Below, one piece after another: positions 1-64,000 of a stretch of 64,000 nucleotides of DNA. The translations under genes were made by a program, and so were the position numbers. Within the stretch, counting starts at the first letter, position 1, and the number at the start of each line of letters is the position of its first letter. The notes below the pieces were generated by a model. That model was given only the letters and a program-made list of their open reading frames with translations. It was not told the DNA's origin and made no database searches. This stretch comes from Geodermatophilus obscurus (GTDB lineage: Bacteria > Actinomycetota > Actinomycetes > Mycobacteriales > Geodermatophilaceae): positions 62,001 to 126,000 of the forward strand of contig NZ_FOWE01000002.1 of the NCBI RefSeq assembly GCF_900115395.1, read 5' to 3'.

Positions 1-735
1 GCAGTGGAAGAGCCCGTACGGCGCGATGGAGGGGTGGTGGTTGCCCTGGGCGCGGCCGACCTGCCCGCCCACGGTCCACGCCGTCCCCTGGAAGGCGTGC
101 ACGCCGACGATCGCGGCGAGCAGCGAGGTGCGCACGACCTGCCCGCGGCCGGTGCGCTGCCGCTCGAGCAGCGCGGCCAGCACGCCGTAGGCGCCGTACA
201 TGCCGGCCAGCAGGTCGCCGATCGGGACGCCGACCTTCTGCGGTGAGTCCGGGTCCGGGCCGGTCAGCGACATGAGGCCGCCCTCGCCCTGCGCGATCTG
301 GTCGTAGCCGGCGCGCCCGCCCTCGGGCCCGTCGTGGCCGAAGCCGCTGATCGCGAGGGTGACCAGCCGCGGGTTGAGGTCGGCGAGCACGTCGGTGCCG
401 AACCCGAGGCGGGCCAGCGTGCCGGGGCGGAAGTTCTCCAGCAGCACGTCGGCACGGCGGACCAGCTCGCGCAGCAGCTCCTTGTCGCCGTCGTCCTTCA
501 GGTCGAGGGTGACCGACTCCTTGTTGCGGTTGGTCGACAGGAAGTACGTCGACTCCCGGTCACCGGACTCCGGCTGGACGAACGGCGGGCCCCATCCGCG
601 GGTGTCGTCCCCGCTGCCCGGGCTCTCCACCTTGATCACCCGGGCGCCGAGGTCGCCGAGCATCATCCCGGCGTGCGGCCCGGCCAGCGCGCGGGTCAGG
701 TCGACGACGAGCACGCCGTCCAGGGGTCCGGACAT
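1..735 (-). CDS. CaiB/BaiF family III CoA-transferase (3' part cut by window edge)
   Basis: Family III CoA-transferases move CoA between an acyl-CoA and a carboxylic acid in the cytoplasm. The reading frame opens at ATG 735 and stays open to the window edge, giving about 245 residues of a usual ~400. The N-terminus has the family pattern (VVDLTRALAGPHAGMMLGDLG, then RVIKVESP), the NRNKESVTLDL block and GFGHDGP. The Asp of the GDLLAG motif (about residue 174) matches the catalytic Asp of formyl-CoA transferase. It lies 19 bp downstream of a MatC-like carrier on the same strand, so the pair probably forms a transcription unit for uptake and CoA activation of a small dicarboxylate. The substrate cannot be read from sequence. 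Confidence 0.93.
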   Translation of the reverse strand, partial: MSGPLDGVLVVDLTRALAGPHAGMMLGDLGARVIKVESPGSGDDTRGWGPPFVQPESGDRESTYFLSTNRNKESVTLDLKDDGDKELLRELVRRADVLLENFRPGTLARLGFGTDVLADLNPRLVTLAISGFGHDGPEGGRAGYDQIAQGEGGLMSLTGPDPDSPQKVGVPIGDLLAGMYGAYGVLAALLERQRTGRGQVVRTSLLAAIVGVHAFQGTAWTVGGQVGRAQGNHHPSIAPYGLFHC

Positions 736-754
736 GGTTCGGATCTCACTCCGA

Positions 755-2095
755 TCAGAAGAACGACGGGACGACGGCGAACGTCAGCCAGGCCAGCAGC
801 GGACCTGCGACCACGACGATCGTGGCGTACACCAGGATCTGCTTGTAGAAGCGGTCCTTGTCCACGTCCTGCGCATTGGCCAGGACCAGCGCGCCGTTCG
901 TGGAGAACGGGCTCACGTCGACGATGGTCGAGGACACGGACAGGGCGACCACCACGCCCACGGCCCCGATGTCCCCGGTCTGCAGGAAGGGCACGGCCAG
1001 CGCGATGGCCACGGCGATGATCGCGACGGACGACGCGAACGCCGACACCACCGCGCCGATGTAGCAGAGCAGCAGGGCCACCAGCAATGGCACCCCGATC
1101 CCGGTGACCGCCTCGCCGACGTAGTCGATGGTGCCCGCCTCCTGCAGCACGAAGACGAAGGTGAGCACCCCGGCGATCAGCAGGATGGTGCTCCAGCTGA
1201 TCTGGGTGACCGCGCCCTTGTGCTGCTGCGCGGAGAACAGCGCCAGGACGACGGCGACGGAGATCGAGACGAACCCGATGTCGAGGTCGAAGGCCAGCGC
1301 CAGCACCGCGACCACGACCAGACCGATCAGCGTGAGCACCTGCTCGAAGCGCACCGGCTGGGCGACGTCCGGGTGGATGTGCTCGTCGTCGTCGCCGCCG
1401 ACGCCCGGCCCCGGAGCGGCGCCGTGGCCGCGCACGACCGTGCCGTGGGAGTGCTCGACGTGCTCGAGGGGTACGGCCGCCACCTTGCGTCCCAGCAGCT
1501 TCCGGCCGCCCAGCACGAAGAACAGCACCAGGGCGATCGCCAGGTTGAAGACCAGGCTGCCGAGGAAGACCTGGAGGGAGCTGCCCGGCAGGCCGGCCTC
1601 CTCGACGATGTCGTTCACCGTGGCGCCGTAGACGCTGATGGGGGAGAAGCCGCCCCCCTGGGCTCCGTGGATGACCATCATCCCCATCAGCAGCGGGCTG
1701 ATCCCGTGCCTCGCGGCGAAGGTGAGCGCGATCGGCGCGATGATCGCGACCGCGGCGGGGGAGAGCGCGCCGATCGCCGTCAGCACCGCGGTGACGGCGA
1801 ACATGATCCAGGGGATGGCTGCGACGTGGCCGCCGACCAGCCGCACGGCCCCCCGCACCAGCAGGTCGACCGTCCCGTTGTTCTGCGCGATGGCGAACAG
1901 GTAGGTGACCCCGATGAGGGTCAGGACCAGTTCCGAGGGGAAGCCCGAGAGGATGTCGTCGGTCGTCAGCCCGACCGACAGGGTGCCGACCAGGAAGGCG
2001 GCGACGAAGGCGAGCGCACCCATGTTGATGGGCAGGAACGTCGCGATCGCGAAGATCACGACGAGCGCCAGGATCGTGACGATCTCCGGTGACAC
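755..2095 (-). CDS. MatC-type dicarboxylate carrier (SLC13/ArsB-like permease)
   Basis: Polytopic inner-membrane permease of about 446 residues. The N-terminus (ATFLPINMGALAFVAAFLVG and then GFPSELVLTLIGVTYLFAIA) is the MatC N-terminal domain seen in malonate and C4-dicarboxylate carriers. A soluble His/Asp-rich loop (about residues 210-235) separates two halves of roughly six membrane segments each. An upstream in-frame GTG at 2110 exists, but GAGGAG followed by seven bases places the start at GTG 2095, and the 2110 codon is part of that ribosome binding site. It precedes the CoA-transferase by 19 bp and follows the folate gene by about 45 bp. Substrate is inferred only from family and partner. 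Confidence 0.9.
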   Translation of the reverse strand: MSPEIVTILALVVIFAIATFLPINMGALAFVAAFLVGTLSVGLTTDDILSGFPSELVLTLIGVTYLFAIAQNNGTVDLLVRGAVRLVGGHVAAIPWIMFAVTAVLTAIGALSPAAVAIIAPIALTFAARHGISPLLMGMMVIHGAQGGGFSPISVYGATVNDIVEEAGLPGSSLQVFLGSLVFNLAIALVLFFVLGGRKLLGRKVAAVPLEHVEHSHGTVVRGHGAAPGPGVGGDDDEHIHPDVAQPVRFEQVLTLIGLVVVAVLALAFDLDIGFVSISVAVVLALFSAQQHKGAVTQISWSTILLIAGVLTFVFVLQEAGTIDYVGEAVTGIGVPLLVALLLCYIGAVVSAFASSVAIIAVAIALAVPFLQTGDIGAVGVVVALSVSSTIVDVSPFSTNGALVLANAQDVDKDRFYKQILVYATIVVVAGPLLAWLTFAVVPSFF

Positions 2096-2140
2096 GGGCG
2101 GGCTCCTCACGTCGGCGTCGACGGGTGCGCGCCCACCGTG

Positions 2141-2734
2141 TCACCTACCGGTCGGTAGTTCCTGCCAGCCGCCGGAGGGGGTGACGACGGCGGTCACCGG
2201 CCGGTCGTGGTCGAACGCCGGGAGCCGGTCGACCAGCTCGTCGTCGAAGACCACCGCCACGACGACCGCGCCCGGGCGGGCGTGCCGCAGCGCGCGGTCG
2301 TACCACCCGCCGCCGCGGCCGAGCCGGGTGCCGCCGCGGTCGACGGCCAGCGCCGGCACGACGACGACGTCCGCCGTCCCGACCGCCGTCGGCCCCAGCC
2401 GCGGGCCGGCCGGCTCCAGGAGCCCGAAGCGACCCGGCACCAGCCGGCCGGTGTCGACCGCCCACCGCAGCTCCGCGCCGGACTCCGGCACGACCGGCAG
2501 CAGCACGCGGGCGCCCAGCTGCGTGTAGGCGGCCGGCAGCCGGCCGGCGCCGGGCTCGGTGTCCTCGGGGACGAAGGCGGCCAGCACGCGGACGCGCGCC
2601 AGGCGGGCCAGCAGGGCGGTGGTCACCGCGGCCGCGGCACCGGCGCGCGCGGCGGGGGAGCGGTCCCGACGGCCGGCCAGGATCCGCTCGCGGAGGACGG
2701 CCTTGGCCGCCTCTCCCTCCGGCGGTGCGGTCAC
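2141..2734 (-). CDS. 5-formyltetrahydrofolate cyclo-ligase
   Basis: ATP-dependent conversion of 5-formyl-THF to 5,10-methenyl-THF in the cytoplasm, salvaging folate. The protein has 197 residues, normal for the family. The signature near the C-terminus, GRGGGWYDRAL, is the conserved glycine-rich/Tyr-Asp motif, and VLLPVV and VVVPALAVD match the central strands. The gene is divergent from galU with 77 bp between starts, as for Rv0992c/Rv0993 in mycobacteria. A TAGCCT hexamer lies 6 bp before the GTG start and no Shine-Dalgarno is visible, suggesting a leaderless transcript. Confidence 0.94.
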   Translation of the reverse strand: MTAPPEGEAAKAVLRERILAGRRDRSPAARAGAAAAVTTALLARLARVRVLAAFVPEDTEPGAGRLPAAYTQLGARVLLPVVPESGAELRWAVDTGRLVPGRFGLLEPAGPRLGPTAVGTADVVVVPALAVDRGGTRLGRGGGWYDRALRHARPGAVVVAVVFDDELVDRLPAFDHDRPVTAVVTPSGGWQELPTGR

Positions 2735-2740
2735 GGGTGG

Positions 2741-2746
2741 AGGCTA
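2741..2746 (-). promoter_or_regulatory. Candidate leaderless promoter -10 for the cyclo-ligase gene
   Basis: TAGCCT on the minus strand is followed by 6 bases and then the GTG start at 2734. This TANNNT-N6-start arrangement is the typical leaderless promoter of actinobacteria. No clear -35 is seen. Confidence 0.45.
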
Positions 2747-2798
2747 GAGCCGCCGCCTCCCCCGCGGACGGGACGGGATCGGCCGGTACGGCCACGGC

Positions 2799-2804
2799 TA
2801 GGCT
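2799..2804 (+). promoter_or_regulatory. Candidate leaderless promoter -10 for galU
   Basis: TAGGCT is followed by 7 bases and then ATG 2812, with no ribosome binding site between them. The spacing places the transcription start at or next to the A of the start codon. Confidence 0.45.
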
Positions 2805-2811
2805 GCCGCGC

Positions 2812-3726
2812 ATGCCGACCCCGCAGCGCTCCGCGCGCAAGGCCGTCATCCCCGTCGCCGGGATGGGCACCCGGTTCCTCCCGGCCACCAAGGCGGTGCC
2901 GAAGGAGCTGCTGCCGGTCGTCGACCGCCCGGCGCTGCAGTACATCGTCGAGGAGGCCGCCCGCGCCGGCCTCGCCGAGGTGCTCATGGTCACCGGCCGC
3001 AACAAGGCCGCGATCGAGGACTTCTTCGACCGCACCCCCGAGCTCGAGACGGCGCTGGAGAAGAAGGGCGACGCCGGCCGGCTGGCCGCCGTCCGGGAGT
3101 CCACCGACGTCGCGCAGGTGCACTTCGTGCGGCAGGGCGAGGCCCGCGGGCTGGGGCACGCGGTGCTGCAGGCCGCGGCGTTCGTCGGCGAGGAGCCCTT
3201 CGCCGTCCTCCTGGGCGACGACCTCATCGACGCCCGCGACCACCTGCTCGAGCAGATGCTCGCCGTCCAGGCCGAGCACGGCGGCTCGGTGATCGCGCTG
3301 CTCGACGTCGGGCGGGAGAACATCGACAAGTACGGCGCGGTCGCCATCCGGGAGGACACCCAGCAGGGCGTCGTGACCATCACCGGCCTGGTGGAGAAGC
3401 CCCCGGTCGACGAGGCGCCCTCCAGCCTGGCGATCATCGGCCGCTACGTGCTCTCCCCGGAGGTCTTCGCGGTGCTGCGCGAGACCGAGCCCGGCCGTGG
3501 CGGGGAGATCCAGCTCACCGACGCGCTGGCCACCCTGGTCGAGCGCGGGCACCCGCTGCACGGCGTCGTGTTCGACGGCCGCCGCTACGACACCGGCGAC
3601 AAGCTCGACTACCTCAAGGCGGTCATCCGGCTGGCCTCCGAGCGGGAGGACCTCGGCCCGGCGCTGCGCTCGTGGCTGACCGAGTTCGTGGCCGACCTGC
3701 CCGCCGAGGGCGCGTCGCAGGCCTGA
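2812..3726 (+). CDS. galU: UTP-glucose-1-phosphate uridylyltransferase
   Basis: Makes UDP-glucose from UTP and glucose-1-phosphate, the entry point for UDP-sugars used by cell-wall and exopolysaccharide synthesis, including the island further downstream. The 304-residue protein opens with KAVIPVAGMGTRFLPATKAV, the nucleotidyltransferase P-loop-like signature, followed by KELLPVVDRPALQYIVEEA. LLGDDL (about residue 140) carries the metal-binding Asp pair and GLVEKP is the usual later motif. An in-frame GTG further upstream (2725) is rejected: homology begins at ATG 2812, which sits 7 bp after a -10-like TAGGCT. It is followed 32 bp later by glp. Confidence 0.97.
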   Translation: MPTPQRSARKAVIPVAGMGTRFLPATKAVPKELLPVVDRPALQYIVEEAARAGLAEVLMVTGRNKAAIEDFFDRTPELETALEKKGDAGRLAAVRESTDVAQVHFVRQGEARGLGHAVLQAAAFVGEEPFAVLLGDDLIDARDHLLEQMLAVQAEHGGSVIALLDVGRENIDKYGAVAIREDTQQGVVTITGLVEKPPVDEAPSSLAIIGRYVLSPEVFAVLRETEPGRGGEIQLTDALATLVERGHPLHGVVFDGRRYDTGDKLDYLKAVIRLASEREDLGPALRSWLTEFVADLPAEGASQA

Positions 3727-3758
3727 GGCGGTCCCCGGAGGGGGGACCATCGCAGGCG

Positions 3759-5168
3759 ATGAGCGAGAACGGCGCGCACGGGGCGCGGGACACCCTGCAC
3801 CGGGAGACGTCGGCGCTGGACCTCCGCAGCGGGGCCACCGTCGACCCACCGACGTCCCCCGCGCTGCCGGCGCACGCGACCGCGCAGATCGACCGCGGCG
3901 CGGTCCCGCCGCCGCGCGCGGCCGCCGCCGAGCCCGAGCCCCCGGCGCTGCGCACGGTGGAGGCCCACCTCGAGGAGATCCTCGCCGCGGTGCCGCAGCC
4001 GGAGCCCATCGAGCTCGCCGTCCTCGACGCGCAGGGCCTGCTGTGCGCCGAGGAGGTGGTCAGCGCCCGCGCGCTGCCGCCCTTCGACCAGGCCGCCCTG
4101 GACGGCTACGCCGCCCGCGCCGAGGACGTCGCCGCGGCCACCCCCGACGCGCCGGTCGAGCTCGCCGTGGTGGGGGAGACCGCCGCCGGGGCGGCGCCGG
4201 TGTCCTCGCTGGCCCCCGGGCAGGCGCACCTGGTCACCGCCGGCGCGATGCTGCCCACCGGCGCCGACGTCGTCGTGCCGGGCGTGTGGACCGACGGCGG
4301 GGTGGTCCGGGTGCAGGTGCACGCCGGGCCGGAGGCCGGCAGCTACGTCCGCCGCGCCGGGGACGACGTCTCGCCCGGCACCGCCGCCGTGCACGTCGGC
4401 ACCCCGATCGGCCCGGCCCAGATCAGCCTGCTGGCCGCCGTCGGCCGGGACCGCGTCCAGGTGCGGCCGCGGCCGCGGGTCGCCGTCCTGTCCGCCGGCC
4501 CCGAGCTCGTCGACATCACCACCCAGCCCGCGCCCGGGCAGGTGGTCGACGTCAACACCTACGCCCTCGCCGCCGCCGCCCGTGACGCCGGGGCCGCCGC
4601 CTACCGCTGGGGGATCCTGCCCACCGAGCGGCGCCGGCTGACCGAGGTGCTGGAGAGCCAGCTGCTGCGCAGCGACCTGGTGCTGATCTCCGGGACGTTC
4701 GCCGGCAGCGGTGACCAGGTGCAGGAGGTGCTCGCCGAGCTCGGCCCGATGCACCTCCGCCAGGTGACGATGCACCCCGGGGCCGTCCAGGGCTTCGGCC
4801 GGCTGGGCCGCGAGGGCGTCCCGGTGATCTGCGTGCCCGGCGAGCCGGTCGCGGCGCTGGTGTCCTTCGAGGTCTTCGTGCGCCCGGCGATCCGCTCGAT
4901 GCTCGGCAAGCGCCAGCTGTTCCGCCGCACGGTGCAGGCCATCTCCGCCGAGCGGCTGCTCTCGCCCCTGGGCTACCGGCAGTACCTGCACGGCCAGGTC
5001 ATGCGCCACCCCGACGGCGGCTACGTCGTCGAGCCGCTCGGCGGCGGGGACGAGGCGATGCTCGCCCGGATGGCGCGGGCCAACTGCCTCATCGTCGTCG
5101 ACGAGGACGTCACCGAGGTCGCCGAGGGCGGGCTGGTGACGGTGATGCCCCTGCTGCTGGGCGGCTGA
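3759..5168 (+). CDS. glp: Gephyrin-like molybdotransferase Glp (MoeA paralogue)
   Basis: A 469-residue MoeA/gephyrin-fold protein. In Corynebacterium the Glp branch of this family binds FtsZ and the membrane protein GLPR and acts in division; other MoeA proteins insert molybdate into molybdopterin. Residues 1-65 form a Pro/Ala-rich extension absent from ordinary MoeA. The MoeA core starts near 66. PPFD (107-110) and LDGYA (114-118) correspond to the usual PxFDxSAMDGYA motif, but the SGGVSVGDxD motif is replaced by SGTFAGSGDQ (311-320) and PGNPVS by PGEPVA (360-365). ATG 3759 has GGAGGGGGGA upstream. Position between galU and rimJ-glpR supports Glp over a cofactor enzyme. Confidence 0.9.
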   Translation: MSENGAHGARDTLHRETSALDLRSGATVDPPTSPALPAHATAQIDRGAVPPPRAAAAEPEPPALRTVEAHLEEILAAVPQPEPIELAVLDAQGLLCAEEVVSARALPPFDQAALDGYAARAEDVAAATPDAPVELAVVGETAAGAAPVSSLAPGQAHLVTAGAMLPTGADVVVPGVWTDGGVVRVQVHAGPEAGSYVRRAGDDVSPGTAAVHVGTPIGPAQISLLAAVGRDRVQVRPRPRVAVLSAGPELVDITTQPAPGQVVDVNTYALAAAARDAGAAAYRWGILPTERRRLTEVLESQLLRSDLVLISGTFAGSGDQVQEVLAELGPMHLRQVTMHPGAVQGFGRLGREGVPVICVPGEPVAALVSFEVFVRPAIRSMLGKRQLFRRTVQAISAERLLSPLGYRQYLHGQVMRHPDGGYVVEPLGGGDEAMLARMARANCLIVVDEDVTEVAEGGLVTVMPLLLGG

Positions 5169-5169
5169 C

Positions 5170-5796
5170 CTGGAACCGGCACAGCACCCGGGCTGGCCGG
5201 CCCGGCTGGCGTACGGCCCTGTCGAGCTGGACGCGCTGCGACGCGGCGACGCCGGCGACTGGAGCCGCCTGCGGCTGGCCAACGAGGCGTGGCTGCGGCC
5301 GTGGGAGCCCTCGGCGCCGGTGGCTTGGTCGGTGCGGCACACCCCGGCGGCCTACCGCGCGATGCGCCGGTCGGTGACCCGCCGCGCCCGCGCGGGGACG
5401 TCGATGCCGTTCGCCGTCCGCGTCGAGGGCCGGCTCGCCGGTCAGGTCACCGTGGACAACGTCGTCCGCGGCGCGCTGCGGTCGGGGTCGCTGGGCTACT
5501 GGGTCGACCGCGCGGTCTCCGGGCGGGGGATGGCCTCCCTCGCCGTGGCGCTGGTGTGCGACCACGCGTTCGGCCCGGGCGGGCTGCACCGGCTGCAGGC
5601 CGACATCCGCCCGGAGAACGGGCCCAGCCGGCGCCTGGTGGAGCGGCTGGGGTTCCGTCAGGAGGGTCTGCTGCGCCGGTACCTCGACATCGACGGCGAC
5701 TGGCGCGACCACGTGTCCTACGCGCTCCTGGCCGAGGACGTGCCCGGCGGGGTGCTCGCCCTCTGGCGCTCCCGGGCGCCCGGCCTACCACGCTGA
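5170..5796 (+). CDS. rimJ: RimJ/RimL-type GNAT N-acetyltransferase, probable CTG start
   Basis: GNAT acetyltransferase, family of N-terminal acetylases of ribosomal proteins, cytoplasmic. GNAT features are LGYWVDRAVSGRGMASLAVAL (acetyl-CoA loop, G-R-G-M), HRLQADIRPENGPSRRL and the C-terminal LGFRQEGLLRRYL. The conserved N-terminal part (GWPARL then LRRGDAGDW) lies upstream of the first GTG (5320), yet between the in-frame stop at 5143 and 5320 there is no ATG, GTG or TTG. The only near-start is CTG 5170, one base after the glp stop, giving 208 residues, normal for the family. The Shine-Dalgarno is weak (GGGCGG), so coupling to glp termination is likely. A start-codon change or sequencing error are alternatives. 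Confidence 0.86.
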   Translation: MEPAQHPGWPARLAYGPVELDALRRGDAGDWSRLRLANEAWLRPWEPSAPVAWSVRHTPAAYRAMRRSVTRRARAGTSMPFAVRVEGRLAGQVTVDNVVRGALRSGSLGYWVDRAVSGRGMASLAVALVCDHAFGPGGLHRLQADIRPENGPSRRLVERLGFRQEGLLRRYLDIDGDWRDHVSYALLAEDVPGGVLALWRSRAPGLPR

Positions 5797-5953
5797 CGCC
5801 CGGTCGCGGGGGGACCGCATGTCGACACGCCGCCGTCCGCGCCACTCCCGTCACACAACACTCCGGCGACACGCCGCGCGCCTCCCTCGTCCGGGGGGTG
5901 GCCTGCGCATAACCTGCGCCGGCAAGTGACTCGTGTGACGGGTGGTGTTCTCG

Positions 5954-6661
5954 ATGGGGTCAGGCGTGCTGCTCGCCGCGCTGGTCGTGCTGTGGTTCGT
6001 CGTGCTGGTGCCCATGGTGGTGACCCGCGGCGACTCCTCGACGGCGCGTGGGGAGGTCACCCGGGGCCGGACGCTGCAGCGGCGGCGGGTCGGCGACCCG
6101 GTGGCGTCGGTGGCGACCGAGCGGGTGTCGGTGGACCGCGACACGCTGCGCCGCACCGGTGAGCTGCGGGTCGACGTGCACGCCGCCCGCCGGCGCACGC
6201 TGACCGCGCTCGTGGCGCTGGCCGTGCTGACGCTGGTCGGCGCGCTCGTCCTCACGCCGTGGCTGTGGATCACCCACGGGGTGGTCGACGCCGCGCTGGT
6301 CGGTTACCTGGCGGTGCTGCGCTCCGTGGTGCGCCGCGAGCAGGCCGCCGCCCGCCGCGCGGCCCGTGCCGCCGCCCGGTCGGCCGCGCGTCCGGTGCCG
6401 GCTCCCCGGCCGGCCGCGCGCCCGGCGCCGCAGCCCGTCGTCGCGGAGCCGGTCGTCGCGGAGCCGGTGCACTCCACCGTCGGCCTGCCGCACCCGAGCC
6501 TGCCGCTGGCGCCGGTCCACCCGCTGCGCCCGGCGCGCGTGGTGGCCGCGCGCACCCCGGCGCCGGCCGGCTGGCAGGACAGCGCCGTCGTGGGCCTGGA
6601 CGACGACGACATCGGCTTCGCCGACATCGACTACTACCAGCCGCGGGTGGTCAACGGGTAG
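5954..6661 (+). CDS. glpR: GlpR, membrane receptor of Glp
   Basis: About 235 residues. A first membrane helix at 5-23 is followed by a basic cytoplasmic-type loop, then two close helices at about 82-100 and 105-122. A long Ala/Arg/Pro-rich tail ends in an acidic, aromatic patch (DDDDIGF, then DIDYYQP). The galU-glp-rimJ-glpR order is the one known for the corynebacterial Glp/GLPR pair and for Rv0993-Rv0996, which is the main reason for the name. The short conserved acidic C-terminus separated by a disordered linker would suit binding to a cytoplasmic partner; that is inference. Start choice is uncertain: GTG 5942 is also in frame, neither has a good ribosome binding site. TAACCT at 5910 may be a -10. 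Confidence 0.83.
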   Translation: MGSGVLLAALVVLWFVVLVPMVVTRGDSSTARGEVTRGRTLQRRRVGDPVASVATERVSVDRDTLRRTGELRVDVHAARRRTLTALVALAVLTLVGALVLTPWLWITHGVVDAALVGYLAVLRSVVRREQAAARRAARAAARSAARPVPAPRPAARPAPQPVVAEPVVAEPVHSTVGLPHPSLPLAPVHPLRPARVVAARTPAPAGWQDSAVVGLDDDDIGFADIDYYQPRVVNG

Positions 6662-6734
6662 CGGACGTCGACGCCCCGGGTGCCACCCCGTCCGCGGCAC
6701 CCGGGGTCGCGGCAGGTACTCTCGTCCTCCGTCA

Positions 6735-6810
<76 letters not shown>

Positions 6811-6812
6811 CT

Positions 6813-6859
6813 GAGACCGACGCCGTCGGGGCACCCGCCCCGGCGGCGTCGGTCGTCTC
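6813..6859 (+). terminator. Hairpin terminator after tRNA-Ala
   Basis: GAGAC-CGACGCCG pairs with CGGCGTCG-GTC-GTCTC, with an inner GGGGC/GCCCC pairing. It begins 4 bp after the tRNA. There is no T-run, as is usual in such GC-rich genomes. Confidence 0.6.
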
Positions 6860-6963
6860 GTGACCGGGCTCCCAGGGTCCGCCCCGTCGTCGGCGCCCCG
6901 GGCCCGGCGCACGACGCCGTCGTCGGCGGCCGGCCCCCCGGGTCGTCCCGACGGTCCGCGGTG

Positions 6964-8490
6964 TCAGAACCAGGAGGGGAACCACATGCGCGTGACCCAC
7001 TCCGCGTGCGACAGCGGCAGCCCGGCGAGCACGGGGTAGAAGAAGGCGAACGTCCCCGCCACCACCGCCACGTAGCCGCTCACCGCCGCCAGGCCGGCCG
7101 TCCGGCGCCACGGCGGGGCCCCGGGCCGGCCGAGCACGTCCTGCAGCACCAGCACGACGGCGAGCACGAAGAACGGCAGCACCGGCGCCGTGTAGAAGAC
7201 GAACATCGTGCGCTCGGGGTTGAGGAACCAGGTGCCCCAGCCGGCAGCCACCATGACGGCGACCAGCACCGCGGCGGGGTCGCGCCGGGCGACGATGCGC
7301 CACGCGGCCCAGGCCAGCGCCGGCGCGAAGGCCAGCCAGAGCGTCGGCGTCCCGACCATGAGGATGTAGCGGATCACCTGGTCGCCGGAGGCGTCGGTGA
7401 GGCCCTGCGGGTTCCACAGCAGGATCGGCCGGCCGTTGACCAGCCAGGTCCAGGGCCCGGACTCCCAGGGGTGCGAGGTCGACAGGCCGTTGTGGAACGT
7501 CCACCACTCGACGTGCATGTGCCACCACGAGCGCAGCGCGTCCGGGATCCACGGGAACGCCGTCTCCGGGTTGCGCTGCGCCCACCAGCGGCCCTGCGCC
7601 GTCTCGCCGAGGAACCACCCGGTGAAGCCGGCGAGGTAGGTGAGCACCGGGACCGCGGCCAGCGCCCAGGTGGCGCCGGGCAGGCCGCGGCGCAGCGTCG
7701 TCGCCACCGGGTGGGGGACTCCCGCCGCACGCCAGGCCGACCGCTCCCAGAACAGGGACAGCACCGCCGCGAAGGCGAGGAAGTACAGCCCGCTCCACTT
7801 CACCGCGCAGGCGCAGCCGAACAGGAACCCGGCCGCGATCCGCCAGCCCCGCGGGCCGAGGCGGAACCCGGTGACCGGGACCGGCATCGAGCCGGCGATC
7901 CGGGCGCGCACCCGGTCGCGGTCGACGACCAGGCACGCCACCGCGGAGACGACGAACACCTGCAGGAAGACGTCGAGCAGGCCGATCCGCGAGACGGTGA
8001 AGGCGAACCCGTCGAAGGCGAGCAGCAGGCCGGCGACCAGGCCGAGCAGCGTGGAGCCGGTGAGCCGCCGGGCCAGCCGCACCAGGACCACGACGGCGAC
8101 CGCCCCGGCCACCGCAGACGGGAACCGCCACCCCAGGCTCGTGTAGCCGAACAGGTGCTCGCCGGCGGCGATCAGCCACTTGCCCAGCGGCGGGTGGACG
8201 ATGAACGTGTAGCCGCGGTTGTACTCGTGGCCCCACGTCAGCAGGTCCCACGCCTCGGGCGGGTAGTACGCCTCGTCGAACAACAGCGTGCGGGGGTAAC
8301 TGATCCCGACCAGCCGGCCGGCCAGCACCAGCAGCCCCAGCCCCAGCGCGAGCACCCAGGACAGCCGGCGGTCGGCCGGCAGCGGCGGGATGCGGTCGAC
8401 CCGCGGTCGCGGCGCCGGCCAGCGACGACGGGTGCGGGGCGGGTGCGGCGGTGGCCCGGCGCCGGGGCGCTCGGGAGCGAGGACCGCCAT
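6964..8490 (-). CDS. Protein O-mannosyltransferase (PMT family, GT39)
   Basis: Membrane enzyme transferring mannose from polyprenyl-phospho-mannose to Ser/Thr of secreted proteins; homologue of Rv1002c. It has 508 residues. After a Pro/Arg-rich cytoplasmic N-terminus (about 40 residues) a first helix is followed by LLFDEAYYPPEAWDLL, the acidic catalytic loop of the family (Asp-Glu), and HPPLGKWLI. Further helices and a WLVNGRPILLW loop follow, with a total of roughly ten membrane segments. ATG 8490 is preceded by TACCCT and 6 bases, suggesting a leaderless transcript; in-frame upstream ATG 8574 is rejected since it overlaps the divergent rsmI. The large secreted protein at 33987 would be a possible substrate (inference). 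Confidence 0.93.
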   Translation of the reverse strand: MAVLAPERPGAGPPPHPPRTRRRWPAPRPRVDRIPPLPADRRLSWVLALGLGLLVLAGRLVGISYPRTLLFDEAYYPPEAWDLLTWGHEYNRGYTFIVHPPLGKWLIAAGEHLFGYTSLGWRFPSAVAGAVAVVVLVRLARRLTGSTLLGLVAGLLLAFDGFAFTVSRIGLLDVFLQVFVVSAVACLVVDRDRVRARIAGSMPVPVTGFRLGPRGWRIAAGFLFGCACAVKWSGLYFLAFAAVLSLFWERSAWRAAGVPHPVATTLRRGLPGATWALAAVPVLTYLAGFTGWFLGETAQGRWWAQRNPETAFPWIPDALRSWWHMHVEWWTFHNGLSTSHPWESGPWTWLVNGRPILLWNPQGLTDASGDQVIRYILMVGTPTLWLAFAPALAWAAWRIVARRDPAAVLVAVMVAAGWGTWFLNPERTMFVFYTAPVLPFFVLAVVLVLQDVLGRPGAPPWRRTAGLAAVSGYVAVVAGTFAFFYPVLAGLPLSHAEWVTRMWFPSWF

Positions 8491-8496
8491 GGCCTC

Positions 8497-8502
8497 AGGG
8501 TA
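8497..8502 (-). promoter_or_regulatory. Candidate leaderless promoter -10 for the mannosyltransferase
   Basis: TACCCT on the minus strand, 6 bases before ATG 8490, with no Shine-Dalgarno. Confidence 0.4.
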
Positions 8503-8543
8503 TGTGGCCGGTCGGGTGGCCCCGGCGTGACAGGCTCGTCCGC

Positions 8544-9383
8544 GTGACGGGACGGCTCGTGCTCGGTGGCGCACCCCTCGGCCAGCCCGGCGACGTCGGC
8601 CCGCGGCTGCGGCAGCTGATGGGCACCGCCGACGTCCTGGCCGTCGAGGACACCCGGAGGCTGCACCGGCTGGCCTCCGACCTGGAGGTCACGCCGACCG
8701 GGCGGGTGGTCACCTTCCACGAGTCGGTGGAGCGCGCGCGGCTGCCCGGGCTGCTCGCCGCGCTGGCCGACGGCGCCACCGTGCTGCTGCTCACCGACGC
8801 CGGCATGCCGTCGGTGTCCGACCCCGGGTACACGCTGGTGCGCGCGGCGATCGACGCCGGGGTCGAGGTCACCTCGGTGCCCGGGCCGACCGCGGTGACC
8901 ACGGCGCTGGCGGTGTCGGGGCTGCCGGTCGACCGGTTCTGCTTCGAGGGGTTCCTGCCGCGCAAGGCGGGGGAGCGGCGGTCCCGGCTCACCGGGCTGG
9001 CCGACGAGCGCCGCACGATGGTCTTCTTCGAGTCGCCGCACCGGCTGGCCGACGCGCTCGCCGACTGCTCCGCGGCCTTCGGCCCCGACCGCGAGGCCGC
9101 CGTCTGCCGGGAGCTGACCAAGACGCACGAGGAGGTCCGGCGCGGGCCGCTGTCGGAGCTGGCCGCGTGGGCCGCGGACGGCGTACGCGGGGAGATCACC
9201 CTGGTGGTGGCCGGTGCGGTGCCCGCGCCGGTGTCGCTGTCGGCGGGGGAGCTGGCCGCGCTGGTGGCCGGCGAGGAGGCGGCGGGCGCCACCCGCAAGG
9301 ACGCCATCCGCGCCGTCGTCACCCGCACGGGCCTGCCCCGCCGCACGGTCTACGACGCCGTCGTCGCCACCAAGGGAGCCTGA
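8544..9383 (+). CDS. rsmI: 16S rRNA (cytidine-1402-2'-O)-methyltransferase
   Basis: SAM-dependent tetrapyrrole-methylase-fold enzyme that 2'-O-methylates C1402 of 16S rRNA in the decoding centre. It has 279 residues, the usual length. Motifs are LGGAPLGQPGDVGPR at the start, VLAVEDTRRL, LLTDAGMPSVSDPG, SVPGPTAVTTALAVSG and FEGFLPRK, all diagnostic. GTG 8544 is chosen because homology starts there; CAGGCT lies 7 bp before it and may be a weak leaderless -10. It is divergent from the mannosyltransferase (53 bp), the same arrangement as Rv1002c/Rv1003. Confidence 0.96.
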   Translation: MTGRLVLGGAPLGQPGDVGPRLRQLMGTADVLAVEDTRRLHRLASDLEVTPTGRVVTFHESVERARLPGLLAALADGATVLLLTDAGMPSVSDPGYTLVRAAIDAGVEVTSVPGPTAVTTALAVSGLPVDRFCFEGFLPRKAGERRSRLTGLADERRTMVFFESPHRLADALADCSAAFGPDREAAVCRELTKTHEEVRRGPLSELAAWAADGVRGEITLVVAGAVPAPVSLSAGELAALVAGEEAAGATRKDAIRAVVTRTGLPRRTVYDAVVATKGA

Positions 9384-9397
9384 CCCCCCAGAGGGCT

Positions 9398-9445
9398 GTG
9401 CGCTCGTCGGGGTCTGCACGGCCCGTCCGGCCCCGATGAGCGCAC
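9398..9445 (+). terminator. Inverted repeat after rsmI
   Basis: GTGCGCTCGTCGGGG and CCCCGATGAGCGCAC match at 14 of 15 positions around an 18-base loop. It lies 14 bp after the rsmI stop and 60 bp before the next gene, so it is probably a terminator; the long loop leaves room for another role. Confidence 0.5.
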
Positions 9446-9506
9446 GACGGCCCGGGCCTGTGGACGACGCCGGCGGCAGCGACCCCTCGTCCGGCACGGT
9501 TCCGCC

Positions 9507-10421
9507 GTGCCCCGACCTCCGATGGTGCCTGCAGAGCTCCTCGAGCTGCCGTTCCACGGCACCGAGGCCGTCGCCCAGGGCCTCCTGACCCCAGACCAGC
9601 TGCGCAGCAGCGCCTGGCGGCGCCTGTTCCGCGACGTGTACGTGCACCGTGACGTGCCGGTCACCCACGAGCTGCGCGCGGTGACGGCCGCCTCGATGGT
9701 GCTGCCTGGTGCGGTCGTGTCGGGGAGGAGCTCCGCCGTGCTGTGGGGGGTCGACCTCGCCGGCACCGACCACGACGTCGAGCTGACCCTGCCGCCCGGC
9801 CGGCACCCGGTGCGGACGACCGGGCTGCGGGTCCGCCGGGCCGCGCTGGCCGACGCGGACGTCGTCCGCCGTCGCGGCGTCCCGGCGACCACGCCGGAGG
9901 CGACCGCCATCGGGCTGGCCGCGCGGCTGGACGGCGACGACGCGGTGGTGGCCGTCGACCGGTTCCTCGCCCGCGGGCTCGTCGACCTGGCGCCGCTCCG
10001 GGCGCGGGCGGCCACGGGCACCGGACCGGGCAGTGCACGGGCGCGGGCGGTGTGCGCGCTCGCCGACGAGCGGTCCGAGTCGCCGCAGGAGACCCGGTTG
10101 CGGCTCCTCGTCGTCCGGGGTGGCCTGTCCGCCCCCGTCCCGCAGTTCGCGGTCCGGGTGGACGGGCGCTTCGTCGCGCGGGTCGACCTCGCCTGGCCCG
10201 AGCACCGGGTGGCCGTGGAGTACGACGGCCTGTGGCACGCCGAGCCGGGGCAGTTCGCCCGCGATCGGCAGCGGCTGAACCGGCTGCAGGCGGCGGGCTG
10301 GCGGATCGTGTTCGTGACGGCCGAGGACCTCGACCGGCCCGGCGAGCTCGTCGCCCGCATCGCCCGGGCACTCACGGAGGCGGGACGTGTGCACCTACCG
10401 GGCTCACGGGAGCGCGCGTGA
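9507..10421 (+). CDS. AbiEi-like / DUF559 nuclease-fold protein
   Basis: 304 residues of a family common and often multi-copy in actinobacteria. The N-terminal 60 residues (TPDQLRSSAWRRLFRDVYVH) resemble the winged-helix start of AbiEi-type antitoxins; the middle resembles the AbiEi C-terminal domain. The end is a DUF559 Vsr/PDDEXK-like domain with VDLAWPEHRVAVEYDG, providing an Asp and Glu-x-Asp candidate active site, and QAAGWRIVFVTAEDL. No adjacent AbiEii-type nucleotidyltransferase toxin is present, so it is not an evident toxin-antitoxin pair. GTG 9507 is taken as start; ATG 9522 is equally possible, neither having a clear ribosome binding site. Biological role is unknown. Confidence 0.8.
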   Translation: MPRPPMVPAELLELPFHGTEAVAQGLLTPDQLRSSAWRRLFRDVYVHRDVPVTHELRAVTAASMVLPGAVVSGRSSAVLWGVDLAGTDHDVELTLPPGRHPVRTTGLRVRRAALADADVVRRRGVPATTPEATAIGLAARLDGDDAVVAVDRFLARGLVDLAPLRARAATGTGPGSARARAVCALADERSESPQETRLRLLVVRGGLSAPVPQFAVRVDGRFVARVDLAWPEHRVAVEYDGLWHAEPGQFARDRQRLNRLQAAGWRIVFVTAEDLDRPGELVARIARALTEAGRVHLPGSRERA

Positions 10422-10458
10422 CCCCTGTGTGTGCACACCCGCGAGCGACGGTTGCGCG

Positions 10459-11595
10459 CTACAGCCAGCCGTTGCGCTTGAAGCCGCGGTAGAGCAGGAC
10501 GCAGGACACGACGATCACCAGCAGCACCATGAAGTAGCCGTACCGCCACTCCAGCTCGGGCATGAACTCGAAGTTCATGCCGTAGATGCCGGCGATCGCG
10601 GTCGGGACGGCGATGATGCCGGCCCAGGCCGAGATCTTGCGCATGTCCTCGTTGTCGGCCAGCGTCGTGCGGGCGAGCGAGGCCTGCAGGATCGACGACA
10701 GCAGCTCGTCGAGGCTGCCCACCTGGTCGCGCACCCGGATGGCGTGGTCCTGCACGTCGCGGAAGTAGGAGCGCATCGCGTCCGGGACGACGTCGATCTG
10801 CCGCTCGGACAGCTTCTGCAGCGGCAGCTCCAGCGGCGCCACCGCCCGCCGCAGGCTCATCAGCTCGCGCTTGAGCTGGTAGAGCCGGCCGATGTCGTCG
10901 GTGCGCTCGGGGCTGAACACCGAGGCCTCGAGCTCGTCGACGTCGTCCTGCACCTGCTCGGCGACCTCGACGAAGGTGTCGACGACGAGGTCGGCCACGG
11001 CGTACAGGACGGCGGCCGGGCCCAGGCACAGCAGGTCGCGCTGCTCCTCCATGCGCTGCCGCAGCTCGGACAGGTCACCGTGCCCTCCGTGCCGCACGGT
11101 GATCACGTAGTCGCGGCCGAGGAAGACCATGACCTCGCCGGTGTCGACGACCTCGCTGGTCGCGGTCAGCTGCTCGTGCTCCACGTAGCGCGCCGTCTTG
11201 AGCACCATGAACAGGTCGTCGTCGTAGTGCTCGAGCTTGGGCCGCTGGTGGGCGAAGACGGCGTCCTCCACCGCGAGCGGGTGCAGCCCGTAGTGCTCGG
11301 CGATGTGGCCGAGCTCGGCCTCGGTCGGCTCGAACAGCCCCAGCCACACGAAGCCGCCCCGCTCGCCGGCCGCCCGCAGCGCGTCGCCCGGGTCGACCGG
11401 GGGCTCGCGGCGCCCGTCGACGTAGACGGCGCAGTCGACGACCGCGTCGGTCCCCTCCCGCCGGCTGCCGGTGCGCCGCGGGGCCCCGGCGGGCCGCGTG
11501 GCCGGCAGCGGCGGACCCGCCGGCTGCCCCGGTCGCCGCGCCGGGCGCTGTGCCGGCGACGGACCCGGCGGCGTCCCGTCACGGGTGTCGGTCAC
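10459..11595 (-). CDS. corA: CorA-type Mg2+/Co2+ channel
   Basis: Pentameric inner-membrane cation channel. The 378-residue protein has a Pro/Arg-rich N-terminal stretch of about 50 residues, the cytoplasmic funnel (FVWLGLFEPTEAEL, HPLAVEDA, HQRPKLEHYDDDLFMVLKTA), a long stalk helix and two C-terminal membrane helices. The family signature YGMN lies between the stalk helix end and the periplasmic loop MPELEW. The C-terminus is basic (FKRNGWL). AGGAGG seven bases upstream fixes GTG 11595 as start, rather than an earlier in-frame codon at 11745. Divergent from the amino-acid permease. Confidence 0.95.
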   Translation of the reverse strand: MTDTRDGTPPGPSPAQRPARRPGQPAGPPLPATRPAGAPRRTGSRREGTDAVVDCAVYVDGRREPPVDPGDALRAAGERGGFVWLGLFEPTEAELGHIAEHYGLHPLAVEDAVFAHQRPKLEHYDDDLFMVLKTARYVEHEQLTATSEVVDTGEVMVFLGRDYVITVRHGGHGDLSELRQRMEEQRDLLCLGPAAVLYAVADLVVDTFVEVAEQVQDDVDELEASVFSPERTDDIGRLYQLKRELMSLRRAVAPLELPLQKLSERQIDVVPDAMRSYFRDVQDHAIRVRDQVGSLDELLSSILQASLARTTLADNEDMRKISAWAGIIAVPTAIAGIYGMNFEFMPELEWRYGYFMVLLVIVVSCVLLYRGFKRNGWL

Positions 11596-11729
11596 GGGCG
11601 CACCTCCTCGCGTCGACCCGCGGCGGCGGGCGGGGGACCAGCGTAGGCGTGCGGGTCCCCGGACCCCGTGCCACGCTCCCGGGAGGACCGACGACGCACG
11701 GACCGCTGGGAGACAGGCAGGGGGATGCC

Positions 11730-13253
11730 GTGGCCGAGGGCGCACGACGGATCAAGTCCGTCGAGGACTCCATCCGCGACACCGAGGAACCCGAGCACCG
11801 GCTCAAGAAGAACCTCTCGGGCCTCGACCTCGCCGTGTTCGGCGTCGGGGTGATCATCGGGACCGGCATCTTCGTGCTCACCGGGGTCGTGGCCCGCGAG
11901 AACTCGGGCCCCGCGGTGGCGGTCTCGTTCGTCATCGCCGGCGTCGTCTGCGGCCTGGCCGCCGTCTGCTACGCCGAGTTCGCCTCCACGGTGCCGGTCG
12001 CCGGCTCGGCGTACACGTTCTCCTACGCCACGATGGGTGAGCTGCTGGCCTGGATCATCGGCTGGGACCTCGTGCTCGAGCTGGCGCTGGGCGCGGCCAC
12101 GGTGGCGGTCGGCTGGTCGGGCTACCTCAACCAGCTGCTCGGCGACCTCGGCATCCCGCTGCCCGAGGCCATCGCCGGGGAGACGGCCCGCTTCAACATC
12201 CCCGCCATCGTGATCGTCCTGCTCATGACCGCGGTCCTGGTCCTGGGCATCAAGCTGTCGTCGCGGGTGACCAGCGTGATCGTGGTGATCAAGGTCGCCA
12301 TCGTGCTGCTGGTCATCGCGCTGGGGCTCTTCTACGTGCAGGCGGACAACTACACGCCCTTCGTGCCGCCCGCCGAGCCGGCCCCGCCGGGCGCCAGCGG
12401 GTGGGACGCGCCCCTGGTCCAGACGATGTTCGGCTTCAGCCCGGGCGTCTTCGGCTGGGGCGGGGTCATCGCCGGCGCCTCGATCGTGTTCTTCGCCTTC
12501 ATCGGGTTCGACATCGTGGCCACCGCGGCCGAGGAGACGAAGGACCCGAGCAAGGACCTGCCCCGCGGGATCATCGGCTCGCTGGTGGTCTGCACGCTGC
12601 TCTACGTCGCCGTGTCGCTGGTCGTCGTCGGCATGCAGCCCTACTCCGAGCTGTCGACCGAGGCGCCGCTGGCGGAGGCGTTCAGCAGCGTGGGGCTGTC
12701 GTTCGTGTCGAGCCTCATCTCCGTGGGCGCCCTGGCCGGCCTGACGTCGGTCGTCATGATCCTCATGCTCGGGCAGTCGCGGGTGCTGTTCGCCATGAGC
12801 CGCGACCACCTGCTGCCGCCGGGACTGGCCCAGGTGCACCCCCGGTACGGCACGCCCTACAAGATCACCATCGCGACCGGGATCGCCGTCGCCGTGCTGG
12901 CCGCCGTCGTGCCGCTGGAGGAGCTGGCCCTCCTGGTGAACATCGGCACGCTGTTCGCCTTCGTGCTCGTGTCGCTGGGCGTCATCGTGCTGCGGCGTAC
13001 GCGGCCGGACCTGCACCGGTCCTTCCGGGTCCCGCTGATGCCGGTCCTGCCGATCGTCTCGGCACTGGCCTGCCTCTGGCTCATGCTCAACCTGCCCGGG
13101 GAGACCTGGCTCCGGTTCGCCATCTGGATGGCGATCGGCTTCGTCGTCTACTTCGCCTACGGACGGCGGCACAGCCGGCTGGCCGGCGCCGAGGGCGAGG
13201 CCGCGGCGGTGCGGCTGGCCGCCGACCGGGAGGCCCGCCGCGGTCCCCGCTGA
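11730..13253 (+). CDS. APC-superfamily amino-acid permease (CAT-like)
   Basis: Inner-membrane secondary transporter of 507 residues with about twelve helices. The N-terminus EEPEHRLKKNLSGLDLAVFG and then GVGVIIGTGIFVLTG (unwound helix 1 substrate-binding glycines) place it in the cationic amino-acid transporter-type group of the APC family. FFAFIGFDIVATAAEETKDP is the helix-6 signature and GQSRVLFAMSRDHLLP the helix-8 loop. GTG 11730 has AGGGGG upstream. Substrate is not determinable from sequence; arginine, lysine or other amino acids are possible. It ends just before a short hairpin. Confidence 0.93.
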   Translation: MAEGARRIKSVEDSIRDTEEPEHRLKKNLSGLDLAVFGVGVIIGTGIFVLTGVVARENSGPAVAVSFVIAGVVCGLAAVCYAEFASTVPVAGSAYTFSYATMGELLAWIIGWDLVLELALGAATVAVGWSGYLNQLLGDLGIPLPEAIAGETARFNIPAIVIVLLMTAVLVLGIKLSSRVTSVIVVIKVAIVLLVIALGLFYVQADNYTPFVPPAEPAPPGASGWDAPLVQTMFGFSPGVFGWGGVIAGASIVFFAFIGFDIVATAAEETKDPSKDLPRGIIGSLVVCTLLYVAVSLVVVGMQPYSELSTEAPLAEAFSSVGLSFVSSLISVGALAGLTSVVMILMLGQSRVLFAMSRDHLLPPGLAQVHPRYGTPYKITIATGIAVAVLAAVVPLEELALLVNIGTLFAFVLVSLGVIVLRRTRPDLHRSFRVPLMPVLPIVSALACLWLMLNLPGETWLRFAIWMAIGFVVYFAYGRRHSRLAGAEGEAAAVRLAADREARRGPR

Positions 13254-13258
13254 CCCCC

Positions 13259-13278
13259 GGAGGGGTGAGACCCCCTCC
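13259..13278 (+). terminator. Short hairpin after the permease gene
   Basis: GGAGGGGT pairs with ACCCCCTCC (one bulged C) around GAG, 6 bp after the stop codon. Confidence 0.45.
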
Positions 13279-13339
13279 AGCGGCCCGCCACGGAGGCCGA
13301 CCTGACCGGTGACAGACGTCCCCGGCCAGGAGCGACCCC

Positions 13340-13945
13340 GTGGCGACCAGCGTCCTCGACGCCCCCCTCCCGACCCCCGCGGCCCGGCACCGGGCCCGGT
13401 GGCCGGTGGCCGTCCTGCTGCTGGCCGGCGTCTCGCTCCTGGAGTCGGTCGCCCTGCTGGCCGTCGGGCTCACCGGGCTCGACGGCCTGATGACGGCGAC
13501 ACCGCGGCCCCCGGGCCCGCTCGTCGCCGGCGTCCTCGGCGGGCTGGCCGGCTGGATCGTGCTGTGCGCCGCGGGCGGGCTGGCCGTCGTCGACGGCTCG
13601 GGGCGCCGGCTGCCGGCCGGCGTCGCCTGCGCCGAGGTGGCGCTGGTCGGCGCGCTCACCGTGGCCGCCGTCGCGGTCCCGCTGCCCCTGCCCCTGCCGC
13701 TCCCGGCGCTGGCGCTGCTGGTGCTCGCCGTGCCCGTCGGCAAGCTCGTGCTGCTGTCGGCGCCCTCGGCCCTGGCCTGGGCGGCCGCGCAGCCGCCGCG
13801 GGAGCGGGACCGGCCGGCCGCCGTGGCCCACCCGCGGGTGCGGCTGGCGACCGTCGCGCTCATCGGGGTGGCCCTGACCGCCCTGGCGGTCACCACGCCG
13901 GTGGCCACCGAGCCGCCGCCGTCGACCGCGGTCTCCGGGCACTGA
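13340..13945 (+). CDS. Hypothetical integral membrane protein
   Basis: 201 residues, not recognised. It has helices at about 22-45, 60-83, 93-117, 119-135 and 168-188, with the unusual run of Leu-Pro dipeptides PLPLPLPLPAL in the middle. The N- and C-termini are hydrophilic and Pro/Thr-rich. AGGAG six bases before GTG 13340 supports translation. It lies between the permease terminator and metG, in the same direction, and has the codon use of its neighbours. No domain suggests a function. Confidence 0.72.
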   Translation: MATSVLDAPLPTPAARHRARWPVAVLLLAGVSLLESVALLAVGLTGLDGLMTATPRPPGPLVAGVLGGLAGWIVLCAAGGLAVVDGSGRRLPAGVACAEVALVGALTVAAVAVPLPLPLPLPALALLVLAVPVGKLVLLSAPSALAWAAAQPPRERDRPAAVAHPRVRLATVALIGVALTALAVTTPVATEPPPSTAVSGH

Positions 13946-13957
13946 CCCGGCGCTCAC

Positions 13958-13963
13958 TACGCT
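13958..13963 (+). promoter_or_regulatory. Candidate leaderless promoter -10 for metG
   Basis: TACGCT is followed by 6 bases and GTG 13970 with no ribosome binding site, the TANNNT-N6-start pattern. Confidence 0.45.
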
Positions 13964-13969
13964 CGTCGT

Positions 13970-15766
13970 GTGACAGCCCGCCACATCCTGACCGCCCCGG
14001 CGTGGCCGTACGCCAACGGGCCGCGCCACATCGGCCACGTCTCCGGCTTCGCCGTCCCCTCGGACGTCTTCAGCCGCTACCACCGGATGGCCGGCGACCG
14101 GGTGCTCATGGTCAGCGGCACCGACGAGCACGGGACGCCGATCACCGTCGCCGCCGACGCCGAGGGGGTGAGCCCGCGCGAGATCGCCGACCGCAACAAC
14201 CGGATCATCGTCGGCGACCTGCAGTCCCTCGGCCTGAGCTACGACCTGTTCACCCGCACCACCACGGTCAACCACGCCCGGGTCAGCCAGGAGATCTTCC
14301 TCGGCCTGCTCAAGAACGGGTACGTCTTCCCGCAGACGACGCTCGGCGCGATCAGCCCCAGCACCGGTCGCACGCTCCCCGACCGCTACATCGAGGGCAC
14401 CTGCCCCATCTGCGGCTACGACGGCGCCCGCGGCGACCAGTGCGACAACTGCGGCAACCAGCTCGACCCCACCGACCTGATCAACCCGGTCAGCCGGATC
14501 AACGGCGAGACGCCGCGGTTCGTGGAGAGCGAGCACTACTTCCTCGACCTGCCCGCCTTCAGCCGCTCCCTCGGCGACTGGCTGGCCACGCGGAAGAGCT
14601 GGCGGCCCAACGTCCTCAACTTCGCCACGAACCTGCTCGAGGACCTCAAGCCGCGCAGCTACACCCGCGACATCGACTGGGGCGTGCCCGTCCCGCTCGA
14701 CGGCTGGCGCGACCGGCCCGACAAGCGCATCTACGTGTGGTTCGACGCCGTCGTCGGTTACCTGTCGGCGTCCATCGAGTGGGCCCGCCGCTCCGGCGAC
14801 CCCGACGCGTGGCGGCAGTGGTGGCAGACGCCGGACTCCGACGCCTACTACTTCATGGGCAAGGACAACATCGTCTTCCACGCCGAGATCTGGCCCGCCC
14901 AGCTGCAGGGCTACGACGGCGAGGGCGACAAGGGGGGCAGCCCCGGTTCCCTCGGCCGGCTCAACCTGCCCACCGAGGTCGTGGCCAGCGAGTTCCTCAC
15001 CATGGAGGGCCGCAAGTTCTCCTCCTCGCGCCAGGTGGTCATCTACGTCCGCGACTTCCTCGCCCGCTACGACGCCGACGCGCTGCGCTACTTCATCGCC
15101 GCGGCCGGGCCGGAGTCCCAGGACACCGACTTCACCTGGGCGGAGTTCCTCCGCCGCAACAACGACGAGCTCGTCGCCGGGTGGGGCAACCTGGTCAACC
15201 GCACGGTGTCGATGGCGGCGAAGAACGTCGGCGCCGTCCCGACGCCGGGCGAGCTGACCGACGCCGACCGCGCGCTGCTGCGGGCGACGTCGTCGGCGTT
15301 CGCGCCGATCGGCGAGCAGCTCGGGCGCAACCGGCAGAAGGCCGCGGCCGCCGAGGCGATGCGGGTGGTCGGCGAGGCGAACAAGTACCTCTCCGACCAG
15401 GCGCCGTGGAAGCTCAAGGAGGACCCGGCCCGGCGCGACACGGTGCTGCACACCGCGCTGCAGGCGGTCAGCGACTGCAACGCGCTGCTCACCCCGTTCC
15501 TCCCGCACTCCGCCCAGAAGGTGCACGAGCTGCTCGGCGGCACCGGCGTGTGGTCGCCGGCGCCGCGGATCGAGGAGGTCACCGACCTCGACGACGGCTC
15601 GCCCTACCCGGTCATCACCGGCGACTACGGCGACGCGCAGGCGGTCTGGGCCTCGCGGCCGCTGCCGTCGGGGACGCCGCTGGCGCCGCCCACGCCGGTC
15701 TTCCGCAAGCTCGACGAGTCGATCGTGGCCGAGGAGCTGGCCCGGCTGGAGGAGGGCCAGGAGTGA
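13970..15766 (+). CDS. metG: Methionine-tRNA ligase
   Basis: Class Ia synthetase charging tRNA-Met. The 598-residue protein has the HIGH motif as HIGHVSG (residues 20-26). A single CPIC...CDNC zinc knuckle at about 145-163 belongs to the connective peptide. The KMSKS loop is present as KFSSS (about residue 347), and the WNLVNR-type [12 protein letters not shown] helix starts the anticodon-binding domain. There is no C-terminal tRNA-binding EMAP domain, as in mycobacterial MetG. GTG 13970 gives full homology ([17 protein letters not shown]). It overlaps tatD by four bases (GTGA), as in the Rv1007c-Rv1008 neighbourhood, although there the two are divergent. Confidence 0.97.
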
Positions 15767-16653
15767 GCCGGTCGGCCGCGTCCCGTGCCGACCGGCGGGG
15801 CGAGCCGCCGCCGTCGCCGGAGCCGCTGCCGGCGCCGGCGGTCGACAGCCACACCCACCTCGACATCGTCCTGGACGGGTTCCGCACCGACGAACCGGCG
15901 GACGACGCCGCCGTCGACGCCGAGATCGCCGCCGCGGCCGCCGTCGGCGTGCCGCGGCTGGTGCAGGTCGGTGTCGACGTGCCCTCCTCGCGCTGGGCGG
16001 CGGAGCTGGCGGCCCGGCACCCGAACGTGCTGGCCGCCGTCGCCGTCCACCCCAACGAGGCCGGCGCCGGCCTAGCCGCCGACGACGCGCTCGCCGAGAT
16101 CGACCGGCTCGCGGCGCTGCCGCGGGTGCGCGCGGTGGGGGAGACCGGCCTCGACCGGTTCCGCACCGGGCCGGAGGGCTGGGCGGCGCAGGAGGCGTCC
16201 TTCCGCGCGCACATCCGCATCGCGAAGGAGCACGGCGTCGCGCTGGTCATCCACGACCGGGACGCGCACGAGGAGATCCTGCGGGTCCTCGACGACGAGG
16301 GCGCCCCCGAGCACACGGTGTTCCACTGCTTCTCCGGGGACGCCGGCTTCGCCCAGGCGTGCGTGGAGCGCGGGCACGTGCTGTCCTTCGCCGGCACGCT
16401 GACGTTCGGCAGCGCGGGAGCCCTGCGCGAGGCGGCGGCGCTCACCCCGGTCGACCAGCTGCTCGTGGAGACCGACTCGCCGTTCCTCACGCCCGTCCCG
16501 TACCGCGGCCGCCCCAACGCCTCGCGGCTCGTCCCGCACACCGTCCGGGCGCTCGCCGAGGTCACGGGCGTGGAACTGGTGCGGTTGTGCGACGCCCTGA
16601 CCCGCACGGCCGAGCGCGTCTTCGGCCCGTGGGACCGAGGGCCCACCGCCTAG
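15763..16653 (+). CDS. tatD: TatD family metal-dependent hydrolase
   Basis: TIM-barrel nuclease/hydrolase (DNase TatD family), cytoplasmic. The metal ligands are visible: DSHTHLD (HxH), GETGLD (Glu), [10 protein letters not shown] (His), HCFSGD (His) and VETDSPFL (Asp). Length is 296 residues including a Pro-rich N-terminal extension of about 24 residues. GTG 15763 overlaps the metG stop, with GGAGGAGGGCCAGGA providing a ribosome binding site. The gene precedes an unknown membrane protein and rpfB; tatD-rpfB-rsmA-ispE is a conserved actinobacterial order. Confidence 0.94.
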
Positions 16654-16680
16654 CCCGCTCGGCGTTGCACACTGGTCACC

Positions 16681-17520
16681 GTGGGCCGCCTCATCGCCGT
16701 CGTGCTCTTCATCGCCGTCCTGGTGCCCGGCGTGCTGCTCGCCCGCGCCTGGGCCCTGGCCGCGGGCCGCCGTGCCGTCGCCTCGGCGGCGGTGGAGTTC
16801 ACGACGCCGACCCCCGAGGCCGTCACGACGCTGCAGCGGCAGGCCCTGCACGGGCGCCGGGTGCGCCGGGTCGGGCTGCTGCTCGGCCTGCTCGCGATCG
16901 CGGCGAGCGTCGTCGTCTTCGCCGAGGCGTCGGTCTTCCTGTGGCTGCCGGCCCTGGTCGTGGGCCTGCTGGTCGGCGTCGTGCTCGCCGAGGCCACCCG
17001 CCCCCGCCCGCGCTGGCGGCTGAGCGAGCCCGCCCGCCGGCCCCGCCGCAGCGAGCAGATCTCGCTGTGGCTGCTGTGGACCATGCGCGCCGTCGTCGCC
17101 GCCGAGGCGGTCGCCGCGGTCGTGGCCTGGCAGCAGGGCGACCTGCGCGACGCCGTCGGCCTGACCGCCCTCGCCGTGCCGCTGGCCGCCTGGCTGATCG
17201 CCGAGGTGGCGCTGCTGCGCGCCCTCGTCCGGCCGCTGCCGGCCGACGGTGCCGACGTGCCGGTCGACGAGGCGCTGCGCACCTGGACCGCGCACCTGGT
17301 CACGGCGGCGGCCAGCGTGCTGGCGCTGCTGCCGCTGGGCACCCTGCTGCTGGTCGGCGGCATCGACCTCGGTGACCGGGTCACCGAGGGCGTCGACCTG
17401 GTGCCGGTCGCCCTGGTGGCGGGCGGGTTCGCCGGGCTGGCCGCGGGCCTGGCCGTGACCGGCTTCCTGCTCACCTGGCTGCGGCCGCTCCAGACGAGCG
17501 AGCGCGCCCTCACCGGCTGA
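16681..17520 (+). CDS. Hypothetical integral membrane protein
   Basis: 279 residues, not assignable to a named family. About six helices can be seen: 4-25, 64-80, 83-104, 130-150, 160-180 and a C-terminal pair from about 200 to 270. Between helices 3 and 4 is a basic stretch rich in Arg and Pro (ARRPRRSEQ). GTG 16681 begins the hydrophobic N-terminus directly (MGRLIAVVLFIAVLVPGVLL). It is 27 bp after tatD and in the same direction, so likely co-transcribed. It sits in the gap between tatD and rpfB, where mycobacteria have no gene. Confidence 0.75.
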   Translation: MGRLIAVVLFIAVLVPGVLLARAWALAAGRRAVASAAVEFTTPTPEAVTTLQRQALHGRRVRRVGLLLGLLAIAASVVVFAEASVFLWLPALVVGLLVGVVLAEATRPRPRWRLSEPARRPRRSEQISLWLLWTMRAVVAAEAVAAVVAWQQGDLRDAVGLTALAVPLAAWLIAEVALLRALVRPLPADGADVPVDEALRTWTAHLVTAAASVLALLPLGTLLLVGGIDLGDRVTEGVDLVPVALVAGGFAGLAAGLAVTGFLLTWLRPLQTSERALTG

Positions 17521-17839
17521 GGCGGCCCGCTGCCCTCGAGCGGCGCCGGCCACACCGTGACGTCGCTCACCGCCTGACCCCGCGCGACCCGGCCGTCACA
17601 CCCGTCCCATACGGCGCGCCCGTGACTGTACGTGTCGGCGCGGCGCCGTATCGACATCTCGTCCCGGTGGTTCACTCCGTGCGCACCGTTGCACGCGCAC
17701 CACGCTCGTTATCGTGTCGTGACCGACCTCCGGGATGGGGACCCACCCGGGCGGCGTCCACGGCCCCGGGGTCCCCTCGGAGCTGACGCCCGCCCGGATG
17801 CGCGTCGCCGCTCCCGGTCCTCTGACCCGTGAGAGAACC
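17521..17839 (+). other. 319-bp gene-free region upstream of rpfB
   Basis: No open frame with coding character. TTGCAC (17689-17694) and TATCGT (17710-17715), 15 bp apart, could be a promoter with short spacing. The remaining ~125 bp would be a structured leader: GGGGACC (17739) can pair with GGTCCCC (17769). I looked for a c-di-AMP (ydaO) riboswitch, frequent before actinobacterial rpf genes, and could not recognise its conserved core. Confidence 0.35.
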
Positions 17840-18946
17840 GTGCCCCGAACGCTGAAGCTCGCCCTCTTCGCCCTGGTCCTCGCCGGACTGGTGGGCGGCT
17901 CGACCGCGTGGTTCCTCGCCACGCAGAAGTCGCTGACCCTGACCGTCGACGGGCAGGACCGTGCGGTGACCACGACCGCCGGCACCGTGGGCGAGGTGCT
18001 GGCCGAGGAGGGCCTGGAGACCCAGGCGCACGACGTCGTCCTCCCCGGGCCCGACGCCGAGGTCGTCGACGGCGACACCGTCGTCGTGAACCGTGCGCGG
18101 CCGCTGCAGCTCACCGTCGACGGCGTCAGCAGCGAGGTCTACGTCACCGCGCTGTCGGTCGACGAGGCGCTCGCCCAGCTCGGCTACCGCGCCGAGGGCA
18201 TGGTGCTGTCGGCCAGCCGCAGCGAGCGGCTCCCGCTCGACGGCATGGAGCTGTCGATCACCACCCCGAAGGACGTCACGCTCGTCGTCGACGGCACGAC
18301 CCGCGTCGTGAGCACCACCGCCGCCACCGCCGGCGCGTTCCTAGAGGAGCAGGGCGTCGTCCTCGGCGAGCACGACCGCACCAGCCTCTACCCGACCCAG
18401 CCGCTGCTGAGCGCCATGCGGCTGCAGGTGGCCCGCGTCTCGGTGACCGAGGAGGTGGTCACCGCCCCCGTGCCGTTCCGGACCGTCGAGACCGAGGACC
18501 CGGAGGCCTTCGAGGGCGACGACACCGTCACGCAGGAGGGCGTCCCCGGCGAGCAGGCCACCACCTTCCGCGTCACCGTCGTCGACGGCGTCGAGACCGG
18601 GCGCGAGCAGCTCGACATGGCCGTGACCGTCCCCCCGGTCGACGAGCTCGTCACCGTCGGCACCAAGGAGCGCCCCGCGCCCGCCGGCGGCGTGCCGGCC
18701 ACCGCCGACGGCCTGGACTGGGCGGCGCTGGCGCAGTGCGAGTCCGGCGGCCGGCCGGACGCGGTGAGCTCCACCGGCAAGTACCGCGGCATGTACCAGT
18801 TCTCGACGGCGACCTGGCAGTCCGTCGGCGGGTCCGGCGACCCCGCGGCCGCCTCCGCCGCCGAGCAGACCCTGCGCGCCCAGATGCTCTACGCCCGCTC
18901 CGGGGCCGGCCAGTGGCCGCACTGCGGCTCGCGACTGTTCGGCTGA
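17840..18946 (+). CDS. rpfB: Resuscitation-promoting factor RpfB
   Basis: Secreted or membrane-anchored muralytic enzyme that cleaves peptidoglycan and promotes exit from dormancy. The 368-residue protein has an N-terminal hydrophobic helix (about 6-25). Three DUF348 repeats follow (about 33-73, 89-130, 144-185; each with LTVDG-type starts), then a G5 domain (about 205-283) and the C-terminal lysozyme-like Rpf domain (about 295-368). The catalytic Glu is in CESGG, followed by [20 protein letters not shown]. This is the full RpfB architecture of M. tuberculosis. GTG 17840 follows GAGAG; ATG 17798 is an alternative. It is followed 10 bp later by rsmA. Confidence 0.95.
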
Positions 18947-18956
18947 GGCCCACCCG

Positions 18957-19811
18957 CTGACCACTCCCGAGCAGGCCGACGGGCTGCTGGGCCCGGCCGC
19001 CATCCGCGACCTGGCCCAGCAGCTCGACCTGCGTCCCACCAAGACGCTCGGCCAGAACTTCCTGCACGACGCCAACACCATCCGCCGCATCGTGCGGACG
19101 GCGGAGCTGCGCCCCGACGACGTCGTCCTCGAGGTCGGCCCGGGCCTGGGCTCGCTGACCCTCGGCCTGCTGCCGGCCGCCGCGGCCGTGACCGCCGTCG
19201 AGATCGACCCCCGGCTGGCCGGCCTGCTGCCGCGCACGGTGGCCGACCGGCGGCCCGACCTGGCCGGCCGGCTGACCGTCGTCGAGGCCGACGCGCTGCG
19301 GGTCCGGGAGCTGCCCGGCCCCCCTCCGACGGCGCTGGTGGCCAACCTGCCGTACAACGTGGCCGTGCCCGTGTTGCTGCACCTGCTGGAACTGCTGCCC
19401 TCGCTGCGGCGTGCGCTGGTCCTCGTCCAGGCCGAGGTCGCCGAGCGGCTGGCGGCCCCGCCCGGCAGCTCCGCCTACGGCGTCCCCTCGGTCAAGGCCG
19501 CCTGGTACGGCACCGCCCGCCGCGCCGGCAGCATCGGCCGGCGGGTGTTCTGGCCCGAGCCCAACGTCGACTCCGGGCTGGTCGCCCTCGACCGGCACGA
19601 CCCGCCCCCCGGCGACCGGGCCGCGACCTTCGCCGTCGTCGACGCCGCCTTCGCCACGCGCCGCAAGGGCCTGCGGGCGGCGCTGGCCGGCTGGGCCGGC
19701 AGCCCGGCCGCCGCCGAGCAGCGGCTGCGCGCGGCCGGCATCGACCCGGCCACCCGCGGCGAGCGGCTGTCGGTGGCCGACTTCGCGCGGCTGGCGGCGA
19801 CCGCGCCGTGA
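18957..19811 (+). CDS. rsmA: 16S rRNA dimethyladenosine transferase, probable CTG start
   Basis: Dimethylates two adjacent adenosines near the 3' end of 16S rRNA. The SAM-binding region [15 protein letters not shown] and catalytic [15 protein letters not shown] (NLPY) are clear. The essential N-terminal block [15 protein letters not shown] lies upstream of the first canonical start (GTG 19092). Reading back in frame into rpfB I find no ATG, GTG or TTG; CTG 18957 is the only near-cognate in a suitable place, with GAGG eight bases upstream (TGAGG formed by the rpfB stop). This gives 284 residues, normal for the family. An unrecorded frameshift is the alternative, but the codon pattern is unbroken. 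Confidence 0.9.
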
Positions 19812-19836
19812 GCCGGTCCTGCGGAGGCGGGTGCCC

Positions 19837-20796
19837 GTGAGCTGGTCCTCGCCGGGCGGCCCCGGGCACAGCCGGGGCGACGGCGCGGTCGCCGCGCACG
19901 CGCCGGCCAAGGTCAACGTGTCCCTCGCCGTCGGCCCGCTGCGCGACGACGGCTTCCACACGCTGCACACCGTCTACCTCGCCGTGTCGCTGCTGGACAC
20001 CGTGACCGTGCGGCCCGCCGACCGGCTGTCGGTGACGGTGACCGGGGAGGGCGCCGACGGTCCCGACCCGGTGCCCACCGACCGGCGCAACCTCGTCTGG
20101 CAGGCCGCGGAGCTGCTCGCCGAGCACGCCGGGGTCGCCGCCGGCGCCGCCATCGAGGTGCACAAGACGATCCCGGCCGCGGCGGGGCTCGCCGGGGGCA
20201 GCGCCGACGCCGCCGCCGCCCTGGTGGCCCTGGACGCGCTGTGGGGCATCCACGCCACCCGCGGCGACCTCACCGGCCTCGCCGCCCGCCTCGGCAGCGA
20301 CGTCCCCTTCGGCCTCGCCGGCGGGGTGGCGCTCGGCACCGGCCACGGCGAGCAGCTCACGCCGGTCCTGGCCCGGCGGCAGTGGCACTGGGTGCTCGGC
20401 ATCGCCGAGGGCGGCCTGTCCACACCGGCGGTCTACGCCGAGCTCGACCGGCTGCGCGCCGCGGGCCGGCTCCCCGACGGGACGGCGGCTCCCGAGTCCG
20501 GGCCGGTGCTGGCCGCCCTGCGCAGCGGGCCGACGGCGGCGCTGGCCGCCGCGCTCACCAACGACCTGCAGGCGCCGGCGATCTCGCTGCGCCCGGCGCT
20601 GCGGCGGGCGCTGCGGGCGGCCACCGGCGCCGGGGCCGCCGCCGCGCTGGTCAGCGGCTCGGGGCCGACCGTGGCCGCCCTGGCCGACGACGAGGACGCG
20701 GCGCTGCGGCTGGCCGCCGTCCTGGCGGGGGAGGGCGTGTTCCGCACCGTCCGGGTGGTGCACGGCCCCGTGCCGGGCGCCCGGCTGGTGGGCTGA
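19837..20796 (+). CDS. ispE: 4-diphosphocytidyl-2-C-methyl-D-erythritol kinase
   Basis: GHMP kinase of the MEP isoprenoid pathway, phosphorylating the 2-hydroxyl of CDP-methylerythritol. It has 319 residues. The substrate-binding [12 protein letters not shown] opens the fold, the ATP-binding GHMP motif is [20 protein letters not shown], and [11 protein letters not shown] is motif 3. GGAGG nine bases before GTG 19837 decides the start over GTG 19831. It closes the rpfB-rsmA-ispE operon (26 bp after rsmA) and is convergent with the TetR gene, only 4 bp apart. Confidence 0.96.
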
Positions 20797-20800
20797 CCGC

Positions 20801-21403
20801 TCAGGCGGGGTCGAGCCGGACGGTGTGCAGCACCGGGTGCGGATCGAGGTGGGACAGGCCGGAGTAGGCGAGGTCGACCAGCCGCGCGGCCACCTCGTCC
20901 TTGCTGGTCGTCCGGTGCTCCAGCCACCACTGGGCGACCAGCGCCACCATCCCCACCAGCGCCTGGCTGTAGAGCCCGGCGGGCTGCGGGTCGTGACCGC
21001 GTGCGGCCAGCTGCTCGGCGAGCAGGTGCTCGACCCGGTGGGCGATCTCGCCCAGCAGCGACGAGTACGAGCCGGCGCCGGGGGAGTCGCGGGCGAGCAC
21101 CCGGAAGCCGTCGGTGTCGTCCTCGACGTAGTCCAGCAGCGCCAGGGCCGCGCGCTCGAGCAGCGCCCGCGGCCCGCCGCCCTGCGCGAGCGCTGCGGTG
21201 AACCGGTCGAGCAGCCGCTGCATCTCCCGGTCGACGACGGCGGTGTAGAGGCCCTCCTTGCCGCCGAAGTGCTCGTAGACGACCGGCTTGCTGACGTCGG
21301 CGCGGACGGCGAGCTCCTCGATCGACGTCGCCTCGTAGCCGCGCTCGGCGAACACCGCGCGGCCGACCGCGACCAGCTGCTCCCGCCGTTGGGGACCGCT
21401 CAT
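20801..21403 (-). CDS. TetR family regulator
   Basis: 200-residue DNA-binding repressor. The N-terminal helix-turn-helix, ERGYEATSIEELAVRADVS followed by KPVVYEHFGGKEGLY, is typical. The remainder is an all-helical ligand-binding domain ending in PVLHTVRLDPA. It resembles Rv1019-like regulators next to glmU in mycobacteria in position. ATG 21403 begins MSGPQRREQL; GTG 21409 is another option. It is 53 bp downstream of the desaturase on the same strand and probably co-transcribed with it. A palindrome before the desaturase (22514-22529) is a natural candidate for its operator. Confidence 0.9.
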   Translation of the reverse strand: MSGPQRREQLVAVGRAVFAERGYEATSIEELAVRADVSKPVVYEHFGGKEGLYTAVVDREMQRLLDRFTAALAQGGGPRALLERAALALLDYVEDDTDGFRVLARDSPGAGSYSSLLGEIAHRVEHLLAEQLAARGHDPQPAGLYSQALVGMVALVAQWWLEHRTTSKDEVAARLVDLAYSGLSHLDPHPVLHTVRLDPA

Positions 21404-21456
21404 CCGCACCCGTGGGCGCGGCACGCCAGCACGTCCGGCCGGAGCCGGCACCCCCG

Positions 21457-22440
21457 TCAGGCGGCGGCGGGCTCGGGTGCCCGCCGCTTCGCGGCCAGGC
21501 GCACCGGGTCGGGCCACTTCACCGAGGAGGCCCAGCCGAGCTTCTCGAACACCCAGATCACCCGGGCGCTGATGTCGATCTGCCCGCGCAGGACGCCGTG
21601 GCGGGCGCAGGTCGGGTCGGCGTGGTGCAGGTTGTGCCACGACTCCCCGGCGCTCAGGATCGCCAGCGGCCAGAAGTTGGTGGCGCGGTCGCGCGAGGCG
21701 AACGGCCGGCTGCCCACGACGTGGCAGATCGAGTTGATCGACCAGGTGACGTGGTGCAGCAGGCCGGTGCGCACCAGCCCGGCCCAGAAGAACGCCGACC
21801 AGGCGCCGGCCCAGCTGCCGGTCACCAGGCCGCCGATCGCGGCGGGCAGGGCGAGGCTCAGGAAGGCCCACAGGCTGAACAGCCGACTGGTGATCCGCAG
21901 CCCGCCGTCCTTGAGCAGGTCGGGGGCGTAGCGCTCGGCGTTGGTCTGCCGGCGGTCGAACAGCCAGCCCAGGTGGGCGTGCCACATGCCCTTGAGCAGC
22001 GCCCGGGCGTCGGTGCCGTAGCGCCACGGCGAGTGCGGGTCGCCCTCGCGGTCGGAGAAGGCGTGGTGGCGCCGGTGGTCGGCCACCCACTGCACGACCG
22101 GGCCCTGGATCGCCATGCAGCCGGCGATCGCCAGCGCGATGCGCAGCGGCCGCTTGGCCTTGAACGAGCCGTGGGTGAAGTAGCGGTGGTAGCCCACCGT
22201 CACCCCGAGCAGGGGGACGAAGTAGAAGCCGGCGAACAGCGCGACGTCGAGCCACGACAGTCCCCAGCCCCACACGACCGGCACGATCGCGGCCAGGGCC
22301 ACGAACGGCACGACGACGAACACGTAGAGGACCAGCTGCTCGAGGTGGCCCTTCTCCTTGCCGTACGCGGTGGCCGGCAGACCGGCGTCGGGGTCAGCGG
22401 GGCGGAAGGCCGTCGGCCGGGTCAGGGAGGGGGCGGACAC
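21457..22440 (-). CDS. Membrane fatty-acid (acyl-CoA) desaturase
   Basis: Integral-membrane di-iron desaturase, probably a delta-9 acyl-CoA/lipid desaturase tuning membrane fluidity. The 327-residue protein carries the three histidine boxes HRYFTH, HRRHH and HNLHH in the right order, plus a fourth conserved ALLKGMWHAHLGWLF block, with membrane helix pairs at about 40-85 and 170-215. GTG 22440 is preceded by GGAGG ten bases upstream. It lies with a TetR gene in a unit divergent from tRNA-Gln/glmU, and is not part of the mycobacterial gene order here. Confidence 0.95.
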   Translation of the reverse strand: MSAPSLTRPTAFRPADPDAGLPATAYGKEKGHLEQLVLYVFVVVPFVALAAIVPVVWGWGLSWLDVALFAGFYFVPLLGVTVGYHRYFTHGSFKAKRPLRIALAIAGCMAIQGPVVQWVADHRRHHAFSDREGDPHSPWRYGTDARALLKGMWHAHLGWLFDRRQTNAERYAPDLLKDGGLRITSRLFSLWAFLSLALPAAIGGLVTGSWAGAWSAFFWAGLVRTGLLHHVTWSINSICHVVGSRPFASRDRATNFWPLAILSAGESWHNLHHADPTCARHGVLRGQIDISARVIWVFEKLGWASSVKWPDPVRLAAKRRAPEPAAA

Positions 22441-22513
22441 GGGGCGGGAGCCTCCAGGTGTGGGCCGTCGCGGGTCGTCCGAGGTGGACGACCGGCGGAT
22501 GGGTGCTGCGTAA

Positions 22514-22529
22514 CCTACGTCACCGTAGG
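22514..22529. promoter_or_regulatory. Palindromic operator candidate before the desaturase
   Basis: CCTACG-TCAC-CGTAGG is a perfect 6-bp inverted repeat with a 4-base centre, 74 bp upstream of the desaturase start. The flanking TAACCTACG gives a -10-like TAGGTT on the minus strand overlapping the repeat, so a bound repressor would block transcription. The co-encoded TetR protein is the likely ligand (inference). Confidence 0.5.
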
Positions 22530-22564
22530 CGGACGCGCCGCCTGGGCCTGCGGGCCGGGTGGAC

Positions 22565-22594
22565 GGTGACCCGGCGCCACCCGGCCCCTAGGCT
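22565..22594 (+). promoter_or_regulatory. Promoter candidate for tRNA-Gln
   Basis: GGTGAC (-35-like) and TAGGCT (-10-like) are separated by 18 bp and end 37 bp before the tRNA 5' end. Confidence 0.4.
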
Positions 22595-22631
22595 CGGGCG
22601 CGTGGTGCCGCGCGCGGGCGCGGCGCCGCGG

Positions 22632-22704
22632 TGGGGGATGGGGTAATCGGCAGCCCGCCGGCCTTTGGAGCCGGGAAGTCTCGGTTCGAGTCCGAGTCCC
22701 CCAG
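22632..22704 (+). tRNA. tRNA-Gln (anticodon TTG)
   Basis: Acceptor TGGGGGA pairs with TCCCCCA, giving the U1-A72 pair and G73 discriminator typical of glutamine tRNAs. The anticodon stem CCGGC/GCCGG encloses CTTTGGA (anticodon TTG), the T-arm is CTCGG/CCGAG with TTCGAGT. CCA is not encoded. It lies 56 bp before glmU. Confidence 0.97.
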
Positions 22705-22760
22705 CAGCGTCCCCATCCACCGCCGGCCGGCGCCGGCGGGCCCACCGTCGGAGGAGATCC

Positions 22761-24269
22761 GTGAGCTCCCAGCAGGCAGTCGCCGCCGTCGTCGTCCTCG
22801 CCGCCGGCCAGGGCACCCGCATGCGGTCGGCCACGCCGAAGGTCCTGCACGAGCTCGGTGGGCGCTCGATGCTCGGCCACGTGCTCGCGGCCGCGCAGCC
22901 GCTGGGCGCCGCCACCACCGTGGTGGTCGTCGGGTCCGGACGGGAGGCCGTCGAGGCGCACCTGGCCGCGGTCGCACCCGGCGCGCGGGCGGTGCTGCAG
23001 GCCGAGCAGCTCGGGTCCGGGCACGCCGCCCGGGTCGCCCTGGACGCCGTCCCCGAGCTCGAGGGCCCGGTGCTGGTGGTCAACGGCGACGCCCCGCTGC
23101 TGCGGACCGCCACGCTCACCGCGCTGGTCGACGGGCACACCGCGGCCGCCAGCGTGTTCACCGTCCTGACCGCCGAGGTCGACGACCCCACCGGGCTGGG
23201 CCGGATCGTCCGCGACGACGCCGGCGCCCCGCGCGCCATCGTGGAGGAGCGCGACGCGACGCCCGGGCAGCGGGCGGTCCGCGAGGTCAACGCCGGGGTC
23301 TACGTGGCCGACGCCGGCACGCTGCGGCGGGTGCTGGCCGGGCTGGCCACCGACAACGCTCAGGGCGAGCAGTACCTCACCGACGCGCTCGCGCCCCTGG
23401 TCGAGGGCGGTGCGCCGGTCGCCGCCGTCCCCGCGCCGGACCCCGACGACGTCCTCGGCTGCAACGACCGCCGCGAGCTCGCCGTGCGCCGCCGCACGCT
23501 CAACGACCGCGTGCTCGACGAGCTCATGCGCTCCGGCGTCACCGTCGTCGACCCGGCCACCACCTGGGTCGACGTCACGGTCACCGTCGCCCCCGACGCC
23601 CTGCTCGAGCCGGGCGTCCAGCTGCGCGGGACGACGTCGGTGGCCACCGGTGCCGTCGTCGGCCCCGACACCACGCTGGTCGACACCACCGTCGGGGAGG
23701 GCGCCGCCGTCGTGCGCTCGCACGTGCTCGGCGCGGTCGTCGGGCCGCGGGCCACGGTCGGCCCGTTCAGCTACGTGCGGCCGGGTACCCGGCTGGGCGC
23801 GGACGCCAAGGTGGGCGCCTTCGTGGAGACGAAGAACGCGCAGGTGGGCGAGGGGTCGAAGGTGCCGCACCTGTCCTACGTCGGCGACGCGACCATCGGG
23901 CGCGGCAGCAACATCGGTGCCGCGACGGTGTTCGTCAACTACGACGGCGTGGCCAAGCACCACACGACCGTCGGCGACGCGGTCCGCATCGGCTCGGACA
24001 CCATGCTCGTGGCGCCGGTCACCGTGGGGGACGGCGCCTACACCGCCGCCGGCTCGGTGATCACCGAGGACGTCCCCCCGGGTGCCATGGGTGTGGCGCG
24101 GGCCGCACAGCGCAATGTGGCAGGCTGGGTCCGTCGCCGCCGCCCCGGCACCGCCGCCGCGGACGCCGCTGCGGCGGCGGGAGCAGCAGCCGAGGGGACG
24201 GCCGGGAGCCGTCCCGCGGGCGACACCCCGGCCGGGCCGGCGGAGCCCGGGGCGGACCACGAGCGGTAG
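22761..24269 (+). CDS. glmU: Bifunctional UDP-N-acetylglucosamine pyrophosphorylase / glucosamine-1-phosphate N-acetyltransferase
   Basis: Makes UDP-GlcNAc for peptidoglycan and for the amino-sugar branch of the downstream island. It has 502 residues. The N-terminal uridylyltransferase starts with VVVLAAGQGTRMRSATPKVL (LxxGxGTxMxS...K). Its NGDAPLL and EVNAGVYV motifs follow. From about residue 255 a left-handed beta-helix begins, with RPGTRLGADAKVGAFVETKN, GEGSKVPHLSYVGDATIG and NYDGVAKHHT, the acetyltransferase site. The C-terminal ~50 residues are an Ala/Gly-rich tail. GGAGGAG five bases before GTG 22761 decides the start. prs follows after 13 bp. Confidence 0.97.
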   Translation: MSSQQAVAAVVVLAAGQGTRMRSATPKVLHELGGRSMLGHVLAAAQPLGAATTVVVVGSGREAVEAHLAAVAPGARAVLQAEQLGSGHAARVALDAVPELEGPVLVVNGDAPLLRTATLTALVDGHTAAASVFTVLTAEVDDPTGLGRIVRDDAGAPRAIVEERDATPGQRAVREVNAGVYVADAGTLRRVLAGLATDNAQGEQYLTDALAPLVEGGAPVAAVPAPDPDDVLGCNDRRELAVRRRTLNDRVLDELMRSGVTVVDPATTWVDVTVTVAPDALLEPGVQLRGTTSVATGAVVGPDTTLVDTTVGEGAAVVRSHVLGAVVGPRATVGPFSYVRPGTRLGADAKVGAFVETKNAQVGEGSKVPHLSYVGDATIGRGSNIGAATVFVNYDGVAKHHTTVGDAVRIGSDTMLVAPVTVGDGAYTAAGSVITEDVPPGAMGVARAAQRNVAGWVRRRRPGTAAADAAAAAGAAAEGTAGSRPAGDTPAGPAEPGADHER

Positions 24270-24282
24270 GGGTACACAGCCG

Positions 24283-25263
24283 ATGAGCGCGATCCGGCAG
24301 ACCACCAGCAAGAGCCTGATGCTCTTCTCCGGCCGGGCCTACCCCGAGCTGACCGACGAGATCGCCGGGCACCTGGGGGTCACCCCGACGCCCACGGCGG
24401 CCTACGAGTTCGCCAACGGCGAGCTCTTCGTGCGCTTCGAGGAGTCGGTGCGCGGCTCGGACGCGTTCATCGTGCAGAGCCACGCCGCGCCGATCAACAC
24501 CTGGCTCATGGAGCAGCTGCTCATGGTCGACGCCGCCAAGCGCGCGTCGGCCAAGCGGATCACCGTCGTCGCGCCGTTCTTCCCCTACGCCCGGCAGGAC
24601 AAGAAGCACCGCGGCCGCGAGCCGATCTCCGCCCGCCTGGTCGCGGACATGTTCAAGACCGCCGGCGCCGACCGGCTGATGACCGTCGACCTGCACACCG
24701 CGCAGATCCAGGGCTTCTTCGACGGCCCGGTCGACCACCTCTTCGCCCTCGAGCTGCTCAGCGGCTACGTGCAGGAGCGCTGGGGCGACCGCGACATCAC
24801 CGTCGTCTCGCCGGACTCCGGCCGCGTCCGGGTGTCGGAGCGGTGGAGCGACAAGCTGGGCGGCAAGCCCCTGGCCTTCATCCACAAGACCCGCGACCCG
24901 ATGCGGCCCAACGAGGTGGTCGCCAACCGCGTCGTCGGTGAGGTCGAGGGCCGGCTGTGCATCCTGCTCGACGACATGATCGACACCGGCGGCACGATCG
25001 TGAAGGCCGCCGAGACGCTGTTCACCGCCGGCGCGGCCGACGTCATCGTCTGCGCCACCCACGGCGTCCTCTCCGGTCCGGCGGTCGACCGGCTGAAGAA
25101 CAGCCAGATCAGCGAGGTCATCGTGACCAACACGCTGCCGATCCAGCCGGAGCGCCGGTTCGACAAGCTCACCGTCCTGTCCATCGCCCCGCTGCTGGCC
25201 CGGGCGATCAAGGAGGTCTTCGAGGACGGCTCGGTCACCAGCCTCTTCGGCGGCGCCAGCTGA
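24283..25263 (+). CDS. prs: Ribose-phosphate pyrophosphokinase
   Basis: Makes PRPP from ribose-5-phosphate and ATP for nucleotide, His, Trp and (in actinobacteria) decaprenyl-phospho-arabinose synthesis. It has 326 residues. Visible motifs are FANGELFVRFEESVRGSD, the ATP loop FFPYARQDKKHRGREPI, DLHTAQIQGFF, and the PRPP-binding site ILLDDMIDTGGTI. ATG 24283 gives full homology (SLMLFSGRAYPELTDEIA). It is in the glmU-prs pair found across actinobacteria. The stop is 33 bp from the convergent oxygenase gene. Confidence 0.98.
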   Translation: MSAIRQTTSKSLMLFSGRAYPELTDEIAGHLGVTPTPTAAYEFANGELFVRFEESVRGSDAFIVQSHAAPINTWLMEQLLMVDAAKRASAKRITVVAPFFPYARQDKKHRGREPISARLVADMFKTAGADRLMTVDLHTAQIQGFFDGPVDHLFALELLSGYVQERWGDRDITVVSPDSGRVRVSERWSDKLGGKPLAFIHKTRDPMRPNEVVANRVVGEVEGRLCILLDDMIDTGGTIVKAAETLFTAGAADVIVCATHGVLSGPAVDRLKNSQISEVIVTNTLPIQPERRFDKLTVLSIAPLLARAIKEVFEDGSVTSLFGGAS

Positions 25264-25296
25264 CCCGTCGCCTCCCCGGCTCGCAGGGGAGCCCGG

Positions 25297-26181
25297 TCAG
25301 CGGGTGAAGGCGCGCGGGAGGCAGGCCAGCTGGCGGTCGTCGAGCCCGCGGGAGGCCAGCTCCCGCTGGCGCTCGGTGACCGGCGGGACGGGCACGGTCG
25401 TCATGGGCGTGCGCGAGGTGTAGGTGAAGGTGACCGAGCCGCGGTCGCGGCGCACCGGCGGCATCGCCCGGTGGAACACCGCGCGCGTGTCGGCGACGAC
25501 CGCCGTCCACGTCGGGCCGGTCGCCCGCCGCCACTCGTCCTCGGGGACGCGGCGGCGCAGCGCGTCGTCGCCCACGAACCCGGTGACGTAGGCCAGCTCC
25601 CGGACCAGCCGGTCGGTGTGCCGGCGGGACACCCACTCGAAGGGCCCGCCCTCGAGGTCGACGTCGTTGAGCCACACCAGGATCTTGAACATCCGGTGGT
25701 CCTCCATGTCGCGGTGCCACTGCCGGACGCCGACCGTCCGCGCCGTCGCGTGCTCGCACCGCACGTCGGCGCCGTGGTAGCGGGGCGGCAGGCCGAGGTG
25801 GGCCTCGGCGAGGTCCAGCAGCTCCGGTTGCAGGCCCCACTGCCACACGTCGGACTCGGCGAGCACGTCGTCGAGCGACGGGCGGCTGGTGTCGCTGCCG
25901 GGGGTCGCGCCGCGGGCGGTCGCGGCCGCCAGTGCCCCGAGCCCGGCCTGCAGGCGGTCGGTGCCGGGCAGGCCGAGACGGTCGAGCGTGCTGACGCACA
26001 CGCCCTCCTCGCGGAGGGTGGCCACGACCTCGGCCCGCTGGGGCGACAGCGTCGGGACGAACGGCTCGTAGCGGCGCAGCCGCTGCCGGTGCAGGTGCTG
26101 GGACAGCTCGCGCGCGGGGCCGACCCGGCCGATCACCTCCCGCTTGACGCGGTTCCCGGCACGCACGGCCAGATCGAGCAC
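25297..26181 (-). CDS. Phytanoyl-CoA dioxygenase-like Fe(II)/2-oxoglutarate oxygenase
   Basis: 294-residue protein with a PhyH-like double-stranded beta-helix. The facial triad is visible: QWHRDMEDH gives HxD, AVFHRAMPP the distal His, and the Arg of RRDRGSVTFTY a candidate 2-oxoglutarate ligand. MFKILVWLNDVDLEGGPFEW is the strand and turn usual in this family (WLNDVD..GPFEW). GAGGAGG six bases upstream fixes GTG 26181. Small-molecule hydroxylation is expected, substrate unknown. It stands alone, convergent with prs and divergent from rplY, interrupting a gene order that is contiguous in mycobacteria, so it looks like a lineage-specific insertion. Confidence 0.85.
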   Translation of the reverse strand: MLDLAVRAGNRVKREVIGRVGPARELSQHLHRQRLRRYEPFVPTLSPQRAEVVATLREEGVCVSTLDRLGLPGTDRLQAGLGALAAATARGATPGSDTSRPSLDDVLAESDVWQWGLQPELLDLAEAHLGLPPRYHGADVRCEHATARTVGVRQWHRDMEDHRMFKILVWLNDVDLEGGPFEWVSRRHTDRLVRELAYVTGFVGDDALRRRVPEDEWRRATGPTWTAVVADTRAVFHRAMPPVRRDRGSVTFTYTSRTPMTTVPVPPVTERQRELASRGLDDRQLACLPRAFTR

Positions 26182-26478
26182 GGTGGTCCTCCTCGGCAAC
26201 CGACCGCTCCGCCGGTCGTGGATGGGTGTCCGGAGCGCCGCGCACGCTAGTGACGTCGTGAGAGCCGCCGGAACCCCGTTCATGATCGCCATGCGGACGT
26301 TCTCGTCCCGTCCGGCGCGACGCCGCGCAGGAGCGCCCGCGACGGGCGTCTACACTGGCGGGAAGCCCGGCGAGGGAGGCGGCCCGTCCGCTCTCCGTGA
26401 TCGACGTGCGTGTGCTCCCTGCGAGGTGTGCCGCGCGCGGCCGCCGGCACACCGGCCGATCCACCAGAGGAGCACACC

Positions 26479-27183
26479 GTGGCTGACTTCCGCCTCGTCG
26501 CCGAGGCCCGCACCGAGTTCGGCAAGGGCAGCGCCCGCCGGACCCGCCGCGCGGGCCGCATCCCCGCCGTCCTGTACGGGCACGGCCAGGACGTCGTCCA
26601 CCTGTCGCTGCCGGCCCGCGAGTTCGCCGCGGTCCTGCGCAACGGCGGCAGCAACGCCCTGGTCACCGTCGTCCTCGACGGCACCGAGCACCTCGCGCTC
26701 ACCAAGTCGGTGCAGCGCGACCCGCTCACCCGCGTGCACGAGCACGTCGACCTGCTGGCCGTCCGCCGCGGCGAGCGGACGACCGTCGAGGTGCCGCTGG
26801 TCGTCGTCGGGGAGCCCGGCGTGGACGCGATCACCAACCACCAGCTCAACACCGTCGCGATCGAGGCCGACGCGACCGCCCTGCCCGACACGATCGAGGT
26901 CGACGTGACCGGCCGCACCGCCGGGCAGAACATCGCCGCCGGCGACCTCGTCCTGCCGCGCGGCGCCACCCTGGTCACCGACCCCGAGGCGCTGGTCATC
27001 GGCTTCCTCGGTGCCCCGACCGCCGAGGCCCTCGAGGCCGAGCTCGCCGAGGCCGAGGCCGAGGCCGGCATCGAGCGCGAGGAGTCCGCGCCCGCCGAGG
27101 GCGGCATCGGCGAGGGCGACGTCGTCCCCGAGCCGCAGGCCCAGGGCGGCGGCGAGTCGATCGAGTCGACCGAGAACAGCTGA
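26479..27183 (+). CDS. rplY: 50S ribosomal protein L25/general stress protein Ctc
   Basis: 5S-rRNA-binding ribosomal protein of the long Ctc type, 234 residues. The N-terminal L25 domain (about 1-92) contains [20 protein letters not shown] and VLYGH. The second TL5/Ctc beta domain follows ([31 protein letters not shown], then [20 protein letters not shown]). The end is an acidic Glu/Ala-rich tail from about residue 178 ([12 protein letters not shown]...), as in actinobacterial Ctc. AGAGGAG before GTG 26479 is a good ribosome binding site. TACACT at 26351 may be the -10 of a ~120-base leader. pth follows. Confidence 0.97.
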
Positions 27184-27191
27184 GGTCACCG

Positions 27192-27842
27192 CTGACCGAG
27201 AGCACGTCCCGCAGGGGCGCCGGCGCACCCGCCGGCGCCCCTGCGGCGTCCCCGCCCTCCGAGGGCCCCTTCCTCGTCGTCGGGCTAGGCAACCCCGGAC
27301 CCGGCTACGCGGGCAACCGGCACAACGTCGGTGCGATGGTCCTCGACGAGCTCGCCGCGCGCGCGGGCGTGCGGCTCGCCCCCGGGAAGGGCAAGCGGGC
27401 GCGGGCACTCCTGGGCGAGGGCCGGCTGGCCGGGCGCCGCGTCGTCCTCGCCCGGCCGACGACGTACATGAACGAGTCCGGCGGCCCCGTCCGCGGCCTG
27501 CTCGACTACCACTCCGTCCCGGTGGCCGACCTGGTCGTCGTCCACGACGAGCTCGACATCCCCTTCGCCGCCGTGCGGCTCAAGCGCGGCGGGGGCGAGG
27601 GCGGGCACAACGGCCTGCGCTCGATCAGCCGGTCCACCGGCACCCGCGACTACCTGCGCGTGCGGGTCGGCATCGGACGCCCGCCCGGCCGCCAGGACCC
27701 CGCCGACTTCGTGCTCAAGGACTTCTCCGCGACCGAGCGCAAGGAGCTCGACCTGCTCGTCGCCGAGGCCGCCGACGCCGCCGAGGAGCTGCTGGCGCAC
27801 GGCCTCGAGACGGCGCAGAACGTCGTCCACCCGCGGTCCTGA
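27192..27842 (+). CDS. pth: Peptidyl-tRNA hydrolase, probable CTG start
   Basis: Releases tRNA from prematurely terminated peptidyl-tRNA; essential. [19 protein letters not shown] carries the catalytic His and substrate Asn, [12 protein letters not shown] and [12 protein letters not shown] follow with the catalytic Asp, then GGHNGLRSI. The first canonical start in this frame (ATG 27336) lies after the GLGNPG motif and would destroy the enzyme. Upstream, back into rplY, there is no ATG, GTG or TTG; CTG 27192 with GAGG six bases before it (built on the rplY stop) is the only candidate. This gives 216 residues with a 27-residue Ala/Pro/Gly leader that contains a perfect hairpin. Confidence 0.93.
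27211..27244 (+). terminator. Perfect 15-bp hairpin inside the start of pth
   Basis: GCAGGGGCGCCGGCG and CGCCGGCGCCCCTGC pair perfectly around CACC. It is shaped like an intrinsic terminator or attenuator for rplY but lies 20 bases inside the pth frame as deduced here, so transcription or translation of pth could depend on it. Confidence 0.5.
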
Positions 27843-27863
27843 TCCCTCTCCTTCGGGTGAACG

Positions 27864-27983
27864 GTCACTCTCCGCATTGACCCGGTGGTGACGCTCTGTG
27901 AGTGTCCTCCGTGCACTGGGGGACGCGCTGCAGGCAAGGGCACCGCGCAGATGCACCGTCCGTGACCGTCGTCCTCCGTGCAC
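27864..27983 (+). promoter_or_regulatory. Leader region of the polysaccharide island with short direct repeats
   Basis: TCCTCCGTGCAC occurs twice (27905-27916 and 27972-27983). GTCACTCT (27864-27871) recurs twice upstream of the secreted-protein gene (33893, 33916). The 165 bp between pth and the first transferase hold no gene. These are candidate cis elements only. Confidence 0.3.
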
Positions 27984-28007
27984 ACGTGGAGTGACGAGGG
28001 GGAAGAC

Positions 28008-29513
28008 GTGCTGCTGGACCACCACGCCGCCGAGACGGGCCGCACCGCACCGAGACTGCCCCTCCCGCGCCCGGCTGCCGGGGCCCTCCGTCCCCTCCGC
28101 GCCGTCCGCCGGGTCCCCGCCCGCCTCTGGGTCGGCCGCTACTCCGCCACGCTGCACGTGCTCGACGTGACTGCCGCCGTGCTCGCCACCGGCGCCGTCG
28201 TCGTCGCTGGGGCCGGCCGGCCCTCCCTCGGCTCGCCGCTGGTCCTCACCGCGGCCGCGCTCGTCCTCGCCTGGCCGCTGCTGCTGCTGGGCACCGGCGC
28301 GCACGAGGAGCGGGTGTTCGGCACCGGCAGCGACGAGTACCGCCGCGTGGGCCGGGCCGGCTTCCTGCTGCTCGCGCTCACCAGCGTCGTCTCCTTCGTC
28401 GCCTCCCTCGACCTCAGCCGGTCGGTCGTCCTGCTGGCCGTCCCCGCGCTCACCGTCCTCACCCTGGGCGGCCGCTACGCCGCGCGGTGCGCGCTGCGCC
28501 GCCTCCGGGCCCGCGGCCGCTGCACGACGCGGGTCGTCGTCGTCGGCCGCGGCGGCGCCGTCGTCGACCTGGCCACCGCGATCCGGCGGCAGAACTACGC
28601 CGGGCTCGAGGTGGTGGCCGCCTGCGCCACGCCGGAGAGCCGGGCGCGCGTCGCCGACACGCTGGGCGTGCCGGTCGGCGGCCTCGACGAGGTCACCGCG
28701 GTCGCCGAGCGGCTGGGGGCCGACACGGTCGCGGTGACCTCGGCCAGCGAGACCGCCGCCGAGTACCTGCGCCGGCTGTCCTGGCAACTCGAGGGCACCG
28801 GCATCGAGCTGCTCGTGGCACCGGGGCTCATCGAGGTCGCCGGGCCGCGGCTGCACATCCGCCCGTTCGAGGGCCTGCCCCTGCTGGCGGTCGAGCAGCC
28901 GCGCTTCGAGGGCTGGGGCCGGCTGGTCAAGGGCGGGGTCGACCGCGCCGTCGCGCTGGTGGCCCTGGTGCTGCTGGCCCCGCTGCTGCTGGGGCTGGCG
29001 CTGGCCGTGCGGCTCGACAGCCCCGGCCCGGTCCTCTACCGCCAGGAGCGGGTCGGCGTGAACGGCCGGCACTTCACGATGCTGAAGTTCCGCAGCATGG
29101 TCGTCGACGCCGACCGCCAGGTCGAGGCGCTGCAGGCGCACAACCTCTCCGACGGACTGCTGTTCAAGATGCGCGCCGACCCCCGGGTCACCCGTGTCGG
29201 CCGCGTGCTGCGCCGCCTCTCCCTCGACGAGCTCCCGCAGCTGCTCAACGTGGTGGGCGGCTCGATGTCGCTGGTCGGCCCGCGGCCGCCGCTGCCGCGT
29301 GAGGTCGCCCGCTACGACTCCTCGGTCAGCCGGCGGCTGTTGGTCCGGCCCGGGCTCACCGGCCTGTGGCAGGTCTCCGGGCGCAGCGACCTGTCCTGGG
29401 AGGAGGCCGTCCGCCTCGACCTGCGCTACGTCGAGAACTGGTCGCTCGCCCTCGACGCCCTGATCCTCGCCAAGACCGTCCGCGCGGTGCTCAGCCGCTC
29501 GGGCGCCTACTGA
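28008..29513 (+). CDS. Polyprenyl-phosphate sugar-phosphate transferase (WbaP/CpsE-like), copy 1
   Basis: Starts polysaccharide synthesis by moving a sugar-1-phosphate from a UDP-sugar to undecaprenyl/decaprenyl phosphate at the inner membrane. It has 501 residues: about four N-terminal helices (50-170), a Rossmann-like CoA-binding-type domain (about 180-310), one re-entrant/membrane helix near 315-335 and the catalytic domain. Catalytic-domain motifs are YRQERVGVNGRHFTMLKFRS, RRLSLDELPQLLNVVGG, SLVGPRPPLPREV and RPGLTGLWQVSGRSDL. GAGGGGG places the start at GTG 28008, not 27978. It is a close paralogue of the gene at 51706. It opens the island right after pth. Confidence 0.95.
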   Translation: MLLDHHAAETGRTAPRLPLPRPAAGALRPLRAVRRVPARLWVGRYSATLHVLDVTAAVLATGAVVVAGAGRPSLGSPLVLTAAALVLAWPLLLLGTGAHEERVFGTGSDEYRRVGRAGFLLLALTSVVSFVASLDLSRSVVLLAVPALTVLTLGGRYAARCALRRLRARGRCTTRVVVVGRGGAVVDLATAIRRQNYAGLEVVAACATPESRARVADTLGVPVGGLDEVTAVAERLGADTVAVTSASETAAEYLRRLSWQLEGTGIELLVAPGLIEVAGPRLHIRPFEGLPLLAVEQPRFEGWGRLVKGGVDRAVALVALVLLAPLLLGLALAVRLDSPGPVLYRQERVGVNGRHFTMLKFRSMVVDADRQVEALQAHNLSDGLLFKMRADPRVTRVGRVLRRLSLDELPQLLNVVGGSMSLVGPRPPLPREVARYDSSVSRRLLVRPGLTGLWQVSGRSDLSWEEAVRLDLRYVENWSLALDALILAKTVRAVLSRSGAY

Positions 29514-29688
29514 CCCGCGCCGCCGGCTCCCCCGTGTCTCACCCCCCGCCCACCCCGGCGGGGGAGGAGCGGTGACCCGCCCGCGCCGCAGCATCGGACG
29601 TCACCGCATCGAACGAGGCCCTGCGGGCGGGCCCCGGGACCGCACCCCGCGACCGCACCCCATCCCGCAGCAACCGGAGGACGGACCC

Positions 29689-30948
29689 TTGGACCACGTG
29701 AGCATCGCCCTGGTGGGGACCCGCGGTGTGCCGGCGCGCTACGGCGGCTTCGAGACCGCGGTCGAGGAGGTGGGCCGGCGGCTCGCCGAGCGCGGCCACC
29801 GCGTCGTCGTCTACTGCCGCACCGTCCCCGGTGCCGGGGAGGCGCCGCCGGCCGAACACCTGGGCATGGAGCTGGTGCACCTGCCCGCCGCCCGCCGCCG
29901 GTCGCTGGAGACCCTGAGCCACACCGCGCTCTCGGTCCGCCACCTGCTGACCCACCGCACCGATGCCGCGATCGTGTTCAACTCGGCCAACGCGCCCCTG
30001 CTGCCGGCCCTGCGCGCCGCCCGCATCCCCGTCGCCACCCACGTCGACGGCCTGGAGTGGAAGCGCGCCAAGTGGGGACCGGCCGGCCGGCGGTACTACC
30101 GCGTGGCCGAGGCGCTGGCCGTGCGCTGGTCCGACGTCCTCATCGCCGACGCCGAGGGCATCGCCGAGTACTACCGCGAGGCCTTCGCCGCGCCGACCAC
30201 GCTGCTCACCTACGGCGCGCCGCTGATCGCCCCGGGCTCGCACCGGCTGGCCGAGCTCGGCCTCGAACCCGGCGGCTACCACCTGGCCGTCGCCCGGTTC
30301 GAGCCGGAGAACCACGTCGACGTCGTCGTCGAGGGGTACACGGCGAGCGAGGCGACCAAGCCGCTGGTCGTCGTCGGCTCGGCGCCCTACGCCGACGACT
30401 ACACCCGCCGGGTGCACGCGCTGGCCGACGAGCGGGTGCGCTTCCTCGGCGGCGTCTGGGACCAGGAGCTGCTCGACCAGCTCTACGCCAACTGCGCCAC
30501 CTACCTGCACGGCCACTCGGTCGGCGGCACCAACCCCTCGCTGCTGCGCGCCATCGGCGCCGGGGCCGCGGTCACCGCCTTCGACGTCGACTTCAACCGC
30601 GAGGTCGTCCGCGACTCGGGCCGCTTCTTCCGCACGCCGCAGGACGTCGCCCGGGAGATCGCCGCGGTCGAGGCCGACCCCGAGGGCACCCGGCGGGCCG
30701 GCCGTCGCGCCCGCCTGCTGGCCGCGCGCTACGACTGGGACGAGGTCGCCGGCGGCTACGAGGAGCTGGCGCTGCGGCTCGCCGCGCGCGACGTCCCCCG
30801 GCGGCGGCCGAGCGGCCGCCGGCGTCCGACGGCTGCGGACGCGCCGCTCGCCCCGCGTCCGCAGCCGGCCCCGCCGGCGGACAACGTCGTGCCGCTGCCG
30901 ACGGCCGGGTCCGCGCCGTGGGCGCACCTCCCGGCGGGACAGCAGTGA
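29689..30948 (+). CDS. GT4 glycosyltransferase with DUF1972 N-terminus
   Basis: Cytoplasmic retaining glycosyltransferase, often annotated as rhamnosyltransferase. It has 419 residues. The N-terminal DUF1972 domain is VGTRGVPARYGGFETAVEEV, and VDGLEWKRAKWG is its other hallmark. The C-terminal GT-B half has YGAPL, ARFEPENHVDVVVEGY and the donor-site loop HSVGGTNPSLLRAIGAGAAV. A Pro/Arg-rich tail of about 60 residues follows. GGAGG eight bases before TTG 29689 suggests a TTG start (LDHVSIALVG); GTG 29698 and 29572 fit less well. Its stop overlaps the next gene by GTGA. Acceptor and donor are not determinable. Confidence 0.92.
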   Translation: MDHVSIALVGTRGVPARYGGFETAVEEVGRRLAERGHRVVVYCRTVPGAGEAPPAEHLGMELVHLPAARRRSLETLSHTALSVRHLLTHRTDAAIVFNSANAPLLPALRAARIPVATHVDGLEWKRAKWGPAGRRYYRVAEALAVRWSDVLIADAEGIAEYYREAFAAPTTLLTYGAPLIAPGSHRLAELGLEPGGYHLAVARFEPENHVDVVVEGYTASEATKPLVVVGSAPYADDYTRRVHALADERVRFLGGVWDQELLDQLYANCATYLHGHSVGGTNPSLLRAIGAGAAVTAFDVDFNREVVRDSGRFFRTPQDVAREIAAVEADPEGTRRAGRRARLLAARYDWDEVAGGYEELALRLAARDVPRRRPSGRRRPTAADAPLAPRPQPAPPADNVVPLPTAGSAPWAHLPAGQQ

Positions 30949-31592
30949 GCGCGCTCCTCCGCGGCCGGCGCGCGATCCCGGCGGCGCTCCTCGTCCTGCT
31001 CCTGGCGGCCGGCGTCGTGGGGGCCGTCCTCGCCGGGCGGCAGGACGCGACCCCGTCGGCCGGCGCGGCCACACCCTCGACCTCGACCCCGACGGCACCG
31101 GCGGACGCCTCCACCGTCGACCCGGCGCAGCCGGCCGACCCGACCGACCCGGTGGAGCCGACCGTCCCGGCCGAGCCGGTCCACGACGCGGACGTGCCGC
31201 CGCCGGCCCTGCCGGCCGTCGCGCTCGGCGAGGACGCCACCGCCGGCGACGGCGTCACCGCGGCCGTGCGGTCGGTCGAGTCGGTCCGGGGCGACGGCTA
31301 CGGCCCCGGCCAGGTCGACGGCCCTGCCCTGCGCGTCACCGTGGAGCTGCGCAACGGCACCACCGCCGCGCTGTCGCTGGACGGGGTCACCGTCACCGTC
31401 GCCACGGGCGCCGACGCCCTGCCCGGCTCGCCGATCGACGACCCCGCCACCCGGCCCTTCGCCGGGGAGCTGGCCGCGGGGGGATCGGCCACCGCCGTGT
31501 ACGTCTTCGGCGTCCAGGGCGACGGCCCGGTGACCGTCGAGGTCGGCCACCGGGCCGGCGCCCCGCTCCTGGTCTTCACCGGCACGCCCTGA
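30945..31592 (+). CDS. Membrane-anchored secreted protein, DUF4352-like
   Basis: 215 residues. A basic start (LLRGRRA) and a single helix (about 10-28) form a signal anchor; a Thr/Pro/Ala/Asp-rich linker (about 32-90) follows. The remaining ~125 residues form a beta domain resembling DUF4352: LRVTVELRNGTTAALSLDGV, then FAGELAAGGSATAVYVFGV. Such domains are extracellular immunoglobulin-like folds. It overlaps the GT4 gene by 4 bp and is followed by an acetyltransferase, so it may be a surface component or assembly factor of the polysaccharide. A 37-bp piece of its anchor region recurs at 32760. Confidence 0.75.
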   Translation: MSALLRGRRAIPAALLVLLLAAGVVGAVLAGRQDATPSAGAATPSTSTPTAPADASTVDPAQPADPTDPVEPTVPAEPVHDADVPPPALPAVALGEDATAGDGVTAAVRSVESVRGDGYGPGQVDGPALRVTVELRNGTTAALSLDGVTVTVATGADALPGSPIDDPATRPFAGELAAGGSATAVYVFGVQGDGPVTVEVGHRAGAPLLVFTGTP

Positions 31593-31623
31593 GCGCGCCC
31601 CGCCCGTCCCGAGGAGCCCGTCC

Positions 31624-32403
31624 ATGGTCACGACCCCACCGGCAGTCGCCGCCCGCCCGAGCACCCGCGTCCCGGCGAGCGCCGGCCCCGGTCGCGGGGC
31701 CGACGTCCTGCGGAGCTGGCTGATCCGGCGGGCCGGCGCACTGCGCGGCCGCCCGCTCGCCATCGACGAGCGGATGCCGCCGTCCTACCTGGCCTCCCTG
31801 GTCGTCGAGCGCGGTCTCATGGCCGCGCGCGGCCTGGTGCGCTTCCCCGCGCGCTCGCCCCGGCCCTTCGTCGGCAGCCGTGTCCGCCTCCGCGGGAAGC
31901 GGCTGCTCTCCGTGGGGCGCGGCGTCACCCTCGGGCACGGCTGCCTGGTCGACGCGACCTCCATCGACGGCGTCCGCCTGGGCGACGGGGTGACCGTGGG
32001 CCGCGGCACCCGCATCGAGTGCACCGGCAGCGTGGCCACCCTCGGCCGCGGGCTGGTCGTCGGCGCCGGGACGGGGCTGGGCGCCGACAGCTTCTACGGC
32101 TGCGCCGGGGGAGTGCGCATCGGCCCCGACACGATCGTCGGCGAGTTCGTGTCCTTCCACTCCGAGGACCACGTCTTCGCCAGCCGCGCGGTCCCCATCC
32201 GCGACCAGGGCACCACGCACCGGGGGATCGAGGTGGGAGCCGGCTGCTGGATCGGCTCCCGCGTCACCGTGCTCGACGGGGCCCGGATCGGGGACGGCTG
32301 TGTGATCGCGGCAGGAGCCGTGGTCGTGGCCGGCGAGTACCCGGCCCACGGCATCTACGGCGGCGTGCCGGCCCGCCTCCTGAAGGTGCGGCCGGAGGAC
32401 TGA
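31624..32403 (+). CDS. Left-handed beta-helix acetyltransferase (WcaF/maa type)
   Basis: 259 residues. After a ~95-residue N-terminus, hexapeptide repeats build a left-handed beta-helix: VGRGVTLGHGCLVDATSIDG, VRLGDGVTVGRGTRIE, LGRGLVVGAGTGLG, and the C-terminal VGAGCWIGSRVTVLDGARIG with DGCVIAAGAVVV. The active-site His loop is FHSEDHVF, typical of galactoside/maltose-type O-acetyltransferases, and GVPARLLK is the usual end. It would acetylate a sugar of the polysaccharide with acetyl-CoA. GAGGAG before ATG 31624 fixes the start. A strong terminator follows, closing the first island operon (28008-32403). Confidence 0.9.
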   Translation: MVTTPPAVAARPSTRVPASAGPGRGADVLRSWLIRRAGALRGRPLAIDERMPPSYLASLVVERGLMAARGLVRFPARSPRPFVGSRVRLRGKRLLSVGRGVTLGHGCLVDATSIDGVRLGDGVTVGRGTRIECTGSVATLGRGLVVGAGTGLGADSFYGCAGGVRIGPDTIVGEFVSFHSEDHVFASRAVPIRDQGTTHRGIEVGAGCWIGSRVTVLDGARIGDGCVIAAGAVVVAGEYPAHGIYGGVPARLLKVRPED

Positions 32404-32428
32404 GGTCCGCGGCCGGCCGTACGACCTG

Positions 32429-32469
32429 ACCCCTGACGCGGGTGCGCCGGAGCGCACCGCGTCAGGGGT
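32429..32469 (+). terminator. 18-bp stem terminator
   Basis: ACCCCTGACGC-G-GGTGCGC pairs with GCGCACC-GCGTCAGGGGT, one bulged G, 4-base loop CGGA. It starts 26 bp after the acetyltransferase stop. Confidence 0.75.
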
Positions 32470-32501
32470 TCTCGTCGCGTCAGGAGTCGTGCGTCAGGGG
32501 T
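32459..32501. repeat. Three copies of GCGTCAGGRGT
   Basis: GCGTCAGGGGT (32459), GCGTCAGGAGT (32477) and GCGTCAGGGGT (32491) lie in the same direction, 18 and 14 bp apart. The first is the right arm of the terminator, so the others could form alternative pairings with its left arm. Confidence 0.6.
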
Positions 32502-32856
32502 CGTCGTCCCCGCGCCACCGTGGCGTGCGGCGGGTCGGTGGCAGCCGCGCGGTGCGGGCACGGAGTCCGGGACCACGGTGGCGGCGGTCCGTCCCGTCGG
32601 GGCGCTGCTCCCGCGTGCCGCGACCGGGTACGTCGTGGCACCGCCACGGCGCACCCGGCGACCCGCCGGTCACGGAGCCTGACGACCGGGAGGCCCCGGC
32701 CCGGCGGCACGCCCGGGACCCGTTGCCGCGCACGCCGGCTCGTGGCGGCCGGCTCGTGCCGGCCGGCGTCGTGGGGGCCGTCCTCGCCGGGCGGCACGGT
32801 GACGCCCGCGGGGGCCCCGGCGGGGAGGCAGACGGGACGCCGGTCCCGCCCGGCGG
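32502..32856 (+). pseudogene. Non-coding stretch with a fragment copied from the secreted-protein gene
   Basis: No credible gene in 355 bp. A 37-bp block (32760-32796) is identical to 31006-31042, the anchor-helix codons of the DUF4352-like gene (AGVVGAVLAGR in the same frame sense). Beyond it the similarity stops quickly, although Arg/Gly/Pro-rich open frame continues. This looks like the remnant of a paralogue or a partial duplication; I cannot delimit an ancestral gene. Confidence 0.3.
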
Positions 32857-33612
32857 TCAGCGGGCGGCGTCGAGCGCGGCGAGCTGGCGGCGCCAGCGCA
32901 CGAGTCCGGCGGCCAGGTAGGCCGCCGTCCCGGCGAACAGCAGGCCGTACGCCACCAGGAAGGCCGCCGGCCAGCCGAGCAGGACGAACGCCACGCACAG
33001 CAGCCCGTAGTCGGCGGGAGCGGTCACGAAGGACCGCAGCCGGGACCGGCGGCCGTCCCCCGACGCGCCCGGCGCCCCGGCGCCCCGGCGGAGCTGGTCG
33101 GTCAGCACGGTGCCGAAGAACATCACCGTGGTGACCAGCCCGAAGGCGGCGGGGAGCAGCAGCAGCTCCGGCTGCGACGGTCCGGCGAAGCGGTACAGCG
33201 ACACCAGGACGGCGAGGTGGAGCGCGGCCCCCTTGGCGCAGTCGACCATGTGGTCGAGCCACTCACCGGTCAGGGAGCCGCCCCCACGCAGGCGGGCGAG
33301 CTGTCCGTCCGCGGAGTCGAGCGCGTAGCCGGCCACCAGGAGCAGGGCGACCGCGAGCCCCAGGACCACTCCCGGGCGGACCGCGGCCACCAGACCGATG
33401 CCGGTGAACGTGAGGACGGCGCTGGTGATCGTCACCTGGTCCGGCGTCATGCCCAGCCGGTGCGCGACCGCGGCCAGGACCCGCCCCAGCGGCCGGTTCA
33501 CCAGCCGCGAGTAGAGGGGCGCGTGGTGCGACGGCTTGCCCGCGGCACGCAGGTCGGCCATCGCCGCCCCGAACGACCTGCGGGGCAGGGTCGCGGACGG
33601 CGTTGCGGACAT
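32857..33612 (-). CDS. CDP-alcohol phosphatidyltransferase family protein
   Basis: Integral-membrane enzyme that transfers a phosphoalcohol group from a CDP-linked donor. It has 251 residues. The full CDP-AP signature is present: DSADGQLAR, eight residues, then G-x3-D-x3-D (GEWLDHMVD), at about residues 110-132. Six helices surround it. The N-terminus (PSHHAPLYSRLVNRPLGR) is hydrophilic. GAGGAG eight bases before ATG 33612 fixes the start. It is a single gene divergent from the large secreted protein. Possible products are a phospholipid or a phosphodiester-linked surface polymer; the TagD-like cytidylyltransferase at 49906 could supply its CDP-alcohol (inference). Confidence 0.9.
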   Translation of the reverse strand: MSATPSATLPRRSFGAAMADLRAAGKPSHHAPLYSRLVNRPLGRVLAAVAHRLGMTPDQVTITSAVLTFTGIGLVAAVRPGVVLGLAVALLLVAGYALDSADGQLARLRGGGSLTGEWLDHMVDCAKGAALHLAVLVSLYRFAGPSQPELLLLPAAFGLVTTVMFFGTVLTDQLRRGAGAPGASGDGRRSRLRSFVTAPADYGLLCVAFVLLGWPAAFLVAYGLLFAGTAAYLAAGLVRWRRQLAALDAAR

Positions 33613-33986
33613 CGGGCACGCTCCTCGGTGGGCCGGGATCGGCGCGGGCGCCTGGTGCGCCGGCGCCGGACGGACGCGAGCGGCCAGTCTCCCCGGACGC
33701 CGGCGCCCCGGGTACGGGTGCGCGGGGCGGCCTCCCCCCAAGGCGGGAGGCGGTGCCGTGCCGGCCACCGGGCCGGCCGCCCGGACGGCGTCCGCGCGGC
33801 GGCACCGATGGTCACGTGCAGTCACCTCGGACGCCCCCGGGACACCCCCAGCGGGGGAGAAACCACGGAGCGTCACCGGATCAGGGGACGTCGTCACTCT
33901 GGTGATCCGACGATCGTCACTCTTAGTGTCGGTCGGCCGCCCCGTGCACCGAGGCGGCTCTCATCGAACGAGCGGGGGAACCGAGC
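33613..33986. promoter_or_regulatory. 374-bp divergent intergenic region
   Basis: Between two divergent genes, so it must contain both promoters. CGTCACTCT occurs twice in direct orientation (33892-33900 and 33915-33923), 23 bp apart (about two helical turns), 64-95 bp before the start at 33987. GCCTCCC/GGGAGGC (about 33730-33752) is a small hairpin. No -35/-10 pair is convincing. Confidence 0.35.
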
Positions 33987-36900
33987 ATGTCCGCACGCGT
34001 GGGCACCGCACTGAGGCAGGTGGTGGCGGCCGTCCTCGGCCTGCTGCTGACGGCCGGCGTCCTGGGCCTGGTGGCGCCGCGCGCGGCGCTGGCCGACAGT
34101 GCTCCGCTGGAGCCGACCAGCCCGATCAGCCCGATCACGGTCACCGCCGACCCGCTGCCCACGGTGCAGATCGACGGGATCGTCTGGTCGCAGGTCGTCG
34201 TCGGCAACACGGTCTACGCGGCGGGCAAGTTCGAGTACGCCCGCCCCGCCGGGGCCGCTCCCGGCACCCAGCAGGTGCAGCGGAAGAACCTGCTGGCCTA
34301 CGACATCCGGACGGGGCAGCTCGTCCAGTCCTTCGCGCCCGACCTCAACGCCCAGGCGCTGGTGGTGACCGCCTCCCCGGACGGGTCGCGCATCTACGTC
34401 GGCGGTGACTTCACCCGCGCCGACGGCCAGACCCGGTACCGGGTGGCGGCCTACAGCACCGCGACCGGTCAGCTCGTCCCCGGCTTCCGCCCCGCCGTGG
34501 CGGCGCAGGTGCGGGCGATCGTGGCCACCGACACGACGGTCTACCTCGGCGGCTGGTTCACGGCCGTGGGGTCGAGCGCCCGCACGAAGCTGGCCGCGGT
34601 CCGGGCCTCGGACGGCGCCCTCCTGCCGTGGGCCCCGCAGCCGGGAGCCGCCGCCACCGGCGGCAGCAACGACGTCCTGGCCATGGTTCCCGGTGCCGGC
34701 GGCCAGGTGGTCGTCGGTGGGCGGTTCACCTCGCTCAACGGTGTCGCGGCGACCGCGGTCGGTGCCCTGGACGGCGCCTCCGGAGCCGTCCGGCCGTTCG
34801 CGGTCAACCAGCTGATCACCAACCAGGGCGCCAAGTCGGCCGTCTGGAGCCTGTCCACGGACGGGTCCACCGTCTACGGCACCGCCTACGACTACGGCGG
34901 CCCCGGCAACCTGGAGGGGTCCTTCGCCGCGGCGGCCGACGGCGGTGCCCTGAAGTGGGTCAACACCTGCCTCGGCGACTCGTACTCGAGCCACGCCGCC
35001 AACGGCGTGCTGTACCACGCGGGGCACCCGCACGACTGCAGCAGCATCGGCGGCTTCCCCGAGCAGACGCCGCGGGTGAACCAGTTCGCGACGGCCGTCA
35101 GCCTGGCCCCGGCCGGCACCAGCACCTCCACCTTGCGGAACACGAACTTCCGGGGCAAGCCCGCGCCGGCGCTCCTGCCGTGGTTCCCCTCGTTCACCAC
35201 CGGAGCGGTCAGCGGTGCCACGCAGGCCGGCTGGTCGGTCACGGGCAACGACCGCTACGTCGTCTACGGCGGCGAGTTCCCCCGCGTCAACGGCGTCGGC
35301 CAGCAGGGCCTGGTCCGCTTCGCCGTCCCGTCGCTGGCGCCCAACGCGGTCGGGCCGTGGGTCGACGGGGGGTTCACCCCCACCGTCTCGGCGGTCCCCG
35401 GAGCGGTGCGGATCTCCTGGCGCGCGACGTCCGACCGTGACAACGAGCAGCTGACGTACCGGGTGTACCGGGACAGCGCCACCGGCACCCCGGTCTGCAC
35501 GGTCACCCGGCCCTCGACCTGGTGGAACCGGCCGAGCTACGCGTGCTCGGACACCGGCGCGACCGCCGGCGCCCACCGGTACCAGGTGGTCGCCGTCGAC
35601 CCGTGGGGCAACCGGCAGCCCTCGTCCTGGGTGCAGGCCACGGTCGGCAGCGCGGACCGGAGTCCCGCCCGTCCGTACGCGGACCTGGTGGCAGCCGACG
35701 GCGCGCTCGCGCACTGGCCGCTGGGCGAGGCCGCCGGCACGACGGCGTACGACCGGGTCGGCACGCAGGACGCGGCGGTCAACTCCGGCGTCACCCGGGG
35801 CCAGGCCGGCGCCGTCTCCGGCGACCGCGACACCGCGTTCGCCTTCAACGGCAGCACCTCGGCGTTCGTGGCCTCCGGGGCGGCCGTGCCCAGCCCGCGG
35901 ACCTTCTCGGTCGAGGCGTGGTTCCAGACGACCAGCACGACCGGCGGCCGGATCGTCGGCTTCGGCAGCTCGGCCACCGGGACCAGCGGCTCCTACGACC
36001 GGCACGTGTACATGGACGCGGCGGGCCGCGTGCACTTCGGGATCTGGAACGGCGCCCAGCGGCTGGTCAGCACCGCCGGGTCGTACAACGACGGCCAGTG
36101 GCACCACGTCGTGGGCTCGCTCAGCCACCGGGGCCTGGAGTTCTACGTGGACGGCGTGCTCGTCGGCGCCCGTCCCGAGGTCACCTCGGCCAACCCCTAC
36201 ACCGGCCACTGGCGGATCGGCGGTGACAAGACCTGGTCCGGCTCGTACTGGTTCACCGGCCGGATCGACGAGGTCGCCGTCTACCCGACCGCGCTGAGCG
36301 CCCGGGCCGTGGCCGCCCACACCGCCGCGGGGCGGACCGGTCAGGCCCCCAACGTGGCCCCCACGGCGTCGTTCACCGCGGCCGCGGCGGACCTCACCGG
36401 CTCGTTCGACGGCACCGGCTCCACGGATCCCGACGGCCTGGTCGCCGCCCACGCCTGGGACTTCGGTGACGGGACGACCGGCACGGGGGCGAAGGTGACG
36501 CACGCCTACCGGGCAGCCGGCACCTACACCGTCCGGCTGACCGTGACCGACGACGACGGCGCCACGGCCGCCACGACCCGGTCGGTCACCGTGACCGCGC
36601 CGCCGGTCACCGAGCCGCCGGCCCCCGGCGTCCTGGCCGCCGACGCCTTCGAGCGATCGGTCGCCTCGGGCTGGGGCACCGCGGACAGCGGGGGTGCGTG
36701 GACGGTCACCGGAGGGGTGTCGAACGCCTCGGTCACCGGCGGTTCCGGCAGGCTCGCCGGTGCAGCCGGGCGCGGGGTGGAGGCGGCGCTCGGCGCGGTG
36801 TCCGGACAGGACGTCGTGGTGCAGGCGGACCTCGTCCTGCCGCAGGCCTCGACCGGCGGTGGCACCTACGCCGGCCTCGGCGCCCGGCGGGTGGGCACCA

Positions 36901-38303
36901 GCGACTACCGCACGACGCTGCGCTACCACTCGACCGGTGAGGTCGACGTCCGGCTGGACCGGTACGTCGACGGGGTGGAGACGGTGCTCGGCATCGTCCG
37001 GCTGCCCGAGCGGTACACGCCGGGACGCGCGCTGACCGTGCGCCTCGAGGCCGCCGGCACCGGACCGACCACGCTGCGGGTCAAGGTGTGGACCGCGGGT
37101 ACCGCCGAGCCCTCGGCGTGGACGCTGACCCGCACGGACGCGACCGCCGCGCTGCAGCGACCGGGCGCCGTGTTCGTGCGGACCTACACGTCCGGGAGCG
37201 CGACGCAGACCTCGGTCCTGGTCGTCGACCACCTGCGCGCCGTGCCGGCCGGCACGGCGGTCGAGCCGCAGCCGCAGCCGCAGCCGGAGCCGCAGCCGGA
37301 GCCGCAGCCGAACCAGGCCCCGACCGCGTCGTTCACCGCATCCGGGTCGGGCCTGACCGGCAGCGTCGACGGCACCGGCTCGACCGATGCCGACGGCCGC
37401 GTCGTCGGGCACGCCTGGGACTTCGGTGACGGCGCCACCGGCACCGGGGCGACGGCGTCGCACACCTACGCGGCGGCCGGCACCTACACGGTCCGGCTGA
37501 CCGTCACCGACGACGACGGCGCCACCGGCACGACGACGCGGACGGTGACCGTGGCCGCCCCCGCCCCGCAGCCGCAGCCGGAACCCCAGCCGCAGCCGGA
37601 ACCCCAGCCGCAGCCGGAACCCCAGCCGCAGCCGCAGCCGGAGCCCACCGTGCTGGCCGCCGACGCGTTCGGCCGGGAGGTCGCCTCCGGGTGGGGCCGG
37701 GCGGACGTCGGCGGGAGCTGGAGCACCTACGGCGGGACCGGCGCGGTGTCGGTGACCGCGGGGTCCGGCCGGGTCACCGCCGGCCCGGGGACCAGCGCCG
37801 GCGGCGTGCTCCCCGTGGGGGCGCAGGACCTGGTGGTCCAGGCCCGGGTGACCCTGGACCAGGCGGCCACCGGCGGTGGCACCTGGGTCGTGCTGGGCAC
37901 CCGCGACGTGGGTGGGTCCCGCTACAAGGCCCAGCTGTGGTTCTCCGCCGACGGCCGCGTGCAGGTGGCCCTGCTCCGGGTGGTCGACTGGTCCGAGACG
38001 TGGCTGACCGGCGGCTGGGTGCCCGGCTACGGCACCGCCGGTTCCTACACCCCCGGCACGCCGCTCGACCTCCGGGTCGAGGTGGCGGGGACCGGTCCGG
38101 CGCAGCTGCGGGTCAAGGCCTGGGCCGCGGGGACGGCGGAGCCGGACTGGCAGCTCACCGCGAGCGACGCCACCGCCGCGCTGCAGCGGGCCGGCGGGCT
38201 GCGCGTGGACGTCTACAACGCCCGCTCCTCCACCGGCCCCACGGCCGTGCGCATCGACGACGTCCGGGTGACGGCAGCGGGGGAGACCCCGCCGGCGCGC
38301 TGA
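33987..38303 (+). CDS. Large modular secreted protein (beta-propeller, FN3-like, LamG, two PKD and two jelly-roll modules)
   Basis: 1438 residues. A signal peptide (1 to about 36, ending ALA-DS) shows export. Residues about 50-460 contain repeated VYVGGDFTRADG/VYLGGWFTAVG/VVVGGRFTSLNG units, a beta-propeller-like domain. An FN3-like domain (about 466-551), a LamG/concanavalin module (about 570-781), a PKD domain (791-868; HAWDFGDGTTGTG) and a jelly-roll module (880-1088) follow. Then a Pro-Gln-Glu linker, a second PKD (1110-1189), another linker and a second jelly-roll module (1221-1428). There is no LPxTG or C-terminal membrane helix, so it is released or held by binding to polysaccharide. 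Adhesion or matrix function is inferred. Confidence 0.92.
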   Translation: MSARVGTALRQVVAAVLGLLLTAGVLGLVAPRAALADSAPLEPTSPISPITVTADPLPTVQIDGIVWSQVVVGNTVYAAGKFEYARPAGAAPGTQQVQRKNLLAYDIRTGQLVQSFAPDLNAQALVVTASPDGSRIYVGGDFTRADGQTRYRVAAYSTATGQLVPGFRPAVAAQVRAIVATDTTVYLGGWFTAVGSSARTKLAAVRASDGALLPWAPQPGAAATGGSNDVLAMVPGAGGQVVVGGRFTSLNGVAATAVGALDGASGAVRPFAVNQLITNQGAKSAVWSLSTDGSTVYGTAYDYGGPGNLEGSFAAAADGGALKWVNTCLGDSYSSHAANGVLYHAGHPHDCSSIGGFPEQTPRVNQFATAVSLAPAGTSTSTLRNTNFRGKPAPALLPWFPSFTTGAVSGATQAGWSVTGNDRYVVYGGEFPRVNGVGQQGLVRFAVPSLAPNAVGPWVDGGFTPTVSAVPGAVRISWRATSDRDNEQLTYRVYRDSATGTPVCTVTRPSTWWNRPSYACSDTGATAGAHRYQVVAVDPWGNRQPSSWVQATVGSADRSPARPYADLVAADGALAHWPLGEAAGTTAYDRVGTQDAAVNSGVTRGQAGAVSGDRDTAFAFNGSTSAFVASGAAVPSPRTFSVEAWFQTTSTTGGRIVGFGSSATGTSGSYDRHVYMDAAGRVHFGIWNGAQRLVSTAGSYNDGQWHHVVGSLSHRGLEFYVDGVLVGARPEVTSANPYTGHWRIGGDKTWSGSYWFTGRIDEVAVYPTALSARAVAAHTAAGRTGQAPNVAPTASFTAAAADLTGSFDGTGSTDPDGLVAAHAWDFGDGTTGTGAKVTHAYRAAGTYTVRLTVTDDDGATAATTRSVTVTAPPVTEPPAPGVLAADAFERSVASGWGTADSGGAWTVTGGVSNASVTGGSGRLAGAAGRGVEAALGAVSGQDVVVQADLVLPQASTGGGTYAGLGARRVGTSDYRTTLRYHSTGEVDVRLDRYVDGVETVLGIVRLPERYTPGRALTVRLEAAGTGPTTLRVKVWTAGTAEPSAWTLTRTDATAALQRPGAVFVRTYTSGSATQTSVLVVDHLRAVPAGTAVEPQPQPQPEPQPEPQPNQAPTASFTASGSGLTGSVDGTGSTDADGRVVGHAWDFGDGATGTGATASHTYAAAGTYTVRLTVTDDDGATGTTTRTVTVAAPAPQPQPEPQPQPEPQPQPEPQPQPQPEPTVLAADAFGREVASGWGRADVGGSWSTYGGTGAVSVTAGSGRVTAGPGTSAGGVLPVGAQDLVVQARVTLDQAATGGGTWVVLGTRDVGGSRYKAQLWFSADGRVQVALLRVVDWSETWLTGGWVPGYGTAGSYTPGTPLDLRVEVAGTGPAQLRVKAWAAGTAEPDWQLTASDATAALQRAGGLRVDVYNARSSTGPTAVRIDDVRVTAAGETPPAR

Positions 38304-38318
38304 GCGGAGCGACGGTCA

Positions 38319-38353
38319 CCTCACCCCCGGCGGGCTCCCCGCCGGGGGTGAGG
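38319..38353 (+). terminator. Perfect 16-bp stem terminator
   Basis: CCTCACCCCCGGCGGG and CCCGCCGGGGGTGAGG pair perfectly around a 3-base loop CTC, 15 bp after the stop of the large secreted protein. Confidence 0.8.
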
Positions 38354-38463
38354 TCGTCCCGGGGTGCCCCGCAGGGGTGATGACGCCACCGGGGGCCCGG
38401 CGCACGATCGTCCGGCCGCCGCGCCCTCCGAGCGCCGGGCGGCGCGCCGGCAGGAGGACCACC

Positions 38464-38514
38464 ATGACCCGTCGCCCCGCGACACCGACGACACGCACCG
38501 GCAGGCCGGGATGA
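38464..38514 (+). CDS. 16-residue leader peptide before the GT2-GT4 gene
   Basis: ATG 38464 follows AGGAGG with a 6-base spacer, the best ribosome binding site in the area. It reads MTRRPATPTTRTGRPG and stops at TGA 38512-38514, overlapping the ATG of the fusion glycosyltransferase (ATGA). The downstream ATG has only a weak site, so translation is probably coupled. The peptide itself is Thr/Arg/Pro-rich and unrecognised. It could equally be a non-functional upstream frame. Confidence 0.5.
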   Translation: MTRRPATPTTRTGRPG

Positions 38515-40673
38515 CGGCGACCGCTCCCGTCGGGCCCGCTCCCGCCGGTGCCGGCCCCGCCACCGGGGGCCGGCTCGGGGTCGTCGTCGTGTCGTACGGC
38601 AGCTCGGAGCTGCTCCGGCGCACCCTCGCCCCGGCCGGCCTGCCCGGGCCCGACGTCTCCGTCGTCGTCGTCGACAACCTCTCCACCGCGGCCGAGCGCG
38701 CCGCCGTCCGGGAGCTCGGGGCCGCCAGCGGCTGGCACGTCGTCGCCATGCCGGACAACCGCGGGTTCGGCGCGGCCTGCAACGCCGGCGTCGCCGCCGC
38801 CCGGGAGCTGGGCTGCAGCACCTTCCTGTTCCTCAACCCGGACGCCGTGATCACGCCCGCCGTCGTCGCCGAGCTGCGGGCGCAGAGCCTGCGGGAGCCG
38901 ATGTCGCTGATCAGCCCGCGGCTGCTGACCTCCGACGGCGCGGTGGCGTTCCTCGCCGCCCGCACCGACCTGCGCGACGGCCGGGTGCGGCGCCGTCCCG
39001 CGGCCGCCGGGCCCCGCACCACCGACCCCGGCGACTGGCTGTGCGGCGCCTGCGTCGTGGTGCACGACGAGCTGTTCTCCCGGATCGGCGGGTACGACGA
39101 GGACTACTTCCTCTACTGGGAGGACGTCGACCTGGGCTTCCGGGCGGTCGCGGCCGGCGCCACGGTGGTCCTGCGCGAGGACCTGGTGGCCGTCCACGAC
39201 GAGGGCGGCACCCACGGGGAGCGCCGCCGGGGCCAGGCCAAGTCCGCCCTGTACTACCGCTACAACTGCCGCAACCGGCTGGTCTTCGCCGCGCGCAACC
39301 TCGACCGCCGCACGCTGCTGCGCTGGGTCCTGACCACGCCTGCGGTCAGCTGGCAGATCCTGCTGCGCGGTGGACGGCGCCAGCTGGTCCAGGACCCGTC
39401 GCTGCTGTGGCCGGCGGTGCGCGGCTCGCTCGAGGGCCTGGCCCGCGTGCTGCCGGCCCTCCTGCGCGGTCCGCGACGGCGGCCGGCCCGCCCGCGGGTG
39501 CTCGTGGTGCACCCCGGTGCCGAGCTCTACGGCTCCGACCGGGTGCTGATCGCGTCGGTCGAGTCCCTGCTGCACCGCTCCGACGTCACCGTCGCGCTCC
39601 CCGGGCACGGGCCCCTGGTCGCGGAGCTCCGGAGCCGCGGCGCCGACGTCGTCGTCCGGCGCATGCCCGTGCTCCGGAAGGCCGCGCTGCGGCCGGCCGG
39701 CGTGCTGCGCCTCCTCGCCGACACGGTGCTCGGCCTGCCGTCGGCGCTGGCGCTGCTGCGCCGGGCGTCGACGGTGTACGTGAACACCACCGTCCTGCCG
39801 GGCTGGCTGCTGCTGGCCCGCCTCACCGGCCGCCGGGTCGTCTGCCACGTGCACGAGGCCGAGTGGCCCGGCCCCGCGGTCCTGCAGCGGCTGCTCCTGC
39901 GGACGCTCCTCGCAGCCCACACCGTGGTCGCCAACAGCCGGTTCACCGCCCGCGCGGTCACCGGCCTGGTCCCGGCGCTCGCCGGCCGCACCACCGTGGT
40001 CCCCAACCCGGTGCCCGGGCCGCCCGACGTCGTCCCCGCCCGCCTGCGGCCGACGGGTCCGGCCCGCCTGCTCTTCGTCGGCCGCCTCTCGCCCCGGAAG
40101 GGCCCCGACGTCGCCGTCCGCGCCCTCCGCGCCCTGCTCGACCGCGGCGTCGACGCCAGGCTCACCGTCGCGGGCTCGGTCTTCGAGGGCTACGAGTGGT
40201 TCGCCGAGGAGCTGCGCGCCGGGATCGCCGCGTCCGGGCTGACCGGCCGCGTCGACCTCACCGGCTTCCGCGACGACGTGTGGCCGCTGCTGCAGGAGGC
40301 CGACGTCGTGCTCGTCCCCTCCACGCTCGACGAGTCCTTCGGCAACGCGGCCGTCGAGGCGGTGCTGGCCGGCCGGCCGGTCGTCGTCAGCGACCTGGGC
40401 GGTCTGCGCGAGGCCGTCGACGGGTATGCGGCAGCCCGGATCGCCGAACCCGGTGTGCCGGAGTCCTGGGCCGACGCCGTCGCCGACCTGCTCCGCGACT
40501 GGCCGGCCGTGCGCCGGGCGGCCCTGGCCGACGCCGCCCGCGCGGCCGACCGGCACGCCGTGGGCCGCTACGCCGCCGACCTGCTCGGCGCCACCGACCT
40601 GCTCGACGCCACCGACCTGCCCGGCGCCACCGCGGCCGTGGTGCCGGCCGGCTCCCGGGCGGTGGCCCGGTGA
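38511..40673 (+). CDS. Fused glycosyltransferase: GT2 (WbbL-like) plus GT4
   Basis: 720 residues with two complete catalytic domains. The GT2 half (about 20-290) has VVVVSYGSSELLRRTL, VVVDN, the WbbL-type DNRGFGAACNAGV and FLFLNPDA, and EDYFLYWEDVDLGFR. The GT4 half (about 320-690) has VHPGAELYGSDRVLIASVES, VCHVHEAEW, VVPNPVPGPPDV, FVGRLSPRKGPDVAVRA and the E-x7-E-like PSTLDESFGNAAVEAVLAG. The C-terminus ends in ATDLLDATDLPGAT repeats. Two sequential sugar additions by one polypeptide are likely. It overlaps the leader peptide (ATGA) and the next GT2 gene (GTGA). Rhamnose transfer by the first half is a family-level guess. Confidence 0.92.
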   Translation: MTATAPVGPAPAGAGPATGGRLGVVVVSYGSSELLRRTLAPAGLPGPDVSVVVVDNLSTAAERAAVRELGAASGWHVVAMPDNRGFGAACNAGVAAARELGCSTFLFLNPDAVITPAVVAELRAQSLREPMSLISPRLLTSDGAVAFLAARTDLRDGRVRRRPAAAGPRTTDPGDWLCGACVVVHDELFSRIGGYDEDYFLYWEDVDLGFRAVAAGATVVLREDLVAVHDEGGTHGERRRGQAKSALYYRYNCRNRLVFAARNLDRRTLLRWVLTTPAVSWQILLRGGRRQLVQDPSLLWPAVRGSLEGLARVLPALLRGPRRRPARPRVLVVHPGAELYGSDRVLIASVESLLHRSDVTVALPGHGPLVAELRSRGADVVVRRMPVLRKAALRPAGVLRLLADTVLGLPSALALLRRASTVYVNTTVLPGWLLLARLTGRRVVCHVHEAEWPGPAVLQRLLLRTLLAAHTVVANSRFTARAVTGLVPALAGRTTVVPNPVPGPPDVVPARLRPTGPARLLFVGRLSPRKGPDVAVRALRALLDRGVDARLTVAGSVFEGYEWFAEELRAGIAASGLTGRVDLTGFRDDVWPLLQEADVVLVPSTLDESFGNAAVEAVLAGRPVVVSDLGGLREAVDGYAAARIAEPGVPESWADAVADLLRDWPAVRRAALADAARAADRHAVGRYAADLLGATDLLDATDLPGATAAVVPAGSRAVAR

Positions 40674-41677
40674 CCGCGCCCACGACCGAGCCGGCCCACA
40701 CCCGGACCGTCCGCGTCACGGTCGCGGTGCCGACCTACCGCCGTCCCGACGACCTGCGCGTCCTGTTGCCGGCGGTGCTCGACCAGGCGCGGGAGGTGGC
40801 GGCCGCGAGCGGCGGCCGCTACGCCGTCGACGTCCTCGTCGTCGACAACGACCCGGACGGCGGCGCCGCCGCCACCGTCGCCGGGATGGCCGCGGCGGAG
40901 CTGCGTCACGTCACCGAGCCGACGCCGGGCATCCCCGCCGTCCGCAACCGGGCTCTGGCCGAGGCCGCCGACGCGGAGCTGCTGGCCTTCATCGACGACG
41001 ACGAGCGCCCCGAGCCCGGCTGGCTGGCCGCCCTGCTCGACACGTGGGCCGCCACCGGCGCGGCCGCCGTGTGCGGCGTCGTGCTCGCCGAGTACGCCGG
41101 TGAGCTGGACCCGTGGATCCGGGCGGGCGGCTTCTTCGTCCGCCGTCGCTGGCCCACCGGGACGCCGCGGGACCTCGCCGCCTGCAACAACCTCCTGCTC
41201 GACCTCGACCAGGTGCGGGCGCTCGGCCTGCGGTTCGAGCCGGCGCTCGGTCTGGGCGGCGGTGAGGACAGCCTCTTCAGCCGTGCCCTGAGCCGGGCCG
41301 GCGGCCGCATCGTGTGGTGCGACGAGGCGGCCGTCGTCGACCGGGTGCCGGCCGGCCGCATGACCCGGTCCTGGGTGCTCACCCGCGCGTGGAGCCACGG
41401 CAACGCCGCCGTGCGCATCGAGCTGCGGCTGACCACCGGGGCCGCCGCCCGGCTGCGCGTGCGCCTGGGGGGCGTGACCGGCGGGCTGGCGCGCGTCGTC
41501 GCCGGTGGACTCCGCTGGGGCTGGGGGCTGCTGCTGCGGTCCGACCGGCACCAGGCCCGCGGGCTGCGCACGTCGTTGCGCGGAGCCGGGATGGCCGGCG
41601 GCGCCTGCGGCCTGGTCTTCGAGGAGTACGCCCGGTCCGGCCGCCGCTGGCACTTCGCACGAGGAGGACTCCGGTGA
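40670..41677 (+). CDS. GT2 family glycosyltransferase
   Basis: 335 residues, GT-A fold, inverting. VAVPTYRRPDDLRVLLPAVL opens the nucleotide-binding half, LVVDNDP and PGIPAVRNRALAEA follow, and FIDDDERPEPGWL carries the DxD metal motif. GGGEDSLFSRALSRAGG and WCDEAAVVDRVP match the acceptor half. C-terminal residues (about 255-290) are amphipathic/hydrophobic and may contact the membrane. It is a paralogue of the gene at 43995 (same WCDEA..V..VP..R.TRSWV block). GTG 40670 overlaps the preceding stop. It forms an operon with the fusion glycosyltransferase and the deacetylase. Confidence 0.9.
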   Translation: MTAPTTEPAHTRTVRVTVAVPTYRRPDDLRVLLPAVLDQAREVAAASGGRYAVDVLVVDNDPDGGAAATVAGMAAAELRHVTEPTPGIPAVRNRALAEAADAELLAFIDDDERPEPGWLAALLDTWAATGAAAVCGVVLAEYAGELDPWIRAGGFFVRRRWPTGTPRDLAACNNLLLDLDQVRALGLRFEPALGLGGGEDSLFSRALSRAGGRIVWCDEAAVVDRVPAGRMTRSWVLTRAWSHGNAAVRIELRLTTGAAARLRVRLGGVTGGLARVVAGGLRWGWGLLLRSDRHQARGLRTSLRGAGMAGGACGLVFEEYARSGRRWHFARGGLR

Positions 41678-42417
41678 ACCCCCTGACGACGGCCCGGACC
41701 GTGGCCGGAGCCACGCGCCGCGGTGCCCGGCGGTCGGCCGGCGCGCTGCTGGGCTCCGCCGTGGAGGTGCGGACCGAGCGACCCGAGGTGGTGCTCACCT
41801 TCGACGACGGCCCCGAGCCCGGCGGCACCGACCGGGTCCTGTCGGCCCTCGCCGACGCGGGGGCCACCGCGACCTTCTTCGTCCTGCTGACCCGCGTGCG
41901 CCGGTACCCCGCGCTGCTCGGTGAGGTCCTCGCGGCCGGCCACGAGGTGGCCCTGCACGGGGTCGACCACCGGGCGCTGCCGACCCTGCCGCCGGGGGAG
42001 GTCGCCAGGCTCGTCCGCGCGGGCCGGGCCGAGCTCGAGGACGCGACCGGGCGGCCGGTGCGCTGGTTCCGCCCGCCCTACGGCCGGCAGACCCTCCGCA
42101 ACTGGCGGTCGGTGACCGGTGCCGGGCTGGTCCCGGTGCTGTGGGGACCCACCACGTGGGACTGGAAGGACGTGCCCGTCGCCGAGCGCGTCGCCCGGTC
42201 CCAGCGGGGCATCCGGCCGGGCGCGGTCGTCCTGGCCCACGACGGCTTCGCCGGGCCGGACGACGGTGCCTGCGACGGGCCGCCGCCCCGGTTCGACCGC
42301 GGTGAGCTGGTCACCGGCGTGCTCGAGGCCTACGCCGAGCGCGGCCTGTCGGCGCGTTCGCTGGAGCAGTCGCTGCGGTCCGGTGTCCTGGTCCGGGAGC
42401 CGTGGTTCCCGGGCTGA
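41674..42417 (+). CDS. Polysaccharide deacetylase (NodB/CE4), copy 1
   Basis: 247 residues. The CE4 motifs are present: LTFDDGPEPGG (catalytic Asp and metal Asp), ALHGVDHR (H-x3-H metal ligands), RWFRPPYGRQ (motif 3), WDWKD and VVLAHDGF (catalytic His motif). The N-terminus lacks a signal peptide, although residues 10-35 are Ala-rich, so it may act inside the cell on lipid-linked or nucleotide-linked sugar. GAGGAGG before GTG 41674 and overlap with the GT2 stop place it last in a three-gene operon. A strong terminator follows and is shared with the convergent flippase. Confidence 0.93.
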   Translation: MNPLTTARTVAGATRRGARRSAGALLGSAVEVRTERPEVVLTFDDGPEPGGTDRVLSALADAGATATFFVLLTRVRRYPALLGEVLAAGHEVALHGVDHRALPTLPPGEVARLVRAGRAELEDATGRPVRWFRPPYGRQTLRNWRSVTGAGLVPVLWGPTTWDWKDVPVAERVARSQRGIRPGAVVLAHDGFAGPDDGACDGPPPRFDRGELVTGVLEAYAERGLSARSLEQSLRSGVLVREPWFPG

Positions 42418-42439
42418 CCCGGTCGACGGCCGACGACGC

Positions 42440-42476
42440 GCGCTGCCCCCGTTCCCGCGAGGAGCGGGGGCAGCGC
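42440..42476. terminator. Bidirectional terminator between convergent operons
   Basis: GCGCTGCCCCCG and CGGGGGCAGCGC pair perfectly (12 bp, 13-base loop), located 22 bp after the deacetylase stop and 17 bp from the stop of the flippase on the opposite strand. Confidence 0.75.
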
Positions 42477-42493
42477 CGTGTCCGGGCCTGCCG

Positions 42494-44011
42494 TCAGCCC
42501 CGCCGCGCCAGCATCTGCCGGCCCCAGGCGGCGACGCCGGCCAGGTCCCGCCGGATCGGGGGGACCAGCGCGGCCAGGCCGTAGACCGCCAGGCCCGCGG
42601 CGAGGCCCGCGGCGAGCCGGCCGACGGCGGGCCAGCCGGACGCCAGCTGGACCGCCAGCGCGCACACCGCGCCCGCGGTGACCGCGCACCCCGCGATCCG
42701 CAGCGCCCCGCCGAGCAGGGCGCGCACCGGGATCACCGTGGTGCGGGAGAGCCACCACAGCGACAGCGGCCACTCCAGCACGGCCGCCGTCGCGTAGCCG
42801 GCGGCCACCCCGACCACCCCGTGGCGGCTGCCCACGGCGATGCAGACCGCCTTGAGGGCCATCGTCAGGAGCGTGTAGCGGAACAGCGCGCCGGCCAGCC
42901 CGCGGGACAGGTAGACCCAGTAGCCGACGAAGGACAGCGTCTGGGCGCTGCCGGCGACGGCCAGCAGCGCCAGCACGGGGGCGACCTGCGCCCAGCGGTC
43001 GCCCAGCACGACCTCGACGAGGGGTCCCGCGGCACCGGCCGCGAGCCCCATGGCGGCGACCAGCGTGAAGCCCAGCGCCAGTTGGCTGCGGCGCAGGTAG
43101 TCACCGGCGCGCCCGAGGTCGTCCTGGAGCCGCGAGAGCACGGGGACGGCGACCGTCGTCGCCGGTGAGCGCAGCTGGTTGAGCGGCGTCATCAGCAGCT
43201 GGAAGCCGCGGTTGTAGACGCCGAGGGCGGCTGGGCCGGCGGTCAGCCCCAGCACGAGGTTGTCGAGGTTGTTGCCGAGGTAGTGGACCAGGTGGGTGCC
43301 GGTCAGGCCGCTGCCGAACCGCACCAGGGGGCCCAGGCCCACACCCCGCCGCGGCCGCCCGGGCACCCAGCGCCCCGACGCCGCCACGAGGACGAGCACG
43401 ACCGTCCCCTGCACGATCTGCTGGGCGACCAGCGCCCAGTACCCGGCCCCGGCCACGGCGGCGCCCACCGCCACCGCGAAGGACACCACCTGGGCAGCCA
43501 GGTCGACGCCGGCCACCGCACCGAAGCGCAGCCGGCGGAGCAGGCCGGCGCGGTACTGGGCGGCCAGCCCGTTGAGCAGGAAGACCACGGACAGGCAGCG
43601 CACGACGTCGACGAGCTCCGGCTGCCCGAACGCGGCGGCCACCGGCTCGGCGGCCACCAGCGCGAGTGCTGACAGCAGCACCCCTGCCGCGACGTTGAGC
43701 CAGAAGAGGCCGTCGCGCTGCGCGGTGGTGAGCTCGGGAGCACGGATCGCCGCGGTCGACAGGCCCAGGTCGCGGAACACCTCGCCCACGCCCACCACGA
43801 CGAGCCCGACGGCCAGCAGGCCGTAGTCCTCGGGGCTGAGCAGGCGCGCCAGGACGGTGACCGACGCCAGCTGCAGCACGATCCGCGCGCCCTGCCCGGC
43901 CAGCGTCACGCCCGCTCCGCGCGCCGCCACGCGACCGAGGTCGGTCCGGCCGGGCGGGGGAGCGTCTCCGGGGGCGAGCGGACCGCCCGAGGGGTCAGTG
44001 GCCGCCGACAC
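42494..44011 (-). CDS. Wzx-type lipid-linked oligosaccharide flippase, copy 1
   Basis: MOP-superfamily membrane protein of 505 residues and about 14 helices. The early motif ARLLSPEDYGLLAVGLVVVG and the later LGVYNRGFQLLMTPLNQLRS are typical of Wzx/PST exporters (polysaccharide_synt_3-like). It would flip the undecaprenyl-linked repeat unit to the outer face. GTG 44011 starts 17 bp inside the end of the GT2 gene, on the same strand, so the two are coupled; an upstream in-frame codon at 44086 is less likely. Its counterpart at 60044 is of the same family but clearly different in sequence. Confidence 0.92.
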   Translation of the reverse strand: MSAATDPSGGPLAPGDAPPPGRTDLGRVAARGAGVTLAGQGARIVLQLASVTVLARLLSPEDYGLLAVGLVVVGVGEVFRDLGLSTAAIRAPELTTAQRDGLFWLNVAAGVLLSALALVAAEPVAAAFGQPELVDVVRCLSVVFLLNGLAAQYRAGLLRRLRFGAVAGVDLAAQVVSFAVAVGAAVAGAGYWALVAQQIVQGTVVLVLVAASGRWVPGRPRRGVGLGPLVRFGSGLTGTHLVHYLGNNLDNLVLGLTAGPAALGVYNRGFQLLMTPLNQLRSPATTVAVPVLSRLQDDLGRAGDYLRRSQLALGFTLVAAMGLAAGAAGPLVEVVLGDRWAQVAPVLALLAVAGSAQTLSFVGYWVYLSRGLAGALFRYTLLTMALKAVCIAVGSRHGVVGVAAGYATAAVLEWPLSLWWLSRTTVIPVRALLGGALRIAGCAVTAGAVCALAVQLASGWPAVGRLAAGLAAGLAVYGLAALVPPIRRDLAGVAAWGRQMLARRG

Positions 44012-44987
44012 GCGCGTCCCCACCGACCGGTTCCGACGACGGCGCCGGGGGCCGCCCGTACTCGTGGGGGACGAACCCCAGGGCACCGACGACCAGGCCG
44101 CTGTAGCTGGCCAGCGTGCCTACCGCCGCGCCCTGCGCACGGGCGTCCCGGCGCACGGAGGCCGCGGCGAGCGCGAGGAGCGCCAGCGACAGCCGGACCG
44201 CTGCCCGGGCCAGGATCCCGGCGCGCGTGCGCAGCCGGCCACCGGGCCCGGCGGCCAGCGAGACCTCCGCGCGGCTCCACGAACCGGCGGAGCGGAAGCA
44301 GCGGCGGACGACCCAGGACCGGGTGACCCGCTCGGCCGGGACGGACTCGACGGCCTCGGCCTCGTCGCACCAGCGCAGCTCCCCGCCCCGGTGCACCAGC
44401 TGGTGAGTGAACAGGGTGTCCTCGCCGCCCGTGAGCCCCAGCCGCTCGTCGAAGGCGAGGCCGAGGTCGCGCACCCGGCGGACGTCGAGCAGCAGGTTGC
44501 CCGCGCCGGCACCGCCGACCAGCGAGCCGGTGGTCGCGCGCCGCCGGTCGAAGACCCCGGTGCCGGCCACCCAGGCGCTGGCGGGCACCAGCAGCTGCGA
44601 GGACACCGGACCGGCGACGGCCGCACACCCCCAGGAGCGCCAGGCCCCGACCAACCGCTCCAGCCAGCCGGGGCAGGGCAGCTCGTCGTCGTCGATGAAG
44701 ACGAGGACCGCGGCCCCGCGGGCCTCGGCCAGGGCGCGGTTGCGGGCCGCCGAGATGCCCGGCCGGGGTTCGTGCACGTACCGGACGCCGCGGTCGGCCC
44801 AGCCGAGCACGACGTCGGCCGCGCTCCCGGCGGGGTCGTTGTCCACGACCAGCACCTGCGCACGGGGGGTCACCGTCGCGGCCTGGCCCACCAGCTCGCG
44901 CAGCAGCGCCGGCAGGTGCCCGGCGCGCCGGTAGGTCAGCACGGCGACGACCGTCCCCGCCGTGCCGCCGTCGTCGGTTCCGTCCAC
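43995..44987 (-). CDS. GT2 family glycosyltransferase, paralogue of 40670
   Basis: 330 residues, GT-A fold. VVAVLTYRRAGHLPALLREL opens the domain; VLVVDNDPAGS, PGISAARNRALAEARG and FIDDDELPCPGWL (DxD) follow. The acceptor region is GGEDTLFTHQLVHRGG and WCDEAEAVESVPAERVTRSW. C-terminal hydrophobic helices (about 260-305) suggest membrane association. GTG 44987 is chosen from GAGGGG eight bases upstream. It lies between the Wzz-Wzy fusion (80 bp upstream) and the flippase (overlapping), so all three form one minus-strand operon. Confidence 0.9.
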   Translation of the reverse strand: MDGTDDGGTAGTVVAVLTYRRAGHLPALLRELVGQAATVTPRAQVLVVDNDPAGSAADVVLGWADRGVRYVHEPRPGISAARNRALAEARGAAVLVFIDDDELPCPGWLERLVGAWRSWGCAAVAGPVSSQLLVPASAWVAGTGVFDRRRATTGSLVGGAGAGNLLLDVRRVRDLGLAFDERLGLTGGEDTLFTHQLVHRGGELRWCDEAEAVESVPAERVTRSWVVRRCFRSAGSWSRAEVSLAAGPGGRLRTRAGILARAAVRLSLALLALAAASVRRDARAQGAAVGTLASYSGLVVGALGFVPHEYGRPPAPSSEPVGGDARVGGH

Positions 44988-45067
44988 CGCGTGCTCCCCT
45001 CGGGCAGGTCCTCCTGCTGCATCGGCCGGGTGTCGCCGGTCCTGGAGCCCTCCGGCGCCGTCGCGGG

Positions 45068-47536
45068 TCACGCAGCCGCTCCCAGCGGCCGGCGGGCCGG
45101 CAGCGGGCCGGCGCCGGGGGAGTCGTCGTCCTCGGCGGGACGGCGCGGCAGCAGCAGCAGTCCGAGGGCCAGGACGAGCGTGTCGGTGTTGCTCGCGATG
45201 GGGCCGAAGAGCAGTCCCCAGAGGGCCATCGGCAGGAGCAGGCACACCAGGCCGGACGCCGTGCGGCGGCGCGCCTGCTCGGCGAACCCGGTCACGACCA
45301 GCGCGCCCATGAGCAGGCCCAGGAGCACCCCGGCCGGTCCGAGGTCCGCCCACAGGTCCGCGAGGATCGAGTGCAGCTCCACCCCGCCCTGGAGCAGGTA
45401 GTTCTGCACGTAGGACTCGGCGGTGGGGATGTTGGTGACCGCGATGCCGGCCTTGCCGACCAGGACGTCCCGGCTGTCCGGGACGATCCCCAGCCCGAAA
45501 CCGAGCGGGTGCGTCTGCGCCAGCGCCCACGTCGTCGCCCACTCCGGGCGGCCGCCGAGGATGAGCGAGCCGGTCTGGGCGATCTGCACGGCCGTCCGCT
45601 CCTGGATCTCGGCACCCAGGGCACCGGCCAGCATCAGCCGCGTGAGGACCCAGTACCCCGCGGCCGCGAGGGCGGCGAGGACGGGCAGGACCAGCCAGCG
45701 CCGCGGACCCGGCGCCGGGCCGGGCCGTCCCGGGCGCTGCTGCCAGAGGACGAGCGCGCCGGCCACGACGCAGAAGCCGAAGGCGCTGCGGGCGTCGTTG
45801 GTGACGTTGAGCAGCGCCAGCACGCCCAGGACGGCCAGGGTGGGCAGCGGCCGCCCCCGGCGGACGGCGAGGGCCAGCGCGATGACCATCAGCGGGGCCG
45901 ACAGCTGGAACTTCCACAGGTTGTCCGTGCCGGGCGCGCCGAGCAGCCCCGTCGCCAGCATCCCCAGACCGAAGGCCACCCCGAGCACCGGGACCGGGAG
46001 GACGGTGCGCGCCCACAGGAGAACGCCGACCCCACCGACCGCGGCCAGCACCGTCGAGGTGCGCACGGAGGCCCCGTTGAGGACGAACCCGTGGTCGGCG
46101 GAGTGCGCCCAGGCCAGCAGTGCACCGGACAGGACGCCGACGGCGGCGAGCGCCAGCAGTGGCACCGGCCCGCGCGTCCGGCGCACCACCGGCAGCCACA
46201 GCGGGAGCAGGGCCACCGCGGCGACCAGGCCGGTCACGAGGCCCATCGGGAGCGGCCTGGTGAAGCCGGTCATGGCGACGGCCAGGACCGCCACGCCCGT
46301 GGTCGCCCCCGACGCCCGGTGACCGGCGCCGACGGTGGCCGCGGCACCGGGACGGCCGTCGAGCCGCCACGTGGCGTGCCCGCGGGCGGCGGCCCGCAGC
46401 GCCGTCCGCAGGCCGGCTCGCGGCGGGAGCAGGCCGTCGACCACCACGCCCGCCAGCGGCACACCGGACGCGTCGGCTGCCGACGTGCTCGCCGCCAGCT
46501 CCGCGAGCGTGGTGCGCCGGCCGTCGGCCACCACGACCACGCCGTCGAGCGGCCCGGCGGCGAGCAGCTGATCGGGTGAGTCGACGGCGACCACGGCCGG
46601 CCCCGTGGTGACCAGCTCCGCGGCCAGCTCCGTCGTGGTGGTGGCCGCCCCCAGGAGGGCGACACGGGGGGCGCGGTCGGTGGCGGAGGGCGTCACGGGG
46701 GCCGTCACGGGGGCCGTCGTGGGGGCCGTCGCCGTCGCCCGGGCGGGGACGGCGGAGCGCAGGGCCAGCCGCAGCCGGGCGACCTCCTCGGCCCGTTGGG
46801 GCAGGGAGGCCGGTCGGCGGGCGGAGGAGCGGCGCCCGTGCCGCGGGACGGCTGCCGGCAGCAGCCCCAGCACGGGAGCGCCGGTCACGCGGGCCACGTC
46901 CGCACGGCCGCGCACGCGGGGCCGGGCCAGCTCGGCCAGGCCGGCGGCCAGGCCCGCCGCGCCGGCGCCTGCGAGTGCCCCGAGGGCGGCCAGGAGGACG
47001 GTCGGGCGGTCCGCCGCGACCGGGGGCGTGGCGTCCCGGACCGGGGTCACGCGCAGCTGCGGACCGTCGCTGCCCGCGAACAGGGTGGCGGCGCGGCGCA
47101 CGACCTCCGCGCCGACCGCCCGGGCGACCGCGGACGCCTCGGCCGGCGTCGGCCGTGTCGCGGTGACGCGCAGGACGCTGACGTCCTCCTCGACGACGAC
47201 CTCGAGGCCGTCGGCCAGCTCGCTGGGGGACTCCCCGAGCCCGAGCCCGGCGCCGACCCGCGTGAGCACCGTCGAGGAGGTCGCGAGCGCGGCGACCGAG
47301 GGCAGCACGGTCGTGCGCACCGCGGCGGCCGAGGAGGGGTCCTGCGGTCCCGCGACGACGGCGGCGTCGACGTAGAGCGAGACGCGCGACTCGAACGCGT
47401 CGGGGGTCAGCAGCCCGACGGTGCTCCCGACCAGCAGGCCGGCCGCCGCCGCCGCGACGACTCCCACCCAGCGGCCGGCGACGGCCCGGGCGTAGTCCCT
47501 GAGCTCCACGTACCCCTCCTCGTGTCCGGCGGTCAT
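45068..47536 (-). CDS. Fusion of Wzz-like co-polymerase, remnant kinase-like domain and O-antigen polymerase/ligase-like domain
   Basis: 822 residues in one unbroken frame. Residues 1-200 are a Wzz/co-polymerase module: start YVELRDYARAVAGRWVGVV, helix 1 (22-44), periplasmic domain, helix 2 (about 178-200), then the PVLGLLPA motif found after Wzz. Residues about 290-370 resemble a tyrosine-kinase (Wzc/CpsD) core that lacks the P-loop: VALLGAATTTTELAAEL stands where GEGKST should be, while DGVVVVADGRRTTLAEL and LAGVVVDG look like kinase C-terminal strands. Residues about 412-797 hold ten or so helices with RPEWATTWALAQTHPLGFG and HSILADLWADLGPAGVLLG, the O-antigen ligase/polymerase pattern. 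ATG 47536 has a weak ribosome binding site. It is divergent from the true kinase. Confidence 0.87.
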   Translation of the reverse strand: MTAGHEEGYVELRDYARAVAGRWVGVVAAAAAGLLVGSTVGLLTPDAFESRVSLYVDAAVVAGPQDPSSAAAVRTTVLPSVAALATSSTVLTRVGAGLGLGESPSELADGLEVVVEEDVSVLRVTATRPTPAEASAVARAVGAEVVRRAATLFAGSDGPQLRVTPVRDATPPVAADRPTVLLAALGALAGAGAAGLAAGLAELARPRVRGRADVARVTGAPVLGLLPAAVPRHGRRSSARRPASLPQRAEEVARLRLALRSAVPARATATAPTTAPVTAPVTPSATDRAPRVALLGAATTTTELAAELVTTGPAVVAVDSPDQLLAAGPLDGVVVVADGRRTTLAELAASTSAADASGVPLAGVVVDGLLPPRAGLRTALRAAARGHATWRLDGRPGAAATVGAGHRASGATTGVAVLAVAMTGFTRPLPMGLVTGLVAAVALLPLWLPVVRRTRGPVPLLALAAVGVLSGALLAWAHSADHGFVLNGASVRTSTVLAAVGGVGVLLWARTVLPVPVLGVAFGLGMLATGLLGAPGTDNLWKFQLSAPLMVIALALAVRRGRPLPTLAVLGVLALLNVTNDARSAFGFCVVAGALVLWQQRPGRPGPAPGPRRWLVLPVLAALAAAGYWVLTRLMLAGALGAEIQERTAVQIAQTGSLILGGRPEWATTWALAQTHPLGFGLGIVPDSRDVLVGKAGIAVTNIPTAESYVQNYLLQGGVELHSILADLWADLGPAGVLLGLLMGALVVTGFAEQARRRTASGLVCLLLPMALWGLLFGPIASNTDTLVLALGLLLLPRRPAEDDDSPGAGPLPARRPLGAAA

Positions 47537-47751
47537 CTTGACCCCGCCCGGACGCCGATCGGCCCGTCCTGCGCGGATCGGGGTCCGGGCCTGACCCCAA
47601 GGGGTGGCGTCGGCCGCCGAGCGCCGGTCCGGGCCGGGTCCCGGCCGCAGACTCCGGACCGACACCCCGTCCGCAGCACCGACGGACGGGCCGACGCGGT
47701 CACCGGTCGTCGCACACGTCGCGCGACGGTGGCAGACGAGGAGGACCAGCC

Positions 47752-49191
47752 GTGAGCACCCGAGGGCCGTTGCACGTGCTCCGCCGGAGGTGGGTCCAGA
47801 TCTCCGGCGTCACGCTGGTGGGCCTGCTGGGCGGACTGACGTACGCCTGGACCGCACCGGTCACCTACGAGTCCACGGCCGGCGCCTTCTTCTCGCTGGT
47901 GTCGGGGAGCACGGCCTCCGACCTGGTGCAGGGGTCCACCTACGCGCAGAACCAGGTCGAGTCCTTCGCCCAGCTCGCGGTCACGCCCGAGGTGCTGCAG
48001 CCGGTGATCGACCGGCTGGACCTGCCCGAGAGCCCGGCCGCGCTGGCCCGCGCCGTGGAGGTCACGGTGCCGACCGGCACGGTGATCGTCGAGGTCACCG
48101 TCACCGACGGCTCCGCCGAGCGCAGCGCCGAGCTCGCCGACGCCGTCATCACCTCGCTGTCCGACGTCGTCGAGCGCATCGCCCCTCAGGACGAGGCCGG
48201 CGACCCGACCGTCGTCGCGACGACCGTGACCCCGGCGGAGGTGCCGTCCGCCCCGGCGTCGCCGGACGTGCCGCTCGTCCTCGCCGCCGGCCTCGTCGCC
48301 GGGCTGCTCGCCGGGCTGGGCCTGGCCTGGCTGCGCGAGACCCTCGACACCCGCATCGCCGACGCGGAGGACGTCGCCGAGGTGACCCCGCTGCCGGTGC
48401 TGGGCAACGTGCCCAGCTGGCCACGGCGGACCGGCCGCGTGGTGGTCGCGGCCGAACCGTTCAGCCAGGCGGCGGAGAGCTTCCGGCAGCTGCGCACGAA
48501 CCTCCAGTTCCTGCGCGTCGCCGAGGGCGGCTCCGGGGGCACCGGCGCCCACGTGGTGGCCGTGACCTCCTCCTTCTCCGGCGAGGGCAAGTCCACCGTC
48601 TCGGCCAACCTGGCGACCACGCTGGCCGAGACCGGGGCCCGCGTCCTGCTCCTCGACGCCGACCTGCGCCGCCCGACCGTCGCCGGCGTGCTCGGCATCG
48701 AGGGCGGGGTCGGGCTGACCACCGTGCTGGCCGGACAGGCCGCCCTGGACGACGTGGTGCAGGAGTGGGGGTCGGCCGGCCTGGCGGTGCTCCCCTCGGG
48801 ACCGGTGCCGCCCAACCCGGCGGAGCTGCTCGGCTCCCCGGCGATGCGCGCCCTGCTGGCCGGGCTCCGCACGCGCTACGACCACGTCGTCGTGGACACC
48901 GCTCCGGTGCTGCCTGTGGCCGACGCGAGCGTGCTGTCCCGTGTCGTCGACGGGGTGGTCGTGGTGGCCAACGCGCGCCAGGCGCGCCGCCGCCACCTGG
49001 GGCAGAGCCTCGACGACCTGTCGAAGGTCTCCGCCCGGGTGCTCGGGGTGGTCCTCAACCAGGTCCGCCGCGACGAGGAGTCCTACAGCTACGGCCGGGA
49101 CGAGGACCGGGCGCAGCCTGCCGACGGCGACGTGCGGTCCGGCTCCGGGCGGGTCGGGCGCGCCCCGGTGGGCCGGCAGCCGGTCCGGTGA
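47752..49191 (+). CDS. Polysaccharide tyrosine autokinase (Wzc/CpsCD-like)
   Basis: 479 residues combining a Wzz domain (helices about 16-34 and 174-194) with a cytoplasmic BY-kinase. Walker A is SSFSGEGKST (273-282), Walker A' is LLLDADLRRP (about 299-308), and Walker B-like VVVDTAPVLPVADA. RTNLQFLRV before the P-loop is the oligomerisation/activation motif region. The C-terminal Tyr cluster is reduced to two tyrosines (SYSYGRDED). GAGGAGG before GTG 47752 is a strong site. It overlaps the phosphatase gene by GTGA. It should control chain length by phosphorylation-dependent assembly with a polymerase, here perhaps the fusion protein encoded divergently. Confidence 0.95.
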   Translation: MSTRGPLHVLRRRWVQISGVTLVGLLGGLTYAWTAPVTYESTAGAFFSLVSGSTASDLVQGSTYAQNQVESFAQLAVTPEVLQPVIDRLDLPESPAALARAVEVTVPTGTVIVEVTVTDGSAERSAELADAVITSLSDVVERIAPQDEAGDPTVVATTVTPAEVPSAPASPDVPLVLAAGLVAGLLAGLGLAWLRETLDTRIADAEDVAEVTPLPVLGNVPSWPRRTGRVVVAAEPFSQAAESFRQLRTNLQFLRVAEGGSGGTGAHVVAVTSSFSGEGKSTVSANLATTLAETGARVLLLDADLRRPTVAGVLGIEGGVGLTTVLAGQAALDDVVQEWGSAGLAVLPSGPVPPNPAELLGSPAMRALLAGLRTRYDHVVVDTAPVLPVADASVLSRVVDGVVVVANARQARRRHLGQSLDDLSKVSARVLGVVLNQVRRDEESYSYGRDEDRAQPADGDVRSGSGRVGRAPVGRQPVR

Positions 49192-49811
49192 GTGCGACGG
49201 TGGACGGCCCGCTCCTGGTGGTCTGCACCGGCAACATCTGCCGCTCCCCGGCTGCGGAGCTGCTCCTGCGGGCCGGGCTCGGCGACGGCGGTCCCGAGGT
49301 GGTCAGCGCCGGCCTCGCGGCCCGGGCCGGTGAGCCGGTCGCGGCGCCGGTGGCGGACCTGCTGGCCGGTGCCGGGATCGACCCGGCGGGCTTCGTGGCC
49401 CGCCAGCTGCAGCCGTCGATGCTGCGGGAGGCCCGGCTGGTGCTGACCATGACGACGGCGCAGCGGAGCGCGGTCGTCGGTCGCGCGCCGGCGGTCGTCC
49501 GCCGCACCTTCACCCTGCGGGAGTTCAGCGACCTGGCCCGGCTGGGCGCGGACCTGCCACTGGGCCCGGACCCGGCCGGGCGGCTCGCCGCCCTCCTCGC
49601 CGCGGCGCCCCGGCTGCGTGCGCTGCGCACCGGTCCCCGTGAGGACGACGTCGAGGACCCCCACGGCCGGTCCGCGGACGTCCACGCCCGCTCCTTCGGC
49701 CGCATCCAGGAGGCCGTCGGGACGCTCCTCGACGTGCTCGTCCCGTCCCGCGCTCACCCGCCGTCACCGGTGGCGGGCGGTCCTCGCAACTGGCGGCGCA
49801 CCTTCGGGTGA
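49188..49811 (+). CDS. Low-molecular-weight protein-tyrosine phosphatase
   Basis: 207 residues, longer than the usual ~150. The catalytic P-loop CTGNICRSP (C-x5-R) lies at residues 13-21 right after the first strand, and the general acid is in DVEDPHG near the C-terminal third. The Wzb-type phosphatase would dephosphorylate the adjacent autokinase, whose stop it overlaps (GTGA). An insertion of about 40 residues between SDLARLGADLP and the DP motif, and a C-terminal Pro/Arg tail, explain the extra length. The island kinase-phosphatase pair is a standard Wzc/Wzb arrangement. Confidence 0.93.
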   Translation: MSATVDGPLLVVCTGNICRSPAAELLLRAGLGDGGPEVVSAGLAARAGEPVAAPVADLLAGAGIDPAGFVARQLQPSMLREARLVLTMTTAQRSAVVGRAPAVVRRTFTLREFSDLARLGADLPLGPDPAGRLAALLAAAPRLRALRTGPREDDVEDPHGRSADVHARSFGRIQEAVGTLLDVLVPSRAHPPSPVAGGPRNWRRTFG

Positions 49812-49905
49812 CACCACCCCCTCCGGGTGATGACTCAGCGTAGTCGGACTGGTGGAGTGGCCGGGAGTCATCGGCAGCACGGGCTGCCTCGGGGGAGAAG
49901 CGGAC

Positions 49906-50367
49906 ATGACACGAGTCGTCGGGTACGCGCCGGGCGCGTACGACCTGTTCCACATCGGTCACCTCAACCTGCTGCGGCACGCCGCCGAGCAGTGTGACCA
50001 CCTGATCGCCGGTGTCGTCTCCGACGAGATGCTGGTCCTGACCAAGGGCCGCGCGCCGGTGATCCCGCTGGCCGAGCGGATGGAGATCGTGCGCAGCCTG
50101 CGCATCGTCGACGAGGTCCACGCCGAGGTGGTGCCGGACAAGATCGACACGTGGCGTGAGGTCGGCTTCGACGTCATCTTCAAGGGCGACGACTGGCGCG
50201 GCACGGAGAAGGGTCGCCGGCTGGAGCGCGACTTCGGCGCGGTCGGCGTCGAGGTCCGCTACTTCCCGTACACGGTGCACACGTCGAGCACGGCGTTGCG
50301 CCGCGCGCTGGCCGCCCTCGAGGGCGCGCCGCGTGCCGCCTCCCTGGCCGGGGACGGCCGGCGGTGA
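49906..50367 (+). CDS. TagD-like cytidylyltransferase
   Basis: 153-residue nucleotidyltransferase of the glycerol-3-phosphate cytidylyltransferase type. YAPGAYDLFHIGHLNLLRHA has the HxGH signature (16-19), FKGDDWRGTEKG and the C-terminal TVHTSSTALRRAL (RTEGISTS-like site) follow. GGGGGAGAAG before ATG 49906 fixes the start; an upstream GTG 49852 is rejected. It overlaps the deacetylase gene (GTGA). It would form a CDP-linked small alcohol or related phosphate; the true substrate (glycerol-3-phosphate or another) cannot be read. The CDP-alcohol transferase at 32857 is a possible partner. Confidence 0.9.
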   Translation: MTRVVGYAPGAYDLFHIGHLNLLRHAAEQCDHLIAGVVSDEMLVLTKGRAPVIPLAERMEIVRSLRIVDEVHAEVVPDKIDTWREVGFDVIFKGDDWRGTEKGRRLERDFGAVGVEVRYFPYTVHTSSTALRRALAALEGAPRAASLAGDGRR

Positions 50368-51182
50368 CCGTGCCGACGGACGCCACCGTGACCCTCGACG
50401 CCGCTGTGACCCTCGACGCCGCTGTGACCCCGGACGCCGCCGCCGTGGACGCGGAGGGGCGGCGCCGCATGCGGATCCCTCCGGTGCTGATGTACCACTC
50501 GATCTGCCCGTCGACGCAGCCCGACCCCCACCGGATCCGGGTCTCCCCGGAGCGGCTGGACCGCCACCTGCGGCTGCTGCGCCGGCTCGGCCTGCGCGGC
50601 GTCCCGCTCGGTGAGCTGCTGGCCGCCCAGCGGCGCGGCGAGGCCGGCGGCCTGGTGGGGCTGACCTTCGACGACGGCTACACCGACTTCCTCGAGCACG
50701 CACTGCCCGTCCTCGCGCGGCACGAGGTCACCGCGACGGTGTACGTCGTCGCCGGCCTGCTCGGCGGTCACAACGACTGGGACGAGGGCCCGCGGCTGGA
50801 CCTGCTCGACGCCGACGGCGTCCGGGCCGTGGCCGCGGCCGGGCACGAGGTGGGCAGCCACACGCTCAGCCACGCCGACCTCCGGGACGCCGGTGCCACG
50901 ACCCTGGAGCGTGAGGTGGCCGGCAGCCGCCGGGTGCTGGAGGAGGTGCTCCAGGCCGAGGTGGCCGGCTTCTGCTACCCCTGGGGCCGCTTCAACGCCG
51001 CCGCGGCCGAGGCCGTCCGGGCGGCGGGCTACGACCACGCCTGCGTGACCGGCGACCACCTGCCCGGGGACCGCTTCACCCTGCCCCGTGCCTACGTCGC
51101 GCCGGAGCACCGCGCGCCGCACCTGGTGGCCCGGCTCGTCCGGCACCGCGTGCGGATGATCGGTGTCCCGGCCGCCGGCTGA
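50364..51182 (+). CDS. Polysaccharide deacetylase (NodB/CE4), copy 2
   Basis: 272 residues. PPVLMYHSIC opens the IcaB/PgaB-like group of CE4 enzymes, LTFDDGYTDF gives the Asp pair, GSHTLSHADL the H-x3-H metal motif, and FCYPWGRFN the motif-3 Arg/Pro loop. Its N-terminal 35 residues contain the hexapeptide VTLDAA/VTLDAA/VTPDAA encoded by an 18-bp tandem repeat. ATG 50469 at the end of this stretch could be the real start. No signal peptide is visible. It is translationally coupled to the cytidylyltransferase and followed by a terminator at 51256. Confidence 0.92.
   Translation: MTVPTDATVTLDAAVTLDAAVTPDAAAVDAEGRRRMRIPPVLMYHSICPSTQPDPHRIRVSPERLDRHLRLLRRLGLRGVPLGELLAAQRRGEAGGLVGLTFDDGYTDFLEHALPVLARHEVTATVYVVAGLLGGHNDWDEGPRLDLLDADGVRAVAAAGHEVGSHTLSHADLRDAGATTLEREVAGSRRVLEEVLQAEVAGFCYPWGRFNAAAAEAVRAAGYDHACVTGDHLPGDRFTLPRAYVAPEHRAPHLVARLVRHRVRMIGVPAAG
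50388..50441 (+). repeat. Three tandem 18-bp repeats in a coding region
   Basis: GTGACCCTCGACGCCGCT twice (50388, 50406), then a third unit with two changes (50424). They encode VTLDAA, VTLDAA, VTPDAA near the N-terminus of the deacetylase. Confidence 0.8.
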
Positions 51183-51705
51183 GCGGGGGACCACGCCGAC
51201 CGCGGCGGGTCCGGCGCCGCGCGCCGTCGTGCTGGTGGGCGACGCGTCGCCCTGACCACCCCGGCCCGTCGACGTCGGCTGGGCCGGGGTGGCGATGTCC
51301 CGCGTGCGCCCGGAGCCGGCCCCGCCCGACCGCCCCGGCTGCCCGGTCCCACGCGGGCCGAGGCCGGGCGACCGACGGTGTCCGCGCCACCTCCCGTGCG
51401 GCCGGCCCGACGACGACGGCGCGCGCATCCTCGTCCCCGTCACCACGTCTCCCGTCGTCGCCGTCCCCGGGTAATCGGCCCCTGTGGAGCGTCGTGACGA
51501 TCCGTGGCCGGATCCACACCGCCGCCTCGGGACCAAAGACCTGACCAGCGGGAACGGCGCCCAAGAGGGTTGCGCTGCGTCACCGCCTCTGGTTCGTTGA
51601 CCGCGCTTCGGTGAGCGGGTCACGACCTCCGGGTCGCTGTCCGAGCCCACCACAACGGGGAGGCGCGTCGCGTCCCCCTGTCTTCCCCGAGAAGGGGGGC
51701 GGTCG
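51183..51705 (+). other. 523-bp gene-free region between deacetylase and second initiating transferase
   Basis: It holds a terminator (51256-51292) and presumably the promoter and leader of the gene at 51706. TTGACC at 51596 could be a -35; no -10 at a proper distance is evident. No credible coding frame is seen in either strand. Confidence 0.4.
51256..51292 (+). terminator. 12-bp perfect inverted repeat, terminator
   Basis: CCACCCCGGCCC and GGGCCGGGGTGG with a 13-base loop, 74 bp after the deacetylase stop. Confidence 0.7.
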
Positions 51706-53244
51706 ATGGTCCTCCACGACGTCGGTGTCCCGACCCCCCGCACCGAGGGCACGCCACCCGCCTCGCCGCCGCGGGCCGGTGGCTTCGACCGGCCGGTCGC
51801 GCCGAGGACCGCGGCCGGCCACGGTACCGACACGGGCCGGCGCCGGCACCCCCTCTGGCTGCGCCGCTACCAGGCCGCCACCGTCGTCTCGGACCTGCTC
51901 GCCGCCCTCGCTGCCGGGGCCCTGGCCCACGCCGTCCGATTCGGCACCGAGGTCGTGCCCTCGGCCCTCCAGGCGCTGAGCGCCTTCCCGGTGCTGTGGG
52001 TCGCCGTCGTGGCGCTCGCCGGCGGGCACCGCAGCGCCCACCTCGGCACCGGCACCGAGGAGTACCGGGCGGTGCTGCGTGCCGGCGTCCAGTGCCTGGC
52101 GGTGGTCGCCCTCCTCTCGTACGCCCTCATGCTCTCGGTCTCGCGCGGCCTGGTCGTCATCGCGCTGCCCGGCGCCGTGCTCCTCAGCGCGGTCGGCCGG
52201 CACGTGCTGCGGCGCCGGGTGCACCGGCTGCGGGCCCGCGGTTCCTGCCTGCGGACGGTGGTCGCCGTCGGCCGCTCGATCCCGGTCGCCGACCTCGTCC
52301 GCCAGCTCGACCACGACCGGCACTGCGGGATGACCGTGCTGGCGGCGTGCGTCCCCGACGCCCCCGGGAGCGGTGTCCTGGCCGGGACCGACGTCCCGGT
52401 CCTGGGCGACCTGCAGGCCGCGGCGGCCGTGGCGCGCCGCCTCGACGCCGACACGGTCGCCGTCACCAGCTCCAGCGAGACCGCGGCGGTCTACCTGCGC
52501 CGGCTGTCCTGGGAGCTCGAGGGCAGCGGGATCGAGCTGCTCGTCGCGCCGGGCCTGATGGAGGTCGCCGGCCCCCGCATGCACGTGCGCCCCTTCATCG
52601 GGCTGCCCCTGGTGCACGTGGAGGAGCCGGTCTTCACCGGGCCCACGCGGCTGGTCAAGGAGTTCATCGACCGGACGGCGGCCGCGCTGGCCGTGGTCGT
52701 GCTGCTCCCGCTGCTTCTCGGCGTGGCCCTCGCGGTCCGCCTCGACAGCGCCGGCCCGGTGCTGTTCCGCCAGCAGAGGGTGGGGCGGCTGGGCACCGAC
52801 TTCACGATGCTCAAGTTCCGGACGATGGTGGTCGACGCCGAGCAGCGCCGCGCGGAGCTGGCCGACCGCAACCGCAACGGCGACGGGCCGCTGTTCAAGG
52901 TCGCCGACGACCCGCGGGTCACCCGCGTCGGCCGCGTGCTGCGCCGCTACTCCCTCGACGAGCTGCCGCAGCTGCTCAACGTGCTCACAGGGCGGATGTC
53001 GCTGGTCGGCCCGCGGCCGCCGCTGCCCGACGAGGTGGCCGTCTACGACGACTCCGTCGCCCGGCGGCTGCTGGTCAAGCCCGGGCTGACCGGCCTCTGG
53101 CAGGTGTCGGGCCGCAGCGACCTGACGTGGGACGAGGCGGTGCGGCTGGACCTGCGGTACGTCGAGAACTGGTCCCTCGCGCTCGACCTGCAGATCGTCT
53201 GGAAGACCTTCTACGCCGTCACCCGGTCGTCGGGCGCCTACTGA
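51706..53244 (+). CDS. Polyprenyl-phosphate sugar-phosphate transferase, copy 2
   Basis: 512 residues, same architecture as the gene at 28008: ~60-residue Pro-rich N-terminus, four helices (about 60-160), Rossmann-like domain, membrane helix (about 325-350) and catalytic domain (FRQQRVGRLGTDFTMLKFRT, RRYSLDELPQLLNVLTG, SLVGPRPPLPDEV, KPGLTGLWQVSGRSDL). The C-terminal half is almost identical in motif wording to copy 1, whereas the N-terminal helices differ. GAAGGGGGGCGG before ATG 51706 is the ribosome binding site. It begins the third large island segment and precedes the amino-sugar operon by 85 bp, suggesting it loads the sugar made there (inference). Confidence 0.95.
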   Translation: MVLHDVGVPTPRTEGTPPASPPRAGGFDRPVAPRTAAGHGTDTGRRRHPLWLRRYQAATVVSDLLAALAAGALAHAVRFGTEVVPSALQALSAFPVLWVAVVALAGGHRSAHLGTGTEEYRAVLRAGVQCLAVVALLSYALMLSVSRGLVVIALPGAVLLSAVGRHVLRRRVHRLRARGSCLRTVVAVGRSIPVADLVRQLDHDRHCGMTVLAACVPDAPGSGVLAGTDVPVLGDLQAAAAVARRLDADTVAVTSSSETAAVYLRRLSWELEGSGIELLVAPGLMEVAGPRMHVRPFIGLPLVHVEEPVFTGPTRLVKEFIDRTAAALAVVVLLPLLLGVALAVRLDSAGPVLFRQQRVGRLGTDFTMLKFRTMVVDAEQRRAELADRNRNGDGPLFKVADDPRVTRVGRVLRRYSLDELPQLLNVLTGRMSLVGPRPPLPDEVAVYDDSVARRLLVKPGLTGLWQVSGRSDLTWDEAVRLDLRYVENWSLALDLQIVWKTFYAVTRSSGAY

Positions 53245-53329
53245 TGGACGGCGGACCCCCCGGGCGGGGCGGACGGGCAGTGGACCGGCGCGGAGTGCGC
53301 GCGGTCGGGCACGACACGGAGAGCGGACG

Positions 53330-54403
53330 ATGACGACGACCAACGGCACACCGATCGGCATCGCGGTCATCGGCGCCGGCTACTGGGGACCCAACCTGGT
53401 GCGCAACGCCCAGGTGACGCCGGGCCTGCACCTGGAGTACCTGTGCGACCTCGACGTCGCCCGGGCGCGGGCGGTGCTCGGCGGCTACAGCACCGTGCGG
53501 GCCACCGACGACCTCGACGCGGTGCTCTCCGACCCCGCCGTCGCGGCGGTCGCGGTGGCCACCCCGGCCGCCACGCACGCCGGCATCGCCATGGCCGCGC
53601 TGTCGGCCGGCAAGCACGTGCTGGTCGAGAAGCCGCTGGCGGCCAGCCTCGCCGACGGCGCCAAGCTGGTGCGGACCGCCGAGGACGCCGGGCTCGTCCT
53701 CATGCTCGACCACACCTACTGCTACACGCCGGCCGTCTCCCACCTGCGCGGACTCGTGCGCGGCGGCGAGCTCGGCACCCTGCAGTACCTGGACTCGGTG
53801 CGGATCAACCTGGGCCTGGTGCAGGCCGACGTCGACGTCGTCTGGGACCTCGCCCCGCACGACCTGTCGATCCTCGACTCGCTGCTGCCCGACGACGTGA
53901 CGCCGGTCAGCGTGGCCGCGCACGGCGCCGACCCGCTCGGCTGCGGCCAGGTGTGCGTGGCCCACCTGGCGGTCGAGCTGAGCACCGGGGCGCTGGCACA
54001 CATCCACGTCAACTGGCTGTCCCCGACCAAGGTGCGCACCACGATCGTCGGCGGCTCGCGGCGCACCGCCGTCTGGGACGACCTCAACCCCACGCAGCGG
54101 GTGGCCGTCTACGACCGCTCGATCGAGACCCGTGACCCCGCCGAGCTGGGCGTCGAGGCCCGCAACCAGACGCGGGTGTCCTACCGGATCGGGGACATGG
54201 TCGCCCCGGCCCTCCCCGAGAGAGAGGCACTGCGCACGATGATGGGTGAGTTCGCCGCGGCGATCGGCGAGGGGCGGGCGCCGCTCACCGACGGGCGGTC
54301 GGGCCTGCGGGTCCTGGCGATGCTGGAGGCGGCCAGCGCCAGCCTCCGCCGTGGTGGCGCCGCGGTGCCGGTCGAGCAGCTCCCCGCCGAGGTCGCCGCG
54401 TGA
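53330..54403 (+). CDS. Gfo/Idh/MocA family NAD(P)-dependent oxidoreductase
   Basis: 357 residues. The N-terminal Rossmann fold is VIGAGYWGPNLVRNA, and the catalytic Lys motif is HVLVEKPLAAS; HDLSILDSLL in the second domain holds the conserved His. Such enzymes oxidise UDP-sugars at C3 (WbpB/WlbA) before amination. Its position two genes before a DegT aminotransferase and with a WbpD-like acetyltransferase fits that role. GAGAGCGGACG before ATG 53330 supports the start. It overlaps the SDR gene by GTGA. Exact substrate is inferred only from context. Confidence 0.9.
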   Translation: MTTTNGTPIGIAVIGAGYWGPNLVRNAQVTPGLHLEYLCDLDVARARAVLGGYSTVRATDDLDAVLSDPAVAAVAVATPAATHAGIAMAALSAGKHVLVEKPLAASLADGAKLVRTAEDAGLVLMLDHTYCYTPAVSHLRGLVRGGELGTLQYLDSVRINLGLVQADVDVVWDLAPHDLSILDSLLPDDVTPVSVAAHGADPLGCGQVCVAHLAVELSTGALAHIHVNWLSPTKVRTTIVGGSRRTAVWDDLNPTQRVAVYDRSIETRDPAELGVEARNQTRVSYRIGDMVAPALPEREALRTMMGEFAAAIGEGRAPLTDGRSGLRVLAMLEAASASLRRGGAAVPVEQLPAEVAA

Positions 54404-55410
54404 GCGCCGGGGTGGAGCTCGCCGGCAGCCGGGTGCTGGTCACCGGCGGAGCGGGCACGATCGGGTCGCACGTCGTCGACCAGCTGGTCGACGCCGGCGC
54501 CGCCGAGGTCGTCGTCCTCGACAACCTCGTCCGCGGGCGGCTGGCCAACCTCGACCGGGCGCTGCGCACCGGCGGCGACGTCGTCCGGGTCGTCGAGGGC
54601 GACATCCGCGACGTCGGCCTGGTGCACGACCTCACGCGCGGCAAGGACGTCGTCTTCCACCTCGCCGCGCTGCGGATCACCCAGTGCGCCGAGCAGCCGC
54701 GGCTGGCCCTGGAATCGCTGGTCGACGCCACCTTCACCGTGCTGGAGGCCGCCGCCGAGCACGACGTGGCGAAGGTGGTCGCCTCCTCGTCGGCGTCGGT
54801 GTACGGCCTGGCCGAGGAGTTCCCCACCACCGAGCGGCACCACCCGTACAACAACGACACCTTCTACGGGGCGGCGAAGGCCTTCAACGAGGGCATGCTG
54901 CGCAGCTTCACCGCGATGTACGGCCTGCCCTACGTCGCGCTGCGGTACTTCAACGTCTACGGCCCGCGGATGGACGTCCACGGCGTCTACACGGAGGTCC
55001 TCATCCGCTGGATGGAGCGCATCGCCGCGGGGGAGCCGCCGCTCGTCCTCGGCGACGGCGCACAGACCATGGACTTCGTCCACGTCGAGGACATCGCCCG
55101 CGCCAACCTGCTCGCCGCGCAGGCCGACGTCACCGACGACGTCTTCAACATCGCCTCCGGGACCGAGACCAGCTTGCTCGAGCTGGCCGGCCGGCTGCTG
55201 GCGGCGATGGACTCCGACCTCACCCCGGTTCACGGCGAGGCGCGCAAGGTCAACGCCGTCTCCCGTCGACTGGCCGACGTGACCGCCGCCCGCGAGCGGC
55301 TGGGCTGGACGCCGCGCATCGGCCTCGACGAGGGGCTGCGCGGGCTGGTCGAGTGGTGGCGCACCGAGCAGGCGCCGGTGCAGGCGCCGGTGGAGGGGAC
55401 GCGCGCGTGA
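54400..55410 (+). CDS. NAD-dependent sugar epimerase/dehydratase (extended SDR)
   Basis: 336 residues. VLVTGGAGTIGSHVVDQLVD is the NAD-binding GxxGxxG, LDNLVRGRLANL follows, SSSASVYG holds the catalytic Ser and TFYGAAKAFNE the Tyr-x3-Lys pair. The C-terminal YFNVYGPRMD and LVLGDGAQTMDFVHVEDIA are usual in UDP-sugar 4-epimerases and dehydratases. It has no TGTD-type insertion seen in 4,6-dehydratases of the RmlB class. It may epimerise or dehydrate the UDP-N-acetyl-hexosamine in the operon. GTGA overlaps on both sides show tight coupling. Confidence 0.9.
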   Translation: MSAGVELAGSRVLVTGGAGTIGSHVVDQLVDAGAAEVVVLDNLVRGRLANLDRALRTGGDVVRVVEGDIRDVGLVHDLTRGKDVVFHLAALRITQCAEQPRLALESLVDATFTVLEAAAEHDVAKVVASSSASVYGLAEEFPTTERHHPYNNDTFYGAAKAFNEGMLRSFTAMYGLPYVALRYFNVYGPRMDVHGVYTEVLIRWMERIAAGEPPLVLGDGAQTMDFVHVEDIARANLLAAQADVTDDVFNIASGTETSLLELAGRLLAAMDSDLTPVHGEARKVNAVSRRLADVTAARERLGWTPRIGLDEGLRGLVEWWRTEQAPVQAPVEGTRA

Positions 55411-56567
55411 CCGTCGTCGACACACCGGCGGCCGCGCTGCCGGTCATCCCGGTGATGCGCCCGTGGCTGGGCGAGGAGGAGGCCGCGGCCGCGGCCGAGG
55501 CGGTCGCCTCCGGCTGGGTCGCCCAGGGTCCGCGGGTCCGAGCCTTCGAGGAGGCCTTCGCCCGGCGGGTCGGCGCGGCCGAGGCGGTCGCCGTCTCCAA
55601 CTGCACGACGGCGCTGCACCTGGCGCTGCACCTGGTCGGCGTCGGTCCCGGCGACGAGGTCGTCGTCCCGTCCTTCTCCTTCATCGCCACCGCCAACGCC
55701 GTCCGGCACGCGGGCGCGCATCCGGTCTTCGCCGACGTCGACCTGGTCACGGGCAACCTCACGCCGGAGACGGTCGGGCCGGTGCTGACCGCCCGCACCC
55801 GCGCGGTGATCGTCGTCCACCAGGCCGGCGTGCCCGCCGACACCGCCGCGCTCGGCGCCCTGCTCGACCCCCTCGGCGTCGCCGTCGTGGAGGACGCCGC
55901 CTGCGCGATCGGCAGCACGCTGTACGGGCGGCCGGTGGGCGCAGGTGTGGCGCTCGGGGCCTTCTCCTTCCACCCGCGCAAGCTGGTGACCACCGGCGAG
56001 GGCGGCATGCTCGTGACCTCCTCGGCGGAGGTGGCCGCCCGCGCCCGGCGGCTGCGCGAGCACGGGATGAGCGTCAGTGCCGCCGACCGGCACGCCACCG
56101 GCAGCGTGGCCCCCGAGCAGTACCTGGAGCCGGGGTTCAACTACCGGATGACCGACGTGCAGGCCGCCATCGGGCAGGTCCAGCTCACCCGCCTGGACGC
56201 GATGGTCGCCCGCCGCCGCGAGCTCGCCGCCCGCTACCGGGCGCTGCTCGCCGACCTGCCCGGCGTGCGGCTGGTCGAGGACCCGCCGTGGGGGACGACC
56301 AACCACCAGTCCTGCTGGCTGCTGCTGCCCGAGGACTCCCCGGTCGGCCGCGACGAGCTGCTCGAGAGCCTCGCCGCGGCCGGCATCTCCGGCCGGCGCG
56401 GCATCATGGCCGCCCACCTGGAGCCGGCCTACGCCGACCGGCCGCGGGTGCACCTGCCGGCCACCGAGCGGCTCACCGCCGACAGCCTGGTGCTCCCGCT
56501 GTTCCACCAGATGACCGCGGCCGAGCAGGACCGCGTCGTCGAGGCCCTGCACGCGGCGCTGCGGTGA
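55407..56567 (+). CDS. DegT/DnrJ/EryC1/StrS aminotransferase, copy 1
   Basis: 386-residue PLP enzyme that aminates keto-sugars of nucleotide sugars. VSNCTTALHLALHLVGVGPG is the PLP-phosphate loop, VVVPSFSFIATANAV follows, VEDAACAIGS holds the conserved Asp, and FSFHPRKLVTTGEGGMLV the Lys that binds PLP. FNYRMTDVQAAIGQVQL completes the family pattern. It pairs with the acetyltransferase that overlaps its stop (GTGA), a combination seen in PglE-PglD for 4-acetamido sugars. Compared with the second aminotransferase at 57253 it belongs to a different branch of the family. Confidence 0.94.
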   Translation: MTVVDTPAAALPVIPVMRPWLGEEEAAAAAEAVASGWVAQGPRVRAFEEAFARRVGAAEAVAVSNCTTALHLALHLVGVGPGDEVVVPSFSFIATANAVRHAGAHPVFADVDLVTGNLTPETVGPVLTARTRAVIVVHQAGVPADTAALGALLDPLGVAVVEDAACAIGSTLYGRPVGAGVALGAFSFHPRKLVTTGEGGMLVTSSAEVAARARRLREHGMSVSAADRHATGSVAPEQYLEPGFNYRMTDVQAAIGQVQLTRLDAMVARRRELAARYRALLADLPGVRLVEDPPWGTTNHQSCWLLLPEDSPVGRDELLESLAAAGISGRRGIMAAHLEPAYADRPRVHLPATERLTADSLVLPLFHQMTAAEQDRVVEALHAALR

Positions 56568-57256
56568 GCCGGGCACCCCGTCCGCTGGTCGTCCTCGGTG
56601 CCGGTGGCGCCGCGCGCGAGACCGTCCAGCTCCTGCGCGCCTGCCCCACGGCGGCGGGCGGGCCGGTCACCGTCACCGGCCTGCTCGACGACGACCCCGC
56701 CCGGGCCGGCACCCTCGTCGACGGCGTCCCCGTCCTGGGTCCGACCGCCGCGGCCGCCGACTCCGCGGCCCGCGGCGCGCTGCTGCTGGCCTGCGTGGGC
56801 TCGCCCCGCGACCCCGGCGCGCGCCGGCGCCTGACCGGCCGGCTCGGCCTGCCCGACGAGGTCTGGGCCACCGTCGTCCACCCGCTGGCCGCCGTCTCCC
56901 CGGACAGCACCGTCGGCGCGGGCAGCGTGCTGCACGCCGGCGTCGTCCTCACCGCGGCCGTGACCGTCGGCCGGCACGTGTACGCGATGCCGCACGTGGT
57001 GCTCACCCACGACGACGAGGTCGGCGACGCGGCCACCTTCGGCGCGGGCGTACGGCTCGCCGGCGGCGTCGTCGTCGGCTCGGCGGCCTACCTCGGCTCC
57101 GGCGCGCTCGTCCGCGAGCACCGCCGGATCGGCGCCGGCGCACTCGTCGGCATGGGCAGCGTCGTCGTCCGCGACGTCCCGCCCGGCCAGACCTGGGCGG
57201 GCAACCCGGCCCGCCCGCTCACCACCCCCGCGGCCCTGCTGGAGGCATCCCCGTGA
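56564..57256 (+). CDS. PglD/NeuD-type sugar O- or N-acetyltransferase
   Basis: 230 residues. The N-terminal half is a Rossmann-like PglD_N domain (LVVLGAGGAARETVQLLRA). The C-terminal half is a left-handed beta-helix with VSPDSTVGAGSVLHAGVVLT and AVTVGRHVYAMPHVVLTHDD, in which the His is the probable catalytic base. It is usually specific for a 4-amino-sugar. It overlaps both its neighbouring aminotransferases, so it may act with the one at 55407. Start GTG 56564. Confidence 0.9.
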   Translation: MSRAPRPLVVLGAGGAARETVQLLRACPTAAGGPVTVTGLLDDDPARAGTLVDGVPVLGPTAAAADSAARGALLLACVGSPRDPGARRRLTGRLGLPDEVWATVVHPLAAVSPDSTVGAGSVLHAGVVLTAAVTVGRHVYAMPHVVLTHDDEVGDAATFGAGVRLAGGVVVGSAAYLGSGALVREHRRIGAGALVGMGSVVVRDVPPGQTWAGNPARPLTTPAALLEASP

Positions 57257-58398
57257 CCACCGTCGACGTCCCCGCGGTGACCGGCCCCGTGCCGCTGGTC
57301 GACCTCGGCATCCAGCGCGACCGGGTGGCCGGCGAGGTCGCCGAGGGCTTCGCCCGCGTGCTGGCCACCACCGCCTTCGTGCAGGGGCCCGACGTCGGCG
57401 CCTTCGAGGAGGAGTTCGCCGCCGCCACCGGCCGGGCGCACTGCGTCGGCGTGGGCAACGGCACCGACGCCCTGGAGTTCGCGCTGCGTGCGTGCGGGCT
57501 GGGCCCCGGCGATGCCGTCGCGGTCCCGGCCAACACCTTCCTGGCCAGCGCCGAGGCGATCGTGCGCGCCGGCGCCCGGCCGGTCCCGGTCGACGTCGAC
57601 GACGAGCACCTGCTGCTCGACCCCGCCGCGCTCGACGCCGTCGCCGAGGGGCTGCGGGGCGTGCTGCCGGTGCACCTGTTCGGGCAGATGGCGCCGATGG
57701 CCGCGATCCGCGACGTCGCCGAGCGGCACGGGCTGGTCGTCGTCGAGGACGCCGCCCAGTCCCAGGGCGCCACCCACCGCGGCGTGCCGATGGGCGGCTG
57801 GGGCACCGCGGCCGGCACCAGCTTCTACCCCGGCAAGAACCTCGGCGCCTACGGCGACGCGGGCGCGGTCACCACCGACGACGCCGGCGTCGCCCGCGCG
57901 GTCCGGCTGCTGGCCAACCACGGCAGCGAGGTGAAGTACGAGCACCCCGTGCTGGGCTTCAACTCGCGGATGGACACCCTGCAGGCGGTCGTCCTCCGCG
58001 CCAAGCTGCGCCGGCTGGCCGCCTGGAACGCCGAGCGCGCCGAGGCCGCGCAGCGCTACGCCGACCTGCTCGCCGGCGTCCCGGGCGTGCGGCTGCCCGG
58101 CGTCGCCCCCGGCAACGAGCACGTGTGGCACCTCTACGTCGTGCGGGTGCCCGCCCGCGACGCCGTCCTGGCCGACCTCGCCGCCGCGCGCATCGGCGCC
58201 GGGGTGCACTACCCGGTGCCGGTGCACCTGACCGGCGCCATGGCCGGCGCGATGGCCGGCTCCGGGCCCGGCGCCGCCCCGGTCGCCGAGCGCGCGGCCG
58301 GGGAGATCCTGTCGCTGCCGATCTTCCCGGGGATCACCGCCGCCCAGCAGGAGCGCGTGGCGGCCGAGCTGGCCCGGGCGGTGGTCCGCCGTGGCTGA
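57253..58398 (+). CDS. DegT/DnrJ/EryC1/StrS aminotransferase, copy 2 (WbpE-like)
   Basis: 381-residue PLP aminotransferase. The family marks are VPLVDLGIQRDRV, VGVGNGTDALEFALRACGLG, VPANTFLASAEAIV, VEDAAQSQGATHRG and SFYPGKNLGAYGDAGAV with the PLP Lys. VGNGTDAL with PANTF is the wording of WbpE/FdtB/QdtB-like 3-aminotransferases that act on 3-keto sugars. GGAGG upstream of GTG 57253 is a good ribosome binding site. It overlaps the WbpD-like gene by 8 bp. With the Gfo/Idh oxidoreductase and the acetyltransferase it could make a 2,3-diacetamido sugar. Confidence 0.94.
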   Translation: MTTVDVPAVTGPVPLVDLGIQRDRVAGEVAEGFARVLATTAFVQGPDVGAFEEEFAAATGRAHCVGVGNGTDALEFALRACGLGPGDAVAVPANTFLASAEAIVRAGARPVPVDVDDEHLLLDPAALDAVAEGLRGVLPVHLFGQMAPMAAIRDVAERHGLVVVEDAAQSQGATHRGVPMGGWGTAAGTSFYPGKNLGAYGDAGAVTTDDAGVARAVRLLANHGSEVKYEHPVLGFNSRMDTLQAVVLRAKLRRLAAWNAERAEAAQRYADLLAGVPGVRLPGVAPGNEHVWHLYVVRVPARDAVLADLAAARIGAGVHYPVPVHLTGAMAGAMAGSGPGAAPVAERAAGEILSLPIFPGITAAQQERVAAELARAVVRRG

Positions 58399-58987
58399 GC
58401 CGGCCGGCGTGCGGGTGCACCCGCTGGGGCTGTGCGAGAGCGACGACGTCGGCCCCGGCACGCGGATCTGGGCGTGGGCGCACGTGCTGCCCGGTGCCCG
58501 CCTCGGCGCCGACTGCAACGTCTGCGACCACGCCTACGTCGAGGGCGGCGCCCGGCTCGGCGACCGGGTCACCGTGAAGAACGGCGTGCTCGTCTTCGAC
58601 GGCGTCGACGTCGGCGACGACGTCTTCCTCGGCCCCGGCGTGGTCTTCACCAACGACCTGCGGCCCCGCGCCCACGTGAAGAAGGGTGCCGACGCGCTGC
58701 TGCCCACCGTCGTCGAGGACGGCGTCACGCTCGGCGCCGGCACGGTGGTCGTCTGCGGCACCCGCATCGGCCGCCACGCGTTCGCCGCCGCAGGCTCGGT
58801 GGTCACCCGCGACGTCCCCGCGCACGCCTTCGTGGCCGGCAACCCCGCCCGGCAGCGCGGCTGGGTCTGCGCCTGCGGCGAGCGTCTCGACGGCGACCTC
58901 GCCTGCCCCGCCTGCGGGACGGCGCACACGGAGTCGGAGGCGGGCCTCGGTGTGGCCGCCCAGCAGTACGCGGAGGTGCCGCAGTGA
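58391..58987 (+). CDS. WbpD/WlbB-like N-acetyltransferase with C-terminal zinc ribbon
   Basis: 198 residues, left-handed beta-helix. GLCESDDVGPGTRIWAWAHV opens it as in WlbB/WbpD (UDP-2-acetamido-3-amino-hexuronate N-acetyltransferases). Then VGDDVFLGPGVVFTNDLRPR contains the Asn/Asp site, and GVTLGAGTVVVCGTRIG follows. GWVCACGERLDGDLACPACG at the C-terminus is a CxC/CxxC zinc-ribbon-type ending, present in many WlbB homologues. GTG 58391 overlaps the aminotransferase by 8 bp. N-acetylation of the 3-amino group is inferred from family and context. Confidence 0.92.
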   Translation: MAEPAGVRVHPLGLCESDDVGPGTRIWAWAHVLPGARLGADCNVCDHAYVEGGARLGDRVTVKNGVLVFDGVDVGDDVFLGPGVVFTNDLRPRAHVKKGADALLPTVVEDGVTLGAGTVVVCGTRIGRHAFAAAGSVVTRDVPAHAFVAGNPARQRGWVCACGERLDGDLACPACGTAHTESEAGLGVAAQQYAEVPQ

Positions 58988-60051
58988 GGTTCCACCGCGC
59001 ACTCCCCCTGAGCGCGCCGGCCCGGGTGAGCGTCGTCGTCCCCTGCTACCGCTACGGCAGGTACCTGCACGACGTCGTCGCCAGCGCCCTGGACCAGCCC
59101 GGCCTGGACGTCGACGTGCTCGTCGTCGACGACGCCTCACCGGACGACTCCGCGGCGATCGCCCACGCCATCGCCGAGGAGGAGCCCCGCGTCCGGGTCG
59201 TCGTCAACGACCCGAACCTCGGCCACATCGCCACCTACAACCGCGGCATCGCGGAGGTCACGGGCGACTACGTCGTCCTGCTGTCCGCCGACGACCTCCT
59301 GACCCCGGGGTCGCTGACCCGGTCGGTGGCCCTCATGCAGGCGCACCCGTCCGTCGGCCTGGCCTACGGCTATCCGCTCGAGTTCCGCGGACAGCCGCCC
59401 ACCACGCGCAGCGGTCCGGCGACGTGGATCACCTGGCCCGGACACGAGTGGCTGCACGTCTTCTGCCGCCGGGGCAGGAACCTCGTCTTCAACCCGGAGG
59501 TGGTCCTGCGCCGGGAGGTCATGGCCGAACTGGGTGCCTACGACCCGGCCCTGCCGCACGGAGCGGACATGGACCTGTGGATGCGGACCGCACTGCACTG
59601 GGACGTCGGCCGGGTCGTCGGGCCCGAGCAGGGGCTCTACCGGCAGCACGACGACAACATGCACGTCGAGTCCTTCGGCGGCGTCCTCGACGACCTCGTG
59701 GGTCGCCGGCTGGTCTTCGACCGGGTGCTCCTGGTCTCGGCGAGGGACGTCGTGGCGCCTCCGGAGAGACGGCGACTGCACGCGACCGCGTACCGGGCGC
59801 TCGCCCGGGAGGCCGTCGACCTGGCGATCCGCACCGTCGACGGCGGACACCCGGAGGCCGCCGTCCGCTGCAAGCAGTACCTGGCGTTCGCCGAGGAGAC
59901 CTGGCCGGCCGTCCGGCACGGGCGGGCCTGGCAGGCCGCCGTCGGCCGCCTCGGCGGCGGGTCGTCCGCGCTCCGTGCACGGGCCGGCGAGACGGCACGA
60001 CAGGTCCGCGACAGCGCACGGTGGCGCGTCTGGCGGCGCCTCGGTGTCTGA
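58984..60051 (+). CDS. GT2 family glycosyltransferase
   Basis: 355 residues, GT-A fold. VSVVVPCYRYGRYLHDVVAS opens the domain, VLVVDDASPDDSAAIA is the donor-binding strand, GHIATYNRGIAEVTGDYVVL leads to LSADDLL (DxD-like). HGADMDLWMRTALHWDVG, then a His-rich YRQHDDNMHVESFG acceptor loop. The last 80 residues are helical and basic. It is a clear paralogue of 61558 (same HxHDMxxWxR and YRxHxxNM-type features). GAGGTG before GTG 58984 provides a ribosome site. It overlaps the flippase gene by 8 bp. Confidence 0.9.
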   Translation: MRFHRALPLSAPARVSVVVPCYRYGRYLHDVVASALDQPGLDVDVLVVDDASPDDSAAIAHAIAEEEPRVRVVVNDPNLGHIATYNRGIAEVTGDYVVLLSADDLLTPGSLTRSVALMQAHPSVGLAYGYPLEFRGQPPTTRSGPATWITWPGHEWLHVFCRRGRNLVFNPEVVLRREVMAELGAYDPALPHGADMDLWMRTALHWDVGRVVGPEQGLYRQHDDNMHVESFGGVLDDLVGRRLVFDRVLLVSARDVVAPPERRRLHATAYRALAREAVDLAIRTVDGGHPEAAVRCKQYLAFAEETWPAVRHGRAWQAAVGRLGGGSSALRARAGETARQVRDSARWRVWRRLGV

Positions 60052-61561
60052 CTCCGCGAGGGGAGCCCGGCCGGCCTCCGTGCCGGCCGGGCCCGCAGGC
60101 GACGCCGGGCTTGCCGGACAGGTCAGGCGGGGACTGGCCTGGAGCGGGCTCAACAGCGTGGCGCTGCGCATCGGGAGCCTGCTCACCGGGATCGTCCTGG
60201 CCCGCCTGCTCGCGCCCGAGGACTTCGGCGTCTACGCGATCGCCCTGACCGCCCAGGCGGTCCTGGTGACCCTCGCCGACCTCGGGCTCAGCGCCGACCT
60301 CGTCCGCGCGGAGCGACCGGAGCAGCGGGCGCCGACCGTGGCCACGATCGCCCTGCTGGCCGGCTCGACGCTCACGGTCCTGATGGTCGTCTCCGCGGTC
60401 CCGCTGGCCACCGCGCTCGGCAGCGCCGAGGCGGCCCCGGTGATCGCCGTCCTGGCGTTCACCCTCGTGCTCAGCGGAGCCGGCGTCGTGCCCTACGCGA
60501 AGCTCCAGCGCGGCTTCGAGCAGCGGAAGCTCTTCCTGGTCGACGGCTGCGGCTTCGTCGTCAGCACCGGTCTCTCCATCTGCCTGGTCCTCCTCGGCTC
60601 CGGGCCGATGGCCCTGGCCTGGGCCCGGCTGGCCGCCCAGGTCGTCGTCGTGGTTCTGCAGTTCGTCCTGGCCCGCACACGGCCGCGGCTGGGCTGGGAC
60701 CGCGTCGTCGCCCGCAGCGCGATGCGCTTCGGCGTGCCGATCGCGCTCGCCAACACGCTGTCCTGGGCGCTGCTCAACGTGGACACCGTGGTCGTCGCGC
60801 GGCTCGCGGGGCCGGTCGTCCTCGGCTTCTACGTGCTGGCCTTCAACGTCTCGTCCTGGCCGATGTCCGCCATCGGCCAGGCCATCCGCCCGGTCACCCT
60901 CGCGGCCTTCGCCCGGCGGCAGGACGGCGACGCCAGCGAGTCCGTCGCCCGGGCCGTGGGGCTCGCCGCCGCCGTGGCGTTCCCGGCGGGCACCCTGCTC
61001 GCCGTCCTCGCCCTGCCGGTCGTGACGGTGGTCTACGGCGAGCGGTGGGCGGCCGCGGCCGCCGCACTCGCGGCCCTCGGCGTCTTCGGCGGCCTGCGCG
61101 TGGTCACCGACGTCCTGGCCACCTTCCTCACCGCCCGGGGCGCCGCCCGGGCCGTCCTCACCGTCCAGGTCGTCTGGATCGTCGCGCTCGTCCCGGCGAT
61201 GGTCCTCGGCACCACCTCTGCGGGCCTGGCCGGCGCCGGCTGGGCGCACGTCGTCGTGGCCGCGGCGCTGGTCCTGCCGGCCTACCTCGTGGCCTCCCAC
61301 CGGGCCGGGGCGCGGGCCGGCGCGGTCCTGGGCAGCCTGTGGCGCCCGGCGCTGGCCTCCGCCGGCATGGCGGTACCGGTCCTCCTCGTGTCGCGCCAGG
61401 CCGACCACCCGCTCGGCGCCGTCCTCCTCGGCGGGATGGTCGGGGTGGCCGCGTACGCGGCTCTCGTCGTCCCCTGGGTCCGGCGGCTGCTCGCGCCCGC
61501 CGCGGCTGCGGCCGCGGTGCCGGGCACTGCGCCCGACCGTCTCCCGGTGGCGTCGTCGTGA
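60044..61561 (+). CDS. Wzx-type flippase, copy 2
   Basis: 505 residues, about 12-14 helices, MOP superfamily. RRGLAWSGLNSVALRIGSLL and VLARLLAPEDFGVYAIALTA open the protein, and LGFYVLAFNVSSWPMSAIGQ with RPVTLAAFAR gives the typical second-half signature. It exports a lipid-linked repeat unit. Its start GTG 60044 lies inside the end of the GT2 gene (8-bp overlap) with only a weak ribosome binding site, so coupling is likely. It overlaps the next glycosyltransferase by GTGA. The C-terminal tail is Ala/Pro-rich. Confidence 0.93.
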   Translation: MSDSARGARPASVPAGPAGDAGLAGQVRRGLAWSGLNSVALRIGSLLTGIVLARLLAPEDFGVYAIALTAQAVLVTLADLGLSADLVRAERPEQRAPTVATIALLAGSTLTVLMVVSAVPLATALGSAEAAPVIAVLAFTLVLSGAGVVPYAKLQRGFEQRKLFLVDGCGFVVSTGLSICLVLLGSGPMALAWARLAAQVVVVVLQFVLARTRPRLGWDRVVARSAMRFGVPIALANTLSWALLNVDTVVVARLAGPVVLGFYVLAFNVSSWPMSAIGQAIRPVTLAAFARRQDGDASESVARAVGLAAAVAFPAGTLLAVLALPVVTVVYGERWAAAAAALAALGVFGGLRVVTDVLATFLTARGAARAVLTVQVVWIVALVPAMVLGTTSAGLAGAGWAHVVVAAALVLPAYLVASHRAGARAGAVLGSLWRPALASAGMAVPVLLVSRQADHPLGAVLLGGMVGVAAYAALVVPWVRRLLAPAAAAAAVPGTAPDRLPVASS

Positions 61562-62712
61562 GGGGCACGGCGACGGCGGGCACGGGCGTCCTGCGGTCGG
61601 CGGACCGCCCGTCCCGGGGAGCCGGCGCGGTCCGCGTCCTCGCCCGCGTGGCGCCGGCCCCGATCGACCCGACCGCCCCCGCGCCCCGGGTCACGGTGGT
61701 CGTCCCGTGCTTCGACTACGCCGGCTACCTGCCCGTGGCGGTGCGCAGCGCGCTGGCGCAGACCGGCGTCCGCGTGGACGTCGTCGTCGTCGACGACGCG
61801 TCGACCGACGACTCCCTCGCCGTGGCCCGGGCCCTGGCCGCCGACGACGACCGCGTGACGGTGCTCGCCCACTCGACCAACCAGGGGCCGGTCGCGACGT
61901 TCAACGACGGGCTGGCCCGGGTGACCGGTGACTACCTGGTGCGCCTCGACGCGGACGACGCCCTCACCCCGGGGTCCCTGGCCCGGGCCGTGGCCCTGGC
62001 CGAGCGCTTCCCGTCCGTGGGGATGGTCTACGGGCGGCCGGTGCACTTCTCGGGTCCCGTCCTCCCCCCGGCCCGGACGGACGTGCGCTCCTGGGTCGTC
62101 TGGTCGGGTGCCAGCTGGCTGGAGCACCGCTGCCGGCGCGGGGTCAACTGCATCACCTCGCCGGAGGTCCTGATGCGGACGTCGGTGGTCCGCGACGTCG
62201 GGGGCCAGCGGGACCTCGCCCACGCCCACGACATGGAGATGTGGCTGCGCCTGGCCCGGGCCGCGGACGTCGCCAGACTGGACGGGCCCGACCAGGCGTG
62301 GCACCGCGAGCACGAGGCCAGCCTGTCGGCCCGTGAGGTCGACGGGCTGACCGACCTGCACGAGCGGGCCCTCGCCTTCGCCACGCTGTTCGGCGACGGG
62401 CGGGGTGACCCGGTGGAGTCGCAGCGGCTCCACGGACTCGCGCGGCGGGCGCTGGCCCGCGAGGCGCTCCTGGGCGCCTGCCAGGGCTACGTCCGCGGCT
62501 GGGCCGACGACGCCAGCACCCGCCCGCTGCTGGACTTCGCCCACGCCATGGTCGACGACGTCGACGACCTCCCGGAGGCCGCGCGCCTGCGGGCCTCGCG
62601 CCGGGCGGGTGCGCGGCGGGCGAGGTACGTGCCCCGCCTGGTGGCCCCGGCGGTCCTGACCCTCGTCGACCGTCGCCTGCGCGCCCGCGCCTGGCAGCGC
62701 ACCGGACTGTGA
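61558..62712 (+). CDS. GT2 family glycosyltransferase, paralogue of 58984
   Basis: 384 residues. After a basic N-terminal extension (about 40 residues) the GT-A fold begins with VTVVVPCFDYAGYLPVAVRS, VVVVDDASTDDSLAVA and GPVATFNDGLARVTGDYLVR leading to LDADDAL (DxD). The acceptor half has CITSPEVLMR, LAHAHDMEMWLRLARAADV, and AWHREHEASLSAREVDG. C-terminal residues form a helical basic tail ending in RARAWQRTGL. GTGA overlap with the flippase shows co-translation. Donor sugar unknown. Confidence 0.9.
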   Translation: MRGTATAGTGVLRSADRPSRGAGAVRVLARVAPAPIDPTAPAPRVTVVVPCFDYAGYLPVAVRSALAQTGVRVDVVVVDDASTDDSLAVARALAADDDRVTVLAHSTNQGPVATFNDGLARVTGDYLVRLDADDALTPGSLARAVALAERFPSVGMVYGRPVHFSGPVLPPARTDVRSWVVWSGASWLEHRCRRGVNCITSPEVLMRTSVVRDVGGQRDLAHAHDMEMWLRLARAADVARLDGPDQAWHREHEASLSAREVDGLTDLHERALAFATLFGDGRGDPVESQRLHGLARRALAREALLGACQGYVRGWADDASTRPLLDFAHAMVDDVDDLPEAARLRASRRAGARRARYVPRLVAPAVLTLVDRRLRARAWQRTGL

Positions 62713-62756
62713 GCACCGACCGCCGGGACCGGGTCCCGGGAACCACTGGAGGATCA

Positions 62757-63962
62757 GTGCGCCTCAGGAACGACATCCGCAAGGCCGTCCGCGTCGCGCG
62801 GGTCGAGGGCCGCACCGGGGTGGCCGACCGCCTGGTCCGGGCCGCCGCGCGGCGGTTCGGATCGGCCGGCGAGCAGACCGGTCTCGCCGCCGACGACGTC
62901 GTGGACGCCTCGTCGACGCGCGTCCCGCCCCGACGCGCCCGTGCCGAGGGCGGGCCGCTGGAGGTCGGGTGGGTCATCACGCCTCCGGCGGCGGGCTCGG
63001 GCGGCCACACCACCGCCTTCCGGATGGTGCAGGCCATGGAGGCCGCCGGGCACCGCTGCCTGCTCTTCCTCTACGACCCGCACGGCGGCGCGCTCGCCGA
63101 CCACGAGCGGGTGATCCGCACCTGGTGGCCCGGGATGCGCGCCGAGGTGCGCAGCGTCGCCGACGGCCTCCCCGACCTCGACGCCCACGTGGCCACCGCG
63201 TGGACCACGGCGCACGTGCTGGCGCGGCACGACCGCGCGGCCGGGGCGCGGTTCTACCTCGTCCAGGACTTCGAGCCGTACTTCTACGCCCGGGGCTCGG
63301 CCGCGGCGCTCGCGGAGGAGACCTACTCCTTCGGCTTCCAGGTGCTCGCCGTCGGACACATGGTGGCCGGGGAGCTGCGGGACCGGTTCGGCCTCGACTC
63401 GACCGTGCTGCCCTTCGGCTGCGACCACGGGACCTACCGCGTCACCGGGTCCGGGCCCAGGGACGAGGTCGTCTTCTACGCCCGCCCGGGCGTCCCGCGC
63501 CGCGGGTACGAACTCGGCGTCGCCGCGCTCGAGCTGTTCACCCGGGCGCGGCCCGACGTCGTGGTCAACACCTTCGGGGTGCAGGCCCGCCACCTGCCGT
63601 TCCCGGCCCGCGTCCACGCCGCCGTCCCGCCCGCTCGCCTCAACGAGCTCTACAACCGGTGCGCGGCGGGACTGGCGCTGTCCTTCACCAACGTCTCCCT
63701 CGTCGCCTTCGAGCTGCTCGCCGCCGGGGTGGTCCCGGTCGTCAACGACGGCCCCGGGCCGCGAGCGGACCTGGACAGCCCCTTCGTCGAGTGGGCCCGC
63801 CCGACCCCCGCCGCGGTCGCGGCAGCGCTGACCCGGGCCGTCGACGGGGCGGCCGGCCGGCCCGCCGGGCTGATCGCCGCGAGCGTCGCGGACACCAGCT
63901 GGCGCCCGGCCGAGCGCGCCGTCGTCGACACCATCGAGCGCAGCTGTGTCCCGGTCGCCTGA
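62757..63962 (+). CDS. WsaF-like rhamnosyltransferase (GT4 family)
   Basis: About 401 residues. EVGWVITPPAAGSGGHTTAF then FRMVQAMEAAGHRCLLFLYD, and FYLVQDFEPYFYARGSAAAL with SFGFQVLAVGHMVAGELRDR, match the WsaF family, which adds beta-1,2-linked rhamnose in S-layer glycans. LSFTNVSLVAFELLAAGVVPV is the donor-site end. GGAGG just before GTG 62757 indicates the start; GTG 62709, overlapping the previous stop, is an alternative that adds 16 residues. It is the last complete gene of the window, and the operon may continue. No rml genes for dTDP-rhamnose occur in the window. Confidence 0.88.
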   Translation: MRLRNDIRKAVRVARVEGRTGVADRLVRAAARRFGSAGEQTGLAADDVVDASSTRVPPRRARAEGGPLEVGWVITPPAAGSGGHTTAFRMVQAMEAAGHRCLLFLYDPHGGALADHERVIRTWWPGMRAEVRSVADGLPDLDAHVATAWTTAHVLARHDRAAGARFYLVQDFEPYFYARGSAAALAEETYSFGFQVLAVGHMVAGELRDRFGLDSTVLPFGCDHGTYRVTGSGPRDEVVFYARPGVPRRGYELGVAALELFTRARPDVVVNTFGVQARHLPFPARVHAAVPPARLNELYNRCAAGLALSFTNVSLVAFELLAAGVVPVVNDGPGPRADLDSPFVEWARPTPAAVAAALTRAVDGAAGRPAGLIAASVADTSWRPAERAVVDTIERSCVPVA

Positions 63963-64000
63963 GGCCCGGCCCGCCCCCGTGGGGCCGCCGGACCACGACG

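Follow-up and report, generated by a model that had tools for sequence, protein, structure and literature searches.

One gene on the minus strand of the 64,000-nucleotide stretch of Geodermatophilus obscurus DNA analyzed here (the window) encodes, in a single chain, a Wzz-type chain-length co-polymerase (PCP) module with 2 TM helices, a cytoplasmic region and a Wzy_C-like module with 12 TM helices (Table 1). This fusion sits in a predicted Wzx/Wzy surface-polysaccharide cluster, which includes a flippase gene and a gene for a GT2-like glycosyltransferase, whose translation resembles, by eye, that of the syntenic ORF L003:12426-13436 of strain DSM 45219, another carrier of the fusion.

Table 1. 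Features of the fusion locus, in positions of the window; residues follow the 822-codon frame.
Feature	Position	Strand	Basis or remark
Wzx-type flippase (Polysacc_synt_3)	42494..44086	-	Downstream of fusion, same strand; Pfam E=2.2e-72
GT2-like glycosyltransferase gene	44087..45000 (borders approximate)	-	Between fusion and flippase
Fusion gene (PCP, pseudo-kinase, Wzy)	45068..47509	-	813 codons from GTG 47509
Wzy_C-like (polymerase/ligase) module	45143..46303	-	Residues 412-798; 12 predicted TM helices
Pseudo-kinase region	46382..46801	-	Residues 246-385; hhalign, PDB profile searches
Best-kept beta-alpha-beta of pseudo-kinase region	46424-46552	-	Residues 329-371
PCP (Wzz-type chain-length co-polymerase) module	46847..47509	-	Residues 10-230
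-10-like hexamer CAAGAT for fusion gene	47535..47540	-	Overlaps ATG at 47536
Palindrome TGACCCNNNNGGRTG	47592..47606	+	Divergent intergenic; candidate shared operator
-10-like hexamer CAGACT for kinase gene	47648..47653	+	Conserved columns of intergenic alignment
Intact PCP-2a BY-kinase (Wzz + CpsD/CapB-type autokinase)	47752..49191	+	Pfam, NCBIfam, motifs

The fusion gene is real. As the original prediction held, 45068-47536 is continuously open for 822 codons plus a stop; the prediction named no strand, and the frame lies on the minus strand, the plus-strand translation of the interval containing a stop. However, the start is more likely GTG 47509 (residue 10 of the 822) than the originally proposed ATG 47536, giving 813 rather than 822 amino acids; the full-length product has a calculated mass of 81.9 kDa. 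A GAGGAGGGG run lies upstream of this GTG, and in 4 of 12 relatives an in-frame stop lies no more than 12 codons before the corresponding start (11 were examined, the twelfth, G020, being cut; the relatives' starts were picked by hand through comparison, and that of G235 may sit too far upstream). Furthermore, ATG 47536 is part of a hexamer, [CG]A[ACT]GAT, that is kept 29-38 nt upstream of the fusion start in 11 of 12 loci; an equivalent ATG is present in 9 loci and out of frame in 7. No stop interrupts the frame, and GC3 is 0.92-0.98 in every 60-codon interval of the gene, giving no sign of a frameshift between the modules; since the same fusion was found in 13 genomes, it is more than a chance event. 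The three-module architecture is well supported, and the claim that all three modules are encoded in one chain was borne out by an arrangement that is conserved and adjoins an active kinase.

The N-terminal module shows the PCP layout of 2 TM helices around an extracytoplasmic alpha/beta domain, with TM helices at about 23-43 and 180-200 (hydropathy peaks at 24-42 and 180-198), an extracytoplasmic part at 44-179 and a juxtamembrane stretch following the second helix. The NCBIfam models TIGR03007, TIGR01006 and TIGR03017 matched within residues 84-241 of the window protein at scores that do not reach the curated cut-off (best score 31.4 vs. 278.85 bits), and Pfam returned no match to its PCP part; Wzz was matched in 7 of the 13 fusions at E<=0.01. 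Foldseek returned KpsE, Wzc and FepE (probability up to 1.00, all E above 0.001) for the whole-protein AlphaFold model, which was built from 2 sequences, has a mean pLDDT of 42 and is informative solely for its PCP part. Moreover, the profile of the fused PCPs matched the PCP half of the neighboring kinases at P=1.9e-36, and residues 15-375 of the fusion share 32% identity with the product of the neighboring kinase gene.

About 12 TM helices, a large outer loop and conserved Arg and His residues, as in Wzy proteins, were found in the C-terminal module. The helices were assigned from hydropathy and the positive-inside rule, with borders set by hand; across the 13 fusions, K+R account for 25.8% of residues in predicted inside loops vs. 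4.1% outside (PCP outer and cytoplasmic regions excluded). The large loop is conserved and predicted to lie outside, and the predicted topology thereby places it on the same outer face as the PCP domain. R583, R663, E665, H722 and D727 (converted numbers) are invariant in all 14 aligned rows, including the protein from Actinomyces oris. Pfam Wzy_C matched residues 572-739 (E=1.7e-6) with 28.3 bits when the whole window protein was searched and 29.8 bits for the module alone, still under the curated cut-off of 31.7; 8 of the 14 members matched at E<=0.001. The module appears to build the sugar polymer.

The region in between had been predicted to resemble a tyrosine kinase lacking Walker A. When aligned with kinase domains by hhalign, it gave P=1.6e-7 and a score of 51.3, with 60 column shuffles reaching at most 23.5. 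A profile search of PDB sequences ranked a BY-kinase first (VpsO, 9.5e-4; BY-kinases making up 9 of the 26 rows at E<=10), and with the PCP included, all 12 rows at E<=1 were BY-kinases (best 0.0016); the single window protein had no match among PDB sequences at E<=1. By this profile evidence, recognizable kinship is limited to the last beta-alpha-beta, and the P-loop half of the kinase was neither recognized nor alignable (hhalign score 13.5). As predicted, the Walker A pattern is absent (0 of 13 fusions); likewise, no Walker A' was seen in the alignment of the fusions, and Walker B is present as a trace at most, a D-S-P in the window protein and in G013, with HMMER aligning the D-S-P stretch of the fusion profile with the D-T-P of VpsO. 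A Tyr-rich C-terminal tail was not found, the cytoplasmic region holding 0-1 Tyr in each of the 13 fusions, and inspection of the helix in all 13 revealed no EX2RX2R, the oligomerization motif of BY-kinases. A working BY-kinase within the fusion is ruled out, as Walker A is absent. Profile evidence thus suggests that the middle region is related to BY-kinases, but the predicted fold is not specific to them; the proposed resemblance is carried by the profiles of the last beta-alpha-beta, and the structural comparison given below is non-specific.

An intact kinase was expected to be encoded divergently next door, and this is the case in 12 of 12 testable loci, with start-to-start gaps of 193-270 bp. 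In the window, its product matches Wzz, CbiA and AAA_31 above the Pfam cut-offs and the tyrosine autokinase model TIGR01007 above its cut-off, and it has Walker A, A' and B, EX2RX2R and 2 Tyr among its final 60 residues. GK[ST], DxDxR and the Asp of Walker B and, thus, all three Walker motifs (A, A' and B) are retained in each of the 12 adjacent kinases. EX2RX2R was found in 15 of 16 kinases, the exception being the G188 kinase, which reads DFFRQLA and has 0 Tyr in its last 60 residues, compared to 2-3 in the other eleven.

The palindrome TGACCCNNNNGGRTG is aligned in all 12 fusion intergenics, 11 times exactly and once (G182) with a single change, although this count was made in the same 12 intergenics from which the pattern was derived. 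In the 64 kb window, 1 site was found vs. 0.11 expected, and in the G182 locus another match, this one exact, lies elsewhere (L043:16527). Ten distinct fusion-free stretches lack the pattern; L030 is the only one of them in which a kinase and a Wzy gene form a closely spaced divergent pair. The conserved hexamers CAAGAT and CAGACT may represent -10 elements; a sigma-70 scan returned no promoter.

A survey for the same architecture, suggested with the original prediction, found it in 13 Geodermatophilaceae genomes. Of 112 genomes searched in this family, 14 passed the threshold for this Wzy and 98 did not; 13 of the 14 carry the fusion, which was found in 4 of 12 genera. The fused PCPs form one clade (96/96), as do the fused Wzy modules (99/99). 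In the PCP tree, the fused PCPs lie outside the kinase PCPs, both those of this family and those from four further loci, with the branch uniting all kinases supported by 81/57 only. The idea that the fused PCP is a copy of the neighboring kinase is not backed by this tree: since the fused PCPs do not nest among the kinase PCPs of the family, recent copying of the neighbor is not shown. Ten genomes outside the family are unfused by frame length, seven of them also by eye, and G028 and G105 have long frames that, by eye, resemble read-through into a non-coding frame. In the loci of those seven, the PCP query had no match, which is weak evidence of absence, since the PCP part of the kinases there escaped it as well. 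Up to 7 candidates were scored per genome in the phylum search and 4 in the last order search, and rare fusions elsewhere could, therefore, be missed. Relatives of the fusion were found neither in viral contigs nor in phages, and one plasmid record has a separate Wzy, so that viral or plasmid carriage was rejected. Altogether, the fusion is probably restricted to this family and of single origin.

A search of open-licence PMC papers revealed no described Wzz-Wzy fusion, consistent with the original remark that no protein of this layout had been described. A close arrangement is a pair on an Actinomyces oris plasmid (WP_101559774.1 and WP_254654152.1), in which Wzz-type and Wzy-type genes stand in the order of the fused modules, 6 bp apart, and the Wzy shares 31% identity with its fused counterpart; unlike the fusion, these are two genes with no kinase-like region in between. 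In the WzzE-WzyE complex of Pectobacterium, which serves enterobacterial common antigen, PCP and Wzy polymerase likewise act together in a single membrane complex, in which the PCP ring encloses Wzy at about 8:1, but these are two separate proteins, with neither kinase nor pseudo-kinase, where the fusion is one chain (PMC10030265). As in a PCP-2a tyrosine autokinase of the Wzc type, such as the neighboring gene product, the PCP is followed by a cytoplasmic alpha/beta domain; however, the fusion lacks Walker A, EX2RX2R and the Tyr tail and runs on into the 12-TM Wzy-like module. Kinase-like cytoplasmic partners of a PCP without catalytic motifs are also represented by the BY pseudokinases EcpK (M. 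xanthus) and HfsB (C. crescentus) and by SMc01795, a PCP-pseudokinase single chain; in contrast to the fusion, EcpK is a separate protein, and the available part of this source names no BY pseudokinase joined to a polymerase (PMC12004946).

The best reading, for which we consider the case evenly balanced, is that the fusion, which probably arose once, serves as a PCP subunit that bears a polymerase, is dead for phosphorylation and assembles together with the neighboring active PCP-kinase. Speaking for it are the single open frame with its even codon bias, the single clade of each end module, the divergent kinase and the palindrome in every testable locus, the predicted topology, and the kinase kinship and conservation of the middle region. 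Its PCP would insert into the same oligomeric ring as that of the kinase, and it is this mixed ring that we infer. The fused subunit would have neither phosphorylating ability nor a Tyr tail to be phosphorylated, while its covalent attachment would bring the polymerase to the ring, probably in few copies per ring, given that WzyE lies inside the WzzE ring at about 1:8 (PMC10030265). Active kinases would assemble and disassemble around the fused subunit, whereby chain length would be set. The kinase-like region would be retained as a packing piece between subunits and not as an enzyme, a scaffold role suggested by the precedent of EcpK; however, BY pseudokinases have been argued not to depend on active kinases, which counts against co-assembly (PMC12004946). 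Moreover, the G188 kinase, with neither EX2RX2R nor tail Tyr, and the mere 2-3 tail Tyr of the other eleven weaken a model based on a Tyr-tail cycle. The sub-cut-off scores of both end modules in the window protein, the unrecognized P-loop half, the Foldseek result for the middle domain, the short cytoplasmic part of two fusions, the position of the fused PCPs outside the kinase PCPs and the 98 family genomes under the Wzy threshold also count against this reading. It is fair to infer that the fusion would hard-wire chain-length control to polymerization, as originally proposed. As also proposed, the real kinase may dock on the middle region; that the two PCP modules assemble into one and the same ring is no less likely.

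Alternatively, the fusion could form an oligomer on its own, with each subunit bearing a polymerase outside the ring and the kinase building a separate ring or serving another polymer. This would agree with the complete PCP module, including both TM stretches, in every uncut fusion and with the separation of the fused PCP clade from the kinase PCPs, as separate assemblies would allow. However, we hold it unlikely, as the kinase gene adjoins in 12 of 12 loci with a conserved intergenic site common to both, and eight 12-TM domains would, by our reckoning, not fit inside a WzyE/WzzE-like ring (PMC10030265).

A vestigial middle region, in decay and with no role but to link PCP to Wzy as a spacer, is improbable to a similar degree. 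While the missing Walker A, the 0-1 Tyr, the length of the cytoplasmic region (150-211 residues across the 13 fusions, with a spacer-like 150 in G007 and G235) and the low mean pairwise identity of the linkers (17-25%) and of residues 313-328 (22%) all speak for decay, residues 329-371 reach 44%, about the level of the PCP module (38-50%). In addition, pN/pS for a single pair (window/L003) is 0.55 in the middle region vs. 0.61 in the PCP and 0.46 in Wzy, and AlphaFold predicts an ordered alpha/beta domain with pLDDT of about 70-86 in the core.

The C-terminal module might instead be a ligase that moves finished chains to an acceptor, with a separate Wzy past the window end as the polymerase, which we regard as rather improbable. 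Pfam describes Wzy_C as O-antigen ligase, a family that covers polymerases too, and the genome does encode a second, stand-alone Wzy_C protein above the cut-off just past the window end (G000:C11:130116-130499), directly followed by a stand-alone Wzz-like gene. However, because of this Wzz of its own and a second flippase in the window (59534-61561), the second Wzy may serve another polymer; furthermore, the fusion adjoins its own wzx and kinase, and a polymerase is the more sensible partner for a chain-length module.

An origin of the middle region from a Rossmann-like domain unrelated to kinases, and not from a kinase, is very unlikely. Alpha/beta folds, among them those of receiver domains and dethiobiotin synthetase, did come up in Foldseek with the middle-domain model, all at E above 0.001 and with no BY-kinase among the best 50 of 1304 matches; against this stand the first rank of a BY-kinase in the PDB profile searches, the hhalign score far over that of the shuffles and the location after a PCP, which is that of a BY-kinase. 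Finally, an artifact of assembly or frame joining neighboring genes, for which a GC content of 76% and long spurious frames might speak, is rejected with near certainty by the relatives, the fusion being found in 13 genomes, and by codon bias (the window gene has no stops and keeps its third-position GC over 0.9 along its entire length).

A narrower version of the co-assembly reading, which we put forward tentatively, is that of a "keyed" ring subunit, with one non-phosphorylatable fusion per PCP-kinase ring and, thus, a fixed small number of polymerases. If true, this would be a built-in route to a Wzy:PCP ratio of about 1:8, at which the separate WzyE and WzzE arrive with no covalent bond between them. 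The fusion bears on the way in which a PCP ring governs Wzy and polymer length: a natural PCP-Wzy single chain fixes the pairing and limits the geometry, with both on the same outer face and the second PCP helix joined to Wzy through the cytoplasm, which makes it a good object for structure work. Moreover, as the pairing of a kinase-dead PCP with a live PCP-kinase is kept across the family, the idea of a mixed ring is testable.

The original prediction of one continuous frame joining a Wzz-type chain-length co-polymerase (PCP) module, a kinase-like region and a polymerase/ligase-like Wzy module stands, since translation of the minus strand at 45068-47536 yielded 822 uninterrupted codons with a third-position GC of 0.92-0.98 across all 60-codon windows. 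However, the start likely lies further in, at GTG 47509 rather than ATG 47536, and the product would therefore comprise 813 residues. A GAGGAGGGG run precedes GTG 47509, and in an alignment for which we picked the relatives' start codons ourselves, 9 of 12 fall in the column of this GTG, with that of genome G013 within two residues, that of G235 15 residues earlier and G020 cut. Four relatives have an in-frame stop at most 12 codons upstream of their start, and the ATG corresponding to 47536 is present in 9 loci and in frame in 2. Furthermore, this ATG is included in a hexamer, [CG]A[ACT]GAT, that lies 29-38 nt upstream of the fusion start and is kept in 11 of 12 loci; we read it as a candidate -10 element, while a sigma-70 promoter scan gave no match.

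Features of the fusion gene and its surroundings (positions in the window; residues in the 822 count)
Feature	Position	Remark
PCP module	residues 10-230	two TM stretches flanking an outer domain (hydropathy)
Wzy_C-like module	residues 412-798	28.3 bits, under the cut-off of 31.7
Palindrome TGACCCNNNNGGRTG	47592-47606	between fusion and kinase genes; alignment of 12 intergenics
Priming sugar transferases	27978-29513, 51706-53244	two
Flippases	42494-44086, 59534-61561	two

Matches of the PCP module to chain-length families were all below cut-off, and Foldseek with the full-length model matched KpsE, Wzc and FepE with E above 0.001 in every case; the module's profile aligned with the PCP half of the kinases at P=1.9e-36. 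Wzy_C was matched at E<=0.001 in 8 of 14 aligned members. Across the 13 fusions, with 12 TM helices in the Wzy module, K+R made up 25.8% of the predicted inside loops versus 4.1% of the outside loops. We chose the TM borders ourselves, and neither the cytoplasmic region, at 14.2%, nor the outer domain of the PCP, at 6.5%, entered these sums. From this contrast, the large Wzy loop (634-724) is predicted to lie on the same outer face as the PCP domain.

The cytoplasmic region between these modules had been described as kinase-like but devoid of Walker A, and indeed the pattern is absent from all 13 fusions, in which this region spans 150-211 residues with 0-1 Tyr. In hhalign (13 sequences), residues 329-371 aligned to the final beta-alpha-beta unit of the kinases with a score of 51.3 (P=1.6e-7, probability 93.9), compared with at most 23.5 in 60 column shuffles and 12.5 for the reversed profile, while the P-loop half gave no signal against this region (score 13.5). 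Searched against PDB sequences, the profile retrieved the BY-kinase VpsO at the top (E=9.5e-4), and BY-kinases accounted for 9 of the 26 matches up to E=10; with the PCP included, all 12 matches up to E=1 were BY-kinases (best 0.0016). The core of the domain model reached a pLDDT of about 70-86, and Foldseek placed generic alpha/beta folds among the best 50 of 1304 matches, with no BY-kinase among these 50 and no match of any kind at E<=0.001. On the basis of the profile comparisons, we take the region as a putative compact kinase remnant.

This Wzy was found in 14 of 112 Geodermatophilaceae genomes, and in 13 of these, spread over 4 of 12 genera, a single frame holds all three parts, counting G020, where a contig end removes the first residues, and G235, where the middle region is visible in the alignment but without a tblastn match. 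In the fourteenth genome, G189, the Wzy stands alone, in a frame 433 residues long. Within the order, the Wzy profile matched in 22 of 397 genomes, 12 from the family and 10 others, and no fusion was apparent in those 10 (by frame length; seven also by eye); in a draw across the phylum with at most seven candidates scored per genome, 2 of 396 matched, namely the window's genome and G086. The fused PCPs form a single clade (support 96/96), as do the fused Wzys (99/99), which fits a single origin of the fusion. Moreover, the fused PCPs lie outside every kinase PCP included in the tree (kinase-joining branch 81/57), which thus does not establish the fused PCP as a recent copy of the neighboring kinase gene. 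One stand-alone Wzy from outside the family, that of L030, has a divergent kinase gene adjoining it, with 461 bp between the match edges; the two are divergent and 1.7 kb apart in L032, on the same strand and 1.2 kb apart in L028, and 6.3 kb apart in L031.

The intact kinase noted next door recurs as a divergent PCP-kinase gene in all 12 testable fusion loci, with 193-270 bp between the start codons (242 in the window). GK[ST], DxDxR and the Walker B Asp are kept in 12 of 12 partner kinases, and E replaces the first D of A' in all four kinases taken from loci lacking the fusion. The partner in G188 is devoid of EX2RX2R, and its final 60 residues contain no Tyr, against 2-3 in the other eleven. 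Near a stand-alone Wzy, the G099 kinase (L032), one of those four, has AKS for GKS in Walker A and is possibly another kinase-dead PCP. The shared intergenic region contains TGACCCNNNNGGRTG, exact in 11 of 12 fusion loci, with T for G in G182, whose locus has one further match elsewhere; across the whole 64 kb of the window this is the sole site, against an expectation of 0.11, and it is absent from ten distinct stretches without the fusion. Because this palindrome is kept between them, the fusion and kinase genes are probably switched together.

Since the window holds two priming transferases and two flippases, two polysaccharide clusters appear to abut within it. The fusion gene's cluster includes another fusion, a 769 aa ORF with GT2 and GT4 glycosyltransferase domains (38364-40673), which an ORF in Geodermatophilus sp. 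DSM 45219 (L003:16707-18968) resembles by eye; just ahead of the cluster, 33987-38303 encodes a 1438 aa protein with laminin-G-like and PKD domains. About 4 kb beyond the window (L005) lies another Wzy, this one stand-alone and above the Pfam cut-off (G000:C11:130116-130499), directly followed by a stand-alone Wzz-like gene, named by eye (L005:2152-2979); the pair looks like a further polysaccharide system of this contig.

In a related system, Wzy is placed inside the PCP ring at about one per eight (PMC10030265), and by analogy one such ring would hardly have room for eight fused polymerases. The simplest model would be a mixed ring, in which active PCP-kinase subunits would form the majority and a fused subunit would supply the polymerase but stay out of phosphorylation, its retained kinase-like region packing against neighboring kinase subunits. 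BY pseudokinases have been described with a proposed scaffold role (PMC12004946), but the same paper argues that they are independent of active kinases; this view gives the mixed ring no backing and may count against it. That the layout is undescribed is consistent with searches of open-licence papers, in whose results no description of a Wzz-Wzy or Wzc-Wzy fusion was recognized; exact phrases found no match, and the passages of PMC7310880 and PMC13432762 on these terms describe none. An unfused counterpart is found on an Actinomyces oris plasmid (L004:6852-8891), where Wzz-type and Wzy-type genes neighbor each other 6 bp apart. PCP-pseudokinase single chains are already known, according to work cited in PMC12004946; the new element is the polymerase joined to such a chain.
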